Origin: a virus
Length of the DNA: 52,693 nucleotides
Direction: 5' to 3' (one strand)
IMG/VR virus record: IMGVR_UViG_3300024332_000118
Location: 1-52,693 of that record
Shown here piece by piece: positions 1 to 52,693 of this stretch. Every line of letters begins with the position of its first letter. Position 1 is the stretch's first letter. The notes beneath the pieces are model-generated. The model did no database searches, was not told the DNA's origin, and saw only the letters and a list, made by a program, of their open reading frames with translations. A program made the translations under genes and the position numbers.

Positions 1-1
1 A

Positions 2-370
2 ACCAAGTCAGGATTTTCTCTTGATGACTATACGGCAACAGAAATTGCTCGTAGAAGTAAAGGAACTCCTCGCATTTTAAACTCAAGACTAGAATGGTTC
101 CAGAGTTATAAAATGTTCTACAATGACAAGGACGTTAGCGTAGATGAGGTATTTATGGAGCAAGGGATTGATGATGAGGGTCTAGATGAAAATGATCGTA
201 AGTACATTGACGTACTAAAAGATAGCAAAGGAACTGCACTAGGCATTAAAAATATCTCTAGTATGACGGGAATTGCTATGGATACGATAGAAAACAGTAT
301 TGAGCCTTATCTAGTAAGAAAGGGGTATGTCAGACGCACAAGCAAAGGGAGGGTAATCGGTAGCGTATAG
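2..370 (+). CDS. ruvB: RuvB Holliday-junction helicase, C-terminal part (5' end outside window)
   Basis: The frame is open from the window edge, so the gene starts upstream; 122 residues are visible. They match the C-terminal third of RuvB: the end of the small AAA+ domain with EIARRSKGTPRI, then the winged-helix DNA-binding domain with LDENDRKYID, IENSIEPYLVRKGYVRR and TSKGR. RuvB is the ring motor for Holliday-junction branch migration and normally works with RuvA. No RuvA or RuvC is visible here. An ATG at 113 would leave only the winged helix; it is rejected as the start because the codons before it are also RuvB-like. RuvB is uncommon in phages, and its partner could be host RuvA or an unseen phage protein. 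Confidence 0.85.
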   Translation, partial: TKSGFSLDDYTATEIARRSKGTPRILNSRLEWFQSYKMFYNDKDVSVDEVFMEQGIDDEGLDENDRKYIDVLKDSKGTALGIKNISSMTGIAMDTIENSIEPYLVRKGYVRRTSKGRVIGSV

Positions 371-382
371 GTGTAATATAAG
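369..382 (+). promoter_or_regulatory. Recurrent AGGTGTAAT-TATAAG motif upstream of HNH gene
   Basis: AGGTGTAATATAAG begins at the stop codon of ruvB and ends four bases before the ATG of the next gene. It is one of several copies of the same motif in intergenic gaps. The TATAAG part resembles a -10 box and no TTGACA box precedes it. It could be a phage-specific promoter; the AGGTG part is too far from the ATG (13 bases) to be a good ribosome site. Confidence 0.4.
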
Positions 383-386
383 TATT

Positions 387-698
387 ATGTTTTCTATATT
401 CAATATTATACCTGTTCGATGTGCTAGGCGATCCTCTGGATGGTCTAAGGTCAGAAAAGAACACTTAAAACTTCATCCCTGCTGTGCAGCATGTGGCAAA
501 AAGGACAAATTGGAAGTCCACCATAAGTTGCCAGTACATAAGTATCCTGAATTAGAACTGAACCCTGCAAACCTAGTTACCTTGTGTGCTGATCCTTGTC
601 ATATAATGTTTGGACATTTAAAATACTGGAAGAGTTGGAACGTAGACGTTCAAAAGGACTGTGATGCTTATTATAAGAAATTAAAGGCAAGACCATGA
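387..698 (+). CDS. HNH endonuclease
   Basis: A 103-residue protein with a compact HNH nuclease core: a CAACGKKD zinc knuckle, LEVHHKLPVHKYP carrying the two histidines, NPANLVTLC with the central Asn, and a final CHIMFGH. The four cysteines should bind structural zinc, and the His pair and Asn form the beta-beta-alpha metal site that cuts DNA. It is the size of free-standing phage HNH proteins, which are either homing nucleases or packaging-associated nickases. No terminase gene is next to it here, so the role is open. The ATG start lies 16 bases after ruvB; the stop overlaps the protease gene start (ATGA). Confidence 0.85.
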   Translation: MFSIFNIIPVRCARRSSGWSKVRKEHLKLHPCCAACGKKDKLEVHHKLPVHKYPELELNPANLVTLCADPCHIMFGHLKYWKSWNVDVQKDCDAYYKKLKARP

Positions 699-1447
699 GA
701 ACATTTCTCTTTGTACTGCTTCTGTGCAGTACTGTGTTTGGTGGTACAATCAGACACGATGTTTCTGAAAAAAGCGTTTTAGATTTCGGTGCTAAATTCT
801 ACTGTACTAAAAAAGTAGTTACTGTAAAACAACAAGACGATAGTAAGCTAATCGGAATAGGATCATGCGTTATATTAAATGAACACTGGATGATTACCTG
901 TGGACATCTAGCAGAAGTACCTATGGATATGATGAAGGTACTTATAGGAGATAAAGAATACTGTATAGATAAATTTTATGTTAATAAAGACTTTAGTGCT
1001 AAAAATCTTTGCGGTGACATAGCATTAGGCTATAGCGAAAAAGGTTTTGGGGTAGTAGAAGATAAGCCTATGATTTATGATAAGAAAGTAAATATAGGTG
1101 ACAATATTGCCTTTGCTGGTTATGGTCGCTACGGTACAATGAATACAGGAGCAAAGACCTATGACTATAAGTTGAGAGCCGGGACAAATAAAATTAGTAG
1201 AAGATTTAAAAAAGACTTACTAGTTATTACTGGTTCAAATGATCGTACAAAAACTTCATTAGAGTATTTACCTAATGTTGGAGATAGTGGTGGTGGTATG
1301 TTTGTAGACGGTAAATTGGCAGGCATCACTTCTTGTGTATTAACTTCAGACGGAAAAGCTGACTCTGATTATGGAGATGAAGGTTGCTTTACAGAAATTT
1401 ACCCCTACCTAGAATGGATCAACAATCATGTTAAGAAGAAAAGATAG
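695..1447 (+). CDS. Secreted trypsin-like (S1 fold) serine protease
   Basis: A 250-residue protein that begins with a signal-peptide-like stretch (MRTFLFVLLLCSTVFGG). The chymotrypsin-fold triad is visible in order: His71 in WMITCGHLAE, Asp108 in CGDIALGY and Ser198 in NVGDSGGGMF. The GDSGGG oxyanion loop is fully conserved. Several cysteines suggest disulfides after export. The start overlaps the HNH stop as ATGA, and the 3' end overlaps the subtilisin gene by 20 bases, so the two proteases are probably co-translated. Such an enzyme could act in the periplasm during lysis, trim virion proteins, or be released. Family assignment is firm; the target is unknown. Confidence 0.88.
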   Translation: MRTFLFVLLLCSTVFGGTIRHDVSEKSVLDFGAKFYCTKKVVTVKQQDDSKLIGIGSCVILNEHWMITCGHLAEVPMDMMKVLIGDKEYCIDKFYVNKDFSAKNLCGDIALGYSEKGFGVVEDKPMIYDKKVNIGDNIAFAGYGRYGTMNTGAKTYDYKLRAGTNKISRRFKKDLLVITGSNDRTKTSLEYLPNVGDSGGGMFVDGKLAGITSCVLTSDGKADSDYGDEGCFTEIYPYLEWINNHVKKKR

Positions 1448-2327
1448 AGTTTCCCTTCTACCTCATATTAGACAAAATATTTATGGTCTTAACTATAATA
1501 ATCAACAGGTTATACCTTGGTCAATCTCCAACTTCAACGTAGAAAAAGAGTGGAAACTAGCAGCAGGTGAAGGTGTCACAGTAGCAGTAATCGACACAGG
1601 ATGCGATCTAGACCACCCTGATTTAGTTCATAGCCTTGTGGATGGGTATAACTTTATAGGCGGCAATAAGGCTCCTGTAGACGACAATGGACATGGTAGC
1701 CATGTTGCAGGAACTATTGCAGCAGAAAATAATAGGAAGGGTATTGTGGGTGTCGCTCCTAAATGCAAGATTATGCCTATTAAAAGTCTAGGAAGAGATG
1801 GGTCAGGTTCTTTACAAGCTATTTGTGAAGGCATTTTATTTGCAGCAGATAATGGAGCAGATATAATCACAATGAGTTTAGGTACTCCAGTAGGTTCTAT
1901 GTACATGAGACAGTGTGTTAATTATGCAGTAGATAAAGGATGTGTATTTTTCTGTGCTGCTGGCAACAGTGGACAAAGAAGTGAACTTATGTACCCAGCT
2001 AAATATTCAGATACAATTTCTATTGGCTCTGTATCAAATGATCTAAAAATTTCTAGATTTAGTTGCAGTACAGGAACAGAGTTAGATTTTCTTGCACCGG
2101 GAGAAGATGTAATTAGTTGTGTACCAGACGATAGTTATGCTAATATGAGTGGTACAAGTATGGCTAATCCATTTGCTGCTGGGTGTGCTGCTTTGATAAT
2201 GTCGTATAAGAAGAGAAGACTTACTAAGTATCAATACATACAACACTTTAGTAAGTACAGTCTTAAACCAGATTACTTATTCAAGACTTACAAAAGCAGA
2301 GGAATTATAACTCCAACTATTAGATAA
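1428..2327 (+). CDS. Subtilisin-like (S8) serine protease
   Basis: A 299-residue catalytic domain of the subtilase family with all three active-site segments: Asp56 in VAVIDTGCDLDHPD, His89 in DDNGHGSHVAGTIAA and Ser244 in MSGTSMANPFAAG, plus oxyanion Asn180 in CAAGNSG. There is only a short N-terminal arm and no clear signal peptide or long propeptide, so it may act inside the cell or be secreted by another route. It overlaps the trypsin-like gene by 20 bases, and the pair forms an operon that ends just before a strong promoter. Two unrelated serine proteases side by side are unusual in a phage. The substrate is unknown. Confidence 0.9.
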   Translation: MLRRKDRVSLLPHIRQNIYGLNYNNQQVIPWSISNFNVEKEWKLAAGEGVTVAVIDTGCDLDHPDLVHSLVDGYNFIGGNKAPVDDNGHGSHVAGTIAAENNRKGIVGVAPKCKIMPIKSLGRDGSGSLQAICEGILFAADNGADIITMSLGTPVGSMYMRQCVNYAVDKGCVFFCAAGNSGQRSELMYPAKYSDTISIGSVSNDLKISRFSCSTGTELDFLAPGEDVISCVPDDSYANMSGTSMANPFAAGCAALIMSYKKRRLTKYQYIQHFSKYSLKPDYLFKTYKSRGIITPTIR

Positions 2328-2363
2328 CCAAGCCCTGCATAATAATAGTCCTAGAAGAGGAAG

Positions 2364-2378
2364 TGTCAAGGCTTGACA
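2364..2378 (+). promoter_or_regulatory. Perfect inverted repeat overlapping a -35 box
   Basis: TGTCAAG-G-CTTGACA is a perfect 7+7 palindrome whose right arm contains the TTGACA box of the promoter at 2373-2400. Its position suits a repressor operator. It is followed by a run of eight T, so it could also act as a weak terminator for the protease operon, though the one-base centre leaves only a five-pair stem once a loop forms. Confidence 0.35.
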
Positions 2379-2400
2379 AATTTTTTTTCTAGGATACAAT
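2373..2400 (+). promoter_or_regulatory. Sigma70-type promoter (TTGACA-16-TACAAT)
   Basis: TTGACA at 2373-2378 and TACAAT at 2395-2400 are separated by 16 bases. This near-consensus promoter lies in the 94-base gap after the subtilisin gene and would drive the small-protein and sugar operon starting at 2422. The same GGCTTGACA-N16 arrangement recurs at 43913. These look like promoters read by host RNA polymerase early in infection. Confidence 0.7.
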
Positions 2401-2421
2401 AAAGAAAGAAAGGAATGTGCC

Positions 2422-2592
2422 ATGTCAGACAATAGACAACACAAAAGAAAGACAAATAAACAGATGCGTAGACGTTCCGATCTAGAGGAAGAGCGTCAAC
2501 GTAAAAAAGATTTTAAGCACAGGAAAAGAGAGTTGATTGAAGAGGACTGTTACGATGAAGAAGAATTTACCAAATATAATTACTCGCATTAG
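2422..2592 (+). CDS. Small basic protein of unknown function
   Basis: A 56-residue ORF, the first gene after the promoter at 2373-2400, with AAAGGA as ribosome site 7 bases before the ATG. The first two thirds are strongly basic (HKRKTNKQMRRR, RQRKKDFKHRKRE) and the tail is acidic and aromatic. Its 3' end overlaps the next gene by 38 bases. No domain is recognised. Small charged proteins at the head of an early operon are often host-takeover or nucleic-acid-binding factors, but that is inference here. Confidence 0.5.
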   Translation: MSDNRQHKRKTNKQMRRRSDLEEERQRKKDFKHRKRELIEEDCYDEEEFTKYNYSH

Positions 2593-2839
2593 AACATTTG
2601 CGAAGGCTTTATTTCAGCATGTCAAAACAGGCATGAATAAATGCAGCCAAAGACAGATCAACGCACGTTGGGAGATTTGTCAAGGGTGTCCGATGTTTAC
2701 CACTGAACCCGCAGTTAAAAGCTATAAGGGCAAGGCTCCAGCATACTGCATGGTGTGTGGATGTGCATTGTCAACGAAAAAAGGATTTATGAACAAACTG
2801 GCATGGAAAGACCAGAAATGCCCAGAAGGAAAATGGTAA
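2555..2839 (+). CDS. Zinc-ribbon protein of unknown function
   Basis: A 94-residue protein starting at the ATG at 2555, chosen over an upstream TTG at 2537 because GAGG sits at proper distance. The N-terminal 40 residues are basic. Cysteines then come in zinc-binding pairs: CQGCPMF, YCMVCGCALS and a final KCP. This CxxC ... CxxCxC ... CP layout is common in small phage zinc ribbons that bind DNA or protein, but no specific family can be named. The stop codon overlaps the ATG of the macro-domain gene (TAATG). Confidence 0.7.
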   Translation: MKKNLPNIITRIRTFAKALFQHVKTGMNKCSQRQINARWEICQGCPMFTTEPAVKSYKGKAPAYCMVCGCALSTKKGFMNKLAWKDQKCPEGKW

Positions 2840-3333
2840 TGAAAACAAAAAGTAGAAGTCTTGTATATTATACAACAGACTTATTAAATTGCACAGAAGA
2901 TATTGCTTCTGCTGGTCATGCAGAAGTAGACATTGTTATTCCTACTGTTGTCAACATAGACAATAAAATCCATACTAATTTTCTAAAGACCGCAGCAGAA
3001 AAATATCCTGTCATTGAACAACATTTATCATTAGAGAAACATACTTTAGGAAAGAATAGCTATGTAAATGTAGCTAGGTTTGGTAATAGCAAAATTCACT
3101 TCTGCCAAATGTTTTGCGACAAGAATACTAGACATAGAAATATTAACTATATTCACCTTGTAAATTGCATGGTGGGTGTTAGAAATTTTTGTCTACAAAA
3201 CAAAGAGAAGAGAACAGAAATACATGCTCCTAAATTTGGAACATCATGTTCTGGAGGTAGGTGGTCTACTATTGCTGACTTGATACAAGATTGTTGGCAG
3301 GGTTTACCTGTTTATATTTATAGGGATATTTAG
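2839..3333 (+). CDS. Macro-domain-like protein (ADP-ribose binding)
   Basis: A 164-residue protein. The ATG at 2839 is preferred because AAGGA lies 8 bases before it. The layout fits a macro domain: a first strand and turn VYYTTDLLNC, an internal RNINYIHLVNCMVGVRNF helix, and the ligand loop near the end, HAPKFGTSCSGGRW, followed by a helix and VYIYRDI. Macro domains bind ADP-ribose, and some hydrolyse ADP-ribose phosphates or remove ADP-ribose from proteins or DNA. The next larger gene is another base/ribose-handling protein. A role against NAD-based or ADP-ribosylating host defence is attractive but unproven. Confidence 0.65.
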   Translation: MKTKSRSLVYYTTDLLNCTEDIASAGHAEVDIVIPTVVNIDNKIHTNFLKTAAEKYPVIEQHLSLEKHTLGKNSYVNVARFGNSKIHFCQMFCDKNTRHRNINYIHLVNCMVGVRNFCLQNKEKRTEIHAPKFGTSCSGGRWSTIADLIQDCWQGLPVYIYRDI

Positions 3334-3420
3334 ATGTGGAACGAATTATTTTTAGCGTTTTTAATTAGTGAAATGATGGACGACGATTGGGAGGATGAAG
3401 AAGAAGATGGTGAAGAATAG
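3334..3420 (+). CDS. Tiny acidic ORF, possible gene
   Basis: A 28-codon ORF right after the macro-domain gene. It encodes a short hydrophobic start (MWNELFLAFLIS) followed by a run of acidic residues. It overlaps the start of the next gene. The ribosome site is weak, so it may be a leader peptide or simply a spacer. No function can be assigned. Confidence 0.3.
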   Translation: MWNELFLAFLISEMMDDDWEDEEEDGEE

Positions 3421-3946
3421 ATTGAAGGGTCAGCGAGTTTATCTGGCTGGTGCTATGGACAGAGTACCTGATAGAGGTGCGACTTGGAGAGAAAATATAA
3501 CTCCATTTTTAAACGAGTTAAATGTGACAGTATTTGACCCTCTCAAGAAACCGGGAAATGTAGGTCTAGAAAATGAAGAAACTCACAAGGCTAAAGTTGC
3601 TTTAAAAAAACACTACAAGTATGCTGAACTTTCAGAAATCATGAAAACTATAAGGTCTGTAGATTTAAGACTAGTAGATATAAGTGATTTTCTAATAGTA
3701 CATTTAGATATAGACACTCATCCTTGCGGAACTTTAGAAGAAATTTTTCTTGCCAATAGACAAAAGAAGCCTATTATAGTCCATATAGAACAGGGTAAGA
3801 AACATTGTCCAGATTGGCTTTTTGGAGCGTTACCCCATGAACTATTCTTTGATAGCTGGGAGCATGTGATAGGTTATCTTTATGGAGTCAATTCTAATAT
3901 GGAGATAGATACTTTACAAAGGTGGTGGTTTTTAAATGAGAATTAG
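3395..3946 (+). CDS. Nucleoside 2-deoxyribosyltransferase-like protein
   Basis: A 183-residue protein with the Rossmann-like fold of the deoxyribosyltransferase family: RVYLAGAMDRVPDRG at the N-terminus, VDISDFLIVHLDID in the middle, and HPCGTLEEIFLANRQKKP, where the Glu fits the usual catalytic position. Family members exchange or hydrolyse bases of (deoxy)nucleosides and nucleotides. A phage could use it for nucleotide salvage or to destroy nucleotide signals. The start may be ATG 3395 or ATG 3407; the GGGAGG site touches the first and is 12 bases from the second. The end overlaps the next gene by 11 bases. Confidence 0.7.
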   Translation: MKKKMVKNRLKGQRVYLAGAMDRVPDRGATWRENITPFLNELNVTVFDPLKKPGNVGLENEETHKAKVALKKHYKYAELSEIMKTIRSVDLRLVDISDFLIVHLDIDTHPCGTLEEIFLANRQKKPIIVHIEQGKKHCPDWLFGALPHELFFDSWEHVIGYLYGVNSNMEIDTLQRWWFLNEN

Positions 3947-4685
3947 AAGACATTTAACAGCATTAATTCAAGGCCCATTAGACAATAGAACGCATGAAGC
4001 AATAGACTGCTATCAAGGGTTCGGTGAGGTTATTGTGTCTACATGGAAAGGTGAAGACCTATCTCTCTTAGATAAAGCTACTGGCAAGTTTGAGGTAGTA
4101 GAAAATGTATACCCAGACAGTATGGAAGGTATCAACAATCATGGTCATAGATATTTTATGGCCCGAACTATTTTAGGTGGTTGTGAAGCAGCTAAGTATA
4201 ATTACATAATGAAAACTAGAACGGATGAATTATATCCTGATTTAGATGCTATACTTGCTAATTTTGATTTGTACCCAACTAGAGTTCATACAACAGACAA
4301 TGGTTTCTGGCGACCTATTCCATTTTGTTTTTCTAATCATTTGTTTATAGACGATAAGCACCACATGACAGAAGCATGTAAAGTGCTAGTAGATCACTGT
4401 GAAGGTAAAAGTCATGGTCACGTTCAGCTAGACACACCAGAACAAGCATTTGGATGGGCCTTGATGAAAGCAAGAGGTATAGATATAGATAAGAATTATT
4501 GGATGCCAGCTTTTGGCAACCATACTTTTATAACTCCATGTTCAATGTTAAAGGGTCATTTACATTCAGGTGGTAGCTACTACAACACTATCCCATTTAA
4601 AAGGTGTGAAAATTATCCTTGGGGCAGACCAGACGGACATCAGATAGATCAACTACATCAAAGTCATCTGGAGTTTAAGGAATGA
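3936..4685 (+). CDS. WavE-like glycosyltransferase
   Basis: A 249-residue protein beginning IQGPLDNRTHEAIDCY, followed by VIVSTWKGED and YNYIMKTRTDELY, the pattern of the WavE lipopolysaccharide family. In that family the KxRTD segment takes the place of a DxD nucleotide-sugar site. WavE itself is involved in LPS core synthesis in Vibrio. Here it opens the sugar cassette and its last four bases overlap the aldolase-KdsB fusion gene. There are no membrane segments. The donor and acceptor cannot be read from sequence, though the next genes could supply CMP- and ADP-activated sugars. Confidence 0.7.
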   Translation: MRIRRHLTALIQGPLDNRTHEAIDCYQGFGEVIVSTWKGEDLSLLDKATGKFEVVENVYPDSMEGINNHGHRYFMARTILGGCEAAKYNYIMKTRTDELYPDLDAILANFDLYPTRVHTTDNGFWRPIPFCFSNHLFIDDKHHMTEACKVLVDHCEGKSHGHVQLDTPEQAFGWALMKARGIDIDKNYWMPAFGNHTFITPCSMLKGHLHSGGSYYNTIPFKRCENYPWGRPDGHQIDQLHQSHLEFKE

Positions 4686-6367
4686 AAATTTTAGATTGTA
4701 CTCTTAGAGATGGAGGGTATTATACTAATTGGGATTTTGACATAACCCTAGTTAAGTCTATGATACTTAGTCTTATCCGTAATGGCGTTGACATAATAGA
4801 ACTAGGATACAAGTCACCTAAAAAAGGTGGGCCATTTAGAAAATGCAACGATGGTTTTATCAACCAATTTCTTGACTATACACATGATACTCAGATGGCG
4901 TTTATGATAGACGCTAAAGACTTTATCTCTGGTGAGTCAGTCAATTATGGTTTGCTAGATGATTGCATTAAACATAGAAGGCAATCACCGTTTTCTCTTT
5001 GTAGACTAGCTATTAAGATCAACGAAGTTCAGCAGTCTAAACTAATAGCAAAATATTTAATTGATAAAGGATATACAGTTTATATAAATCTGATGTGTAT
5101 TTCTTTACTAAAAGAATCACAGATAGCTTTATTTGTCACAGAATTACAAGGACATGCACATGGACTCTACTTTGCCGATAGTTTCGGCAATTTGCAACCG
5201 AGTCAAGTAAAAAATATTTGTAAGCTATATAGAGAACTAACTTCTTTACCATGTGGTATTCATTGCCATGATAATCAATCTTTAGCTTTTGCTAACTGTT
5301 TACAAGCTATAGATTCAGGATTTGACATTGCAGATGGCACAGTATGTGGTATGGGCAGAGGTGTTGGAAATGCCAGAACAGAACAGCTATTACTATATAA
5401 AAATTCTACCATCAGCAGTGGCATGGTAAATATAGTGAATAAATTCCAAACATTACAAAGACACTACAAGTGGGGATATAACAGTCTGTATATGATGGGT
5501 GGTATGAATCACATTCATCCTCTGTACCTACAAGACTTAACAGCATCCAATCTCACAAATCTAGACAAGCTAGAGGCTGCAAAAAAATTATTTAACAATA
5601 CAAAATATGACAAAGAATTATTGAGAAACTACAAAGACCAAAAGGCCGTAGTGGTAATACCAGCTAGATACAAGTCCACAAGATTTCCCGGTAAACCATT
5701 AGCCAAGATTAATGGCAAGCCTATGATATTGCATGTAGCAGAAAAAGCAGAGCAGGCAGTTGGTAAAAATTCCGTCTATGTAGCAACTGAAAACGAAATC
5801 ATATCAGAAATAGTCAAGGCTGCTGGCTATCATGTAGTTTTAACCTCTGATAATTGTGCTACTGGCACAGACAGGATTGCAGAAGCATCACTAGAAATAG
5901 ATGCAGATATATTTGTTAACGTGCAAGGCGATGAGCCTATGATTGATCCACAAGATATACTCAGAGCCATACAATGTAAGAAGGATAGTCCTGATGCTGT
6001 AGTTAACTGTATGTCAAAGATAAACGCTGATGAAAATTATAATGATAAGAAAATACCAAAAGTAGTATGTAATAAGGAGAATTATTTACTTTATGCAAGT
6101 CGTAATGCACTACCGGGAAGTAAGAGTGGTCGTAGTGAAAACGTCAAAAAACAAGTGTGTATATATGCGTTTGGCAAAGATGAACTAATAGCCTTTCACC
6201 GTCAAGGTAAAAAATCACCACTAGAGTATCAAGAAGATATTGAAATACTTAGGTTTGTAGAGAATGGCATCCCAGTAAAAATGCTGGAGGTTAGTCATGT
6301 ATCTTATGCTGTAGACTACCCAGAAGATATTAAAGTTATAGAGGATAAGCTAAATGAAAATAGTTAA
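4682..6367 (+). CDS. Fusion: HMGL/DmpG-type aldolase + CMP-Kdo synthetase (KdsB)
   Basis: A 561-residue two-domain protein. Residues 1-300 are a DRE-TIM barrel metalloaldolase: LDCTLRDGGYYTNWDF at the start, FADSFGNL and GIHCHDN for metal binding, and ADGTVCGMGRGVGN, as in 4-hydroxy-2-oxovalerate aldolases. Residues 321-561 are a full-length KdsB-like cytidylyltransferase: VVVIPARYKSTRFPGKPLAK, VNVQGDEPMIDP, SPLEYQEDIE and VDYPEDI. The fusion could join pyruvate to an aldehyde to make a 3-deoxy-2-keto acid and then activate it with CTP. That would replace PEP-dependent KdsA. No frameshift is present. Domain calls are firm; the product is inferred. Confidence 0.85.
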   Translation: MKILDCTLRDGGYYTNWDFDITLVKSMILSLIRNGVDIIELGYKSPKKGGPFRKCNDGFINQFLDYTHDTQMAFMIDAKDFISGESVNYGLLDDCIKHRRQSPFSLCRLAIKINEVQQSKLIAKYLIDKGYTVYINLMCISLLKESQIALFVTELQGHAHGLYFADSFGNLQPSQVKNICKLYRELTSLPCGIHCHDNQSLAFANCLQAIDSGFDIADGTVCGMGRGVGNARTEQLLLYKNSTISSGMVNIVNKFQTLQRHYKWGYNSLYMMGGMNHIHPLYLQDLTASNLTNLDKLEAAKKLFNNTKYDKELLRNYKDQKAVVVIPARYKSTRFPGKPLAKINGKPMILHVAEKAEQAVGKNSVYVATENEIISEIVKAAGYHVVLTSDNCATGTDRIAEASLEIDADIFVNVQGDEPMIDPQDILRAIQCKKDSPDAVVNCMSKINADENYNDKKIPKVVCNKENYLLYASRNALPGSKSGRSENVKKQVCIYAFGKDELIAFHRQGKKSPLEYQEDIEILRFVENGIPVKMLEVSHVSYAVDYPEDIKVIEDKLNENS

Positions 6368-7028
6368 GAAGAGGTGGGGCGAAGAAAAAGTTATAGTCAA
6401 TAATGATTTGTATTGTGGTAAACTCTTAACAATAGTTCCACAATATCAGTGTTCTGTACATTATCACAAAAACAAGACAGAAACATTTCATATTATGGAA
6501 GGCTCCCTAGAGTTAGAATATTCTAGAAGTTTAGAAGTAGATGATTGGCTGAATAATAAGTTTGAGACAATAACATTAGAGGCTGGCGATACTTATGACA
6601 TAGAACCTCTTACAACACACAGATTTAGAACAGCAACAAGTAAATCCTGTAGCTTTATGGAGTTTTCCACGCATCACGACGACGAAGATTCCTATAGACT
6701 TATAGAAAGCAGATTTCTAGGAACCAATTACTATGTAGATATTGATCAAACTATCTGCATAACCCCGGAAAATCCTACAGATTATTCAAAAGCAGAACCT
6801 ATTAAAGAAAGAATAGATCAGATTAATAAGCTGTACGATCAAGGAAACTGTATTATGTATTGGACTGCTAGAGGCTCTCAGTCAGGTAGAAATTATCAAA
6901 CTCTTACTATTCGACAGTTAGACGATTGGGGATGTAAAAGACACGGAGTTCGTTTTGGCAAGCCTTCTTACGATATTTTTATAGACGATAAAACTATTCA
7001 TCCAGAGGAATTTTTTGATGAGCAATAA
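6354..7028 (+). CDS. Fusion: cupin domain + HAD phosphatase
   Basis: A 224-residue protein with two domains. Residues 1-120 form a cupin barrel: CSVHYHKNKTETFHIMEGSL gives the metal histidines and Glu, and EAGDTYDIEPLTTHRF gives the second cupin motif, similar to sugar isomerase or epimerase cupins. Residues 125-224 are a small HAD phosphatase: YYVDIDQTIC (first Asp pair), MYWTARGSQSG (Thr) and FGKPSYDIFIDDK (Lys and Asp pair). It overlaps the aldolase-KdsB gene by 14 bases. A phosphatase acting on Kdo-phosphate (KdsC role) or heptose bisphosphate (GmhB role) would complete either neighbouring pathway; which one is not decided. Confidence 0.8.
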   Translation: MKIVKKRWGEEKVIVNNDLYCGKLLTIVPQYQCSVHYHKNKTETFHIMEGSLELEYSRSLEVDDWLNNKFETITLEAGDTYDIEPLTTHRFRTATSKSCSFMEFSTHHDDEDSYRLIESRFLGTNYYVDIDQTICITPENPTDYSKAEPIKERIDQINKLYDQGNCIMYWTARGSQSGRNYQTLTIRQLDDWGCKRHGVRFGKPSYDIFIDDKTIHPEEFFDEQ

Positions 7029-7785
7029 ATGTGCAGTTATAGGAGATTCTTGTATAGACAAATACATATATGGTGTTTGTGAAAGAATATGTCCTGAAGG
7101 CCCAGTGCCAGTATTAAGTGTACAAAGTTTTACAGAGGCTCCCGGCATGGCAGCCAATACTCATGCAAATGCTAAAGTCTTTTGGCAGAATGAAGTAGAC
7201 CTTATCACTAACGACTCCAATATAGTCAGAAAAATTAGATATGTAGACAGTAAAACCAATCAACTATTACTGCGAGTAGATATTAATGATACTGTTCCCA
7301 GAGTAAACCATGATCTTCATTCTTTTCATCGCATCTTCTCTTATTCTTGCATTATAGTTTCTGATTACTGTAAAGGCTTTCTTATGGATAATGATATAGC
7401 ACACATAGGACATGCAGCACCTCTCACCGTGCTAGATACCAAGCGTAAGCTGACTAAAGAAATGATAGAAGGGTATACTTATATAAAACTAAACCAGCAA
7501 GAATTTGAGAACAACGCAGAGATAGTAAATAAAGATACTATTAAAAAGTTTATTATTACCAAAGGGAGCGAAGGCGTTATGTGGAATGAGAAAGAGTTTC
7601 CACCTCCTGTAGTATTGCAGACCTTTGATGTGTCTGGTGCAGGAGATGTTTTTACTGCTGCCTTTACTTATTCTATCCAATATTCTAATACAGTAGAAAA
7701 ATCTATATCCTACGCTCAAGAGTGTTGTAATAAGGTTATTAGGAAAAGAGGAACTTGTGTGTACGAAAACAGTTGTATGGACTAA
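7018..7785 (+). CDS. hldA: Heptose-7-phosphate kinase (HldE domain I-like, PfkB family)
   Basis: A 255-residue PfkB-family kinase whose N-terminus is HldE-like: VIGDSCIDKYIYGVCERICP then EGPVPVLSV. VSDYCKGFL, VLDTKRKL and the catalytic loop FDVSGAGDVFTAAF follow. HldE domain I phosphorylates D-glycero-D-manno-heptose 7-phosphate at O1. The usual GGAANVA motif reads APGMAANTHAN, and the substrate lid region is about 50 residues shorter than in bacterial HldE, so specificity may have shifted. The ATG at 7018 is chosen over TTG 7015. The 3' end overlaps the adenylyltransferase gene by 29 bases; in many bacteria the two are one protein. Confidence 0.78.
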   Translation: MSNKCAVIGDSCIDKYIYGVCERICPEGPVPVLSVQSFTEAPGMAANTHANAKVFWQNEVDLITNDSNIVRKIRYVDSKTNQLLLRVDINDTVPRVNHDLHSFHRIFSYSCIIVSDYCKGFLMDNDIAHIGHAAPLTVLDTKRKLTKEMIEGYTYIKLNQQEFENNAEIVNKDTIKKFIITKGSEGVMWNEKEFPPPVVLQTFDVSGAGDVFTAAFTYSIQYSNTVEKSISYAQECCNKVIRKRGTCVYENSCMD

Positions 7786-8164
7786 CGGGTGTTTTGACAT
7801 TATTCATGAAGGACACTTGTCATTATTTAAATATGCTAGGTCTTTAGGAGATGAACTATTAGTAGGTATAGATACTGATAGAAGAGTAAAAGAAAGGAAG
7901 GGAGATAGTCGTCCTGTAAATGATCAAAACAATAGGTTTATAAATCTACTGTCTCTTCCTGATGTGAAGAATGTCTTTATCTTTGACTCAGACACACAAC
8001 TTAGAAATTTGATAAAACAATTTAATGTTGACATCATGGTAGTTGGCGACGACTATAGAGACAAAGAGGTGATAGGCTCAGAATATGCAGATGACGTAAA
8101 GTTTTTCACTAAAAAAGCAGGATACTCAACTACAAAGATTATAAATGGATACAGTAAAATTTAA
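7757..8164 (+). CDS. hldC: Heptose-1-phosphate adenylyltransferase (HldE domain II-like)
   Basis: A 135-residue nucleotidyltransferase matching the C-terminal domain of HldE. It has the nucleotide-binding motif NGCFDIIHEGHLSLF (HxGH), the VKERKGDSRPVN segment, MVVGDDYRDKEVIGSE, and the family's terminal GYSTTKII. It would transfer AMP to heptose 1-phosphate to give ADP-heptose. A GTG start at 7757 is used, with AGAGGA just before it, inside the end of the kinase gene. It is distinguished from TagD/GCT-type cytidylyltransferases by the GDSRPVN and GYSTTKII segments. Confidence 0.83.
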   Translation: MCTKTVVWTNGCFDIIHEGHLSLFKYARSLGDELLVGIDTDRRVKERKGDSRPVNDQNNRFINLLSLPDVKNVFIFDSDTQLRNLIKQFNVDIMVVGDDYRDKEVIGSEYADDVKFFTKKAGYSTTKIINGYSKI

Positions 8165-8642
8165 CGACAAAGAATATTTATCAATACAAACCAATGGTAA
8201 CGCTGCTAGATTTACCCTCCCTTTTGCCCAAGAGATACTTTCCGGCAAAGGGCTAGACATCGGCTGTTCTAAAAAAGAATGGGCTTTTCCCGGTTCTACT
8301 CCTATTGATATAGTATTTGACGACCCTTATGACGCTATGAATCTACCTGATGAAATGTATAACTATATATTTTCATCTCATTGTCTGGAACATCTGAATG
8401 ATTGGGTAGGAGTATTAGACTACTGGCACAGTAAACTTAGAGTAGGTGGTATCTTGTACCTGTACCTACCTCATTACAGTCAAGAGTACTGGCGACCGTG
8501 GAATAATCGTAAACATATCAATATACTACAACCAGAATATCTTGACGGCTATTTTAAGGCCAATAGAAAATGGAGTCAGCATATCGTTACGCAAGGATAT
8601 GACCTTTACAATGCCTTTACTGCAATAGCGAGCAAACAATGA
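8145..8642 (+). CDS. SAM-dependent methyltransferase (class I)
   Basis: A 165-residue Rossmann-fold methyltransferase. Motif I is GKGLDIGCSKKEW, the acidic strand is PIDIVFDDP, and FSSHCLEHLNDW plus KLRVGGILYLYLPH are the usual type-11 motifs. It is shorter than typical (about 200-250 residues) and lacks a long N-terminal cap. It overlaps the adenylyltransferase gene by 20 bases and the next gene by 4, so it belongs to the sugar cassette and probably methylates a sugar or a small precursor. The substrate is not visible. Confidence 0.8.
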   Translation: MDTVKFNDKEYLSIQTNGNAARFTLPFAQEILSGKGLDIGCSKKEWAFPGSTPIDIVFDDPYDAMNLPDEMYNYIFSSHCLEHLNDWVGVLDYWHSKLRVGGILYLYLPHYSQEYWRPWNNRKHINILQPEYLDGYFKANRKWSQHIVTQGYDLYNAFTAIASKQ

Positions 8643-9337
8643 ACAAGATACAATTCTCTCATGGTGGTGGAGTCGGAGATGGACTGATGTTTTCTCCTCT
8701 CATCAAGGAATATTCTAAGACATACGAAGTTGGAGTAACTATTCCATCTAGTCTATGCAATAGTCTATTCCCTATATTATATAAAGATTATCCTAATGTG
8801 AAATGGCAGCAAGTTATTACTCCTCGTTCAAGAGAACTAACTTTTGCAGAAACAATAGAGCATTCTGGATGGAGAACTCTAGAGTGGGAAAGAGATTTTG
8901 AAAAAGAAGAAGAAGTATACAACATAGTCACCAAAAATACAGGTCGAGAATATGTTTTAGTTCATGAAAGAAAGTCAGATAACTGTGGTAGGAACATGCA
9001 GACTCTAAATAGAGACTGTATTATAAACAAAGACTTGCCAGTTATTAGCTTGCATCACATAACAAACATAAATATACTACACTATGCGACACTACTGAAT
9101 CGTGCAGCAGAATTACACTTCTATGAAGGGAGTTTCAGTAATTTAGCTGATTGCGTATTAGAAAGCAACATCCCTAAATTTGTACACTTATACTGTAAGC
9201 CTCACCTTTTCGACAAGAACATGGTTCCTCACAACCAAGTCGTACCATATATAGAAGAAGGGAAATGGCATAAACAAAAATGGGGTTATATTTACAAAAA
9301 TGGAGACTACAAAGATGTCCGATATTATAAACTTTGA
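8639..9337 (+). CDS. Putative GT-B glycosyltransferase (heptosyltransferase/GT9-like)
   Basis: A 232-residue protein with an N-terminal glycine turn typical of heptosyltransferases and related GT-B enzymes, FSHGGGVGDGLMFSPLIKEY. A C-terminal segment, NINILHYATLLNRAAELHFY then EGSFSNLADCVL, resembles the donor-site half of GT9/GT30-like proteins. At 232 residues it is about 100 shorter than bacterial heptosyltransferases. Its place just after the ADP-heptose genes makes a heptosyltransferase role plausible. The match is by pattern only and may be a more distant phage GT-B family. Confidence 0.5.
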   Translation: MNKIQFSHGGGVGDGLMFSPLIKEYSKTYEVGVTIPSSLCNSLFPILYKDYPNVKWQQVITPRSRELTFAETIEHSGWRTLEWERDFEKEEEVYNIVTKNTGREYVLVHERKSDNCGRNMQTLNRDCIINKDLPVISLHHITNINILHYATLLNRAAELHFYEGSFSNLADCVLESNIPKFVHLYCKPHLFDKNMVPHNQVVPYIEEGKWHKQKWGYIYKNGDYKDVRYYKL

Positions 9338-10010
9338 CAATTTTGAGAAGCATGACTATCCTTATCCTTATATGTTTACAGATAATTGTTTTTCAAAAGC
9401 AGACCTAGAAAATCTTATTAATGAATTTCCAGATGTTTCTAACGGAAACTTTGTTATGGGTGGTAGAAGACAGATGGATACTAAAGCATTGAGTAGCTGG
9501 CTAGAACAAGCCCCTACATGGAATAGATTTTATAGCTTTCTAAATACAAAAGATAGATTTGATAAAGTAACTGCTCAGTACGCAGACAGTCTGAAGAGGT
9601 GGGAATCCGTACTTACGCCGGAATCAGGCCCAGAGTCAGACAGTTTTTTACATATTGATTGGTCTGAAGCAGGAGATGGTTACACTAGAGAAATACACAG
9701 AGATACTGACCCTAGAATATGGAACTTTATTATTTTCTTTAATGATAAGGATTGGGAAGGTGGGGATTTTGTTATACATAGTTCTGATGCTCTAAGAATA
9801 TATCCTAGACAAATATTTGGTAGTAGTCTACCAGTTGAACGAGTAGTAGAAGCAAGGAAGAATACTGCTGTATTTTTCTTATCTACTCCAAACTCATATC
9901 ATTCTGTGTCCAAGCAGTCTAATACCAAGACTCCTAGAAAGTTTATTTATGGTGCGTATACCATGAAGAACGAAAGAGATGTTTTCCGAAAAAGATACAA
10001 TATGTCATGA
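9315..10010 (+). CDS. 2-oxoglutarate/Fe(II)-dependent oxygenase
   Basis: A 231-residue protein with a double-stranded beta-helix oxygenase core. The iron facial triad is visible as REIHRDTDPR (HxD) and the distal His in TPNSYHSVSK; the 2OG-binding Arg is in TPRKFIYGAYT. NFIIFFNDKDWEGGDFVIH is the usual strand pair between them, as in prolyl-4-hydroxylase-like phage proteins. The ATG at 9315 is preferred because GGAG lies 9 bases before it; ATG 9300 is possible. It sits in the sugar cassette and may hydroxylate a sugar, lipid or protein side chain. Confidence 0.82.
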   Translation: MSDIINFDNFEKHDYPYPYMFTDNCFSKADLENLINEFPDVSNGNFVMGGRRQMDTKALSSWLEQAPTWNRFYSFLNTKDRFDKVTAQYADSLKRWESVLTPESGPESDSFLHIDWSEAGDGYTREIHRDTDPRIWNFIIFFNDKDWEGGDFVIHSSDALRIYPRQIFGSSLPVERVVEARKNTAVFFLSTPNSYHSVSKQSNTKTPRKFIYGAYTMKNERDVFRKRYNMS

Positions 10011-10402
10011 CAACAATAACAGACTACAACCATCTGCAAAAAACAGAAAACTCCAAACAACTAGCTATTGATTTTGATGGAGTTATACATAAGAACTCAA
10101 AGGGTTTTTACGATGGGACTATTTATGATGAACCAATAGAGGGGTCTATACAAGCGGTAAAAGAGTTAGCTGAAAAGTATGACATAGTTATCTTTACGGC
10201 AAAAGCGAAACCAGACAGACCTTTAGTGGATGGAAAAACAGGAAAAGAATTAGTAGCAGATTGGCTTGACAAGCATGGTTTATCTGCTTATATAAAAGAG
10301 ATAACTAGTGAAAAACCCAGAGCCGTTGCGTACATCGACGACAAGGCTATCCAATTTACCTCATGGCAACAAACTATAGGAATTTTAAATGAGCAGCAAT
10401 AA
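10007..10402 (+). CDS. HAD-superfamily phosphatase
   Basis: A 131-residue minimal HAD protein: QLAIDFDGVIHK holds the nucleophile pair DxD, DIVIFTAKAKPDRP the motif-II Thr, and EKPRAVAYIDDKAI the motif-III Lys and motif-IV Asp pair. It lacks a large cap domain. It is a second, separate HAD protein in the cassette besides the cupin-fused one, so the two could serve the Kdo-like and heptose branches. Similar small phage HAD proteins are also annotated as 5' nucleotidases or kinase-associated 3' phosphatases. It overlaps both neighbours by 4 to 14 bases. Confidence 0.78.
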   Translation: MTTITDYNHLQKTENSKQLAIDFDGVIHKNSKGFYDGTIYDEPIEGSIQAVKELAEKYDIVIFTAKAKPDRPLVDGKTGKELVADWLDKHGLSAYIKEITSEKPRAVAYIDDKAIQFTSWQQTIGILNEQQ

Positions 10403-11492
10403 ACTTAACTATCTAGCACCTATCAATAACTCAACTGGATATGGAATTACATCCACCAATATCCTAAAAGCACTAGACCACAAAGATTTATCTAGAAATA
10501 ATGTTACTGTATTCCCTTTGGGTAATATTGCTGTTGACAATGCCAAAGATCAACAATGGCTCAACAGTCTATTAGAAAAAACCAACAAAGGATGGGATAA
10601 AAAAGCACCATGCCTTAAAGTATGGCATCCTCATGATCTGGCCCTAAGTGTCGGCAGAGGTAAATACGGGGCTTTAGTATTTTTTGAATTAGATACTTTA
10701 AAACCTATGGAAAAAGTACACTGTAATCAAGTCGATGTGTTGTTTGTTGCAAGTAAGTGGGCCAAGAAGGTGGTAGAGGACAGTGGAGTAACTGTTCCGG
10801 TAGTAGTAGCCCCACTAGCTGTAGATACCAATGTGTTTAAAGACCATGAACACCCCAAGGTCTTAACAAAAGATACTTATAAGTTTCTTAATATTGGTAA
10901 ATGGGAGGTGAGAAAGGGTCATGACTTCTTATTAGAAGCATTTAATGAAGCCTTTGAAGTAGACGATGATGTAGAACTCATCATGGTCAATCAAAACCCT
11001 TTCTTAACCCAACAAGAAAATGCAATCTGGGCAAACATGTATCAAAATAGCAAGCTAGGAAAAGCTGGGAAGATTCAGTGTATTGGCAGGCTGCCAACTC
11101 ACATAGAACTAGCCAAGCTGATTAGAGACTGTGACTGTGGCTTCTTCCCTGCTAGAGCAGAAGGCTGGAATAATGAGATTTTGGAGGTCATGGCACTAAA
11201 TAAGCCTGTAATTACCACAAATTACTCAGCCCATACAGAATACTGCACAACAGATAATGCACATCTAATAGAGGTGACTAATCTGGTAATAGCAGAAGAT
11301 GGCAAATTCTTCAATGGTGAAGGAAAATGGGCAGATTTAGGGCAAGAGCAGAAAGATCAGGCTGTAGAACATCTTCGTAAGGTGTATAAAGATAATATCA
11401 AGACAAACCCCGCTGGGTTGTCAACAGCCAGTAAATATACATGGTCTAATACAGCTGAAATTATTAAAACGGAGATGTTTAAAGATGTCTGA
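10389..11492 (+). CDS. GT4-family glycosyltransferase
   Basis: A 367-residue GT-B enzyme. The N-terminal domain starts NYLAPINNSTGYGITSTNIL; the linker to the C-terminal domain is NIGKWEVRKGHDFLLEAF, and the donor site is GFFPARAEGWNNEILEVMAL, which carries the GT4 EX7E motif. It would transfer a sugar from a nucleotide-activated donor with retention of configuration. No membrane segment or signal peptide is present. It overlaps the HAD gene by 14 bases and the next gene by 8. A second, larger GT4 protein is at 44398. Confidence 0.85.
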   Translation: MSSNKLNYLAPINNSTGYGITSTNILKALDHKDLSRNNVTVFPLGNIAVDNAKDQQWLNSLLEKTNKGWDKKAPCLKVWHPHDLALSVGRGKYGALVFFELDTLKPMEKVHCNQVDVLFVASKWAKKVVEDSGVTVPVVVAPLAVDTNVFKDHEHPKVLTKDTYKFLNIGKWEVRKGHDFLLEAFNEAFEVDDDVELIMVNQNPFLTQQENAIWANMYQNSKLGKAGKIQCIGRLPTHIELAKLIRDCDCGFFPARAEGWNNEILEVMALNKPVITTNYSAHTEYCTTDNAHLIEVTNLVIAEDGKFFNGEGKWADLGQEQKDQAVEHLRKVYKDNIKTNPAGLSTASKYTWSNTAEIIKTEMFKDV

Positions 11493-11868
11493 ATCTGAAA
11501 AAGTAGCTAAAGATTTCCTAACTCGATTAATGTCTAGTCATGCCACTTTTGACGAAGAGTGGGGCGAGTGGGTAGAAGATATTGTTCTCGGAGAAGTATT
11601 TGACGAGGACGGAAAAAGTCTGGGTGCAGAATACCAAGGCAGAAAAGTACAACTTGGTAAACCTTTCCTGACTCCAGATGGGCCAAAGAAAAGAAGTGTT
11701 TATGTCAAGAACGATAAGGGCAATGTAGTCAAGGTTAATTTTGGCGATCCAAATATGAAGATCAAAAAGAATGACCCTGCTCGTAGAAAGTCATTTCGTG
11801 CCCGACATAATTGCAAGTCGCCCGGCCCACGACATAAAGCCCGATACTGGTCTTGCAAATTCTGGTAA
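11485..11868 (+). CDS. Conserved phage protein with RARHNC...ARYWSC C-terminal domain
   Basis: A 127-residue protein. The N-terminal half is acidic and helical. The C-terminal half ends with VNFGDPNMKIKKNDPARR, then KSFRARHNC and ARYWSCKFW, a cysteine-containing signature seen at the C-termini of several marine phage proteins, sometimes fused to head or prohead proteins. The two cysteines and His could bind zinc. No enzymatic motif is present. It lies between the GT4 and PAP2 genes; a virion or assembly role is guessed from family recall only. Confidence 0.5.
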   Translation: MSESEKVAKDFLTRLMSSHATFDEEWGEWVEDIVLGEVFDEDGKSLGAEYQGRKVQLGKPFLTPDGPKKRSVYVKNDKGNVVKVNFGDPNMKIKKNDPARRKSFRARHNCKSPGPRHKARYWSCKFW

Positions 11869-11873
11869 AATAA

Positions 11874-12560
11874 ATGTCTCTAATAGATGATATACAAAAA
11901 GCATTAGCTGAGAAGTTGAATGATATAGATAGTCTGAAATATAGAACAGACTTAGAGTATCACCAGACTCCTTATGCAAATATGACCTTTCCAGAACTAG
12001 GTGGTATTGACCTTCTTAGTATTGTTCCAATACCTGCTAAAAATTCTAGTCCAGAGACCAGAAAAGAATTAGAGTATGTAGCAAAGGTGGCGAATAATAG
12101 AAGCATAGAAGATATTAAGCTAGTATATCTTGTAGATGAAGAACCTTTAGATCTTTTTGAAGTAGAGATAAAGAAAAGTAAACTAGATTTTCCTTATCAT
12201 AAATTTCAAACGATTTATAACCATGTAGTCACAGCACTTGTAGACCATGCTAAATTTTTCTATAATAGAGCAAGACCATTTCAACTCTCTCCATACTATA
12301 ATTTAGAAATAGATAGACTGATAACCAGTACTCATCACACACCTTCATATCCTAGCGGACATACGCTATACGGAGCTTTAGCAGGAGCAATTCTAACGGA
12401 AAAATACCCTGAAAAAAGAGCTACATTTGAGCAATTAGTGCAAAAAGTAGGCCATGCCCGTGTATTACAAGGTGTACACTATCCTTCAGATAACGATGCG
12501 TCCATTAAAATAATGAATAAAATTTACCCTAAACTGAGTGAGTATTATGAGCAACTATAA
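11874..12560 (+). CDS. PAP2-type acid phosphatase
   Basis: A 228-residue protein with the full PAP2/haloperoxidase phosphatase signature: KX6RP at K127 to P135 (KFFYNRARP), PSGH at 160-163 (SYPSGHTLYG) and RX5HX3D at R196-H202-D206 (ARVLQGVHYPSD). The usual Ser before that Arg is Ala. Unlike membrane PAP2 enzymes that act on undecaprenyl pyrophosphate or lipid A, no clear transmembrane helices are present, so it looks soluble like class A acid phosphatases. No signal peptide is evident. In this context it may dephosphorylate a sugar phosphate or lipid carrier. Confidence 0.83.
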   Translation: MSLIDDIQKALAEKLNDIDSLKYRTDLEYHQTPYANMTFPELGGIDLLSIVPIPAKNSSPETRKELEYVAKVANNRSIEDIKLVYLVDEEPLDLFEVEIKKSKLDFPYHKFQTIYNHVVTALVDHAKFFYNRARPFQLSPYYNLEIDRLITSTHHTPSYPSGHTLYGALAGAILTEKYPEKRATFEQLVQKVGHARVLQGVHYPSDNDASIKIMNKIYPKLSEYYEQL

Positions 12561-13032
12561 AAGAATATTATCGGTAGCACAGTCCAATCTTCCATCACAA
12601 GAAGAGAGTGTAGATTATCTACAAATTAACATAGAAGCCCTCGCGTCTATGGTAAGTTCCGCACAAAAGGTACTCGCCAGCGTAGAAGAAGAAAATGTAA
12701 AAAGCCACTTGACAGAAGCGTGGTTGCAGGGTAAAATAGCAGAAGCACATGAACAAATTGAAATCATTCATGATTTTGTAAAGTTCAATCGTGTAGAAGC
12801 CGAAGAAACTAATATCACACCAGCTAGTCTGTGGGAAAACATCAGAAAGAAAAAGCTGCGTGAAGGTAAAAACTATAAGCCTGCTAAACCGGGAGACAAA
12901 GCTAGACCAAATAAGGATGCTTGGGACAGAGCAAAGGGAGAACCATCTGATAAACAAAAGAAGGCTCTTGATAAAAACAAAGACGGTAAGATCACCAAGG
13001 AAGATTTTGAAATGCTACGAAAGAAGAAATAG
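12547..13032 (+). CDS. Phage protein with C-terminal EF-hand-like calcium loop
   Basis: A 161-residue helical protein. The C-terminus holds an EF-hand loop, DKNKDGKITKED, with Asp/Asn at positions 1, 3 and 5 and Gly at 6. Before it is a basic, proline-rich linker containing KPAKPGDKARPNKDAWDRA. The N-terminal 80 residues are predicted coiled or helical. The ATG at 12547 is chosen over a GTG at 12538. Single EF-hand loops are common in aquatic phage structural proteins, where Ca2+ stabilises assembly. No precise family is recognised. Confidence 0.55.
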   Translation: MSNYKRILSVAQSNLPSQEESVDYLQINIEALASMVSSAQKVLASVEEENVKSHLTEAWLQGKIAEAHEQIEIIHDFVKFNRVEAEETNITPASLWENIRKKKLREGKNYKPAKPGDKARPNKDAWDRAKGEPSDKQKKALDKNKDGKITKEDFEMLRKKK

Positions 13033-13077
13033 AGACAGTTTAGGATTTGATTTACAATTTAACTAAGGATTTTAATT

Positions 13078-13662
13078 ATGGACGACTTTAAGGATATGAT
13101 TGAGTATATTGATATGGCTAAAAAGACTATCCGGGCATTTTCTAATAAGATATGTCCGGGTATCTGCTCTCAGATGAGCAACAGCGAAGATGCTATTGCA
13201 GATATTGCTTATGCTATGATGTGTGCAGATTGGAAATATGATAAGAATAGAAAAGGCAAACATAGCAACAAGTCTAAGACTAGATACTCATATCGTAATC
13301 AGTGTGCTATCTGGGCTATTCAAACCTATATTAAGAGACACTTAAAAGGTAAGCCTTTGTACCTTAATAATATGTTAGATAAAGATGATGAAGTTAGTTT
13401 TTCTGATCTGATAGAAGACGAAAGTCAGAAAGAACCACTTGATAACGTAATACAAGCAGAAAAAACAGAACTAGAATCACAACTGGTACAAGATATTTTT
13501 GATTCTAATTTGTTAACAGAAAATCAAAAAGAAAAGCTAAAATTATATTATCTAGACGGACTTAGTCTAGCACAAATTGGTAAACAGTTTGGAGTTACTA
13601 GAGAAGCTATTAGACAAAACATTAAAAACTCTATAGGTAGAATACAGGAGAGTTTTGCATGA
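13078..13662 (+). CDS. RNA polymerase sigma factor, T4 gp55-like
   Basis: A 194-residue protein, close to the 185 of T4 gp55. Residues 45-90 resemble sigma region 2 (RYSYRNQCAIWAIQTYIKRH), which melts and reads the -10 box. The C-terminus is a clear region 4 helix-turn-helix: LYYLDGLSLAQIGKQFGVTR then EAIRQNIKNSIGRI. Such a factor would direct host polymerase to phage late promoters. The conserved GGTGTA/TATA motifs in this window are candidate targets. The ATG follows TAAGGA. It is tightly linked to the next two genes (4-base overlaps). Confidence 0.75.
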   Translation: MDDFKDMIEYIDMAKKTIRAFSNKICPGICSQMSNSEDAIADIAYAMMCADWKYDKNRKGKHSNKSKTRYSYRNQCAIWAIQTYIKRHLKGKPLYLNNMLDKDDEVSFSDLIEDESQKEPLDNVIQAEKTELESQLVQDIFDSNLLTENQKEKLKLYYLDGLSLAQIGKQFGVTREAIRQNIKNSIGRIQESFA

Positions 13663-14087
13663 AATTATATACTTTAGTGTGTGCGTTTACCGTGAACTAT
13701 AAGGCTGATCAACCTCTACTTCTGACCGTGAAAGACGAAGTTGATAAACTGCCATTGTTAGAAGCACATCATCCTACTAAATATCAGCATGAATTGTTTC
13801 ATCAATTAAAAACTTTATTCCTGCCTGACACTATCAAGATTAGTACAGATGTTACCTATAACTATATGGATGTTGCCAATCAATATGCTATAGATTATTG
13901 CAAAGAGACTTATGATATAGACGATGATAGTTTGATTGTTACCTATGGTGGAGTCATCAATCACTGGCCTACTCAAGATACTTTCCAATGGTCAAAATAT
14001 GGAAAGAAAGAACAGTTTCAAGGTTACTCTAGCAGCATGACTTTAAACCTACTACTAGACATGGTTATCTCCAGAGCAAATGTATGA
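13659..14087 (+). CDS. Hypothetical protein
   Basis: A 142-residue soluble protein starting MKLYTLVCAFTVNYKADQ, with alternating hydrophobic strands and no recognised catalytic motif. It is rich in aromatic residues and has several His (AHHPTKYQHELFHQ). It is joined by 4-base overlaps to the sigma-factor gene before it and ClpP after it, so it is translated with them. No function is assigned. Confidence 0.6.
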   Translation: MKLYTLVCAFTVNYKADQPLLLTVKDEVDKLPLLEAHHPTKYQHELFHQLKTLFLPDTIKISTDVTYNYMDVANQYAIDYCKETYDIDDDSLIVTYGGVINHWPTQDTFQWSKYGKKEQFQGYSSSMTLNLLLDMVISRANV

Positions 14088-14719
14088 GTTACAGTTACAA
14101 CAACAACGATATACTTCAAGATATGCACAACTATGGTGCGTGTCTACAGTCAAGGGATATGTTCCTGCATAACATCTTCTCTTCTGATGACGAGAATCCC
14201 GGTGTGGAATATCGTATGGCTAATGTGTTCTTAAAAAATTTAAGAATGCTCGAAAGAAAAAACAACGATCCTATAATGATTCACATGAATAGTATCGGCG
14301 GCTCTTGGAATGATGGTATGGTTATATACGATGCTATACAAATGTCTAAATGCTATATTAGTATTATAGTTTATGGTCAGGCTGAAAGTATGAGTAGTAT
14401 TATCTTACAGGCAGCCGATGAGCGTTTGATGACTCAGAATAGTTATTTTATGTCTCACTACGGATCGTCTGCTAGTGAAGGCGATTACTTGAGTAGCATG
14501 AATTGGATGCAGTATGAAAAGCATATCTGCGATACTATGCTAGAAATATATGCTGGTAAATGTGTCAAGGGTAAATTTTTCAAAGAAAAATATGTTAGAC
14601 CTGATATTAAAAAAGTAAAAAACTTTCTATCTAAAAAGCTACAAGATGGAGATTGGTATATGAAAGCAGAAGAAGCTGTATATTACGGTTTTGCAGATAA
14701 GGTCGTTAAGTCTATCTAG
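14084..14719 (+). CDS. clpP: ClpP-like serine protease
   Basis: A 211-residue ClpP-fold protein. The nucleophile elbow is VYGQAESMSSIILQAAD with Ser102, the His is H125 in YFMSHYGSSAS, and NSIGGSWNDGMVIYDAIQ matches the ClpP glycine-rich loop (usually NSPGG). The EEAVYYGFADKV end is also typical. The N-terminal axial loop residues are diverged, so pairing with a Clp ATPase is uncertain. In phages, ClpP-type proteases often mature the prohead, but no capsid gene is in the window. It directly follows the sigma-factor pair, then a GGTGTAAT motif. Confidence 0.82.
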   Translation: MSYSYNNNDILQDMHNYGACLQSRDMFLHNIFSSDDENPGVEYRMANVFLKNLRMLERKNNDPIMIHMNSIGGSWNDGMVIYDAIQMSKCYISIIVYGQAESMSSIILQAADERLMTQNSYFMSHYGSSASEGDYLSSMNWMQYEKHICDTMLEIYAGKCVKGKFFKEKYVRPDIKKVKNFLSKKLQDGDWYMKAEEAVYYGFADKVVKSI

Positions 14720-14732
14720 GTGTAATTTATAG
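14718..14732 (+). promoter_or_regulatory. AGGTGTAAT-TATAG motif before the DeoC-like gene
   Basis: AGGTGTAATTTATAG begins at the last two bases of the clpP stop codon and ends one base before the ATG at 14734. It shares its first nine bases exactly with copies at 369, 16006, 23938 and 48655. Candidate phage promoter; AGGTG is 11 bases from the ATG and a poor ribosome site. Confidence 0.4.
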
Positions 14733-14733
14733 T

Positions 14734-15396
14734 ATGAAGATAGAATTTCAATATACTCAAGAGACTTCATCCAATCAAGAAGTCCTTGCGAAGCTACTAG
14801 AGATAAACAACTTTTCTTTTGTTAAAAAGTTTAGTACTATATTTCCATATATTAAATACTTAAAAAACAAATTACCAGAAGACTCCAATATTATACTGTC
14901 CTCTATTATTGATTATCCTTGTGGCGTATTACCTACAGACTCAAGACTAGACCTTATAAAACAGTCTATTTCAGATGGGGCTAAGTCTATAGAGGTTGTT
15001 ATGCCCTCATATCTTATCAACAATAGACAAAATGTTAAGATTAAAAAAGATATAGAAAAGTGTTATGAGTTGTGCAGCCAAAGTGGAGTTAGCTTGCATT
15101 ATATTTTGGAATACAGGCTATATAATTACTCTTGTTTATCTAGGCTTGTTAAATTTATAATGAATTTTGGCCTTAACGATATATACATTTCCACAGGGTA
15201 CAGAATTGACGAGATATACGACCATATAATAGCTATGGCTATGATTAGCAAGGAAAATGAAGGGGTCAGGGTCATACCCAACTGCAATATCTATACAGCA
15301 GAACACCTTGAAATACTGAGGTCTTCCAATTTGTCCCATTTTAGAGTTAATAGTGTGCCTACTTTGACTTTAATTAGAGAAAAATATCAGATTTAA
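14734..15396 (+). CDS. DeoC-like aldolase-fold protein, catalytic lysines replaced
   Basis: A 220-residue TIM-barrel protein with the order of motifs of deoxyribose-phosphate aldolase: IIDYPCGVLPTDSRL, SDGAKSIEVVMPSYL, LHYILEYRL, and DIYISTGYRIDEI. In DeoC the last one reads FIKTSTG with the Schiff-base lysine; here that position is Tyr151. The second lysine, before the phosphate loop, is Arg179 (VRVIPNC). Normal DeoC chemistry is therefore unlikely. It may be a structural relic, bind a phosphosugar, or do other chemistry. It stands alone between ClpP and a virion-type gene. Confidence 0.65.
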   Translation: MKIEFQYTQETSSNQEVLAKLLEINNFSFVKKFSTIFPYIKYLKNKLPEDSNIILSSIIDYPCGVLPTDSRLDLIKQSISDGAKSIEVVMPSYLINNRQNVKIKKDIEKCYELCSQSGVSLHYILEYRLYNYSCLSRLVKFIMNFGLNDIYISTGYRIDEIYDHIIAMAMISKENEGVRVIPNCNIYTAEHLEILRSSNLSHFRVNSVPTLTLIREKYQI

Positions 15397-15421
15397 ACAG
15401 GTTTTGGGGTAAAGGATGATA

Positions 15422-15441
15422 GTTCCTATAGCTATAGTAAC
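15422..15441. promoter_or_regulatory. Near-perfect 20-base palindrome upstream of 15471 gene
   Basis: GTTCCTATAGCTATAGTAAC has nine of ten arm bases paired, and its centre CTATAGCTATAG is fully symmetric. It lies in the 74-base gap before the gene at 15471. It could be an operator or a processing hairpin. There is no T run, so it is not a terminator. Confidence 0.35.
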
Positions 15442-15470
15442 CCGAACACATTAATTAATGGAGAATTAAA

Positions 15471-15995
15471 ATGGCAACTGAACAACAAGGCGGTGGTGCT
15501 GTAACATCATCTAGCACAGTGAACAATGGTGGAACAGCCATTAACGTAGGTACTTCAACTATTCTTGATAACAGAAATGTTGGTTCTTATACCAAGACTG
15601 TTTTTGCATCAACACCTATCGACAATGATAGTGCAGACAAGGCTCTTTCTGCTGGTACTTTTGCATTTGACAATCAAACTGGACTTATCATGAGAGTCAC
15701 CGATTCTCTTGCAACAGTATCCAACACTGTTTTGGTTTCTGCTGCTGATGATGTAGTCAATGCACGAAGCATTAATCAAGTTTCTGGTATTTATCAAACT
15801 AATGATACAAGTTCTAGAAGAGATGGTGCATGGAACGCATACAGCGGTGCATACATTCCAGCTTACACTGGTGGCCTAACTGACTTTGGCATCGACGAAG
15901 CTGCCAATCCTAGTCGTGGCACTCCCGGTGAACTGGCTTATCTAGATGGAAGTCCTAACCCAACTACTGATGAATATTCTTCTAAGAATACATAA
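15471..15995 (+). CDS. Probable small virion protein
   Basis: A 174-residue protein rich in Ser, Thr, Asn, Gly and Ala, lacking long hydrophobic segments, starting MATEQQGGGAVTSSSTVNNG. This composition is typical of phage head-decoration or fibre proteins. It has good isolation for high expression: a 74-base leader with a palindrome, GGAG 8 bases before the ATG, and a strong terminator 30 bases after the stop. No homologous family is recognised, so virion is inferred from composition and context. Confidence 0.55.
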   Translation: MATEQQGGGAVTSSSTVNNGGTAINVGTSTILDNRNVGSYTKTVFASTPIDNDSADKALSAGTFAFDNQTGLIMRVTDSLATVSNTVLVSAADDVVNARSINQVSGIYQTNDTSSRRDGAWNAYSGAYIPAYTGGLTDFGIDEAANPSRGTPGELAYLDGSPNPTTDEYSSKNT

Positions 15996-16005
15996 TTAGT
16001 AGATT

Positions 16006-16020
16006 AGGTGTAATTAACTA
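16006..16020 (+). promoter_or_regulatory. AGGTGTAAT motif between the 15471 gene and its terminator
   Basis: AGGTGTAATTAACTA, with the nine-base core identical to the other copies. It is directly followed by the terminator hairpin at 16026, an odd position for a promoter unless the hairpin is leaky. No start codon of a real gene is near, so it is not a ribosome site here. Confidence 0.3.
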
Positions 16021-16025
16021 GTGAG

Positions 16026-16062
16026 AGCCAGAGGTGTGCAGGCATCTCTGGCTTTTATTTTT
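16026..16062 (+). terminator. Rho-independent terminator
   Basis: AGCCAGAG at 16026-16033 pairs perfectly with CTCTGGCT at 16046-16053; three more pairs extend the stem inward, leaving a six-base loop. The stem is followed by TTTTATTTTT. It ends transcription of the gene at 15471 and separates it from the tail-fibre operon. It is the clearest terminator in the window. Confidence 0.9.
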
Positions 16063-16095
16063 CAATGCCAACATTAGAAACCATTGGAGTATCAA

Positions 16096-16437
16096 ATGTC
16101 AGACCCCTCAGATCCAAATACGCTGGGACATTTTTTTCAAAACTTTACTACGTCTATGCTTAGTATTGTTATTGCCTTAATAGGTTTTTGGACGACCTTT
16201 ATACGAAATCTCATGACAAGAAAAGAGATTGAGGAAATGATTAAGACTACAGGCGAAAGCAGTCAGTATGCTAAGGATCGTCAGTTTATTTTTGAGCGTT
16301 TAAACACCAACAAAGAAATGCAAGACACGTTTGCTAGTGCTCTTGTTAAAAATGGTGAGATTATGAATGAACTGAGAATCCAAATGGCAACTTTAACCAA
16401 AACTTTAGAAAACATCGAAAACAGATTTGAACAATAA
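16096..16437 (+). CDS. Small membrane-anchored coiled-coil protein
   Basis: A 113-residue protein. After a short polar start there is one membrane helix at about residues 14-34 (MLSIVIALIGFWTTFI), then a long helical, coiled-coil-like tail rich in Glu, Lys and Asn with heptad spacing (LRIQMATLTKTLENIENRF). The ATG at 16096 is used rather than TTG 16084; GGAG lies 7 bases upstream. Small one-helix proteins with coiled coils next to tail genes can be holin- or spanin-like, but no family is recognised. Confidence 0.55.
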   Translation: MSDPSDPNTLGHFFQNFTTSMLSIVIALIGFWTTFIRNLMTRKEIEEMIKTTGESSQYAKDRQFIFERLNTNKEMQDTFASALVKNGEIMNELRIQMATLTKTLENIENRFEQ

Positions 16438-16454
16438 TACAGAAAGGTAAAGCC

Positions 16455-17726
16455 ATGCCATACGAATATGGTGTCGTAAAAATTAAACTAAGAAGAGATA
16501 CTGCGGCAAATCTCTCCAGTGTAGTTCTTGCAAGTGGCGAGCCAGCATTTGCAACGGATACTTATACTTTAAAAATCGGTAATGGGTCGTCTGCTTTTGC
16601 TGCCCTTTCCGCAATCGGTGGAACTGGTGGTGGCGGTGGCGGTGGTGGCGGTTCAAGCACATTTCTTGGACTTAGCGATAGCCCTAGTGCTTTTACCTCG
16701 TCAGCAAACAAACTTCTTGCAGTTAATAGTAGTGCTAATGCTATCACTTTTATAGACAATAGTGGTGCTACATCTTTGCAGAGTGGTGACAACATAAGTC
16801 TGCTAAATAATGATTCTGGCTTTACTAGTAATGCTGGTGATATTACTGCCGTAACAGCTGGAACTGGTTTAACTGGAGGTGGCAGTACAGGTTCTATTAC
16901 TATTAATATAGATAATACCGTTGTACAAAGCGGAGATAGTATAACAGTACTAGATAATAACAATACCTATGTCCCTGCGGCTACTCATGCTGGTTTTAAT
17001 CAGTATGATATTGCTTATTGGAGCAATGCTTCTGCTACCACATTAGCTTCTTCTTTAGGTACTAGATTTGTTATCTATCAAGGTAAAATGGGTGTTGGTA
17101 AATCAAATCCAGCATATCAACTAGATGTTGCTAGTACTGGTAATTTTGATGGCCCTGTGTTGGCTGAAAGTTTTGTTAAAGAAAGCGGAACATCTTCTCA
17201 ATTTTTAAAGGCTGATGGTAGTGTTGACAGTTCAACTTATATTACAGGTGCTACAACAGAACTTAGTGATGATACTAGCCCAGTATTAGGTGGCAATTTG
17301 GATGTAGGTGGAAATGATATTATCAGTAGTTCTAACGGTAATATTGATTTCAACCCAAATGGTAATGGTCAAGTTGTATTTAAAGGCAACCCCGCTGGTA
17401 ATGGTGCTGGACAGTTTGTTTTGAATTGTGAATTTAACAGTCACGGAATAGTTATTAAAGGCCCACCTCATAGTGCTGGTGCAGATTACACTTTAACTCT
17501 TCCTGATGATGTTGGTACTGCTGATCAAAACTTAACAACTGATGGTAGCGGTAATTTAAGCTGGACAACTCCTAGTGGTGGCGGTGGCGGCGGCGGTGGT
17601 ATTGCTAGTGATACTGGAACTGCTGGTGGCGGCTCTGCTATTGCAAATATGGTAACAATCGGTGCTGCTGCTTATAGTGGACTAACTCCTAATGCTGGAA
17701 CTTTATATTTTATAACAGGAGCATAA
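16455..17726 (+). CDS. Tail fibre protein
   Basis: A 423-residue fibre-type protein. The N-terminal segment KIKLRRDTAANLSSVVLASG then EPAFATDTYTLKIGNGSSAF is the phage fibre head-domain seen in many adhesins. Two glycine runs follow, at about residues 56-66 and 376-383, with Ser/Thr/Asn/Gly-rich beta repeats between them, for example SLQSGDNISLLNNDSGF and VQSGDSITVLDNN. It begins the tail operon after the terminator and is followed two bases later by the glycine-rich adhesin. It is probably trimeric and part of host recognition. Confidence 0.75.
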   Translation: MPYEYGVVKIKLRRDTAANLSSVVLASGEPAFATDTYTLKIGNGSSAFAALSAIGGTGGGGGGGGGSSTFLGLSDSPSAFTSSANKLLAVNSSANAITFIDNSGATSLQSGDNISLLNNDSGFTSNAGDITAVTAGTGLTGGGSTGSITINIDNTVVQSGDSITVLDNNNTYVPAATHAGFNQYDIAYWSNASATTLASSLGTRFVIYQGKMGVGKSNPAYQLDVASTGNFDGPVLAESFVKESGTSSQFLKADGSVDSSTYITGATTELSDDTSPVLGGNLDVGGNDIISSSNGNIDFNPNGNGQVVFKGNPAGNGAGQFVLNCEFNSHGIVIKGPPHSAGADYTLTLPDDVGTADQNLTTDGSGNLSWTTPSGGGGGGGGIASDTGTAGGGSAIANMVTIGAAAYSGLTPNAGTLYFITGA

Positions 17727-17727
17727 T

Positions 17728-18789
17728 GTGTCTGAAGCTAATAAAAAACTGTATGATAAAATTATAAACTCTGTTGATTTATCTATAGACAATATTCCTG
17801 AAGCTGGTTTTGCGTTAGGATATCCTTACTTCGGTGGCAATAAAACTACTTTATTGAAACACGGAGGTAATGATGTTACTAGGGTTAAAAGGTGTGAAGA
17901 TACAATATTTGTCCCCGGTCAGGGTGAATTTGAAGCTACTGTTTTAATCATCGGTGGTGGTGGAGGCGGTGGCACTGGAATTGGAGGAGGCGGTGGTGGT
18001 GCTGGTGGACACAGGGCATTTACAAAGAAATTTTATACTAGTATAGCCTACCCCGTAACTGTTGGTGCTGGTGGTTCTGCTTCATCTGATGGAAGTGATT
18101 CTTCTATAGAAAAAATAGCAACTGGTGGTGGTGCTGGTGGTAGCCAAGCTGATGGCAACGGAAATGATGGAGGTTCTGGAGGCGGTGGAGGAGGCAACTT
18201 TTCAAGAGTGTCTGGTTCTTCTACAGTTTCTCCTAGATGTAATGGATCATCACAAGGTAATGATGGAGGCACTGGAGGCAATCCATTTGCTCAGAGTGCA
18301 GGCGGCGGTGGTTCTGCTGCTGCTGGTCAAGACGGTTCTTATGGAGGTAGTACAGACGGAGCAGGAGGTAACGGAACAGCTAGTACAATTACTGGCTCTA
18401 GCGTGACAAGAGCAGGAGGTGGAGGCGGTGGATGTACTTCCGCTGGCTTCGGCCAGCCTGCTCGGCCCGGTGCTGGAGGGTCTGGTGGAGGCGGCGATGG
18501 CGGCTCTGGAAATCAATCTAATGACGCTTCTGGTGCTGCTGGAAGTAATGGTTCAGCTAGCACAGGTAGCGGTGGTGGAGGTGGAGCATATTATAAAGCC
18601 TCTCCTAGTGGAAGTAATGTAAGTGGTACTGGTGGTAATGGTGGTTCTGGAATTGTCATTATTAAAATCCCCGATACATACACTGTAACAATAGGTTCTG
18701 GTTTAACAAGATCAATAACAACTTCTGGCGGATTCAGGATTATTCAATTTACCGCTGGTACAGATACAATAACTTTTTCATTAGCATAG
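17728..18789 (+). CDS. Glycine-rich tail adhesin
   Basis: A 353-residue protein. The first 70 residues are a folded head; then residues 75-310 are extremely glycine-rich, with repeated GGGGGG blocks split by Ser/Asn/Ala-rich segments (VLIIGGGGGGGTGIGGGGGG and others). Such blocks can form polyglycine-II bundles as in T-even gp38-type receptor-binding tips. The C-terminus is a beta-rich cap (GSGIVIIKIPDTYTVTIGSG). A GTG start is used, with AGGAG 6 bases before it. The glycine tract is low-complexity and prone to recombination, fitting a host-range gene. Confidence 0.8.
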   Translation: MSEANKKLYDKIINSVDLSIDNIPEAGFALGYPYFGGNKTTLLKHGGNDVTRVKRCEDTIFVPGQGEFEATVLIIGGGGGGGTGIGGGGGGAGGHRAFTKKFYTSIAYPVTVGAGGSASSDGSDSSIEKIATGGGAGGSQADGNGNDGGSGGGGGGNFSRVSGSSTVSPRCNGSSQGNDGGTGGNPFAQSAGGGGSAAAGQDGSYGGSTDGAGGNGTASTITGSSVTRAGGGGGGCTSAGFGQPARPGAGGSGGGGDGGSGNQSNDASGAAGSNGSASTGSGGGGGAYYKASPSGSNVSGTGGNGGSGIVIIKIPDTYTVTIGSGLTRSITTSGGFRIIQFTAGTDTITFSLA

Positions 18790-18798
18790 GAATATAAC

Positions 18799-19164
18799 AT
18801 GGCACATTACGCTTTTCTAGATGAAAACAATATAGTAATAAATGTAATAGTTGGCAAAGATGAAGGAGAGACTGATTGGGAAGCATACTACGCTGATAAA
18901 ACAGGTCAAACCTGCAAAAGGACATCCTACAATACTCATGCTGGAGAACACAGACTAGGTGGAACTCCTTTTAGAAAAAATTATGCAGGAATAGGTTATA
19001 TTTACGACCCTGCAAGAGATGCCTTTTTGCCTCCTCCTCCCTATAATAGTTGGGTAGTAAATGAAGATACTTGTCAATGGGTTGCACCAGAACCACAGCC
19101 AAATGATGGTCAGGTGTATATATGGGATGAAGACACTATAAGCTGGAAATTAGCAACACAATAA
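18799..19164 (+). CDS. Conserved phage tail-region protein
   Basis: A 121-residue protein starting MAHYAFLDENNIVINVIVGK, a start shared by a family of small proteins abundant in marine phages next to tail and structural genes. The middle contains GGTPFRKNYAGIGYIYDP, and the end is proline- and tryptophan-rich (PPPPYNSWVVNED). No enzyme motif is present. It lies between two fibre genes and is likely a virion or fibre-associated protein. The family is recalled from memory without search. Confidence 0.65.
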   Translation: MAHYAFLDENNIVINVIVGKDEGETDWEAYYADKTGQTCKRTSYNTHAGEHRLGGTPFRKNYAGIGYIYDPARDAFLPPPPYNSWVVNEDTCQWVAPEPQPNDGQVYIWDEDTISWKLATQ

Positions 19165-19174
19165 GGAATAGATT

Positions 19175-20956
19175 ATGCCAATATCTGGATATCTAGTTAG
19201 TGGAGATAATATAAGTCTCTTAACTAACGATGCAAACTATATAGTTAGCGGTGCTCCACTAAGTAATTTAACTAATGATGTTAATTATGTGATTAGTAAT
19301 ACAGGACAAGCTAATGGTGGCACAGCAGTTACAAATGTAGTTAGTATTAGTCAGGTAGATTATGATGCAATGGATCCTGCTGACAAGGTTGCTGGCACAC
19401 TTTATATTGTCCCTGCTTCACAAACAGGGTGTACTCCATGTGAAGAAGGTGGTTCTTGTTCGGGTAGTTATTATGCTTTCAACATGATGCCAGAAGGTTA
19501 TGCTCAAGAAGATGGTGAATATGTTGGTTTAGCTATGAGTAGTGTTCCTACTGGTTTTTTAACAAGCACTCAAGATTGGTGGCTTGCTTTTAGAATTGGT
19601 AGTATAGGAAATAGAGATGAACAAGCATGGACTATTGTTGATGGTGGTGCTCAACGTGGTGTTTCTTGGAGGCCCAATGGACAATACTTCGGATTAAATC
19701 AATCATTTTCATTTTTAATTAGTGCTGCTACAGGAACTCCAGCCTCTAGTAATCAGTGGTTTATATATCAGTGGGACGATAGTTCCGGCAGAGCAGATGC
19801 TTGGGTAGGAGGCGTTAGAGAACTAAACCAAAGCGTAATTGGTACTCCCCCTAGCACAGATACTACATCAGCAAGTTGGTTTAGAACTGTATACAGTAGT
19901 AATTACAATTATAATTGGCAAGGGTCGATATCAAATATAATGATGGGTACAGGAGCAGTTCTTACCAATAGTGAAGCACAGAGCATAACAGCAGATATGA
20001 TTACATTTACTGGGTTGCCAGCATCAGTTCAATCAAAAGCTACTAACGCATGGTCATTCTCAAAACAAGGAATAGTTATTGACACAGGAAGTATCTCACT
20101 AACTCCTGAAACAGGTGGTGGAAAAGCTGGCTTTGAATATATCAAAGGTCTATATGAAGCTCCTCTTGCTATCTTTAATGACGCAAGTGTTTCTGTTGAA
20201 ACAGGAACATTTACAACAACACAACTTTCTAGCTCTGTTACTAATCCCGGCAGTCTGTCTCTAACATACAGTAAGCTGAGTGGAGTATCATGGGCTTCTG
20301 CACCTGATAGCACTGGAGCCATTACTCTAAATACTACAGGTATTGCACTGGGTAGTTATTCTGGTTTTTATAGAATTACAGATGGAGATGCCAATACCAG
20401 TGATATGACTCTGACAATAACGACCACATCAAGTCCTACATTCTTCTCAGAAGATTGGGAAAGTGGAACTAACGGATGGACTTTACTAGATGATTCTGCT
20501 ACAGTCAACCAATGGGAAGTTGGAACAGCAGCATACAATTCTGGTACTCAAGGAGCCTACATTAGTAATGATGGTGGTACAACTAATGCCTATACCAATA
20601 CTGATGCAGGACAATGCCATCTTTATAAATCCTTTACCAGCCCATCAGATATTAGTGCAGGCGTAACTCTAAGATGGGATTGGAAGGGAGTAGGAGAAAG
20701 CGGTTGGGATAATATGAAAGTATATATCGCTGCCTCCGGTACTACTCCTGTAGCTGGATCAGATGTATCTTCGATGTATCGTATTGGTATGTATTATGCT
20801 GGTGCTGGTAGTTACACGACTACAACAGCAAGTGTCAGTAGTTACGTTTCATCAGCAAATACCGAATATGTGCTGATATTCTCGTGGAAAAACGATACTA
20901 GTGGAGGCTCCAATCCTCCAGTTGCCATAGACAATATCTTTATCTATACCAACTAA
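19175..20956 (+). CDS. Large tail fibre/adhesin with C-terminal carbohydrate-binding-like domain
   Basis: A 593-residue protein. The N-terminus repeats the fibre signature SGDNISLLTNDANYIVSG as in the 16455 protein. Residues about 100-270 look like a LamG/concanavalin-type beta sandwich (WWLAFRIGSIGNRDEQAW, SASWFRTVYSSNYNYNW). The C-terminal third, from FFSEDWESGTNGWTLLDDS on, resembles a jelly-roll MAM-like adhesion module with VAIDNIFIY as its last strand. Aromatic residues are abundant, as in glycan-binding surfaces. It follows AAGGA. Likely a receptor-binding fibre; the glycan is unknown. Confidence 0.72.
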   Translation: MPISGYLVSGDNISLLTNDANYIVSGAPLSNLTNDVNYVISNTGQANGGTAVTNVVSISQVDYDAMDPADKVAGTLYIVPASQTGCTPCEEGGSCSGSYYAFNMMPEGYAQEDGEYVGLAMSSVPTGFLTSTQDWWLAFRIGSIGNRDEQAWTIVDGGAQRGVSWRPNGQYFGLNQSFSFLISAATGTPASSNQWFIYQWDDSSGRADAWVGGVRELNQSVIGTPPSTDTTSASWFRTVYSSNYNYNWQGSISNIMMGTGAVLTNSEAQSITADMITFTGLPASVQSKATNAWSFSKQGIVIDTGSISLTPETGGGKAGFEYIKGLYEAPLAIFNDASVSVETGTFTTTQLSSSVTNPGSLSLTYSKLSGVSWASAPDSTGAITLNTTGIALGSYSGFYRITDGDANTSDMTLTITTTSSPTFFSEDWESGTNGWTLLDDSATVNQWEVGTAAYNSGTQGAYISNDGGTTNAYTNTDAGQCHLYKSFTSPSDISAGVTLRWDWKGVGESGWDNMKVYIAASGTTPVAGSDVSSMYRIGMYYAGAGSYTTTTASVSSYVSSANTEYVLIFSWKNDTSGGSNPPVAIDNIFIYTN

Positions 20957-20957
20957 T

Positions 20958-20972
20958 TGGTGTATGTATAAG
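20958..20972 (+). promoter_or_regulatory. GGTGTA-TATAAG motif before 21006 gene
   Basis: TGGTGTATGTATAAG in the 49-base gap after the large adhesin. It is a variant of the recurrent motif with a TATAAG -10-like part, and the palindrome at 20973 begins directly after it. Confidence 0.4.
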
Positions 20973-20986
20973 GTGAATATATTCAC
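20973..20986. promoter_or_regulatory. Perfect 14-base palindrome
   Basis: GTGAATATATTCAC is a perfect palindrome immediately downstream of the GGTGTA/TATAAG motif and 19 bases before the ATG at 21006. It is placed like an operator on a promoter start site. No T run follows. Confidence 0.35.
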
Positions 20987-21005
20987 TTACCCATGAGGAA
21001 GAAAA

Positions 21006-21236
21006 ATGGCTATTTCTACAACAGATGTAATCACTCCTGCAAACACTGGTTCTGATAATATTAGCAACGGCAATGCTATTGTTCAGGTTCAAGCAGGTGG
21101 TCTTACTCAAGTTCTTAATACTGATTCTTATGTGACTAATCCAACATTTACCGGAGTAGAAGCTAAGTACACAGATAGATTTGACCAAATCGCATACTAC
21201 AATACTGTCAGTGGAATTGATGGTGGTGGTGCATGA
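21006..21236 (+). CDS. Small probable virion protein
   Basis: A 76-residue Ser/Thr/Asn/Gly-rich protein (STTDVITPANTGSDNISNGN) with a few aromatic residues near the end and a GGG terminus. The start follows GAGGAAGAAAA, a strong ribosome site. Its composition matches the 15471 protein and the fibre repeats, suggesting a small tail or decoration component. It overlaps the next gene by four bases. No family is recognised. Confidence 0.5.
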   Translation: MAISTTDVITPANTGSDNISNGNAIVQVQAGGLTQVLNTDSYVTNPTFTGVEAKYTDRFDQIAYYNTVSGIDGGGA

Positions 21237-21727
21237 CTTACAAACCGGGGTATCGCACTTCGGAGTTCTGGTTTACATTGGTCAGCTTTTTAATAAGTGG
21301 GCTATTTTTATTCGGAATAATTAAAGACGACAGCACCAAAGACGAACTGATTGGTGTTGTCACCCACGCTGTAGAAAGTATTATCCTAATTGTTGGTCAG
21401 TTTGGTATTTTTTATAAATATTTATCTAACAGAAATAAATACAATAAAGACTACAACAGAGAGCAACAAGAACAATACGATACGATAGGAAGAGAATTGG
21501 AAGACTATGTTGGAGTTGACACATACTCTCAACAGATTAATATAAATGAAGCGAGCTTAGGCAAGCTAATACAACTGCCACACATAGGGCCAGCTTTAGC
21601 TAAAAAAATCTTGGATTATAGAGTAGAGAACGGATTCTTTCAAGATATTGCAGATCTCAGGTTCGTTAATGGTATTGGCGAGCAAACTTACAAAGATATA
21701 GAACAATACATTACAGTAGGAGAATAA
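21233..21727 (+). CDS. Two-helix membrane protein fused to ComEA-type helix-hairpin-helix DNA-binding domain
   Basis: A 164-residue protein with two parts. Residues 9-66 hold two membrane helices (TSEFWFTLVSFLISGLFLFG and ESIILIVGQFGIFYKYL), and the SEFW start resembles phage holin-like proteins. After a charged linker, residues 100-164 are a full ComEA-type double helix-hairpin-helix: INEASLGKLIQLPHIGPALA, KKILDYRVENGFF and LRFVNGIGEQTYKDI. ComEA binds incoming DNA at the membrane during natural competence. A holin-like segment with this domain suggests DNA tethering at the membrane, DNA entry, or a lysis protein with an unusual tail. Confidence 0.75.
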   Translation: MTYKPGYRTSEFWFTLVSFLISGLFLFGIIKDDSTKDELIGVVTHAVESIILIVGQFGIFYKYLSNRNKYNKDYNREQQEQYDTIGRELEDYVGVDTYSQQININEASLGKLIQLPHIGPALAKKILDYRVENGFFQDIADLRFVNGIGEQTYKDIEQYITVGE

Positions 21728-21728
21728 G

Positions 21729-22199
21729 ATGACTACCCGTGAAAAAGTAAAAGCAGAAATTGATAAGCTAATATCAGCTAGTAAAGAATCTTTAGGAGAA
21801 ATAAAATCGTTTGCTATTTCAGAAGCATGGAAAATTTTACAGCTTTTGACAGCAACCGTTATTCAAGTAATAGAAAATATTGCCACAGACCTTGCTGGTG
21901 AAGAAAAGAAACAACTAGCTATGGAATTGATTGGTGAATTTTACGATGCTATTTTTGATCGTATCGACCTTCCCATCCTTCCTTCTGCTTTAGAATCTTT
22001 ATTGCACGAATATATCAAGAGAATTTTAATGTTGCTTGTAGATTCGGCTATTGATGCTATGGTAGCGACCTTTAAGGATGTTGGAGTATTTGATATCGCT
22101 TCTGTTTCATCAGAAGGCGAAACTAAACAACAACCAGTAGAAGACTGCGTAAATGACTTTATAAAACATATCACAGAAATAGCGAGGGTAGATAAATGA
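21729..22199 (+). CDS. Hypothetical helical protein
   Basis: A 156-residue, mostly alpha-helical protein with hydrophobic amphipathic helices (KILQLLTATVIQVIENIA, YIKRILMLLVDSAIDAMVAT) but no clear single membrane anchor. It is packed between the ComEA-type membrane protein and another membrane protein with 1- to 4-base spacing. A membrane-associated role is likely from composition and context. No family is recognised. Confidence 0.55.
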   Translation: MTTREKVKAEIDKLISASKESLGEIKSFAISEAWKILQLLTATVIQVIENIATDLAGEEKKQLAMELIGEFYDAIFDRIDLPILPSALESLLHEYIKRILMLLVDSAIDAMVATFKDVGVFDIASVSSEGETKQQPVEDCVNDFIKHITEIARVDK

Positions 22200-22543
22200 A
22201 AGAAGCACTAGATAATTTTGGGGCAGGACTTAGTACTACAGATGTTATGCTTTATGTTGGCGTAGCAGTAGTAGTTTACGTCTTATTTCAAGATAAAATT
22301 AATGCTGGACTTAAAACAGTATTAGAAAAAATTAAGAAAGTTAAGGCTCCAGAACTTCCTATTGATACTGGGCTTTTTGATAATGACCCAGTAACTCAGG
22401 ACGATATTTTCTTTGATCTTATTAAGAGTTGGAAACAAACTAGAGACTTAGCAGAAGCCTATGGTGCAGATAAAGCTGTTGAAATCGCTGATGAAATGTT
22501 TCCCCACTTAGTCCCAAAGGATGAACAAGATGAGCAAGAGTAG
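22196..22543 (+). CDS. Small single-pass membrane protein
   Basis: A 115-residue protein with one membrane helix at about residues 15-32 (TDVMLYVGVAVVVYVLF), a basic stretch after it (KTVLEKIKKVK), then an acidic soluble C-terminus ending DEQDEQE. By the positive-inside rule the tail is probably cytoplasmic. It overlaps both neighbours. It could be part of a lysis or membrane-anchoring set; no family is recognised. Confidence 0.55.
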   Translation: MKEALDNFGAGLSTTDVMLYVGVAVVVYVLFQDKINAGLKTVLEKIKKVKAPELPIDTGLFDNDPVTQDDIFFDLIKSWKQTRDLAEAYGADKAVEIADEMFPHLVPKDEQDEQE

Positions 22544-23015
22544 CTGGTTAGTAGTAGGCATAGCCCTAATTTGTTTCAGTCTATATAGTAATAATTCTAT
22601 TAGAGTACCTACCTTTCCTCTTAGTCCCGTTCAGGAAACTCTGAATATTCCAGAACCTAACGACGAACTAAAAGGGTTGGTAGAGCCAGTAGTAGAAGCA
22701 CTACAGAATGGTAGTTCTGATAGATCAACAGACGGATACAGATTAGCAACACTATATAAAGATATGGCTATCCTGATTTCAGTAGATAAAGATATATTAA
22801 AGTCTACAGAGTCAATTAGACAGGCTAATATTCTCTCTGCACAACTATTACAAATCGACCTCAAAGGGAAGTATGATGGTCTTGCAGCAGCGGCAAATAA
22901 TCTGTTTAGAAGTTATGTCTCTGAAGATTCTGTACCTTTAGATGACGAACTCAGAAAGAAGTCAACGGAGGCTTTTAACGCATTAGCATGGGGCTTTTTA
23001 GAAGGTAGCAAGTAA
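22530..23015 (+). CDS. Exported or membrane-anchored hypothetical protein
   Basis: A 161-residue protein with an N-terminal hydrophobic helix (SSWLVVGIALICFSLYSN) that could be a signal anchor, followed by a soluble helical domain. The start at 22530 is favoured because AAGGA lies 8 bases upstream; ATG 22521 touches it. A periplasmic helical domain anchored by one helix is a layout shared with i-spanins, but the size and lack of a partner o-spanin make that uncertain. Ends one base into the papain-like gene. Confidence 0.5.
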   Translation: MSKSSWLVVGIALICFSLYSNNSIRVPTFPLSPVQETLNIPEPNDELKGLVEPVVEALQNGSSDRSTDGYRLATLYKDMAILISVDKDILKSTESIRQANILSAQLLQIDLKGKYDGLAAAANNLFRSYVSEDSVPLDDELRKKSTEAFNALAWGFLEGSK

Positions 23016-23938
23016 TGAGATTTACACCACAAAAATTGTTTGAAGCATATCGTCAGGGCTTTAGTGGATGTCTTTACGAACCTCATATAACTGAGGAACT
23101 AATAGAGACTTCTAAGTATGGTTACTTTAAAGATGGGGCTAAACGTATTGCTGGCAGTGGGAAGGGTAAACTATCTACTCCTTTTAAATCTGCATTAGAG
23201 TTTGATAAAAACTGTTATATTGAAAGGCAGACCACAGGAGACTGTGTGAGCCATGCTACCCGTAACGCATGTGATGTCACAAGAGCAGTAGAAATACATG
23301 TAAAGGGAGACAGAGAAAGCTGGGTTGCAAGAGGTGCAACTGAAGCTATATATGGTTGTCGTGGTCATGGTGGACAGGGTATGAGTTGTAGTCGTGCTGC
23401 TACTTTTGTTAGTCAAACTGGTGGTATTCTAGTTCGTAAAAACTATCCCGGTGTTGCAGACTTTAGTAAATACAATAGCAGTGTAGGAACAAGATGGGGT
23501 TCTAGAGGTTTACCAGATAAAGTTATTGACAAAGCAGATGATCATCAGGTTAAGACAGCATCTTTAATCAAAACAGTAGAAGAAGCAAGAGATGCTCTTG
23601 CAAATGGGTATGGATTAAGTGTGTGTAGTAATTATGGATTCAGTAATAAGCGTAGTGCTAAGGGATTTGCTCGTAAAAGTGGGTCATGGGCTCATGCGAT
23701 GGCATGGACGGCTTGTGATGATACTGGTAGTGAGCCAGCCTTTCTTGTCCAGAACAGCTGTGGTAAATGGAACTCTGGAGGCCATCCAGATTGGGGTAAT
23801 ATCCCAGATGGTAGTTTTTTAATACACGCTGATGTGGCCGCTGCTATGTTAAGACAGAATGGGGCGTATGCCTTTAGTGATTTTAATGGATTCCCTCCAC
23901 AAAAACTTCCTGATTATGGATTTGACTCGTATCTCTGA
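23015..23938 (+). CDS. Papain-like (C1) cysteine peptidase
   Basis: A 307-residue protein with the papain triad in order: Gln72 and Cys77 in RQTTGDCVSHATRNACD, His227 in GSWAHAMAWTACDD, and Asn247 in LVQNSCGKWNSGG. The Asn motif is followed by a Trp-containing turn, as in C1 peptidases. There is no signal peptide or long propeptide. It directly follows three membrane proteins, so it might be the cell-wall-cutting or lysis enzyme, or a tail-tip peptidase. No lysozyme, amidase or other endolysin gene was found in the window, which makes a lysis role worth testing. Confidence 0.8.
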   Translation: MRFTPQKLFEAYRQGFSGCLYEPHITEELIETSKYGYFKDGAKRIAGSGKGKLSTPFKSALEFDKNCYIERQTTGDCVSHATRNACDVTRAVEIHVKGDRESWVARGATEAIYGCRGHGGQGMSCSRAATFVSQTGGILVRKNYPGVADFSKYNSSVGTRWGSRGLPDKVIDKADDHQVKTASLIKTVEEARDALANGYGLSVCSNYGFSNKRSAKGFARKSGSWAHAMAWTACDDTGSEPAFLVQNSCGKWNSGGHPDWGNIPDGSFLIHADVAAAMLRQNGAYAFSDFNGFPPQKLPDYGFDSYL

Positions 23939-23946
23939 GGTGTAAT
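23938..23946 (+). promoter_or_regulatory. AGGTGTAAT motif directly before ATG
   Basis: AGGTGTAAT immediately precedes the ATG at 23947 and overlaps the TGA stop of the peptidase gene. At this site AGGTG, four bases from the ATG, can also serve as a Shine-Dalgarno sequence, so promoter and ribosome-site readings cannot be separated. Confidence 0.35.
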
Positions 23947-24096
23947 ATGAAATTTTTAGATAAAGTAGCATTAAATAGTCTTATAAAAACCATTACTAAT
24001 TTTATATTAGCAATTTTAAAAATGTTTGCTCCAAACCAAACAACAGACAAATCTAGAAGACCGTTAAGAGACTTACTCGATAAATGGAGAAAATAA
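23947..24096 (+). CDS. Small hypothetical protein (49 aa)
   Basis: A 49-residue ORF with a hydrophobic middle (LIKTITNFILAILKMFAP) and a basic tail (DKSRRPLRDLLDKWRK). The AGGTGTAAT just before the ATG provides a ribosome site, and its stop abuts the next ATG (TAAATG). It could be a small membrane-active or membrane-bound peptide; in a lysis region this shape recalls small holins or antiholins, but evidence is thin. Confidence 0.5.
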   Translation: MKFLDKVALNSLIKTITNFILAILKMFAPNQTTDKSRRPLRDLLDKWRK

Positions 24097-24396
24097 ATGA
24101 AACCCGTCGTCACTACCCTTGTAATGCTGGCAGTCGTAACTTCAGTTAATCTAGAAAAAATATCTCCTACCGCAGCAGTCTGTTTAATAGGTGGCGTAAT
24201 GGCTACTGACGGAGATGAAGTGGCTGTCAAGTACAAAAGAAAAAACTGTCCAGTATGCAAGGGTAAGGGTTGGTATATTAGCGGTGACGGTATCGCTAAA
24301 GTAGAATGTGGTTATTGTGAACCAGAAAAAGGTCAACAGGCCACAGAAGAACCTAAAGACGACTGTTGCAAAACTGAAATCATTATGGAACAATGA
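24097..24396 (+). CDS. Membrane/exported protein with DnaJ-type zinc motif
   Basis: A 99-residue protein. Residues 1-35 are hydrophobic and may be a signal or anchor (VTTLVMLAVVTSVNLEK, AAVCLIGGVMA). After them comes a zinc-ribbon of the DnaJ type: CPVCKGKGW then VECGYC, and a later CC pair. The C-terminus is acidic. The stop overlaps the next gene start (ATGA). Function unknown; the CxxCxGxG pattern suggests protein or nucleic-acid binding. Confidence 0.6.
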   Translation: MKPVVTTLVMLAVVTSVNLEKISPTAAVCLIGGVMATDGDEVAVKYKRKNCPVCKGKGWYISGDGIAKVECGYCEPEKGQQATEEPKDDCCKTEIIMEQ

Positions 24397-25241
24397 TACA
24401 TTTTATTTGTTCGTATTTTAACTTTGGTAATTCTACTAAAATAAAGAACAACTACATAAAGTTTAGACGTAACTTTAAATATCCTATCACAACTATAGAA
24501 CTGGCTCTGCCAGATCAACAATTCTTTATTCACGATAGCATTAAGCTGGCTGTAGATTATAATAATATACTATGGCAAAAAGAGAGGTGCTTAAATTTAG
24601 CTATAGAAGAATCTAAAAGAGGCACTGATGCTATCGCTTGGATAGACACAGATGTTATCTTCGACAATCCTAATCTTCTAAGAGATACTGAAAAAGCATT
24701 AGAGAAATGGAAAGTTGTGCAGATGTTTGAAAAGGTTTATGAAAGCCCCACAGTCAATGACTTTTTTAATAATTATAGCTTAGGAAAGCAAATGGTCGAT
24801 GAACTAGAAATCAGCTATCCTAATATTGGTTTGGCTTGGGCTTTTAGAAGAGATGTTCTTGTGGACGATAAATTATATGATCTTGACCCAGTAGGAAATT
24901 CAGATGTTTTACAGCTTATGGCATGGTTAGGGAAGTGGGACAACTCATGTATCCTGAACCTTCTGCCACAATATAGAAAAGAGTTTCTGATTTGGGCTTG
25001 GAATAGCTATCAAAATGTACAATCAGACATAGGGTATGTTAAAGGCTCATTAGAGCATATATATCATGGTAAACAACAAGACAGAAGATATCGTCCCAGA
25101 AATCAAATATTAATAGACAATAACTATGTCCCTTCAAAAGATCTACGGATGGATCATAATAAGCTATATACTCTGCCGTACTGTCCTCAGATGGTAGAAG
25201 ATATTAGGCAGTATTTTAATCTTCGCTCACAGAGCGAATGA
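24393..25241 (+). CDS. Glycosyltransferase-like protein (GT-A fold)
   Basis: A 282-residue protein with GT-A features: an initial strand IHFICSYFNFGNS, WQKERCLNLAIEESKRG before the DxD motif, and the metal-binding AWIDTDVIFDN. The region IGLAWAFRRDVL fits the acceptor side. No membrane helices. It overlaps the previous gene by four bases and ends in a hairpin. It is the first gene of the second sugar group, which continues at 25942. The sugar is not predictable. Confidence 0.65.
   Translation: MIHFICSYFNFGNSTKIKNNYIKFRRNFKYPITTIELALPDQQFFIHDSIKLAVDYNNILWQKERCLNLAIEESKRGTDAIAWIDTDVIFDNPNLLRDTEKALEKWKVVQMFEKVYESPTVNDFFNNYSLGKQMVDELEISYPNIGLAWAFRRDVLVDDKLYDLDPVGNSDVLQLMAWLGKWDNSCILNLLPQYRKEFLIWAWNSYQNVQSDIGYVKGSLEHIYHGKQQDRRYRPRNQILIDNNYVPSKDLRMDHNKLYTLPYCPQMVEDIRQYFNLRSQSE
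25222..25238 (+). other. Hairpin at the end of the 24393 gene
   Basis: TTCGCTC-ACA-GAGCGAA is a perfect 7-pair stem with a three-base loop, in the last codons of the gene, one base before its TGA. No T run follows directly. It may protect the mRNA 3' end or act as a weak terminator, since a GGTGTA/TATAAT motif follows it. Confidence 0.5.
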
Positions 25242-25256
25242 TGGTGTATTTATAAT
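25242..25256 (+). promoter_or_regulatory. GGTGTA-TATAAT motif
   Basis: TGGTGTATTTATAAT lies just after the stop of the 24393 gene and its hairpin, and 18 bases before the next ATG. The TATAAT is a perfect -10 box with no TTGACA upstream. It is the copy with the best -10 match among the recurrent motif sites. Confidence 0.45.
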
Positions 25257-25274
25257 TGTTTCATCCTCTTTCTA

Positions 25275-25682
25275 ATGGGTATTATTATGAGTAGTGTTGA
25301 TGTTAAAAAGTATGTTGCGGAAAAAATTCTATCCAAAACATCTATAGACCCTGATCAAAAGTTCGGTAGTATTATTGCTCTTTTAATGGTTATCAGTATC
25401 TGTATTACTGCCATTAGAGTAGTTCAAGAATGCGAAAAGAAAAGAACGAAAGATTTTAGTTGCGAAGATCGCTGTACATATTTTACAGAAAAGTTTAAAT
25501 ATCTTGGATTAAAGAGAGGTTGGTTCAGTCTATTGAGACTTAAAAAAATCATTAGACAACACATGGATATTGAAGACTATAGAGAGTACAAGAACGAATT
25601 AGCAGAGGCTATTTTAGACACTAGTGTCACACTAACAGAAGCAGAAACACACGTTTTTATGGAGGCAGCAGATAATGTTTAG
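25275..25682 (+). CDS. Single-pass membrane protein
   Basis: A 135-residue protein with one membrane helix at about residues 31-47 (GSIIALLMVISICITAI) between two charged parts. The C-terminal soluble part contains a Cys pair (CEDRC) and helical segments. The ATG may be 25275 or 25287; neither has a strong ribosome site. The end overlaps the next small membrane gene by 8 bases. No family is recognised. Confidence 0.55.
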   Translation: MGIIMSSVDVKKYVAEKILSKTSIDPDQKFGSIIALLMVISICITAIRVVQECEKKRTKDFSCEDRCTYFTEKFKYLGLKRGWFSLLRLKKIIRQHMDIEDYREYKNELAEAILDTSVTLTEAETHVFMEAADNV

Positions 25683-25923
25683 TATTTTAATATGGTGCGT
25701 ATACGGAATCATAGTAGGGTCTATTGCTAAAAGCATTGTACCCGGTGAAGAAAGATTTGGATTTTTTCAAACTATTGCATTGGGTGTAGCTGGCTCGTAC
25801 ATGGGAGGTGCTGTAGCTTACTTACTAGGGATGGAAAGTTCAGTTAGCCCCGGTGGGATTATATTAGGAATTGGTGGCGGCGTTGTCGCTTTGATTTTAT
25901 ACAATAAAATAGTTAATAAATAA
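25675..25923 (+). CDS. GlsB/YeaQ/YmgE-family small membrane protein
   Basis: An 82-residue, very hydrophobic protein with three membrane segments and Gly-rich turns: MFSILIWCVYGIIVGSIAKS, FFQTIALGVAGSYMGGAVAY and GGIILGIGGGVVALILY. The IVGxIAKxxxPG start and GxxGxxxGG centre match the transglycosylase-associated family of bacterial stress membrane proteins. In a phage it may modify the envelope or exclude other phages. Operon with the preceding membrane gene. Confidence 0.72.
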   Translation: MFSILIWCVYGIIVGSIAKSIVPGEERFGFFQTIALGVAGSYMGGAVAYLLGMESSVSPGGIILGIGGGVVALILYNKIVNK

Positions 25924-25941
25924 GACAACTAAGGATTTACA

Positions 25942-26928
25942 ATGAATTTAATTCAATGTTACCACCCTGATTTCAGTGGTGGAATAGGAGATTTTCTACG
26001 AGGTGCTTGCTATCTAAACAAGCTCGCAACAGAACAAGGATGGAAGTTCTATCTAGATTGGCAACATCATCAAATCGGAAGATACATAAGTAATGGAGAT
26101 GTAGAACTGCCTGATTATAATAAGTCTCATGTTTTAGATTTTGAAATGTTATCATTAAGTATGCATGAAGACATACCTATGAAAGATAGGTATGAGACAA
26201 TCATCAAAAGAATATGCGACAATGTAGATTCTAATAGTGATGATACTATAGCTGTTTCTTCATTCTATTTACCAGACCTATACGAAAAACATCCTCTGCA
26301 AGCTACAGTAGAATATCCGCTATCTCCTCTAGAGAAAGAATATCTACAATCACAAATTTGTATGTCTAAAGAAATAATAAATATATATAGTTTGAGAAAT
26401 ACATGGAATGAACCTCAATACGCCTTTAGAAGTCCTCACAGAAAAAAATATGCCACTGTACACTTCAGGATTGGAGACAAAGAAACCTTACCTTATTTAG
26501 ATAACTACTGGAATGACTTAGACCCAAAGATTCAAAATAACTATAATTTTCAACAGCCTAAACACGACTTTGAAGATATGTATACATTACTAATCAAACA
26601 CATGAATCATGATGAATACGATCATCTTGTGTTGCTTTCGGACTCTAATGACTTCAAAGAGTTTGTTGCAGAAAAGAAAAATGCAGATATTTTTATTGTA
26701 CATAATGAGAGTCGTCACACTTCATCAAAACCCGGACTATTAAGATCAACTCCTTATTTTGGATCACCTTTAACTAGGTTAGAGTTAGAGTCTTTATGTA
26801 TAGATATAGAGACAATTCTGTGTGCAAAGAAAAATTATTCATATAGTACTTACATTTGGGGTTCTGGATTTAGTGTGTGGCTTAGTAAAATTTTTAATGT
26901 GCCTTTTGAGGCTTACCATTTAACATGA
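25942..26928 (+). CDS. GT-B fold glycosyltransferase, fucosyltransferase-like
   Basis: A 328-residue protein. GGIGDFLRGACYLNKLATEQ resembles the start of alpha-fucosyltransferase/O-FucT GT-B folds, VHFRIGDKET fits the HxRxGD donor loop, and LVLLSDSNDF with HTSSKPGLLR resembles the C-terminal donor half. It follows AAGGA and a 19-base gap. It overlaps the methyltransferase gene by 4 bases. Family assignment is moderate; a broader GT-B class is safer than fucose specificity. Confidence 0.55.
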   Translation: MNLIQCYHPDFSGGIGDFLRGACYLNKLATEQGWKFYLDWQHHQIGRYISNGDVELPDYNKSHVLDFEMLSLSMHEDIPMKDRYETIIKRICDNVDSNSDDTIAVSSFYLPDLYEKHPLQATVEYPLSPLEKEYLQSQICMSKEIINIYSLRNTWNEPQYAFRSPHRKKYATVHFRIGDKETLPYLDNYWNDLDPKIQNNYNFQQPKHDFEDMYTLLIKHMNHDEYDHLVLLSDSNDFKEFVAEKKNADIFIVHNESRHTSSKPGLLRSTPYFGSPLTRLELESLCIDIETILCAKKNYSYSTYIWGSGFSVWLSKIFNVPFEAYHLT

Positions 26929-27566
26929 TGTATAAAGCTAATATAGTACAAACATTTATCTCTGCACTAGGGGCTAAGTCATATTTAGAAATAGGTACTC
27001 ATAGAGGACAAACATTTTTTGATATTATCGCAAAACATAAAGTTGGAATAGACCCTATGGCCCCAAGACTATTTCCAATCAAGGGTATTACTAGGAATAA
27101 TTCTGATGATTTTTTTGCGGAAAATAAGAAAACTTTTGATGTTATATTAATTGATGGACTACACTATGCTGAACAAGCTAAAAAAGATATTGAGAATGCT
27201 TTAGCCATCCTTAATTCAAAGGGAGTAATTGTAGTTGCTGACTTGTTGCCACCTAGAGAACATTATCAAGTTGTGCCTCCTGAACTTAATACTATACAAT
27301 GGACAGGGGATACTTGGAAAACTTGGGTAAGGCTCAGAGAAACTAGAGAAGATTTAAGCATGTTTGTGGTTGACGCTGATCTTGGTTGTGGTATTATAAC
27401 TGTAGGTAGTCAGGATTTATTAGAGAACGACAAAGAATTAAATTGGGAAAATTTTGATCGTTACAAACAACAATGGATGAACATAATTTCAGAACAGGAT
27501 TTTTCAGACAGATATGAAACCAGCATGGATAGATTATTTTCTTGCGACCGCGAAGCTAGTCAGTAG
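26925..27566 (+). CDS. SAM-dependent methyltransferase
   Basis: A 213-residue class I methyltransferase: SYLEIGTHRGQTFFDII is motif I, KVGIDPMAP the acidic strand, and TFDVILIDGLHYAEQAKKDI the Asp-containing motif typical of Methyltransf_24-type sugar or small-molecule methyltransferases. GVIVVADLLPP is the following strand. Two adjacent ATGs (26925, 26928) can start it. It overlaps the putative transferase before it and the dCMP deaminase after it by 53 bases. It probably methylates a sugar. Confidence 0.75.
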   Translation: MMYKANIVQTFISALGAKSYLEIGTHRGQTFFDIIAKHKVGIDPMAPRLFPIKGITRNNSDDFFAENKKTFDVILIDGLHYAEQAKKDIENALAILNSKGVIVVADLLPPREHYQVVPPELNTIQWTGDTWKTWVRLRETREDLSMFVVDADLGCGIITVGSQDLLENDKELNWENFDRYKQQWMNIISEQDFSDRYETSMDRLFSCDREASQ

Positions 27567-27978
27567 TCGTAGTCACGACATACATACCCAACACGGATGC
27601 GTAATTACAGATAAACAACACAGAATTTTAGGAGTAGGCTACAATGGTTTTCCTAAAGGTATGTGTGATAAAACACTCCCCACTAACCGACCAGACAAAT
27701 ATCATTGGATGATACATGCAGAAAGAAACGCATTATCAAATTGTGTCATAAGACCAGATGGAGGTATTGCATATATTACAGGACAACCATGTAATGACTG
27801 CATCATGGCATTGTGGCAAGAAGGAATTGTAGAAGTGCATATTATTGATGGTCATGGGACAAAACTATTTGACCAAGAAGCCAAAAACAGGTTTGATTTA
27901 TTTATAAAGCAAACAGGTATGAAAATCTACAAACATACACCAAATTTTTCTTGGATCAAGGAAATTAACTGGGAATAG
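27514..27978 (+). CDS. dCMP deaminase
   Basis: A 154-residue zinc deaminase: HAE at 68-70 in MIHAERNALSN gives the zinc His and proton-relay Glu; PCNDC at 92-96 gives the zinc cysteines. LGVGYNGFPKGMCD is the usual dCMP-deaminase loop. It converts dCMP to dUMP for thymidylate synthesis. The start inside the previous gene is supported because MKPAWIDYFLATAKLVSSRS aligns with the family N-terminus. It forms a nucleotide-supply set with the reductase that follows. Confidence 0.85.
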   Translation: MKPAWIDYFLATAKLVSSRSHDIHTQHGCVITDKQHRILGVGYNGFPKGMCDKTLPTNRPDKYHWMIHAERNALSNCVIRPDGGIAYITGQPCNDCIMALWQEGIVEVHIIDGHGTKLFDQEAKNRFDLFIKQTGMKIYKHTPNFSWIKEINWE

Positions 27979-28001
27979 TTTTACTTATGAGCAATTATAT
28001 T

Positions 28002-28016
28002 AGGTGTATTACAGTA
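28002..28016 (+). promoter_or_regulatory. AGGTGTATT motif upstream of ribonucleotide reductase
   Basis: AGGTGTATTACAGTA, 24 bases after the dCMP deaminase stop and 113 bases before the reductase ATG. It matches the recurrent motif core in eight of nine bases. No ORF starts near it, so a ribosome-site explanation fails and a promoter is more likely. Confidence 0.35.
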
Positions 28017-28037
28017 CATAGCAATTATCATTCTTCC

Positions 28038-28096
28038 GGCCCTTTTTACTCTAACCAGTGATTTATCCTCTATGAACAAATCATCTTTTACGGGCC
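28038..28096 (+). promoter_or_regulatory. Structured 5' leader of the ribonucleotide reductase gene
   Basis: In the 151-base gap 27979-28129, two nested complementary pairs can form: GGCCC (28038-28042) with GGGCC (28092-28096), and inside it TGATTT (28059-28064) with AAATCA (28078-28083). The leader then has AAGGAG at 28119-28124 before the ATG. This may be an mRNA structure that tunes reductase expression. I do not recognise a cobalamin riboswitch box. No convincing ORF is present in this gap. Confidence 0.35.
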
Positions 28097-28129
28097 ACAG
28101 CATTTATTAGAAAGTTTTAAGGAGATAGT

Positions 28130-30328
28130 ATGTCGTCGTTAAATGAATTACAAAATTATACTTTTGTTAGCAAGTATGCAAGATGGATCGAAAGTGAAAA
28201 CCGCAGAGAAACTTGGAAAGAGGCTGTAGATCGTGTGAAAAACATGATGCACACCCACTACTCTGAGGTAGGGGTAACTGACGACATAAATTGGGCGTAT
28301 GACCTTATGCTTAAAAAGAAAGTACTAGGAAGTCAAAGAGCATTACAATTCGGTGGAGAGCCAATCCTGAAGCGTCATGCAAAGATATATAACTGTACCA
28401 GTGCTTACTGTGATCGTCTAAGATTTTTTCAAGAATGTTTCTGGCTGCTACTATGTGGTAGTGGTACAGGGTTTAGTGTTCAAAAACATCATGTCGCCAA
28501 GCTGCCAAATTTAAGCCAAAATAAAAAAGATAAACGCAAAGGTGTAAAACATAAGATAGAGGATAGTATTGAGGGCTGGGCAGATGCTCTAGGTATTCTT
28601 CTTAGTTCCTACTTTAATAAACCTGCTGAACCTAAATGGGCAGATTTTAAAGATCAACACATTACATTTGACTATAGCAATATCAGAGAAAAAGGTTCTC
28701 AGTTATCCTCTGGGGTCGGAAAGGCTCCCGGCCCAGAACCATTGCAAAATGGGCTAGAAAAAATTAGAGAACTATTAGATGGGTGTGTTGAAAATGAGCA
28801 GAAGAAACTCAGACCGATTGATGCTTATGATATTATTATGCATTCAAGCGATGCTGTATTATCTGGTGGTGTTCGCAGAAGTGCGTCATTAGCATTGTTT
28901 AGTCCTGAAGACGAAGAAATGGCAAAAGCTAAAACAGGCAACTGGTATATAGATAATCCTCAACGTGCCAGAAGCAATAACTCAGCATTGCTGCTAAAAG
29001 ACGAAACAACATACGAACAATTTGCAGAACTCATGGAGTCTGTCAAAGAGTTTGGAGAACCGGGATTTATCTGGAGTGATTCTACAGAGATGACATTTAA
29101 CCCCTGTGTAGAAGTCGGCATGTGGCCTGTAGATGAAGCAACTGGAAAGTCAGGATGGCAGGGCTGTAACCTTTCTACTATTAATTGTTCTTCTATTGCT
29201 GATGCAGAAGACTTTTATGAAAGATGCCGTGCTGCTGCAATTATCGGAACACTACAAGCAGGCTTTACTAATCTAGAATATCTAGGCAAAACAACTAATG
29301 CTATTTTTGAAAGAGAAGCATTGTTAGGAGTTTCTCTTACTGGCATTATGGAAAAGCACGAACTTGTGTTGACAGAACAGGTGTTAAAGAAGGGTGCTAA
29401 GATTGCTGTAGATACAAATAAAGAACTAGCTAAAAAGATTGAGATAAATCAGGCCGCTAGAGTTACCTGTCTAAAGCCAGAAGGAACATCTAGTGCTATG
29501 CTAGGTACAAGTTCAGGTATTCATCCCCATCATGCCAAGAGATATATTAGGCATGTTCAGGCTAATACTCTCGAAGCACCGTTTCAACACTTTAAGAGTT
29601 ATAATCCACAGGCATGTGAGAAGTCATCATGGTCTGCTAATGATACTGATGAGGTAATCAAATTCCCTGTAGAAGTGCCAGATGGGTCTAAACTTAAAAA
29701 TCAATTACCTGCTGTAGAAATGTTGGGCGTAGTAAAAGATGCTCAAAGAAACTGGGTACACTCTGGGAAAAATAGGGCATTATGCACACAAGATTTTTTA
29801 AGTCATAATGTTAGTAATACTGTTACTGTGCAGCCTGACGAATGGGAGGCTGTTACCAAATTTATTTATAATAATCGTAAATACTTTGCAGGAATTAGCC
29901 TAATCCCTTTAAGTGGAGATAAAGATTATCCACAGGCTCCATTTACTGCTGTGCTTACTAGTCGTGAGATTGTTAAAGAATACGGAGATGCTGGGCTGTG
30001 GTGTTCAGGTCTTATTGAACTAGGCTTAAATGCCTTCAATAATAATCTCTGGGCTGCTTGTGACTATATCACATTAAACCAAGAAACAGATAAAGATAGT
30101 GAAGACAAAAAACTATTTGCTTTAAAGATGAGGAGGTTTGCTAAAAAGTATTTTGACGAAGATATGAAAAGGTTGACCTATTGTATGAAAGACGTATATA
30201 ATTGGAAAATTTATACAGACTTGTATGATAGCTTTACCAAAGTAGATTATACACAACTATTAGAGACAGAGGACAATACCGTAGGGATAGAAGAAATTAG
30301 TTGTGCAGGTGGTGCATGTCTAATATAA
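28130..30328 (+). CDS. nrdJ: Class II (adenosylcobalamin-dependent) ribonucleoside-triphosphate reductase
   Basis: A 732-residue monomeric class II reductase, close to the 739 of the Lactobacillus enzyme. It has the N-terminal MSKYAR-like block (VSKYARWIESENRRETW), KIYNCTSAYC, SGGVRRSASLALFSP, the active-site GCNLSTINC, and the PEGTSSAMLGTSSGIHPHHA loop. The C-terminus ends CAGGACLI, the redox Cys pair that re-reduces the active site. It makes dNTPs without oxygen but needs coenzyme B12 from the host. A long leader and AAGGAG precede it. Confidence 0.93.
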   Translation: MSSLNELQNYTFVSKYARWIESENRRETWKEAVDRVKNMMHTHYSEVGVTDDINWAYDLMLKKKVLGSQRALQFGGEPILKRHAKIYNCTSAYCDRLRFFQECFWLLLCGSGTGFSVQKHHVAKLPNLSQNKKDKRKGVKHKIEDSIEGWADALGILLSSYFNKPAEPKWADFKDQHITFDYSNIREKGSQLSSGVGKAPGPEPLQNGLEKIRELLDGCVENEQKKLRPIDAYDIIMHSSDAVLSGGVRRSASLALFSPEDEEMAKAKTGNWYIDNPQRARSNNSALLLKDETTYEQFAELMESVKEFGEPGFIWSDSTEMTFNPCVEVGMWPVDEATGKSGWQGCNLSTINCSSIADAEDFYERCRAAAIIGTLQAGFTNLEYLGKTTNAIFEREALLGVSLTGIMEKHELVLTEQVLKKGAKIAVDTNKELAKKIEINQAARVTCLKPEGTSSAMLGTSSGIHPHHAKRYIRHVQANTLEAPFQHFKSYNPQACEKSSWSANDTDEVIKFPVEVPDGSKLKNQLPAVEMLGVVKDAQRNWVHSGKNRALCTQDFLSHNVSNTVTVQPDEWEAVTKFIYNNRKYFAGISLIPLSGDKDYPQAPFTAVLTSREIVKEYGDAGLWCSGLIELGLNAFNNNLWAACDYITLNQETDKDSEDKKLFALKMRRFAKKYFDEDMKRLTYCMKDVYNWKIYTDLYDSFTKVDYTQLLETEDNTVGIEEISCAGGACLI

Positions 30329-30349
30329 ACCCCTTGAAAGGTAGAAATT

Positions 30350-31057
30350 TTGAAAAAGAAAAGAAAACGAAAGGGCCAAATCCATGTGGGTTCCCCACAG
30401 ATTGTTAAACCCGAAGAAATCGTAGTTGGTTTTAAAAACAGATTAAAACCTCGTACTATTAACCAAAAAGATTATATTCGTGCTGTAGCTGAGAACACCA
30501 TTACATTTGCTCAAGGTGTGGCAGGAAGTGGTAAAACACATATTGCTGTTGGCATGGCTTTAGAATATCTTCTTGATTTTAAAGTAGAAAAAGTTGTCAT
30601 TACTAGACCAGTAGTGGAAGCTGGAGAAAAACTGGGTTTCTTACCGGGAACAGCAGAAGAAAAACTCCATCCATATTTACTACCTCTGTTTGATGAGATT
30701 AATTATTTTCTTTCACAACAACATCGTTCCAGTTTACAGAATAAACATCAGATAGAAATAGTCCCTTTGGGATTGATGAGAGGTCGTAGTTTTCATGATG
30801 CTTTTATCGTAGCAGATGAATGTCAGAATGCTTCATACGACCAGCTTAAAATGCTACTGACTAGAATAGGCATGAGAAGTAAAATGGTTCTTACTGGTGA
30901 TACAGAACAATCAGACTTAGAACAGAGAAGACAAGGTGGATTTGCTACTATAATTGACCGTCTGCAAGATACTCATAATATCGGGTTCACACATTTAGAG
31001 AATGTTGACATTTTGAGAAATCCAATTATTGCGGACATTGTGAATAAACTACAATGA
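30350..31057 (+). CDS. phoH: PhoH-like ATPase
   Basis: A 235-residue PhoH-family P-loop protein: Walker A GVAGSGKTHIAVGMA, ITRPVVEAGEKLGFLPG, Walker B AFIVADECQNAS and the VLTGDTEQSDL sensor. The N-terminus is strongly basic (KKKRKRKGQ). PhoH is very common in marine phages; its exact role (RNA helicase-type ATPase, phosphate response) is debated. A TTG start at 30350 is used with AAAGG upstream. Overlaps the HNH gene by 4 bases. Confidence 0.92.
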   Translation: MKKKRKRKGQIHVGSPQIVKPEEIVVGFKNRLKPRTINQKDYIRAVAENTITFAQGVAGSGKTHIAVGMALEYLLDFKVEKVVITRPVVEAGEKLGFLPGTAEEKLHPYLLPLFDEINYFLSQQHRSSLQNKHQIEIVPLGLMRGRSFHDAFIVADECQNASYDQLKMLLTRIGMRSKMVLTGDTEQSDLEQRRQGGFATIIDRLQDTHNIGFTHLENVDILRNPIIADIVNKLQ

Positions 31058-31623
31058 ATCATCAAAACTGTTTAGTATTAAATGCTGACTATACTCCTAT
31101 GGGGATTATAGATTGGAAAAAGGCTATGGTATGGTCTTTTAGATATACCCATGAACATAATCCTAGTATAGAAATCATAGAGTGGCATAATCAAGATAAG
31201 GTTATTAGCTCTACAGGGCCAGTAAAAATCCCTTCTGTTGTCCGTACTATAAAGTATTTTAGGATGTATAATAAGGCAGTTAATTTTTGCAGAAAGAACG
31301 TGTTTATTAGAGATGATTTTACATGCCAATATTGCCATAGCCAATTCCCTGTGGGCAAATTGACATACGATCATGTGATACCGAAATCCAAATGGAGAGA
31401 ACATAGTAGTCCTACATCTTGGACAAATATCGTCACATGCTGCATAAAATGCAATTTAAGAAAGTCTGATAAAACCCCTGAACAAGCCAATATGCCACTG
31501 AAAAGACAACCTATTGCACCACAAAAATCATTTAAGTACTTGCCACTTGCCTATCAGCTGCATACTATACTAAAGGAATTGCCAGAACAGTGGGTCACAT
31601 ATATAGGAGATGTCAGGAAATAA
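31054..31623 (+). CDS. HNH endonuclease
   Basis: A 189-residue protein with an HNH core in the middle: CQYCHSQFPVGKLTYDHVIP provides a zinc knuckle and the DH pair; SWTNIVTCCIKCNLRKSDKT provides the Asn and second CxxC. The N-terminal 80 residues (NCLVLNADYTPMGIIDWKKA) are the conserved extension of the YbaB/HNH group found in many bacteria and phages. It may be a homing-type nuclease or a DNA repair nuclease. Joined to its neighbours by overlaps. Confidence 0.85.
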   Translation: MNHQNCLVLNADYTPMGIIDWKKAMVWSFRYTHEHNPSIEIIEWHNQDKVISSTGPVKIPSVVRTIKYFRMYNKAVNFCRKNVFIRDDFTCQYCHSQFPVGKLTYDHVIPKSKWREHSSPTSWTNIVTCCIKCNLRKSDKTPEQANMPLKRQPIAPQKSFKYLPLAYQLHTILKELPEQWVTYIGDVRK

Positions 31624-31964
31624 TGCCGACTTATAGTTATTACTGTGAAAAATGTGAAGAAAGTTTTGAGAAGTTTTTCTATATCAGTAATTATAAAGAA
31701 CGAGTGAGATGTCCAGAATGTCAGAAGACTTGTCAAAGAGACTACGATGATATTCTTACACAATCTGCATCTATAAAGAAAGCAGATAGTGAACTTAAAA
31801 CTATTGGCGATCTAGCTAATAGGAATAGAGATAAACTATCTGTGGATGAACGAATAGCATTAGATAAAAAACATAACGAATACAAGGATACGGAATTGGA
31901 AAAAGAGTTGCCTAAAGGCATGTCTAAAATGAAGAAACCTAAGAATAAAATAAAGTGGAGATAA
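31623..31964 (+). CDS. FmdB-like zinc-ribbon protein
   Basis: A 113-residue protein starting MPTYSYYCEKCEESFEKFFY and RVRCPECQK, the FmdB-type CxxC-CxxC zinc ribbon of putative regulatory proteins. The rest is charged and helical, ending in a lysine-rich tail (KMKKPKNKIKWR). The ATG at 31623 overlaps the previous stop (TAATG); the earlier in-frame ATG at 31590 lies inside the HNH gene. It may bind nucleic acid in the recombination operon. Confidence 0.75.
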   Translation: MPTYSYYCEKCEESFEKFFYISNYKERVRCPECQKTCQRDYDDILTQSASIKKADSELKTIGDLANRNRDKLSVDERIALDKKHNEYKDTELEKELPKGMSKMKKPKNKIKWR

Positions 31965-31966
31965 TT

Positions 31967-32341
31967 ATGTCAGATGATTTAGATTTTACATTGGATCAAT
32001 CCAAGAAAGAAACTGTCTCGCATGAAGACGAGTTCTATACCCTGTTTGGTATAGAAGATTATGTAGACGACAACGGTAATACTAGACAAACTCAACAAGG
32101 CAAGAAAACGTATGCTAAACGTGTAGACGGCAAATGTCTTGTTAAGATAGGTATAGACGGAAGAGCATATAACCCTCTTGGTTTATATTCTGAAGGTCAT
32201 GCAAATAAAACATTAGCTAAAGTAGGAAAAGGTCAATATAACTTCAAAAGGGTAAATCCAAAAGTATTTGATCTGTATGTTTCTTTTCTAAGAACTAAAA
32301 ATATCGCGTGGTTAAACAATGCAAATAGGGAGTTATTATGA
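31967..32341 (+). CDS. Hypothetical protein of the recombination operon
   Basis: A 124-residue soluble protein starting MSDDLDFTLDQSKKETVS. The N-terminal 40 residues are acidic and probably flexible; the C-terminal part is basic (TYAKRVDGKCLVKIGIDGRA, FKRVNPKVFDLYVSFLRTKN). The ATG at 31967 is used with GGAG 7 bases upstream; the upstream GTG is rejected. The layout suggests a DNA- or protein-binding adaptor. No family is recognised. Confidence 0.6.
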   Translation: MSDDLDFTLDQSKKETVSHEDEFYTLFGIEDYVDDNGNTRQTQQGKKTYAKRVDGKCLVKIGIDGRAYNPLGLYSEGHANKTLAKVGKGQYNFKRVNPKVFDLYVSFLRTKNIAWLNNANRELL

Positions 32342-32670
32342 GATTAAATAAATCGCAAAAGTATGCTATTCAGTGGATGGTTTCTCAAGGCCATGATGTA
32401 ACTCAGATTGTAAAGGAACTAAAGATTCCTGTTGATGCTGTGAATAAATTTATTGAGAAAAACTGTAAGCCTAATGATGATAATACAGTCAAGACTACAT
32501 CATCAAGAGTAAAGGCATCGGACTTAATGATACATAAGACAGCAGAAAAAGGAACAAAGAATGTAGCGGTTATGACTAAAGAGGCATCTGAAGTAGCAGA
32601 CAATTTTAAGAAGAATGTCCCTACTCAATCTCATCGTCATAGTGACGCTATTCACAGGATACATGAATAA
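32338..32670 (+). CDS. Small helix-turn-helix protein
   Basis: A 110-residue basic protein. Residues 5-40 form a helix-turn-helix-like unit (KYAIQWMVSQGHDVTQIVKE then LKIPVDAVNKFIEKN), typical of sigma-region-4 or terminase-small-type motifs. The rest is lysine- and threonine-rich and probably disordered. It overlaps both neighbours by 4 to 8 bases. Possible DNA binding; the target is unknown. Confidence 0.6.
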   Translation: MRLNKSQKYAIQWMVSQGHDVTQIVKELKIPVDAVNKFIEKNCKPNDDNTVKTTSSRVKASDLMIHKTAEKGTKNVAVMTKEASEVADNFKKNVPTQSHRHSDAIHRIHE

Positions 32671-33070
32671 ATACGACTCAAAGTACTCTAACGGTAAAAA
32701 GGTTAGTGCTGCACAGTATATTACAGAGATAATATGTGAACACTACGCCAAGAAAAATAAGCTAGACTTATACTATAGGTTTTGGACTCATAAAGATTGG
32801 GCCACATTCTATAGGGGTCAAATAGGCACTGCAAATAAACTATTAAAGAAGTACGATTGCAAGGCTATCATAAGGGCTTTAAATAATCCGAAAAGTACAA
32901 GAATTTATTCCTTGAGAGCCCCTCATCTAGCTGCTATTATAGAGAGCGAGGAAAGCAAGCTAGAAAGAGAAAATAAAAACCTGACAAAACAGTACGAACG
33001 TAAGAATGAGAAGTTTAAGAAAAGCACAGGCAAGAAAAACATCATATCAAAATTGAAGGACTTAGAATGA
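32663..33070 (+). CDS. Hypothetical basic protein
   Basis: A 135-residue protein starting MNKYDSKYSNGKKVSAAQYI. The N-terminal two thirds look folded (YYRFWTHKDWATFYRGQIG, RIYSLRAPHLAAIIES), and the C-terminal 40 residues are a highly charged coiled coil. The ATG at 32663 is chosen with AGGA before it; a longer frame from 32615 lies inside the previous gene. It overlaps the recA-like gene by four bases, so a role with the recombinase is likely but undefined. Confidence 0.6.
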   Translation: MNKYDSKYSNGKKVSAAQYITEIICEHYAKKNKLDLYYRFWTHKDWATFYRGQIGTANKLLKKYDCKAIIRALNNPKSTRIYSLRAPHLAAIIESEESKLERENKNLTKQYERKNEKFKKSTGKKNIISKLKDLE

Positions 33071-34116
33071 CAATGACAAAAGAAAAACCAAAAGCAACAA
33101 AAAAGCCAAAAACTTTATCCACAGACTTAGAAAAAACTTTTGGTGCTGATATTTTAATGTCTGGAAATGCTATTAAGGAAAAGGTAGTACAGACCATCCC
33201 ACTTAGTCCTGCACTAGATATGATCTTACATGGTGGAGTTCCAGAAGGTAGCTTTGTGGTGCTTACAGGACAACCTAAATGTGGCAAGACTGTCACATCT
33301 TTAAGTTTAGCTGCTGTAGCTTTAGATCCTAAATATCAGGGAGATCTAGAAAAGCCTAGACATTGCTACTATCTGAATATAGAAGGACGACTTAAAAAGA
33401 GAGACATAGAAGGTATTAAGGGTTTAGATTTAGATAGGTTTACTTTGATAGGTTCTACGCAAGGTAAAATTCTACACGCAGAAGAATACTTACAGATTGC
33501 AGAAAGAATTATCAATGAAGAACCGGGAAGTATTGTTATCATTGACTCGTATTCTGCTTTATGTACAGAAGCAGAAATTACATCTGATATGAATAAAATG
33601 CAACGAGCAGACGGAGCAAAACTACTTGCTAAATTCTGTAGAAAGGTTGCCAATGTTATTCCTGTAAATAAGAATATTGTTATCGGTATCACACACCTGA
33701 TGGGTAATCCTACAGGATATGGTGCAGAGTTTAAGGAAAAGTCTGGTCAAGCTATTGCATATCAAACAGATATTAAACTACGGGCTAAAAGATTTGCACC
33801 TCTACTAGTAGGTAAGGAAAATGCACAAATAGGACAAGAAGTAGAATGGCAAGTCGTATGTTCTGCTCTTGGGCCACCGGGAGCAACTACTACCAGCTAC
33901 ATTAGATATGGAGAAGGTATTGACAAGAGTATGGAATTATTTAATATGTGTGTAGACGTTGGGTTGATTGCACAGGCTGGTGCTTGGTATACCTTTGAAA
34001 CTGTAGAGGGTAATCCTAAATTTCAAGGTGCTGAGAAGGCTAGAGAACATTTAATAAATAACCCTGACGTATATGATGCACTATTAAAAGAGATTAATGA
34101 AGCATTAGGTTTGTAA
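33067..34116 (+). CDS. RecA/UvsX-like recombinase
   Basis: A 349-residue RecA-family ATPase: Walker A GQPKCGKT at 68-75, Walker B IVIIDSYSALC, and a loop region with KMQRADGAKLLAKFCRKV and IGITHLMGNPTGYGAEFKEK. The catalytic Glu after Walker A appears in YYLNIEGRL. Length and motif order fit phage UvsX-type strand-exchange proteins. It would coat ssDNA for recombination-dependent replication and repair. Its stop overlaps the nuclease gene start by one base (TAATG). Confidence 0.9.
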   Translation: MTMTKEKPKATKKPKTLSTDLEKTFGADILMSGNAIKEKVVQTIPLSPALDMILHGGVPEGSFVVLTGQPKCGKTVTSLSLAAVALDPKYQGDLEKPRHCYYLNIEGRLKKRDIEGIKGLDLDRFTLIGSTQGKILHAEEYLQIAERIINEEPGSIVIIDSYSALCTEAEITSDMNKMQRADGAKLLAKFCRKVANVIPVNKNIVIGITHLMGNPTGYGAEFKEKSGQAIAYQTDIKLRAKRFAPLLVGKENAQIGQEVEWQVVCSALGPPGATTTSYIRYGEGIDKSMELFNMCVDVGLIAQAGAWYTFETVEGNPKFQGAEKAREHLINNPDVYDALLKEINEALGL

Positions 34117-34514
34117 TGGATATTATTGATTTAGACGACAACATTAGGAAATGGTCATTAAAAGGATATGTCTCTAAGGCTTCAGCTACCAATAAGTCTA
34201 GCCATCACATCAATGCTAGAAAGCTGCTGCACAAGATATATCCCACACTTCAAATATTAGAAGAGGTATCCATACCTATCAACAGAAAAGAAACATTATA
34301 TTTGGACTTTTACATACCGATGATTAAGAAATGTATAGAAGTACATGGTGAACAACACTATAAATTTATCCCGTTTTACCATACTAATAAACTAAACTTT
34401 CTAAAAGCCAAAAAGAAAGATAGGCAAAAAGCAGAGTGGTGTGAAAAAAATTCTATAACATATATTGAGTTACCGTATAACTTATTAGAGGAATGGGAAG
34501 AAAGATTAGGATGA
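34116..34514 (+). CDS. PD-(D/E)XK nuclease, VSR-like
   Basis: A 132-residue nuclease. LDFYIPMIKKCIEVHGEQHY contains the metal site: Asp64, then Glu75-x-His77 in place of ExK, and a following Glu-Gln-His. KKKDRQKAEWCEKNSITYIE continues the fold. Glu50 may be the helical acidic residue. The same D-Y-P-IEV-G-H pattern occurs in the nuclease at 49061, suggesting related enzymes. Directly after recA, a junction-resolving or repair role is likely. Overlaps the next gene by 4 bases. Confidence 0.7.
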   Translation: MDIIDLDDNIRKWSLKGYVSKASATNKSSHHINARKLLHKIYPTLQILEEVSIPINRKETLYLDFYIPMIKKCIEVHGEQHYKFIPFYHTNKLNFLKAKKKDRQKAEWCEKNSITYIELPYNLLEEWEERLG

Positions 34515-34993
34515 ATACTAAAGACAGAGTTAAAGAATGGGATGATGTTCTTGATGAATATGAAAAAGGTATAGGTTTACCTAAATATAATGGTGGTCAG
34601 TTTACAAACTCTGAACTAGAACATTATTTTTCTATGGATAGAAAAGTACTAGAATCTATGACTCCACAAGACTGTGGAGAAATAGCATACAGATTAGGAC
34701 AGTTTAGCTTTCATGTTCAAAGAAGTCTCAACAGAGAATTAGCTAGGGTAAATTGGGCAGAAGAGAATATTAAAGAAGCTATTGCAGATGAACTAAATTC
34801 ATATAAAGGATATGGATATATAGAAAAATCATCACAAGCAATTAAACATAACGACAATGCTAATGCTTTGAATAAAATTAAGAAATATGCAAAAATGAGA
34901 GCAGACAGGCTGCAATATACAGCCACTAGTGTAAAAAACCTATCAGACATTTTACTGAATATTCAGAGGAGTAAATTGAAACATGAGCAATAA
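34511..34993 (+). CDS. Hypothetical replication-region protein
   Basis: A 160-residue, mostly helical protein starting MNTKDRVKEWDDVLDEYEKG. It has aromatic-rich turns (LPKYNGGQFTNSELEHYFSM) and a long helical C-terminal half with basic residues (NALNKIKKYAKMRADRL). ATG 34511 gives the common ATGA overlap with the nuclease; ATG 34493 is also possible. Position between the nuclease and the helicase group suggests a mediator or loader, without sequence proof. Confidence 0.55.
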   Translation: MNTKDRVKEWDDVLDEYEKGIGLPKYNGGQFTNSELEHYFSMDRKVLESMTPQDCGEIAYRLGQFSFHVQRSLNRELARVNWAEENIKEAIADELNSYKGYGYIEKSSQAIKHNDNANALNKIKKYAKMRADRLQYTATSVKNLSDILLNIQRSKLKHEQ

Positions 34994-35381
34994 GAAAGAA
35001 ACAATAGAACAGATTGTTGATCTTCTTAGGTCTTTGGTAGATGATGAACCAGAAACTGAAGAGGTCAAGCCTGCTAAAAAGAGACAAACAAAGAAAAAGA
35101 CTATTCGTAAGAAGTCTAGCACAGCAAGAAACAGAAAGACAACATCAACTAAGACGACTTCTATTAACAAGTTTGATAGTATGCCAGAAAGAAATATGTT
35201 TAGGGATGATGTGGCTATTGACAAGAAACTTAGCGTACAACCACCCTCGCCAAGAACTAGGTCATACACTACTATAAATGTAACGTGTCGGTCTTGTGGG
35301 AAGTCGGACAGTCTAAATCCTGCATTGGTACATGATGCAACAAGATATAAATGTAATACCTGTTCTCAGGCTGGAGGTTGA
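34983..35381 (+). CDS. Basic linker protein with C-terminal zinc ribbon
   Basis: A 132-residue protein. Residues 1-25 are acidic and helical, 30-65 are a dense Lys/Arg/Thr/Ser tract (KKRQTKKKTIRKKSSTARNR), and the C-terminus is a zinc ribbon TCRSCGKSD ... YKCNTCSQ. This order fits a nucleic-acid-binding adaptor, perhaps for helicase or primase. It overlaps the previous gene by 11 bases and is followed three bases later by the helicase gene. No family is recognised. Confidence 0.6.
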   Translation: MSNKKETIEQIVDLLRSLVDDEPETEEVKPAKKRQTKKKTIRKKSSTARNRKTTSTKTTSINKFDSMPERNMFRDDVAIDKKLSVQPPSPRTRSYTTINVTCRSCGKSDSLNPALVHDATRYKCNTCSQAGG

Positions 35382-35384
35382 TGA

Positions 35385-36836
35385 ATGAGTCTTGATGATA
35401 CGTCTGCTGAAAGAGCAGTATTATCAGGGATTTGCAAATACGCTGACGATATTTATTTGGAAATTGCTGATATTATTGATACTGAATGTTTTACTATAGA
35501 CAGCAACAAACTAATCTTTGAGTGTGTTAAAAATCTCTGTGAAGAAAATGTTCCTGCTATTGATCTAGCATCTATCCTATCTCAGGCAAAAGAATTGGGA
35601 TATGAAGATTATTTTAATAAGAAAGATGAACTCACACATCTACAAGCTGTATTAAATTTTCCAATACACAAAGACAATGTCAAGAAGTTTGCAGCTAAGA
35701 TAACCAAACTTAAAATAGCAAGACTACTAAAAGACCAGCTTAGAGATGCACAGAAAAGCATTAATAGTATCAATGGCTCAGAGTCTGTATCACATATTAT
35801 ATCTTTAGCAGAAGATCCGATATTTGATTTTACTAATCTGATCAGCAATGATGATGCGGCTCCTGAACAAATGTCTAAAGGGTTAGAAGAATATCTCCAA
35901 GAACTACAAGACAATCCTATAGATCAAGTAGGTATTCCCACGGGATTCCCTGTGTATGATCAGGCTATTGGAGGAGGTTTGAGAACAAGTACAATTAATG
36001 TAATTGCTGCTCGCCCTAAAACAGGTAAAACTCTGCTATCTGACAACATGGGTTTAAATATAGCTAAACGAGGCATCCCTGTCTTAAATATGGACACAGA
36101 GATGACAAAAACAGACCATATAAACAGACTTATAGCCATGATGACCGAAATAGAAATCAATAAAATTGAGACAGGCAAATTCGCTGACTCTCATGCTTCT
36201 TTGACAAAAGTAAAAGAGGCAGCAGCAGAGATCGCTGATATGAAATTTTATCACAAATCTATTGCTGGCAAACCATTTGATGAACAGATATCTATTATGA
36301 AAAGATGGTTGGTAAAAGATGTTGGTTTGAATGATGATGGAACTGCGAAACAGTGCGTAATATTTTATGACTACTTAAAACTGATGGACACACAAGGCTT
36401 GTCAGGAGATATGAAAGAGTATCAACTGCTCGGATTCATGATGACTAGCCTACATAATTTTGCGACGAAATACAAAATTCCTATTGTTGGATTTATTCAG
36501 CTTAATAGGGATGGTATCACAAAAGAAAGCACAGACACAGCTAGTGGTTCAGATAGAATCATCTGGCTTTGTAGCAACTTCACAATCTTTAAAAGAAAGA
36601 GCGATGAAGAAATATCAGAAGATGGCCCCAATTCTGGCAATAGAAAACTTATTCCTATTATCAGTAGGCATGGTGGTGGTCTTGATGATAATGATTATAT
36701 TAATTGTAATATGAAGGGTTGGTGTGCCAAAATTACAGAAGGCAAAACCAAACTTGAAGTAGCCAATAGTAGTTCCAATGAAGATGAAGGATTTGTAGTA
36801 GACAATGATGACAAAGAAGAAATCCCCTTCGCATAA
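35385..36836 (+). CDS. DnaB-like replicative helicase
   Basis: A 483-residue helicase with the DnaB layout: an N-terminal domain (TSAERAVLSGICKYADDIYL), a linker, then the RecA-like motor with VGIPTGFPVYDQAIGGGLR, Walker A ARPKTGKTLLSDN, LNMDTEMTKTDHINRLIAMM, CVIFYDYLKLMD (Walker B) and VGFIQLNRDG. It unwinds DNA at the fork as a hexamer. GGAGG is 7 bases before the ATG. The end overlaps the primase gene by 32 bases. Confidence 0.92.
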   Translation: MSLDDTSAERAVLSGICKYADDIYLEIADIIDTECFTIDSNKLIFECVKNLCEENVPAIDLASILSQAKELGYEDYFNKKDELTHLQAVLNFPIHKDNVKKFAAKITKLKIARLLKDQLRDAQKSINSINGSESVSHIISLAEDPIFDFTNLISNDDAAPEQMSKGLEEYLQELQDNPIDQVGIPTGFPVYDQAIGGGLRTSTINVIAARPKTGKTLLSDNMGLNIAKRGIPVLNMDTEMTKTDHINRLIAMMTEIEINKIETGKFADSHASLTKVKEAAAEIADMKFYHKSIAGKPFDEQISIMKRWLVKDVGLNDDGTAKQCVIFYDYLKLMDTQGLSGDMKEYQLLGFMMTSLHNFATKYKIPIVGFIQLNRDGITKESTDTASGSDRIIWLCSNFTIFKRKSDEEISEDGPNSGNRKLIPIISRHGGGLDDNDYINCNMKGWCAKITEGKTKLEVANSSSNEDEGFVVDNDDKEEIPFA

Positions 36837-37959
36837 TCAGCATCAGTTAAAAGCAATTTGTGATGCTTTATGTGATAATATAGAAGAGTTATTAGCTGCA
36901 TTAGATCTGCACGAATACAGAGATAATGGAAAGATGATAACAATGGCGTGTCCTATTCATGGTGGAGATAATGACTCTGCTCTAAATTTATATTATGAAG
37001 GAGACACATATAGAGGCAACTGGAAATGTAGAACTCATCAATGTGAAAAGATTTTTAAAGGTTCTATATTAGGCTTTATTAGAGGTGTTCTGTCGGCACA
37101 GAAATACGGATGGGAAAAAGAAGGAGATAAGATTGCACCATTCCCAGAAGTAATGTCTTTTGCCGAAAGCATAGTGTCTGATAAATTAGACGGTCAATTA
37201 GACGACATTAAACTAAGATCAGACAAGACTAATTTTTCTAGGATTGTTAACAATCTAGCGGTTAAGCCTTTAAGCGAAAAAAAGATTCCTAGAGAATCAG
37301 CAATAAGCAATATTGATATACCAGCAAAATATTATGTAGATAGAGGCTTCTCTAAAGATGCTTTACAAAAGTATGATGTAGGACTTTGTAGTAATCCTAA
37401 AAAGCCCATGTATAGCAGAGTTGTGGTTCCTATATACGACGACTCTGGGCAATACCTAGTAGGAGCAACTGGTAGAAGTATCTATAATAAATGTGATATT
37501 TGTGGGGCTTTCCATAATCCTAATGGTCAGTGTCCAGATAAAGAAAAGACATGGTTATATTCTAAATGGAAACATAGTCTTGGCTTTAAGTCTCAGAATC
37601 ATCTTTATAATTTTTGGTATGCTAAAGAACATATTCTAAAAGACAACTATGCAATCATTGTAGAAAGTCCCGGTAATGTATGGAGACTAGAAGAAAACGG
37701 AATACACAATAGCGTAGGTATCTTTGGATGTAATCTAAGCGACAGACAAAAACTGATCTTAGATTCTTCTGGTGCTATGACTCTGTTTATTATTACAGAC
37801 AATGATGAAGCAGGACACAAAGCAGCAGAGGAAATTAAAGAGAAGTGCGAAAATACTTATAGATTATTTTTCCCTAAAATCTCTAAATCAGATATTGGGG
37901 AGATGAGCAACGAAGAAATACAAAAAGAAATTAAACAGTATATAGAGGCGAACTTATGA
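36805..37959 (+). CDS. DnaG-type primase
   Basis: A 384-residue primase. The N-terminal zinc-binding part has MACPIHGGDN and WKCRTHQCEK. The middle contains a second Cys cluster, CDICGAFHNPNGQCP, inserted in the catalytic core. The Toprim domain shows AIIVESPGNVWRLEENGI with the conserved Glu, and LFIITDNDEAGHKAAEEI with the DxD pair. It is shorter than E. coli DnaG and lacks a clear helicase-binding C-domain. Coupled to the helicase by overlap. Confidence 0.88.
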   Translation: MMTKKKSPSHNQHQLKAICDALCDNIEELLAALDLHEYRDNGKMITMACPIHGGDNDSALNLYYEGDTYRGNWKCRTHQCEKIFKGSILGFIRGVLSAQKYGWEKEGDKIAPFPEVMSFAESIVSDKLDGQLDDIKLRSDKTNFSRIVNNLAVKPLSEKKIPRESAISNIDIPAKYYVDRGFSKDALQKYDVGLCSNPKKPMYSRVVVPIYDDSGQYLVGATGRSIYNKCDICGAFHNPNGQCPDKEKTWLYSKWKHSLGFKSQNHLYNFWYAKEHILKDNYAIIVESPGNVWRLEENGIHNSVGIFGCNLSDRQKLILDSSGAMTLFIITDNDEAGHKAAEEIKEKCENTYRLFFPKISKSDIGEMSNEEIQKEIKQYIEANL

Positions 37960-38546
37960 TTATAGCATTTGCGGGTAGAAAGCAATCTGGTAAAACTACT
38001 TCTGCTGAATACCTAGTAAAACAATATGAATCTACTCATGACTATGGAAAAGCACGTATATATAACTTTGCAGATAGTTTAAAACAAATGTGCATGGATA
38101 TATTTGGTATCAATTACAATCAGTGCTATGGTACTGACGATCAAAAAAATCAATTAGTAGATTGTCTTTGGCCTGATACAGATATTTGTATGTCGGCTAG
38201 AGAAGTCTTGCAATATGTCGGTACAGATATATTTAGAAAAATGCAACATAACGTATGGGCTAATGCCACTATGAGGTCTATTATAAAAGACAGATACAGC
38301 CTTGCTATTATTGCGGACTGTAGATTTCCTAATGAGGTAGAGACAGTTAAAAAGTTCGATGGTTTAGTGATTAAACTAAATAGAGACCTGTTTACATCAT
38401 CACACGCAAGCGAAGTGGCATTGGATGCCAAAAACTATGATTACTCTAATTTTGACTTGGTTGTTGATAGTCAAGAGATGGGTATCGACGAACGGAATCA
38501 AATCATCAAAACCTTCCTCCAAGAAAAAGGGGTGTTACCATTATAA
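37956..38546 (+). CDS. Deoxynucleoside monophosphate kinase
   Basis: A 196-residue P-loop kinase of the T4 gp1 type: Walker A AGRKQSGKTTSAEYL, a phosphate/base region ADSLKQMCMDIFGI, TDDQKNQ, SAREVLQYVGTDIFR, then IADCRFPNEVE and KLNRD. It converts dNMPs to dNDPs for DNA synthesis. Overlaps primase by 4 bases; the next gene's coding frame may begin inside its stop. Confidence 0.85.
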   Translation: MIIAFAGRKQSGKTTSAEYLVKQYESTHDYGKARIYNFADSLKQMCMDIFGINYNQCYGTDDQKNQLVDCLWPDTDICMSAREVLQYVGTDIFRKMQHNVWANATMRSIIKDRYSLAIIADCRFPNEVETVKKFDGLVIKLNRDLFTSSHASEVALDAKNYDYSNFDLVVDSQEMGIDERNQIIKTFLQEKGVLPL

Positions 38547-38584
38547 TTACATATTTCCGAAGTTCCTCCTATAATACTCATAAT

Positions 38585-39583
38585 ATGTGTGAGCAGCAAT
38601 ATCTGTTTGACTATGTTATGGGATATAGATCTCCTTCTAATAAGAAGGCAGACAAAGGAACTATTGTACATAAAGTACTAGAAATATTAGCTTTTGTAAA
38701 ATTTCACCAACAAAAGAAAGATAAAACTTTTGTAGACGATATTGTGGGAGAGGTAGATGTAAATAATTATGATCTAGATGCAATTATAGATTCTGTTTAT
38801 ACATACTATACAACAGCCTTTAGTCATCATAAGTGGACAGCAACAGACGCTAGAGATTGTTCTAAGTGGACATACAAGGCTATCAATTACGAGGACGGAA
38901 TGTTTGATCCTAGAAAAAGAAACATTCTGTATCCTGAACAAAGGTTTGATATTACCATAGATAAGCCTTGGGCACATTTTAAGTATAAGACTAAAGATGG
39001 GCCACTAGAAGGACAATTATCTATTAAAGGTACAATCGACTTGATCACTCAGCCCAACGAGAACACTGCTGAAATTATAGATTGGAAAACAGGACGCAGA
39101 TTAAACTGGGCAACTGGGGAAGAAAAGACCCAAGAGAAACTAGAAGTAGACCCACAACTAATGATATATTACTATGCAGTAAAAAAGCTGTATCCACATA
39201 TAGATAATGTAATTGTGACAATCTATTTTATTAATGATGGTGGGCCATTTAGCGTGGCGTTTGACAAGAGCGATATGCACAAGACAGAACAGCTATTGAA
39301 AGACAAGTTTAAGAAGATACAGCATACTCTAAAACCGAGATTAAGCAAAAGCTGGAAGTGTACAAAATTATGCCATTACGGTAAGACGACTTTCGAGGGA
39401 ACAAATATTGAACCTATCACAGAATATAGAGATGGTATGGTATGCAATGTTGGCGACAAAATGACTAAATGTCAGCAGGTCGCTCACGACATTGGCCTCA
39501 AAGGTTATCAAGAAACAGTTGACGAGTACACTACTCCCGGCTACAATGTAGGACATTACAAGGCTCCGGGAAGTACAGAATGA
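38585..39583 (+). CDS. RecB/Cas4-type PD-(D/E)XK exonuclease
   Basis: A 332-residue nuclease: MCEQQYLFDYVMGYRSPSNK with KADKGTIVHKVLE (helical His), then the metal site GTIDLI ... AEIIDWKTGRR (Asp, then DxK) and PQLMIYYYAVKKLYP, as in RecB-family nucleases. Cysteines near the C-terminus (WKCTKLCHYG) could be part of an Fe-S or zinc site. Only this ATG is canonical, but the frame before it, TYFRSSSYNTHN, also looks like the family N-terminus, so translation may start at a non-AUG codon near 38543-38546. Confidence 0.85.
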   Translation: MCEQQYLFDYVMGYRSPSNKKADKGTIVHKVLEILAFVKFHQQKKDKTFVDDIVGEVDVNNYDLDAIIDSVYTYYTTAFSHHKWTATDARDCSKWTYKAINYEDGMFDPRKRNILYPEQRFDITIDKPWAHFKYKTKDGPLEGQLSIKGTIDLITQPNENTAEIIDWKTGRRLNWATGEEKTQEKLEVDPQLMIYYYAVKKLYPHIDNVIVTIYFINDGGPFSVAFDKSDMHKTEQLLKDKFKKIQHTLKPRLSKSWKCTKLCHYGKTTFEGTNIEPITEYRDGMVCNVGDKMTKCQQVAHDIGLKGYQETVDEYTTPGYNVGHYKAPGSTE

Positions 39584-41457
39584 AAAAATATATACCTTTG
39601 CATGTGCATACGCACTACAGCTTATTGGACGGATTAAGTAAACCTTCAGATATTGTTAAAAGATGTCAGAACATTGGAGTATCATCCTGTGCTATCACAG
39701 ATCATGGATCAATCTCTGGCACTGTACAATTCTATAGTAAACTTAAACAAAACGGAATCAAACCTATCTTGGGATGCGAGCTTTATGTACCCCAAAAAGA
39801 TTCCAAAGAAAAGAACAGAGAAAATGGTAAGTTAGACCATCTTGTAGTTCTAGCTAAGAATTTAGCAGGATGGAAGACTTTAATTAAGATTGTGTCTGAA
39901 AGCAATAATCCTGAAAGATATTACCATAAGCCCAGAATTGATATAGACACACTGGGAGATTTGCTTGACGGTAATCTAGTAGCTATCACTGGACATTTAG
40001 GGTCTACTTTAGCACGACAGATCATACCGGGAGATAAGATAAATGACGATTGGAAAAAGAAAGGTCAAGATCATATCTCTAAATTAACCAATGCTTTTGG
40101 TACAGGGAACGTGTTTCTAGAAGCACAACTAATAGACAAAGAGATGAATCCATCTCAGGTAGAACTCACTGACTGCATCAGAACTCTAGGTGGTCTTATG
40201 GACACCAAAGTTATATGCACACCAGATGCACACTATGCCAAGCAGTCTGACGCTGTAGACCAGAGAATATTGCTGTGTAATAATATGAAGATTACTTTAT
40301 CTCAGATTAACCATAAACTGCAAAATGGTCAAGACGTTCCGTTAAGCTGTTTTTTTAATAGTGATAAGTATTATATTCCATCACCAGAAGAAATGGCTGA
40401 ATTGCATACTCAAGAAGAAATAGAGAACACAATATATGTAGACAGTATGTGTGAAGAGTACGATATACTTAGTCAGCCTATCTTGCCACCGTTTAACTAT
40501 CCTGATAAATACAACTCTGACTCTGACTTTCTAAGAGATTTGTGTCGGTCAGGATGGAGACACAATAAGTTAAATAGTCTAAGCCAAGAAGATCAAGATA
40601 AATATGTTAAAAGATTAAAGTATGAATTTGATGTGTTGCATGGTGCTGGATTGTCTAGCTACTTTCTTATTGTGCAAGATATAGTTAATCATATTAAAGA
40701 GAACAAATGGCTACCGGGGCCGGGACGAGGCAGTGCTGCTGGCTGTTTGGTTTCATACTTATTAGGAATAACAGCTATAGACCCTATGCAATATGGTCTA
40801 ATCTTTGATAGATTTTATAATGCTGGTAGAAATACAAAAGATAGAGTATCTATGCCTGATATTGATATTGACGTACCTATTGACAAACGAGAACATATCA
40901 TTGAATATATTAAGTCTACTTATGGTAATGATAAGGTTTCTCAGATGTTGACATTTAATACCATGAAAGGTCGTGGTGCATTAAAAGATGTTCTTAGAGC
41001 ATACGGGAATTTGGCATTCGAAGACATGAATAAAATTACTAAAAATATTCCTGATGAAGCTAAGATATCTGATGAGTTGCAGGAAATGAAAAAGGAATAT
41101 GGAGAAGCGTCAATTATTAAGTGGGCTTTAGAAAACAGATCTAACGATCTAAAAGAGTGGTGTCATTTAGACGAAGAAGGTAAGCTGAATGGCCCCTTGG
41201 CAAAACGCTTTGAGCAGGCTATTAGACTAGAAGGGACTAAAACAAATCAGTCCAAACATGCTGCTGGAGTAGTCATAGCACCTGAAGCACTAACCAACAT
41301 TTGTCCTATGGTTTACGATACAAAGAATAAAAATTTGATAGCGGGCATGGAAATGCAAGACTTAGAAAATATTGGGGTAATTAAATTTGATATTCTAGGA
41401 GTTGCTGTCCTAGACAAAATTATGAATATTTCTGATATGTTAAAACAAGGAGTATAA
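39580..41457 (+). CDS. dnaE: DNA polymerase III alpha subunit, N-terminal half (PHP + palm)
   Basis: A 625-residue first half of a C-family replicative polymerase. The PHP domain starts LHVHTHYSLLDGLSKPSDIV with SCAITDHGS and CTPDAHYA. The polymerase core has GPGRGSAAGCLVSYLLGI and the catalytic MPDIDIDVPIDKRE, then HAAGVVIAPEALTNICPMVY and the third aspartate in VIKFDILGV. It stops at once after the palm, where a normal DnaE continues into the fingers. The rest is at 42312. No internal frameshift is seen, and no intein motif marks the break. Confidence 0.9.
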   Translation: MKKYIPLHVHTHYSLLDGLSKPSDIVKRCQNIGVSSCAITDHGSISGTVQFYSKLKQNGIKPILGCELYVPQKDSKEKNRENGKLDHLVVLAKNLAGWKTLIKIVSESNNPERYYHKPRIDIDTLGDLLDGNLVAITGHLGSTLARQIIPGDKINDDWKKKGQDHISKLTNAFGTGNVFLEAQLIDKEMNPSQVELTDCIRTLGGLMDTKVICTPDAHYAKQSDAVDQRILLCNNMKITLSQINHKLQNGQDVPLSCFFNSDKYYIPSPEEMAELHTQEEIENTIYVDSMCEEYDILSQPILPPFNYPDKYNSDSDFLRDLCRSGWRHNKLNSLSQEDQDKYVKRLKYEFDVLHGAGLSSYFLIVQDIVNHIKENKWLPGPGRGSAAGCLVSYLLGITAIDPMQYGLIFDRFYNAGRNTKDRVSMPDIDIDVPIDKREHIIEYIKSTYGNDKVSQMLTFNTMKGRGALKDVLRAYGNLAFEDMNKITKNIPDEAKISDELQEMKKEYGEASIIKWALENRSNDLKEWCHLDEEGKLNGPLAKRFEQAIRLEGTKTNQSKHAAGVVIAPEALTNICPMVYDTKNKNLIAGMEMQDLENIGVIKFDILGVAVLDKIMNISDMLKQGV

Positions 41458-41459
41458 GA

Positions 41460-41642
41460 ATGAAATTTAAAGACCTAAGAGTAACAGAAAAGTTTTATAA
41501 ACAAGGCTCTAATACAGAATATGAAAAAGTTCCTGAAAGACGAGTTTCTTGCTGCAAAGTTAAATGCAATGCAAAGACTCTTCCTGAAGGAAAAGAAATT
41601 GTATTCAAACCACTCGATGAGGTAACGAAAATTGAAAACTAA
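41460..41642 (+). CDS. Small hypothetical protein inside the split polymerase locus
   Basis: A 60-residue protein beginning MKFKDLRVTEKFYKQGSNTE, with a Cys cluster (SCCKVKCN) and a beta-rich end (EIVFKPLDEVTKIEN). A strong AAGGAG lies before its ATG. It sits between the polymerase first half and the exonuclease gene, overlapping the latter by 11 bases. Similar short proteins occur singly in phages, without known function. Confidence 0.6.
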   Translation: MKFKDLRVTEKFYKQGSNTEYEKVPERRVSCCKVKCNAKTLPEGKEIVFKPLDEVTKIEN

Positions 41643-42315
41643 TAAGATATGCGTATTTGACTTTGAGACTGATGGTAAAGACCCATACAAGTGCAGCCCT
41701 GTACAACTGGCATGTGTCATGATTGATCCTGAAAAATTGGACATTATTGACAACTCTGAGTTTAACATAAACCTTAAACCGGAAGCACTAGAAAAAGACC
41801 CTGATCATCAGTACGAAGTTGATCTGCTAGAATTTCACGCCAAGGCTCAGAAATGTACCTCTACTGAAGTTTTAGAAAACTGGAAACAATATCCTAACCA
41901 AAAACAATCTTGGCAACAGTTTGTTAACTATCTAGATAAATATCATACCAGAAGCACTCGCAAGAGTTTATTCTCTGCACCTATTGCGGCAGGATATAAC
42001 ATCTTGAGATTTGATATGCCTATCATAGATAGAATGGCACTAAAATATAAGAATGTTGGTAAAGATAAAAGCAATAACATCTTTCATCCTAGAGATAAGA
42101 TCGACCTGATGCACTTGATGTTTTTGTGGTTTGAGAATAATACGGACATTAAGAGTCTGTCTTTAGACAATATGAGAGATTATTTCGGTATGTCTAGAGA
42201 CAATGCTCACGATGCTTTAGGAGATGTTAGAGATTGTGCAGAAATCCTGACTAGGTTTTTGCGATTACATAGGAATCAGGCTAAGAAAATTAAATTTAGG
42301 AACGCTTTTGCATGA
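41632..42315 (+). CDS. DnaQ-like 3'-5' proofreading exonuclease
   Basis: A 227-residue DEDDh exonuclease: motif I ICVFDFETDGKDP, motif II AGYNILRFDMPIID, and motif III NAHDALGDVRDCAEILTRFL with the His and last Asp. It removes mismatched 3' ends, the epsilon role. A TTG start is used because no ATG or GTG is in frame before motif I and GAGG precedes it. It lies between the two polymerase halves and overlaps the second by 4 bases, so proofreading and polymerase parts are co-translated. Confidence 0.85.
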   Translation: MKTNKICVFDFETDGKDPYKCSPVQLACVMIDPEKLDIIDNSEFNINLKPEALEKDPDHQYEVDLLEFHAKAQKCTSTEVLENWKQYPNQKQSWQQFVNYLDKYHTRSTRKSLFSAPIAAGYNILRFDMPIIDRMALKYKNVGKDKSNNIFHPRDKIDLMHLMFLWFENNTDIKSLSLDNMRDYFGMSRDNAHDALGDVRDCAEILTRFLRLHRNQAKKIKFRNAFA

Positions 42316-43916
42316 CAAAATATTTTGAGTATAGTAAGTGTGGATGTAAATTCCCACTGGACGACAACGGTAATATTATATTTGATCCAGACATAACCAA
42401 GATTAATCTGAACTGTAAAGCCACATGGGATTTAATATCTAGTGGAAATACTAAAGGTTGTTTTCAGTTAGAGTCTAGGCTTGGTAGAAGTATGGCTAAG
42501 AAACTAAAGCCAAACTCTATTGAACAATTAGCTGCCCTAATCAGTATTATGAGGCCGGGATGTCTAGAAGCGGTGAGAGATGGTAAAACAGTTAGTACTC
42601 ATTTTATAGATAAAAAAAATGGTCTTGAATCTGTTGATTATTTTCATCCTGCTCTAGAACCTATCTTATCTAATACTTTTGGAGAAATGGTATACCAAGA
42701 ACAAGCTATGCAAATAGCTAAAGACTTAGCAGGTTTTGATTTGCAAGAAGCAGATATGCTGAGAAAAGCTATTGGTAAGAAAAAAGCAGATGAGATGGCA
42801 AAGCTAAAAGACAAATTCATCAAAGGATGTAAAAAACTAGGTATCATCTCTTCTGAACAAGCAGACCAAATTTTCTCTTGGATTGAGAAAAGCCAAAGAT
42901 ATAGTTTTAATAAAAGTCATGCTGTAAGCTATGCTATGAATGCTTACCTTTCTGCTTACGGCAAGGCTCACTTTACTAGAACTTTCTTCGCCTCTTATTT
43001 AAAGTTTGCTAAAGATAAGATAGATGCTCAACAAGAAATTAAAGAACTAATTCAAAACGCATCTCAAATGAACATCCATGTCTCTACTCCTGATATTAGA
43101 AAACTTAATAGATATTTTGTTTTAAGAGATAAGATTATTTACTTTGGTTTAACAGATATCAAGGGTGTGGGTCAGTCTGTATACAACAAACTAGAAACCC
43201 TTACAAATGAAAGCAAGCTAGAGACAATAGGCTGGGTAGACATGATATTTAATATCCTGCTTAATATTAACAGCAAGGCCGTTAAAGGAATGATATCGTC
43301 TGGGGCTATGGATCATTTTAAGATAACCAGAAACAGAATGTTGTTTGAATATAGCATAGCGGCTGACCTAACTAAAAGAGAAGCAGAACTATGCAGAAAA
43401 TATATAAAAGATAATAGTAAGCTGAAGAAAGTATTGAATGATTTATTAACGGATAAGATAAATATAAGAAGAAAAAACGCAGTAGAAAACCATATAAGAT
43501 CTATTGATAAGCCTCCATTCGATTTAGAAGATTCTATAGAGTGGATATCAGATCAAGAATATGAATTGCTAGGTTATTCTATATCATGTTCTAGAATAGA
43601 TATGTATGATGTCTCAAATACCAACTGCACTTGTGGGGAATTTTTAAAGAGTCATCAAAAAGAAGTTGTTATAGCAGGAGAAATAGAAGGTATAAATGTA
43701 GTAAAAACAAAGTCTGGGAAAAATAAAGGGGCAGAGATGGCTTTTTTGAGCATTTCTGACAATACAGGACTTTTAGATTCTGTAATAATATTCCCAGAAT
43801 CATACCGTACTTATCAGAATGTGCTTTTTGATAATAATATTGTTATAGTTAAGGGAACTAGGTCTAAGGAAAAAGATAGTCTGATAGCAGATAAAATTTT
43901 TATTCCGCAGGCTTGA
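42312..43916 (+). CDS. dnaE: DNA polymerase III alpha subunit, C-terminal half (fingers to OB fold)
   Basis: A 534-residue second half of DnaE. After a 32-residue extra N-terminus with a Cys pair (YSKCGCKFPLDDNG) it continues the alignment at SGNTKGCFQLESRLGRSM (normally GVFQLES), then IMRPGCLEAVRDGKTV, EMVYQEQAMQIAKDLAGFD, KAIGKKKADEMAKLKDKFIK, YSFNKSHAVSYAMNAYLSAY, the helix-hairpin-helix region (LTDIKGVGQSVYNKLE) and an OB-fold end (VVIAGEIEGINVVKTKSGKN). Together the halves total 1159 residues, the length of E. coli DnaE. They must assemble to give an active site. Confidence 0.9.
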   Translation: MTKYFEYSKCGCKFPLDDNGNIIFDPDITKINLNCKATWDLISSGNTKGCFQLESRLGRSMAKKLKPNSIEQLAALISIMRPGCLEAVRDGKTVSTHFIDKKNGLESVDYFHPALEPILSNTFGEMVYQEQAMQIAKDLAGFDLQEADMLRKAIGKKKADEMAKLKDKFIKGCKKLGIISSEQADQIFSWIEKSQRYSFNKSHAVSYAMNAYLSAYGKAHFTRTFFASYLKFAKDKIDAQQEIKELIQNASQMNIHVSTPDIRKLNRYFVLRDKIIYFGLTDIKGVGQSVYNKLETLTNESKLETIGWVDMIFNILLNINSKAVKGMISSGAMDHFKITRNRMLFEYSIAADLTKREAELCRKYIKDNSKLKKVLNDLLTDKINIRRKNAVENHIRSIDKPPFDLEDSIEWISDQEYELLGYSISCSRIDMYDVSNTNCTCGEFLKSHQKEVVIAGEIEGINVVKTKSGKNKGAEMAFLSISDNTGLLDSVIIFPESYRTYQNVLFDNNIVIVKGTRSKEKDSLIADKIFIPQA

Positions 43917-43940
43917 CACCGTGTCTCACCTATCTATAAT
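43913..43940 (+). promoter_or_regulatory. Sigma70-type promoter (TTGACA-16-TATAAT) for ssb
   Basis: TTGACA at 43913-43918 overlaps the polymerase stop codon, and TATAAT is at 43935-43940 with a 16-base spacer. It carries the same GGCTTGACA as the promoter at 2373. An inverted repeat GACAC-C-GTGTC lies across the -35 and could be an operator. It drives ssb and the third glycosyltransferase group. Confidence 0.78.
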
Positions 43941-43979
43941 AAGGGACGTTAGTTAATTTTTTGAACAAGGAGTTTGATT

Positions 43980-44357
43980 ATGAATCAAGTAATTTTACGA
44001 GGGAATTTAACAAGAGATCCAGAACTTAGAACTATTGACAATGGTAGTAGATCTATTTCTGTGATCAATTTTACAGTCGCAGTTTCTAGAGAGTATACCA
44101 AGGCAAATGGGGTTAAGGACAAGATCGTGTCCTATATTCCTTGTGAGGCATGGGACTCTGGTGCTGAACTGATTGCTGAGTCGTTTAGGAAAGGCGATTT
44201 GGTTTTTGTTGAAGGATCAATGCGTAACGACAAGTGGGAAAAAGATGGCGTTAAGCATAACAGCATGAAGGTTAGAGTAAACAATTTCTCTAAACTAACA
44301 AAGCTAAAGAAGAATACCGATACTGCTAAGAACACTGAAGAAGCAGTTGCATTCTAA
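43980..44357 (+). CDS. ssb: Single-stranded DNA-binding protein
   Basis: A 125-residue SSB: MNQVILRGNLTRDPELRTID, INFTVAVSREY, YIPCEAWDSGAELIAESFRK and VFVEGSMRNDKWEKDG form the OB fold. The C-terminus is short, ending AVAF, with the preceding tail acidic, as needed to recruit partner proteins. ATG 43980 is used, 7 bases after AAGGAG; the upstream TTG at 43974 is rejected. It has its own strong promoter, fitting the high amounts of SSB needed in replication. Confidence 0.93.
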   Translation: MNQVILRGNLTRDPELRTIDNGSRSISVINFTVAVSREYTKANGVKDKIVSYIPCEAWDSGAELIAESFRKGDLVFVEGSMRNDKWEKDGVKHNSMKVRVNNFSKLTKLKKNTDTAKNTEEAVAF

Positions 44358-44397
44358 ATATTATTACTCTAGTTTAAAATAGGAGATCTCTAGTTAT

Positions 44398-46008
44398 ATG
44401 AGAAAAAAAAGAATATTAATGGTTGGTGAGTATAACATTGCCAAATCAGGGTTCGGATTATATACTAGAGAAATCCTATCTAGGTTACATAAAACGGGTA
44501 AGTACCATATAGCAGAACTAAGTTGTTTTAATGATGGTTCTTCTCTTCCAGTAGTACCTTGGAAAGTATATCCTAATGCTGCTGATCCCAATGATAAGAA
44601 TATGATAAAGGGATACAATGCTGATAGTTCTAATGTGTTTGGAAAATGGAGATTTGATCAAGTACTATTAGACTTCAAGCCTGATATTGTATTTGACATC
44701 AGAGATTTTTGGATGATAGAATTTGAAGGAATATCTTTATTGAGACCATATTTTCACTGGCTCATAGCACCTACCGTAGATTCTTTGCCGCAACAGCTAA
44801 ACTGGCTACAAACATTTTCTACAGCAGATACAGTTTGTGCTCATACAGATTGGGCTGTAGACCACATGAGAGATGATGTAGGTCACAATATTCCTGCTGC
44901 AACAAGCGTGTCTGATTCTGTAGATACAGACGTATTTAGACCTATTGAGTATTCTAATAATGTTAATAGAGCACAGCATTTTGTGCCTGATGATGCTTGG
45001 ATAGTTGGGTCTGTGATGAGAAATCAAAAGAGAAAACTCATTCCTAACCTTATGGGAATTGTCAGAGATTTAAGAGCAGTGACTAATAGTACCAGACCTC
45101 ATCTGCTTTTGCACACTAGCTATCCAGAAAAACAAGGATGGGATATACCATCTTTGTTGCTAGAATATAATGCTTATAACTATACTTTGTTTACATATTA
45201 TTGTCAAGTATGCCACAAGCCCCATGTAGGATATTTTAAGGGTGAAAAAACTAATTGTCCTTTCTGTGGTGACAAAAGTGCTGTATTCCCAAACGTGGTA
45301 AAGGGTTTAACAGATGCACAACTTAATAAAATATATAACTTAATGAATGTCTATGTCCAATATGCTATATGCGAAGGACTAGGTATTCCTCAATTAGAAG
45401 CTGCTTCTGCTGGTATTCCTCTTATCTCTGTAGACTATAGTGCTATGAGCGAAGTGAGCACTTATCTAAATGCAGACAAGGTGTCGTATGCTTTGTTTAA
45501 AGAAATGGAAACGGGAGCATTTAGAGCCATACCTAATGACAAAGAATGTGTCGGCATACTATATAGACGGTTTATGCAAGGCGACTACGAAGCTAAAAAA
45601 GCTAAAGAAACTATCAGAAAGAATATTATAGCAAGTTATAGCTGGGATAAAACAGCTAAGAAGTATGAAGAACTATTTGATAATATTAAACCTAAAAATA
45701 TGTGGGATCAACCATTGAGTTGCAATCCCCAATATCCTGTACAACAAAATCAAAGCAATAGGGAATTGGTTGAGAATATTATTAAGTATGTCATTCAAAG
45801 CCCTTTTCTTTTAAGAACTACATATATTCAAAATATGATTAGATTCTTAGATGAAGGATATACATGGAATGGTGGAAATATTGTTCCCTATACTATAGAA
45901 ATGGCAAAGAAAAATTTAGAAGGACTGTTAAATCATAAGGTTCTATTAGAAAATCTAAGGTCAGGAGCAGCTAAGGATAACTCCCCGTTTTTAAAACATG
46001 GACAGTAA
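44398..46008 (+). CDS. GT4-family glycosyltransferase with inserted zinc ribbon
   Basis: A 536-residue GT-B enzyme: ILMVGEYNIAKSGFGLYTRE at the N-terminus, SVMRNQKRKLIPNLMGIVRD at the second-domain start, and YAICEGLGIPQLEAASAGIP as the donor EX7E region. Between these a zinc ribbon is inserted at about residues 269-290, CQVCHKPH ... CPFCGD. The C-terminal 100 residues extend past the standard fold. Insertion of a zinc site in the donor domain is uncommon. It starts the third glycosyltransferase group, 40 bases after ssb. Confidence 0.82.
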   Translation: MRKKRILMVGEYNIAKSGFGLYTREILSRLHKTGKYHIAELSCFNDGSSLPVVPWKVYPNAADPNDKNMIKGYNADSSNVFGKWRFDQVLLDFKPDIVFDIRDFWMIEFEGISLLRPYFHWLIAPTVDSLPQQLNWLQTFSTADTVCAHTDWAVDHMRDDVGHNIPAATSVSDSVDTDVFRPIEYSNNVNRAQHFVPDDAWIVGSVMRNQKRKLIPNLMGIVRDLRAVTNSTRPHLLLHTSYPEKQGWDIPSLLLEYNAYNYTLFTYYCQVCHKPHVGYFKGEKTNCPFCGDKSAVFPNVVKGLTDAQLNKIYNLMNVYVQYAICEGLGIPQLEAASAGIPLISVDYSAMSEVSTYLNADKVSYALFKEMETGAFRAIPNDKECVGILYRRFMQGDYEAKKAKETIRKNIIASYSWDKTAKKYEELFDNIKPKNMWDQPLSCNPQYPVQQNQSNRELVENIIKYVIQSPFLLRTTYIQNMIRFLDEGYTWNGGNIVPYTIEMAKKNLEGLLNHKVLLENLRSGAAKDNSPFLKHGQ

Positions 46009-47083
46009 TAATATACTCTATATAGCTCCTTATAATGAGGTGTCAAATCGTGGCAAACTTTCTTTGTCTTACATAAGAGGTCTGCATCAATCTGGACATA
46101 ATCTAAAAATAGTACCAGTATATTATCCTAGTGAAAAATTTATAGATACCCCTGAAGATATCTTAGAATTAGAATCTAACGATTTAGATAAATACAATAT
46201 TTGTTTTCAACATTGCGATCCTTTGCAGTTTTGTTTCAATAGGAATTTCGATAAAAACATTGGGATATACACCCCAACCAATATCACTAACCAAGATATC
46301 ATAAACACCAGACTTAACTTATTAGACCATATCATAGTTTCTTCTGATAAGATATACGATGGACTAAAACATATCTTAGCCCCTCACATATTTAGCAAAA
46401 CTAGATGTTGCCCGTATATTTTTGATGTAAAAAACACCATGCAACAAGAGACAACAAATCTAGAATGGGTAGAAGAGGATAGGTATTACTTTTACTGCGA
46501 ACTAGAATTTAATGAAGAATATGATTGGGAAAAATTATTATATGTTTATCTAAGCTCTTTCACGCACAAAAAAGCAGGATTAGTATTAAGAACATCAGAC
46601 ATACGCAACGAGACTGAGGCTAGTGAAATCACCGTAAGAATCAATCAAATTGCTACATCAGCCGGTATTGATATTGACGAGGCATCCATGCCTAAAGTTT
46701 TAAATGGCTATACAGACGATACAATGTCCCTAAGTTTTATAAAAGCAACAGACTGCATGATAGAATGCGGAAGAACACACGATTATAATATTAATATTTT
46801 TAAAGCAGCAGCATTGAACAAAGACTTGATATGCAATAACAAATTAGCAGCATCAGAATTTTTTGACAATAATAGTGTCGAAGGTATTTCATGTAATATA
46901 AACTACAGTAATCATCAAGACAGATTTTCTTCTGACTTCTACAATAAACACTATACTATGGAGCCCATAAGTTTGAGACAACAAATGTTAAAGAGCTACT
47001 ACGAAAGATTTAGAACAAAGACAGATATATCTAGCACACTAGAAAAATACGACATTAGGAATTTAGATAGGATCTTATTTTAA
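45998..47083 (+). CDS. GT-B glycosyltransferase-like protein, diverged
   Basis: A 361-residue protein with a GT-B-like N-terminus (NNILYIAPYNEVSNRGKLSL, SYIRGLHQSGHNLKIVPVYY) and a C-terminal part similar in order to the GT4 protein before it (VEEDRYYFYCELEFNEEYDW, LSFIKATDCMIECGRTHDYN and NIFKAAALNKDLIC). The usual EX7E donor motif is replaced by ECGRTHDYNINIFKAAAL. It may be a partner subunit or use another donor. Overlaps the GT4 gene by 11 bases. Confidence 0.6.
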   Translation: MDSNNILYIAPYNEVSNRGKLSLSYIRGLHQSGHNLKIVPVYYPSEKFIDTPEDILELESNDLDKYNICFQHCDPLQFCFNRNFDKNIGIYTPTNITNQDIINTRLNLLDHIIVSSDKIYDGLKHILAPHIFSKTRCCPYIFDVKNTMQQETTNLEWVEEDRYYFYCELEFNEEYDWEKLLYVYLSSFTHKKAGLVLRTSDIRNETEASEITVRINQIATSAGIDIDEASMPKVLNGYTDDTMSLSFIKATDCMIECGRTHDYNINIFKAAALNKDLICNNKLAASEFFDNNSVEGISCNINYSNHQDRFSSDFYNKHYTMEPISLRQQMLKSYYERFRTKTDISSTLEKYDIRNLDRILF

Positions 47084-47568
47084 TGTTTATCCAGAACATA
47101 GCTAAGAAAAACACACAAACAGAAAACAAAATACTGTATTCACATACAGACAATAAGATATTTGTAAAGATGCTCAGAAAGATATTTAATGCAGAAAGAG
47201 TGGGTATAATTGATGAGTCTGCATTTGCTAACAAAGGAATAGACCTAATTATCTGCAACAATAGATTAGAACTATTAGAGACTTGTATATCTTTAGCTGG
47301 ATACTTGCATTGTCCTTTAATGATTGTGGATCATAAACTTAGACCTGAGCATGTACATATTAGTATGATTACGAAACCTGCTATTACTCATTTCAAAGTA
47401 GCCCTCAATAAGCAGATAGCAGAATCGTGGATGGAATGTGATGCTGTATTAGGAACAGACATTAGCAATCCTAAACATATAGAATCTTGGAAAAATACTA
47501 TAGAAGATGTCATTAAGCAAACTTATAAAGTGAGTAATTATGAAGAAAAATATAGCGATATTAATTGA
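47083..47568 (+). CDS. Hypothetical protein in third glycosyltransferase group
   Basis: A 161-residue protein, a Rossmann-like half with strands KILYSHTDNKIFVKMLRKIF, GIDLIICNNRLELLETCISL and HCPLMIVDHKLRPEH. This resembles the N-terminal half of a GT-B glycosyltransferase, standing alone. It begins one base into the previous stop and overlaps the next gene by 29 bases. It might be a truncated transferase or an accessory subunit. Confidence 0.55.
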   Translation: MFIQNIAKKNTQTENKILYSHTDNKIFVKMLRKIFNAERVGIIDESAFANKGIDLIICNNRLELLETCISLAGYLHCPLMIVDHKLRPEHVHISMITKPAITHFKVALNKQIAESWMECDAVLGTDISNPKHIESWKNTIEDVIKQTYKVSNYEEKYSDIN

Positions 47569-47962
47569 TGAAGAAATAGAACATCCAGAAGATTATCAGT
47601 TTTGTAGTCTGGAAGATATGGCTGATCTGAAAAATGATTACGAGAATATTTATATAGGAGATCTAATAGACTATATTCCTCCATCTGAAATAGAAGGAAC
47701 AATCACAGAGGTTGTGTCAAAATTGTCAGACACAGGACAGCTACACATTAAAGGGCCAGATATCTTACAACTAGCTTGGTTTTGTGGCAGGCTTAATATA
47801 GATCTAAGAAAGTTTAGATATGTTCTTTATGGAACAGGTCGTAGGGGTTGCTACAGCATGGATGAGATCATGGAAATGGCTGCATCAGGCACAGGTCTTG
47901 TTGTAGAATCAACTTCGTATATTAATGGATACGAATACTCTTTAACCCTCAAGAGAATCTGA
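47540..47962 (+). CDS. Degenerate SAM-methyltransferase-like protein
   Basis: A 140-residue protein that resembles only the C-terminal part of a type-11 methyltransferase: ENIYIGDLIDYIPPSEIEGT then VVSKLSDTGQLHIKGPDILQ. The SAM-binding glycine motif at the start is missing, as the protein begins just before the middle strands. It may be a regulatory or structural partner, or bind a different ligand. It overlaps the previous gene by 29 bases and abuts the next. Confidence 0.55.
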   Translation: MKKNIAILIDEEIEHPEDYQFCSLEDMADLKNDYENIYIGDLIDYIPPSEIEGTITEVVSKLSDTGQLHIKGPDILQLAWFCGRLNIDLRKFRYVLYGTGRRGCYSMDEIMEMAASGTGLVVESTSYINGYEYSLTLKRI

Positions 47963-48667
47963 ATGAATGAACCAATTAGCTTTATAATTACATCACCATA
48001 TTATGATAATGGTATAAAATCATTAGGATCAAAGTGCATATATTCTTTAAAGAAGAATACTATTCTAGAAAAACAATATAAGGCTATAGCTAAATACTGC
48101 AAAGGCAGAGAACATGAAATTATATTTGTAAACAATATAGATCATACAAGAACTAAAAAGTTTTTAGAAAAGAAGAACTTAAATATAAGATATGTTTATT
48201 TGAATAAAAATAACGTGAATCATGGAGGCTGTTTTTTAAAGGGTTTAGAACTTGCCAAGTACGACACAGTATTTAATATAGAGTGTGGGTTGATTATCTC
48301 TTATCATGCACTAGAAGACACAATAAAAAACAATAAAGATTGTGATATTAATATTTGCTGCATTGGTAATAAGCATAAACAGAACACAGATTTGGAAGTT
48401 GGTTGTGTTATACAAAACTCTGTTATAGACAACATATTTTTTGGTTTAGACCATAAGTGTATCGGTATCAACTGCATACATAAAGAAGCTAAAGAATATA
48501 TTTTAGAAAACTTTAAAATAGATCAGGATAAAAACAAATACATATTTGAGATTCTTAATACCTGTATTTCTAAGCATTTCGTATGCAAAAAAACAGATTT
48601 AAAAAGCAAAGATGTTCATCTTATTTTCAACAAGAAGTCCCTACAACAATACATAGGTGTAATATGA
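47963..48667 (+). CDS. GT2-like glycosyltransferase, diverged
   Basis: A 234-residue protein with a GT-A N-terminus (SFIITSPYYDNGIKSLGSKC, HEIIFVNNIDHTRTKKFLEK) and YVYLNKNNVNHGGCFLKGLE, which is the usual GT2 segment before the DxD. At the DxD position the sequence reads FNIECGLIIS, so the metal motif is lost or changed. It may be inactive or use another mechanism. Ends in an ATGA overlap with the next gene. Confidence 0.6.
   Translation: MNEPISFIITSPYYDNGIKSLGSKCIYSLKKNTILEKQYKAIAKYCKGREHEIIFVNNIDHTRTKKFLEKKNLNIRYVYLNKNNVNHGGCFLKGLELAKYDTVFNIECGLIISYHALEDTIKNNKDCDINICCIGNKHKQNTDLEVGCVIQNSVIDNIFFGLDHKCIGINCIHKEAKEYILENFKIDQDKNKYIFEILNTCISKHFVCKKTDLKSKDVHLIFNKKSLQQYIGVI
48655..48663 (+). promoter_or_regulatory. 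AGGTGTAAT motif directly before ATG
   Basis: Exact copy of the nine-base motif, in the last codons of the GT2-like gene and immediately before the ATG at 48664. Here AGGTG can pair with 16S rRNA, so it may only be a ribosome site. Confidence 0.3.
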
Positions 48668-49080
48668 CCACTACAGAAGCAAAATATTATCATACTCAAT
48701 TAGCTATTGCCTGTACATCTTTTAATGCTGAAAGGTATAATGAAGATTGTTTTAAAGAATTCTTAGAGGTTATGCTAACAGATGATGATCAGTTTAGAAA
48801 AACTTATAGCTATTCTATATACAGTGATACTTTTAGTGTTCCTCATAATCTATTTGTTCCTAGATTTCATACTTACTATTTAAATAGTGATAAAAAGCAT
48901 GTCATAATTTTAGACGCAGGTATGATTGACTTGCCTATGGTTTATAATCATCATGAATACTATATCTATAACGATAAAGAACTATTTGCTAAGTTTGAAG
49001 AAAAGTATGACAATGTAACTCATATTCATTCCATTAAAGAAATTATAAAAGGATCTGAAGATGTATCAGCAACTGACTGA
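48664..49080 (+). CDS. Hypothetical protein
   Basis: A 138-residue soluble protein starting MTTTEAKYYHTQLAIACTSF. It is rich in aromatic residues and His (VPHNLFVPRFHTYYLN, MVYNHHEYYIYND). No motif is recognised. The ATG at 48664, after AGGTGTAAT, is chosen over the longer frame from 48583, which lies inside the GT2-like gene. Its end overlaps the nuclease gene by 20 bases. Confidence 0.55.
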   Translation: MTTTEAKYYHTQLAIACTSFNAERYNEDCFKEFLEVMLTDDDQFRKTYSYSIYSDTFSVPHNLFVPRFHTYYLNSDKKHVIILDAGMIDLPMVYNHHEYYIYNDKELFAKFEEKYDNVTHIHSIKEIIKGSEDVSATD

Positions 49081-49843
49081 CGACCAAAAGAGAAAAACTA
49101 TTGAAAAGCTATACACAAAACAGAAGCTATCTTATGCAGAGATTGCTGAACAGTTTGATACTTATGCTAACAGGATTAGAAGAGATGCTAAAAAGTTTGG
49201 TATTCCTGCTAGAGATAAAAGTCAGGCACAAAAAAATGTTTTAAAAATGGGCAAGTCTGCACACCCTACAGAAGGTAAAGAAAGAACTGAAGAAGAAAAA
49301 CATAAAATAGGTCTTGGTGTTTATAAAAACTGGGAAGAATGTGGAGAGGAAGAAAAACAAAACAGAAGGTTAAAGTCTAAGCAAAGATGGGAAGCATTAT
49401 CGGATACATATAAACAGAACATGCTTACTGCTGCACACAATGCCATTAGACAAACTAGTGCAGAAGGATCTAAACTAGAGAAGTACTTATTGGAAACTCT
49501 TGTAGACAATGGATATAAGCCGCAATTCCATAAGGAAGAAGTTTTAGCAAATACTAGACTGCAAATAGATATATATGTTCCAGAAAAAAACGTAGCCATT
49601 GAGGTAGATGGGCCTTCTCACTTTGCACCAGTATGGGGAGACCAATCTCTTAATAGGAACACCAAATCAGACCAAAAGAAAACAGGACTCATACTTGGCA
49701 AAGGAATGAAATTGATTAGAATAAGACATGAGTATGACTTCTCTGCTGCTAGAGCATTTCTGGTAGGAGAAAGACTCATAGACTTATTGCAAGGAATAGA
49801 TACAACTAAGGAAAAATTATTTAACATAGAGGACAATTCATGA
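49061..49843 (+). CDS. HTH + PD-(D/E)XK (VSR-like) nuclease, candidate homing endonuclease
   Basis: A 260-residue protein. Residues 8-50 are a helix-turn-helix (KQKLSYAEIAEQFDTYANRI), 65-120 look like NUMOD-type DNA-binding helices (AHPTEGKERTEEEKHKIGLG), and 165-225 are the nuclease: RLQIDIYVPEKNVAIEVDGP with Asp170, Glu181 and Asp183, then His187 and LIRIRHEYD. HTH or NUMOD elements plus a VSR-fold nuclease is the layout of phage homing endonucleases. It may move itself between phages, or act in repair beside the annealing protein. Confidence 0.72.
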   Translation: MYQQLTDDQKRKTIEKLYTKQKLSYAEIAEQFDTYANRIRRDAKKFGIPARDKSQAQKNVLKMGKSAHPTEGKERTEEEKHKIGLGVYKNWEECGEEEKQNRRLKSKQRWEALSDTYKQNMLTAAHNAIRQTSAEGSKLEKYLLETLVDNGYKPQFHKEEVLANTRLQIDIYVPEKNVAIEVDGPSHFAPVWGDQSLNRNTKSDQKKTGLILGKGMKLIRIRHEYDFSAARAFLVGERLIDLLQGIDTTKEKLFNIEDNS

Positions 49844-50514
49844 GTAAAAGCAAGAAACCTAGTATTAATGATATTGAGTGGACAGATTACGTTTTAGAAC
49901 TTCTGTCTGATGATGAAAAAATTCAGGGCAATCCTACAACTGATGGCCTTCGTAGAGTATTTGAAATCGCTCTAGATTGTGTCGTAGTAGAATCTACATC
50001 AGAAGTATCACAGTCTCCAGAGCCAAACAACGGCAACAGAGCCACTGTAGTCCATCGTCTGACCTATGTTTTAAATGATTCTAAGGTGAGCGAGGCAATT
50101 AAAACCAGAACCATTAACGGAGCCGCAGACGTATATTGGGGAAATTGTGATAAAATCTTCCGCAATCATCCTGTAGCTGTTGCAGAAACTAGAGCAGAAG
50201 GAAGAGCATTGCGTAGAGCTTTAAAACTTCGTAAAGTTGTAGCAGCAGAAGAGTTAGCCGCAGAAATCGAAGACGATATTGATGGCCATAATGTGGGCAA
50301 GGTTACTAATAATCAACTAAATTTTATGGATGTATTATGTAAGAGGCTCAACATTAATGCTATTAAATATTTAGAAAATCAAGAATTATCTATAGATACT
50401 GATAAACTTGACCATAGTGCTGGTGTATCTATTATAAGACAGTTGTCTAGTTATCAACAGGATACTAGCAATATACCCGAAACCATCTTAGGATATGAGG
50501 AAGGCTGGAAATGA
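49840..50514 (+). CDS. Rad52-like single-strand annealing protein (putative)
   Basis: A 224-residue protein. The key block is FRNHPVAVAETRAEGRALRR followed by ALKLRKVVAAEEL, which matches the nHPhAlAETRAxgRALR signature of Rad52-like phage annealing proteins. Before it, ATVVHRLTYVLNDSKVSEAI fits the beta sheet. The C-terminus is helical and acidic. It would pair ssDNA strands in recombination. Overlaps the nuclease and zinc-ribbon genes by 4 bases each, a recombination trio. Confidence 0.68.
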   Translation: MSKSKKPSINDIEWTDYVLELLSDDEKIQGNPTTDGLRRVFEIALDCVVVESTSEVSQSPEPNNGNRATVVHRLTYVLNDSKVSEAIKTRTINGAADVYWGNCDKIFRNHPVAVAETRAEGRALRRALKLRKVVAAEELAAEIEDDIDGHNVGKVTNNQLNFMDVLCKRLNINAIKYLENQELSIDTDKLDHSAGVSIIRQLSSYQQDTSNIPETILGYEEGWK

Positions 50515-50828
50515 AAGCATCATATAAATTAAGCGACAAGCTACAATTCGAAGTAGAAGGCGAAGGCCAAAAAGAGATCTTCAAAGAAATCGCAAGTATA
50601 CAGGAAATCTTTGGAGAAACTAAATGCGGAATGTGTGGATCTGAAAATATTAAATTTGTGGTAAGGGTTGTAGAAGACAACGAATACTATGAATTACGTT
50701 GTATGGATTGCGGTGCAACACTTGCTTTCGGTCAGCACAAAAAAGGAGGAACTCTCTTCCCTAAGCGTAAAGACGAAAAAGGTGAGTATATGCCAAATAG
50801 AGGATGGTATAAATGGCAGGGTAAGTAA
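50511..50828 (+). CDS. Zinc-ribbon partner protein
   Basis: A 105-residue protein with a four-Cys zinc ribbon: KCGMCGSENIKFVVRVVED and LRCMDCGATLAFGQHKKG, then GTLFPKRKD. This pattern is frequent in phage recombination operons next to annealing proteins. It probably binds ssDNA or the Rad52-like protein made just before it (ATGA overlap). No enzymatic site is present. Confidence 0.72.
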   Translation: MKASYKLSDKLQFEVEGEGQKEIFKEIASIQEIFGETKCGMCGSENIKFVVRVVEDNEYYELRCMDCGATLAFGQHKKGGTLFPKRKDEKGEYMPNRGWYKWQGK

Positions 50829-50831
50829 CCG

Positions 50832-51653
50832 ATGAGTGTTGACTTTGTCCTGCTAAGTAAATCTGGTATTCCTCAACCGGGATTAAACAGTCCTTTTTTT
50901 CCTGATACATTATTAGGAACAGACAACTTCCCTTCTGGGTTTGACTGTTGTTGTGCCTGTGACATCCCGGTTGAATGGAGAATTTTAGAGTTAAGCTATC
51001 CATATTTTTACCAAAGCGGGCCAATCGTCCTAAGAGGGGAGCAGAAAAGCGGTGATGATAGACCAGACGGGCCTCCAGTAGAGCATGATGAAAGCGAAGA
51101 GGAAAGTCCTAGCTATTTTTTAGAGGGACTTCCTTGTTGTTTTTATCCTCCGTATTTTCTTTATACTGGCTTTATGGAATTGCAAGCTAAATGCATAAAT
51201 CCTATTACTGGAGAATTTAAAGGATGGCATACATTAGATGAGTGGACGACTGTATATGGTGAACCTGTACACTGTTTCGCTGAGTCTTTTGAAAATCCTT
51301 GTTGTACTGGAACAGGAAGATTGTATAGTCCTATGAGATGTACACAAACTCCAACAGAATTTCCACCTACCACACCTTCTGGTGGCACTACACCTGATCC
51401 AAGTGGCACTGATGGGCCACCCCACACAACGATTGGGATCGATCCAGACCCTCCCACAGGAACGCCAATTCCGGGACGACCACCCTTTCCACCACCTCCT
51501 CCGGGAGGAACAGGGACAGGTACAGGTTGGCCAACAACAACAATCAACCCAACTGGCACACTCCCAGAACCTCCAACAACCACAACTACGACAACAACGA
51601 CTACCAAACCTCCGTTTACAACAGACGAAACAGGATATCCTCCATACCCATGA
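50832..51653 (+). CDS. Cys-rich protein with Pro/Thr-rich (mucin-like) tail
   Basis: A 273-residue protein. Residues 1-170 are folded, with many aromatic residues and paired cysteines (DCCCACDIPVEW, LPCCFYPPYFLY, FENPCCTGTGRL). Residues 171-273 are low-complexity: Pro, Thr and Gly dominate, with a ten-Thr run and PPFPPPPPGG. This is like an extended stalk exposed on a surface. There is no signal peptide. Given the glycosyltransferases in this phage, the Thr/Pro tail is a plausible O-glycosylation target. Virion role inferred. Confidence 0.6.
   Translation: MSVDFVLLSKSGIPQPGLNSPFFPDTLLGTDNFPSGFDCCCACDIPVEWRILELSYPYFYQSGPIVLRGEQKSGDDRPDGPPVEHDESEEESPSYFLEGLPCCFYPPYFLYTGFMELQAKCINPITGEFKGWHTLDEWTTVYGEPVHCFAESFENPCCTGTGRLYSPMRCTQTPTEFPPTTPSGGTTPDPSGTDGPPHTTIGIDPDPPTGTPIPGRPPFPPPPPGGTGTGTGWPTTTINPTGTLPEPPTTTTTTTTTTKPPFTTDETGYPPYP
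51346..51650 (+). repeat. Low-complexity ACN/CCN-rich tract
   Basis: The last third of the Cys-rich gene consists largely of ACA, ACC, ACG, CCA, CCT and GGA codons, including an (ACN)10 stretch around 51577-51606. It gives the Pro/Thr/Gly tail. Codons vary, so the repeat is selected at protein level rather than being a simple slippage repeat. Confidence 0.6.
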
Positions 51654-52423
51654 TAAACACAGACATATTACTCAAGGATTACAGCCAACCATTCTTATAT
51701 GAACAAGATAATAAACTATCACTATTATGTTGTTTTGCAAGATGGAATATAGCTGAAAAATTTGGAAGTGAAGGTTTTACTATTAAAGCATGGAAAATAC
51801 ATCGTGTTTCTGATGTTCTGAACAATACAAAATCTGAAAGAATAAAACTACCTAAACAAATTGAGGGTTACGGTAGGGTTGTTCTAGAATGCAATCCGTG
51901 TTTACATAATGAAAACCTCTTGACATACACTTGCGGAATCAAGACACACGATCTATCTGCTATATATTATTTTATTATAGCTGCACAACTAGATGGCAAT
52001 AAGTGTCTAGATTATAAAGTTATTCACAGAGCGTTTAATGGTGCGTTTCACGATAAATATATTTACTATATATCTAACTTAGGAAAAACATTAGAGATAG
52101 CTAATGCTTATGATATAACAGATATAAGAAAAACCAAGACTTTCTCACTTGAAAAAGATGAACAAATAATTAGATTAAACAGAATATATAATCATGAGAT
52201 ATTTGTCATTACTGTAGCTGGACGAGGCACAGCAAAGTCTATGTTAATAGATGAAAATCTAGAGATTATTAAAGATATTACTATAGATGGGGAAGATGTA
52301 TACAAGTGTTCTATCTATAAAGACTACTTGGCATATACTGTCAAAGACCCTAGTAAGCTATATGCTAGTGAAAATAGAAGTATTGTGGTAACAAAACTAG
52401 ACACAAGTATGACATCTACCTAA
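51650..52423 (+). CDS. Hypothetical protein, beta-propeller-like repeats
   Basis: A 257-residue protein starting MINTDILLKDYSQPFLYEQD; the ATG overlaps the previous TGA (ATGA), and the longer frame from 51527 lies inside the neighbour. Several blocks repeat the pattern hydrophobic strand, turn, strand: FHDKYIYYISNLGKTLEIAN, NHEIFVITVAGRGTAKSML and YKDYLAYTVKDPSKLYASEN. This suggests part of a beta propeller, but no catalytic motif is seen. Its end converges on the minus-strand gene. Confidence 0.55.
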   Translation: MINTDILLKDYSQPFLYEQDNKLSLLCCFARWNIAEKFGSEGFTIKAWKIHRVSDVLNNTKSERIKLPKQIEGYGRVVLECNPCLHNENLLTYTCGIKTHDLSAIYYFIIAAQLDGNKCLDYKVIHRAFNGAFHDKYIYYISNLGKTLEIANAYDITDIRKTKTFSLEKDEQIIRLNRIYNHEIFVITVAGRGTAKSMLIDENLEIIKDITIDGEDVYKCSIYKDYLAYTVKDPSKLYASENRSIVVTKLDTSMTST

Positions 52424-52486
52424 TTCAGAACTCCAACAGAATCCCGGTGGACACTCTGGATTATCTGGCCCATCAGGAATAGTTCC

Positions 52487-52693
52487 TCAACCACCTTGGG
52501 TATTGCCACTACAGTCTACTACTGGAATATCAATCATACAAGGGAATCCCCATTTATTAACGCTTTCGTATCCCAAAACATTTACTCCTCCTCCTCCAAG
52601 ATCTTGTTTAAACAACTCTTCGATAGAGTATAAGGCAGGTCTACCTTGAGGGCCAAATCCCCATAAATAACCATCGTCTGGTTGTATTTCTTC
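52487..52693 (-). CDS. Minus-strand gene fragment, continues beyond window; in-frame TGA near its end
   Basis: The minus strand is open for 68 codons from the window edge to a TGA at 52487-52489: IQPDDGYLWGFGPQGRP, LYSIEELFKQDLGGGGVNVL, WGFPCMIDIPVVDCSGNTQG. The frame then stays open for 29 more codons to a TAG at 52397-52399 (TIPDGPDNPECPPGFCW, LGRCHTC), with codon use like the rest of the phage. Other genes here do end in TGA, so TGA is a stop. The true end may be the TGA, a readthrough product, or a point-mutated TGG. It is the only minus-strand gene in the window. No function is recognised. Confidence 0.5.
   Translation of the reverse strand, partial: EEIQPDDGYLWGFGPQGRPALYSIEELFKQDLGGGGVNVLGYESVNKWGFPCMIDIPVVDCSGNTQGG

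What the first reader, a model, noticed from the sequence alone, without database searches (positions are those of the whole stretch)
39580..43916. Replicative polymerase alpha split between palm and fingers, proofreading exonuclease encoded in the gap
Seen directly: ORF 39580-41457 carries PHP and all three catalytic aspartates; ORF 42312-43916 resumes at the GCFQLES block and carries fingers, HhH and OB fold; their summed length is that of intact DnaE. Between them lie a 60-residue ORF and a DEDDh exonuclease. The second half has a new 32-residue N-terminus with a Cys pair, which could be an assembly tag. No intein residues are present, so the halves must associate non-covalently. The site differs from the known split-intein DnaE of cyanobacteria.
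Basis: partly seen in the sequence, partly recalled or inferred. Interest (0 to 1): 0.75.

Follow-up and report, generated by a model that had tools for sequence, protein, structure and literature searches.

The report
Two-piece phage replicative DNA polymerase
A large, uncultured group of phages makes its only recognisable replicative DNA polymerase (a bacterial-type DnaE) as two separate proteins that must fit together without being joined, with the gene for a 3'-5' exonuclease sitting between the halves; more distant relatives show the unsplit arrangement it probably came from.

Summary
At 39580-43916 a complete C-family polymerase (DnaE) is encoded as a PHP+palm protein (625 aa, all three catalytic Asp) and a fingers+HhH+OB protein (534 aa), separated by a 60-aa ORF and a DEDDh exonuclease. 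It is no misassembly or decay: in 81 of 81 non-redundant IMG/VR loci holding both sides of the break, the break is at the same point with the exonuclease between. Both halves look to be under strong purifying selection. None of 20 long relatives (92-232 kb) holds a second C-, A- or B-family polymerase. No intein or known intron lies at the break, so the halves most likely assemble non-covalently. More distant relatives (L188/L192) with the same gene neighbourhood have palm and fingers in one ORF and the exonuclease upstream, so the exonuclease probably moved into the palm-fingers loop. The same break occurs with other gap genes in L168 and Rossellomorea phage phiT1. Other relatives carry split inteins at two different DnaE sites. 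Split replicative polymerases are a known kind; a full-length DnaE broken here, clade-wide, around its exonuclease is a new variant. 'Proofreading' is inferred: by sequence the exonuclease is nearest ExoI.

The parts
39580..41457 (+). DnaE N half (625 aa): PHP domain and palm with all three catalytic aspartates (D427, D429, D604); ends in the palm-fingers loop without any intein sequence
   Evidence: Pfam PF02811 and PF07733; TIGR00594 476 bits and no intein model at E 0.1; aligns to E. coli alpha 5-565; Asp invariant
41460..41642 (+). 60-aa ORF of unknown function between N half and exonuclease; F..L..(x)F...Y.K....VSCCK motif
   Evidence: no family match; conserved ORF at this place in many relatives; weaker selection, NG86 dN/dS 0.2-0.3
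41632..42315 (+). DEDDh 3'-5' exonuclease (227 aa, TTG start), probable proofreading partner
   Evidence: PF00929; phrog_192 DNA polymerase exonuclease subunit; nearest NCBIfam exodeoxyribonuclease I; model pLDDT 87.7, fold matches Pol III epsilon, PolC-exo, ExoI, RNase T, DinG
42312..43916 (+). DnaE C half (534 aa): fingers, helix-hairpin-helix, OB fold; own ATG overlapping the exonuclease stop
   Evidence: PF17657, PF14579; aligns to E. coli alpha from 585; model pLDDT 83.4 matches DnaE structures, best E 2.7e-23
42312..42380 (+). new N-terminal segment of the C half (about residues 1-23) with CGC motif, predicted short hairpin
   Evidence: no homology to E. coli alpha before residue 27; CGC.F in 75 of 81 relatives; hairpin E4-6/E13-16
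43974..44357 (+). single-strand binding protein; downstream neighbour in split and unsplit relatives
   Evidence: PF00436; synteny
38585..39583 (+). PD-(D/E)XK nuclease; upstream neighbour, overlaps the N-half start; the exonuclease gene lies two small ORFs after this gene in unsplit L188
   Evidence: PF12705; synteny
35385..38546 (+). rest of the replication module: DnaB helicase 35385-36836, primase 36805-37959, dNMP kinase 37956-38546
   Evidence: same order in L188, L189 and the clade members examined

Best explanation
A gene-in-pieces replicative polymerase. An ancestral exo-dnaE pair (as in L188: PD-(D/E)XK nuclease - two small ORFs - exo - dnaE - ssb) was rearranged so that exo came to lie in the surface loop joining palm to fingers. 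This cut dnaE into two genes: PHP+palm, and fingers+HhH+OB with a new start and in most members a short CxC hairpin. The halves fold as separate domain blocks and dock non-covalently into a normal DnaE active site; the catalytic Asp are in the first protein and the nucleotide- and DNA-binding fingers in the second, so neither half alone should be an active replicase. The exonuclease is encoded in the same closely packed gene run and most likely serves as the proofreading partner. Shown here: the split, its conservation, relatives with a contiguous junction, no intein or known intron at the break, no second polymerase in long relatives. Inferred: non-covalent assembly, activity, proofreading, translational coupling, and the route and direction of the rearrangement.
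For: 81/81 non-redundant loci split at the same point with the exonuclease between; catalytic residues kept in both halves and the exonuclease; NG86 dN/dS about 0.02-0.10; one fingers match and one exonuclease per long relative, no family A or B polymerase; no intein model matches the window halves and no Rfam intron; overlapping start and stop codons conserved in most relatives; contiguous junction with exo upstream in syntenic L188/L192 and a tree placing L188 as sister of the split clade plus L189. Precedent: gp43A/gp43B of Aeromonas phage 25 co-purify with polymerase activity and split NrdA of Aeh1 is fully active (PMC2988022).
Against: No protein or activity data exist. L168, outside L188 on the tree, is also split, so the direction (fission in the clade, or early fission and re-fusion in L188) is not settled. 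The exonuclease resembles ExoI at least as much as epsilon by sequence. No clamp-binding motif was recognised and no DnaN found, so how the enzyme gains processivity is unknown.
Confidence: 0.85

Rival explanations
1. The halves are joined after synthesis by a trans-splicing split intein, as in cyanobacterial DnaE or 'fractured' phage genes.
For: Relatives carry split inteins with endonuclease genes in this very gene at PGRG|SAAG and FN(K/R)|SH.
Against: Neither window half carries intein sequence: N half ends in MLKQGV, C half starts with a 23-residue hairpin segment, and no intein model matches at E 0.1; none seen at this break in any of the 81 loci. L150 has inteins at the two other breaks but not at this one.
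Confidence: 0.02
2. An intron or other RNA-level event joins the two halves and the exonuclease lies in the intervening sequence.
For: Introns are known in phage polymerase genes, e.g. phage G and Bastille.
Against: No Rfam match in the window; the C half has its own conserved start and N-terminus, overlapping the exonuclease stop.
Confidence: 0.03
3. Misassembly or pseudogene: the split is an artefact or a decaying copy.
For: The window is a single metagenomic contig; contiguous relatives exist (L188).
Against: Same arrangement in 81 non-redundant loci from many samples, strong constraint, no intact copy elsewhere in long relatives.
Confidence: 0.01
4. The exonuclease is not a proofreading subunit but an ExoI-like recombination or repair nuclease that merely travels with dnaE.
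For: Best NCBIfam model is exodeoxyribonuclease I; ExoI tops the Foldseek list.
Against: Next to or inside dnaE in every locus of this lineage that was read through, L168 excepted; the only PF00929 protein in 20 long relatives; fold matches Pol III epsilon as well as ExoI (Z 17.4 against 17.2, tied); best PHROG is DNA polymerase exonuclease subunit.
Confidence: 0.3
5. The fission is older than L188: the common ancestor with L168 was already split, and L188 re-fused the halves and has the exonuclease outside.
For: Tree order (((clade, L189), L188), L168); L168's C half also starts with a CxC and an LEC before the fingers; the palm-fingers linker of L188 is shorter than in other contiguous DnaE (41 against 48-53 residues between KFD and FQLE, counted).
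Against: Needs a re-fusion and an exonuclease move; L168 is a long branch and its gap genes differ (RNase HII, no exonuclease).
Confidence: 0.35

Closest known systems
Split gp43A/gp43B (family B polymerase) of Aeromonas phages 25 and 44RR, and split NrdA of phage Aeh1 (PMC2988022)
   Same: An essential phage replication enzyme encoded as two adjacent genes whose products reassemble without splicing; shown active for phage 25 and Aeh1.
   Different: Other enzyme families; there the interrupting DNA is a homing endonuclease gene or untranslated sequence, here it is the exonuclease gene plus a small ORF, conserved clade-wide.
Split minimal Pol III alpha of group 2.2 jumbo phages (PMC7824862)
   Same: C-family polymerase in two proteins predicted to reconstitute the enzyme.
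   Different: That one is a minimal core without the other Pol III domains, encoded at distant loci and beside a family B polymerase; here full-length DnaE in one operon with no family B polymerase found.
Cyanobacterial split-intein DnaE
   Same: DnaE made from two genes.
   Different: There the break is in the fingers (next to the FNKSH motif; from general knowledge) and is repaired by trans-splicing; here it is in the palm-fingers loop and there is no intein.
Fractured genes with split inteins (described from environmental sequence; original paper not held, from general knowledge)
   Same: Relatives of the window have this at two other DnaE sites, with endonuclease genes between.
   Different: The window's break has neither intein nor endonuclease.
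Rossellomorea phage phiT1 DnaE, gp20/gp18 (PV767480)
   Same: DnaE split at the same palm-fingers loop, with a 49-aa ORF between.
   Different: No exonuclease in the gap; its N half is nearest to intact gut-phage DnaE (about 42%), so the event is probably separate.

Membership tests
Bacterial-type DnaE (C-family Pol III alpha) | PHP + palm with three Asp + fingers + HhH + OB | tested here: met
   shared between two proteins; OB hit below Pfam cut-off but seen in the fold
Bacterial-type DnaE (C-family Pol III alpha) | one polypeptide | tested here: not met
   two ORFs in all 81 loci
Bacterial-type DnaE (C-family Pol III alpha) | internal sliding-clamp-binding motif | tested here: inconclusive
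   simple pattern scan found no candidate in the expected region; no DnaN in 20 long relatives; divergent motifs and other clamps not tested
Split-intein (trans-spliced) DnaE | N- and C-intein sequences at the break | tested here: not met
   no intein model at E 0.1 in either half; same method detects inteins in relatives
Intron-interrupted gene | group I or II intron between the exons | tested here: not met
   no Rfam match at gathering threshold
Gene-in-pieces with reassembling products (gp43A/43B, NrdA-a/b type) | intact homologue in related phages, split inside a domain boundary, all active-site residues kept | tested here: met
   L188/L192 contiguous; residues kept
Gene-in-pieces with reassembling products (gp43A/43B, NrdA-a/b type) | halves co-purify and are active together | not testable with these tools
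   needs protein work
Split minimal Pol III alpha of jumbo phages | minimal core only, distant genes, family B polymerase present | tested here: not met
   PHP, HhH and OB present, same operon, no PF00136 in 20 long relatives
DEDDh 3'-5' exonuclease (DnaQ superfamily) | D, E, D, D and the H of the DEDDh motifs; RNase H-like exonuclease fold | tested here: met
   D10, E12, D128, H193, D198 invariant in 23 sequences; fold
Pol III epsilon (proofreading subunit) | binds alpha and edits its errors | not testable with these tools
   sequence nearest ExoI, fold matches epsilon as well

The most novel reading that the evidence does not exclude
The split is functional rather than merely tolerated: a three-subunit core (PHP-palm, exonuclease, fingers-OB) assembled from one coupled mRNA, with the CxC hairpin as a docking or metal-binding element, and with the palm-fingers loop a repeated fission site where phages place replication and repair genes (exonuclease, RNase HII, uracil-DNA glycosylase).
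Probability: 0.25. Interest if true: 0.75.

Novelty: new variant of a known kind. Interest (0 to 1): 0.62.

Why it matters
It is a natural case of a complete bacterial-type replicative polymerase cut between palm and fingers and kept that way across a deep phage clade. Contiguous and split states (L188 against the window) are found in one gene neighbourhood, so the origin of a multi-subunit polymerase by gene fission becomes testable. It offers a ready-made split site in DnaE. The same gene is a hotspot for split inteins, so covalent and non-covalent ways of living with a broken gene can be compared in one enzyme (L150 carries both).

Tried and rejected
Intein at the break: rejected (relatives serve as positive controls). 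Group I/II intron: no Rfam match. Misassembly or decay: rejected. Second polymerase: none of families A, B, C in 20 long relatives. DNA-pattern scans for an intact gene with the clade's MQDLE motif: one search used a pattern with a spacing error (one search showed that it missed its own controls); the corrected pattern recognises the clade and found no intact gene, but the intact L188 reads MGDLE, so that null was uninformative; a protein search found it. Scan of GTDB species genomes: only four distant hits, 28-31% identity. Named phages: N half at most 34% and C half at most 32% identical among the listed best matches, exonuclease no match, so that collection seems to hold no member of the clade. 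Searches with the phiT1 and L168 C halves gave few further relatives. A quick tree without L188 was superseded. The peptidase S77 search rang nowhere, controls included, and says nothing. The 2009 paper on fractured genes is not in the library.

Full report
WHAT IS THERE. The N half, 39580-41457 (625 aa), has PHP and DNA_pol3_alpha domains; the C half, 42312-43916 (534 aa), has fingers, HhH and a weak OB hit. Against solved structures the N half aligns to E. coli alpha 5-565 and the C half from alpha 585 onward. The break is therefore in the loop that joins palm to fingers, and only about 23-26 N-terminal residues of the C half are new. Between the halves are a 60-aa ORF without database match and a 227-aa DEDDh exonuclease. 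In the window the C-half start overlaps the exonuclease stop by 4 nt; in the survey 4- and 8-nt overlaps account for 47 of 81 loci.

IT IS CONSERVED. Protein searches of IMG/VR brought in loci that reduce to 87 non-redundant groups, of which 81 hold both the end of the N half and the start of the C half. All 81 are split, none is fused, and all have the exonuclease between. The gap is 846-894 nt except in two (L022, L136) that have an extra 227-aa ORF after the N half. That ORF looks like a homing endonuclease by eye, but Pfam found no nuclease domain in it. NG86 dN/dS between near relatives is about 0.02-0.10 for both halves and 0.2-0.3 for the small ORF; dS is saturated, so these are rough. 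The polymerase motifs are kept (PDIDxDV in 82 of 85 N-half sequences, KFD in 85 of 85), and the three Asp are invariant in the 30-sequence alignment. A strict text pattern for the exonuclease motifs matches 71 of 79. The C-half N-terminus carries CGC.F in 75 of 81; the six that lack it form one subclade. A Cys in C..TW follows in all 81. In the predicted structure the CGC segment is a short hairpin with pLDDT about 81-86.

IT IS THE ONLY POLYMERASE SEEN. In 20 long relatives (92-232 kb) there is one fingers match each and one palm match in 16; in three the palm match is in two pieces because of an intein, and in one (G018) the dnaE region lies at the contig end and no palm match was found. There is no family A or B polymerase, no DnaN, and a single PF00929 exonuclease, the one between the halves. 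These contigs are classed linear and may be incomplete, so absence is not proof.

WHERE IT CAME FROM. The most distant relatives, from the last scan, give the contiguous state. L188 and L192 (about 50% identical in the N region) have palm and fingers in one 894-aa ORF, the exonuclease immediately upstream with overlapping stop and start, and the same order of neighbours: DnaB, primase, dNMP kinase, PD-(D/E)XK nuclease, exonuclease, dnaE, SSB, glycosyltransferase. L189 (46-53%) is split, with a uracil-DNA glycosylase gene and a 100-aa ORF ahead of the exonuclease in the gap. L168 (about 31%) is split at the same loop, with an RNase HII gene and two small ORFs in the gap and no exonuclease match. 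The tree gives (((clade, L189), L188), L168), with 100/96, 100/100 and 100/98 support, and the long branch of L168 as caveat. So either dnaE was cut twice at this loop, with the exonuclease moving from upstream of dnaE into it, or it was cut once early and re-fused in L188. A tandem duplication of exo-dnaE followed by reciprocal loss would give exactly N-exo-C; this is conjecture. Outside this lineage Rossellomorea phage phiT1 has the same break with a 49-aa ORF in the gap, while its N half is closest to intact gut-phage DnaE. Bacillus phage KLEB27-3 is broken slightly further on, with an annotated HNH endonuclease between. The loop seems to be a recurrent fission site.

INTEINS IN THE SAME GENE. 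Several relatives carry split inteins at two other sites, PGRG|SAAG in the palm (L132-L137, L150) and FN(K/R)|SH in the fingers (L141, L150, L188), mostly with an endonuclease ORF between the pieces (PD-(D/E)XK-like, DUF559 or LAGLIDADG). L150 has both inteins and the plain palm-fingers break, so its DnaE comes from four ORFs. L173 shows a contiguous intein-like insertion at the fingers site. The contrast argues that the break in the window is of another kind: it is not bridged by an intein in any sequence examined.

MECHANISM. Two proteins of one closely packed operon must dock to bring the fingers over the palm. That such assemblies work is documented for other phage enzymes: gp43A and gp43B of Aeromonas phage 25 co-purify with polymerase activity, and split NrdA of Aeh1 is fully active (review PMC2988022). 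The exonuclease has a DEDDh fold that matches epsilon, PolC-exo and ExoI about equally, while its sequence is nearest ExoI. Its company with dnaE, in L188 too, makes a proofreading role the likelier reading, not a shown one.

NOVELTY. Split replicative polymerases in phages are known, for family B (above) and as a minimal Pol III alpha of group 2.2 jumbo phages encoded at distant loci beside a family B enzyme (PMC7824862). I found no description of a full-length DnaE split between palm and fingers around an exonuclease gene in the papers available; that library lacks most subscription journals. I rate it a new variant of a known kind, interest 0.62.

Noticed in passing
L150:4442-10632: DnaE of one relative comes from four ORFs: split inteins at PGRG|SAAG and FNK|SHAV plus the plain palm-fingers break; a LAGLIDADG ORF lies between the fingers intein pieces.
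   Followed up: partly
L132:7007-10096, L136:6822-9901: Split intein exactly at the conserved PGRG|SAAG motif of the palm, with a PD-(D/E)XK-like endonuclease ORF between the halves.
   Followed up: partly
L173:4042-8325: Contiguous intein-like insertion (about 290 aa, with an HNH-like stretch) at the FNK|SH site of an otherwise intact phage DnaE.
   Followed up: no
L168:2099-6533: DnaE split at the same loop with RNase HII, a coiled-coil-like and a zinc-ribbon-like ORF in the gap; the C half starts with CTC and LEC.
   Followed up: partly
L182:9056-11518: An 820-aa ORF with RCC1 repeats inserted between the small ORF and the exonuclease in the palm-fingers gap.
   Followed up: no
L022:5458-6141, L136:9935-10618: 227-aa ORF resembling a free-standing homing endonuclease directly after the N half in two relatives; no nuclease domain found by Pfam.
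   Followed up: partly
window 4682-9337: Run of sugar-metabolism-like ORFs (HMG-CoA-lyase-like/CMP-KDO synthetase-like fusion, sugar kinase-like, nucleotidyltransferase-like, methyltransferase-like), suggesting surface-sugar modification genes; read by eye.
   Followed up: no
window 49061-49843: Free-standing HNH / homing endonuclease (phrog_559, E 1e-14) about 5 kb downstream of the polymerase genes.
   Followed up: no
window 1428-2327: Subtilisin-like serine protease ORF next to a trypsin-like protease ORF (695-1447), unusual in a phage; read by eye.
   Followed up: no
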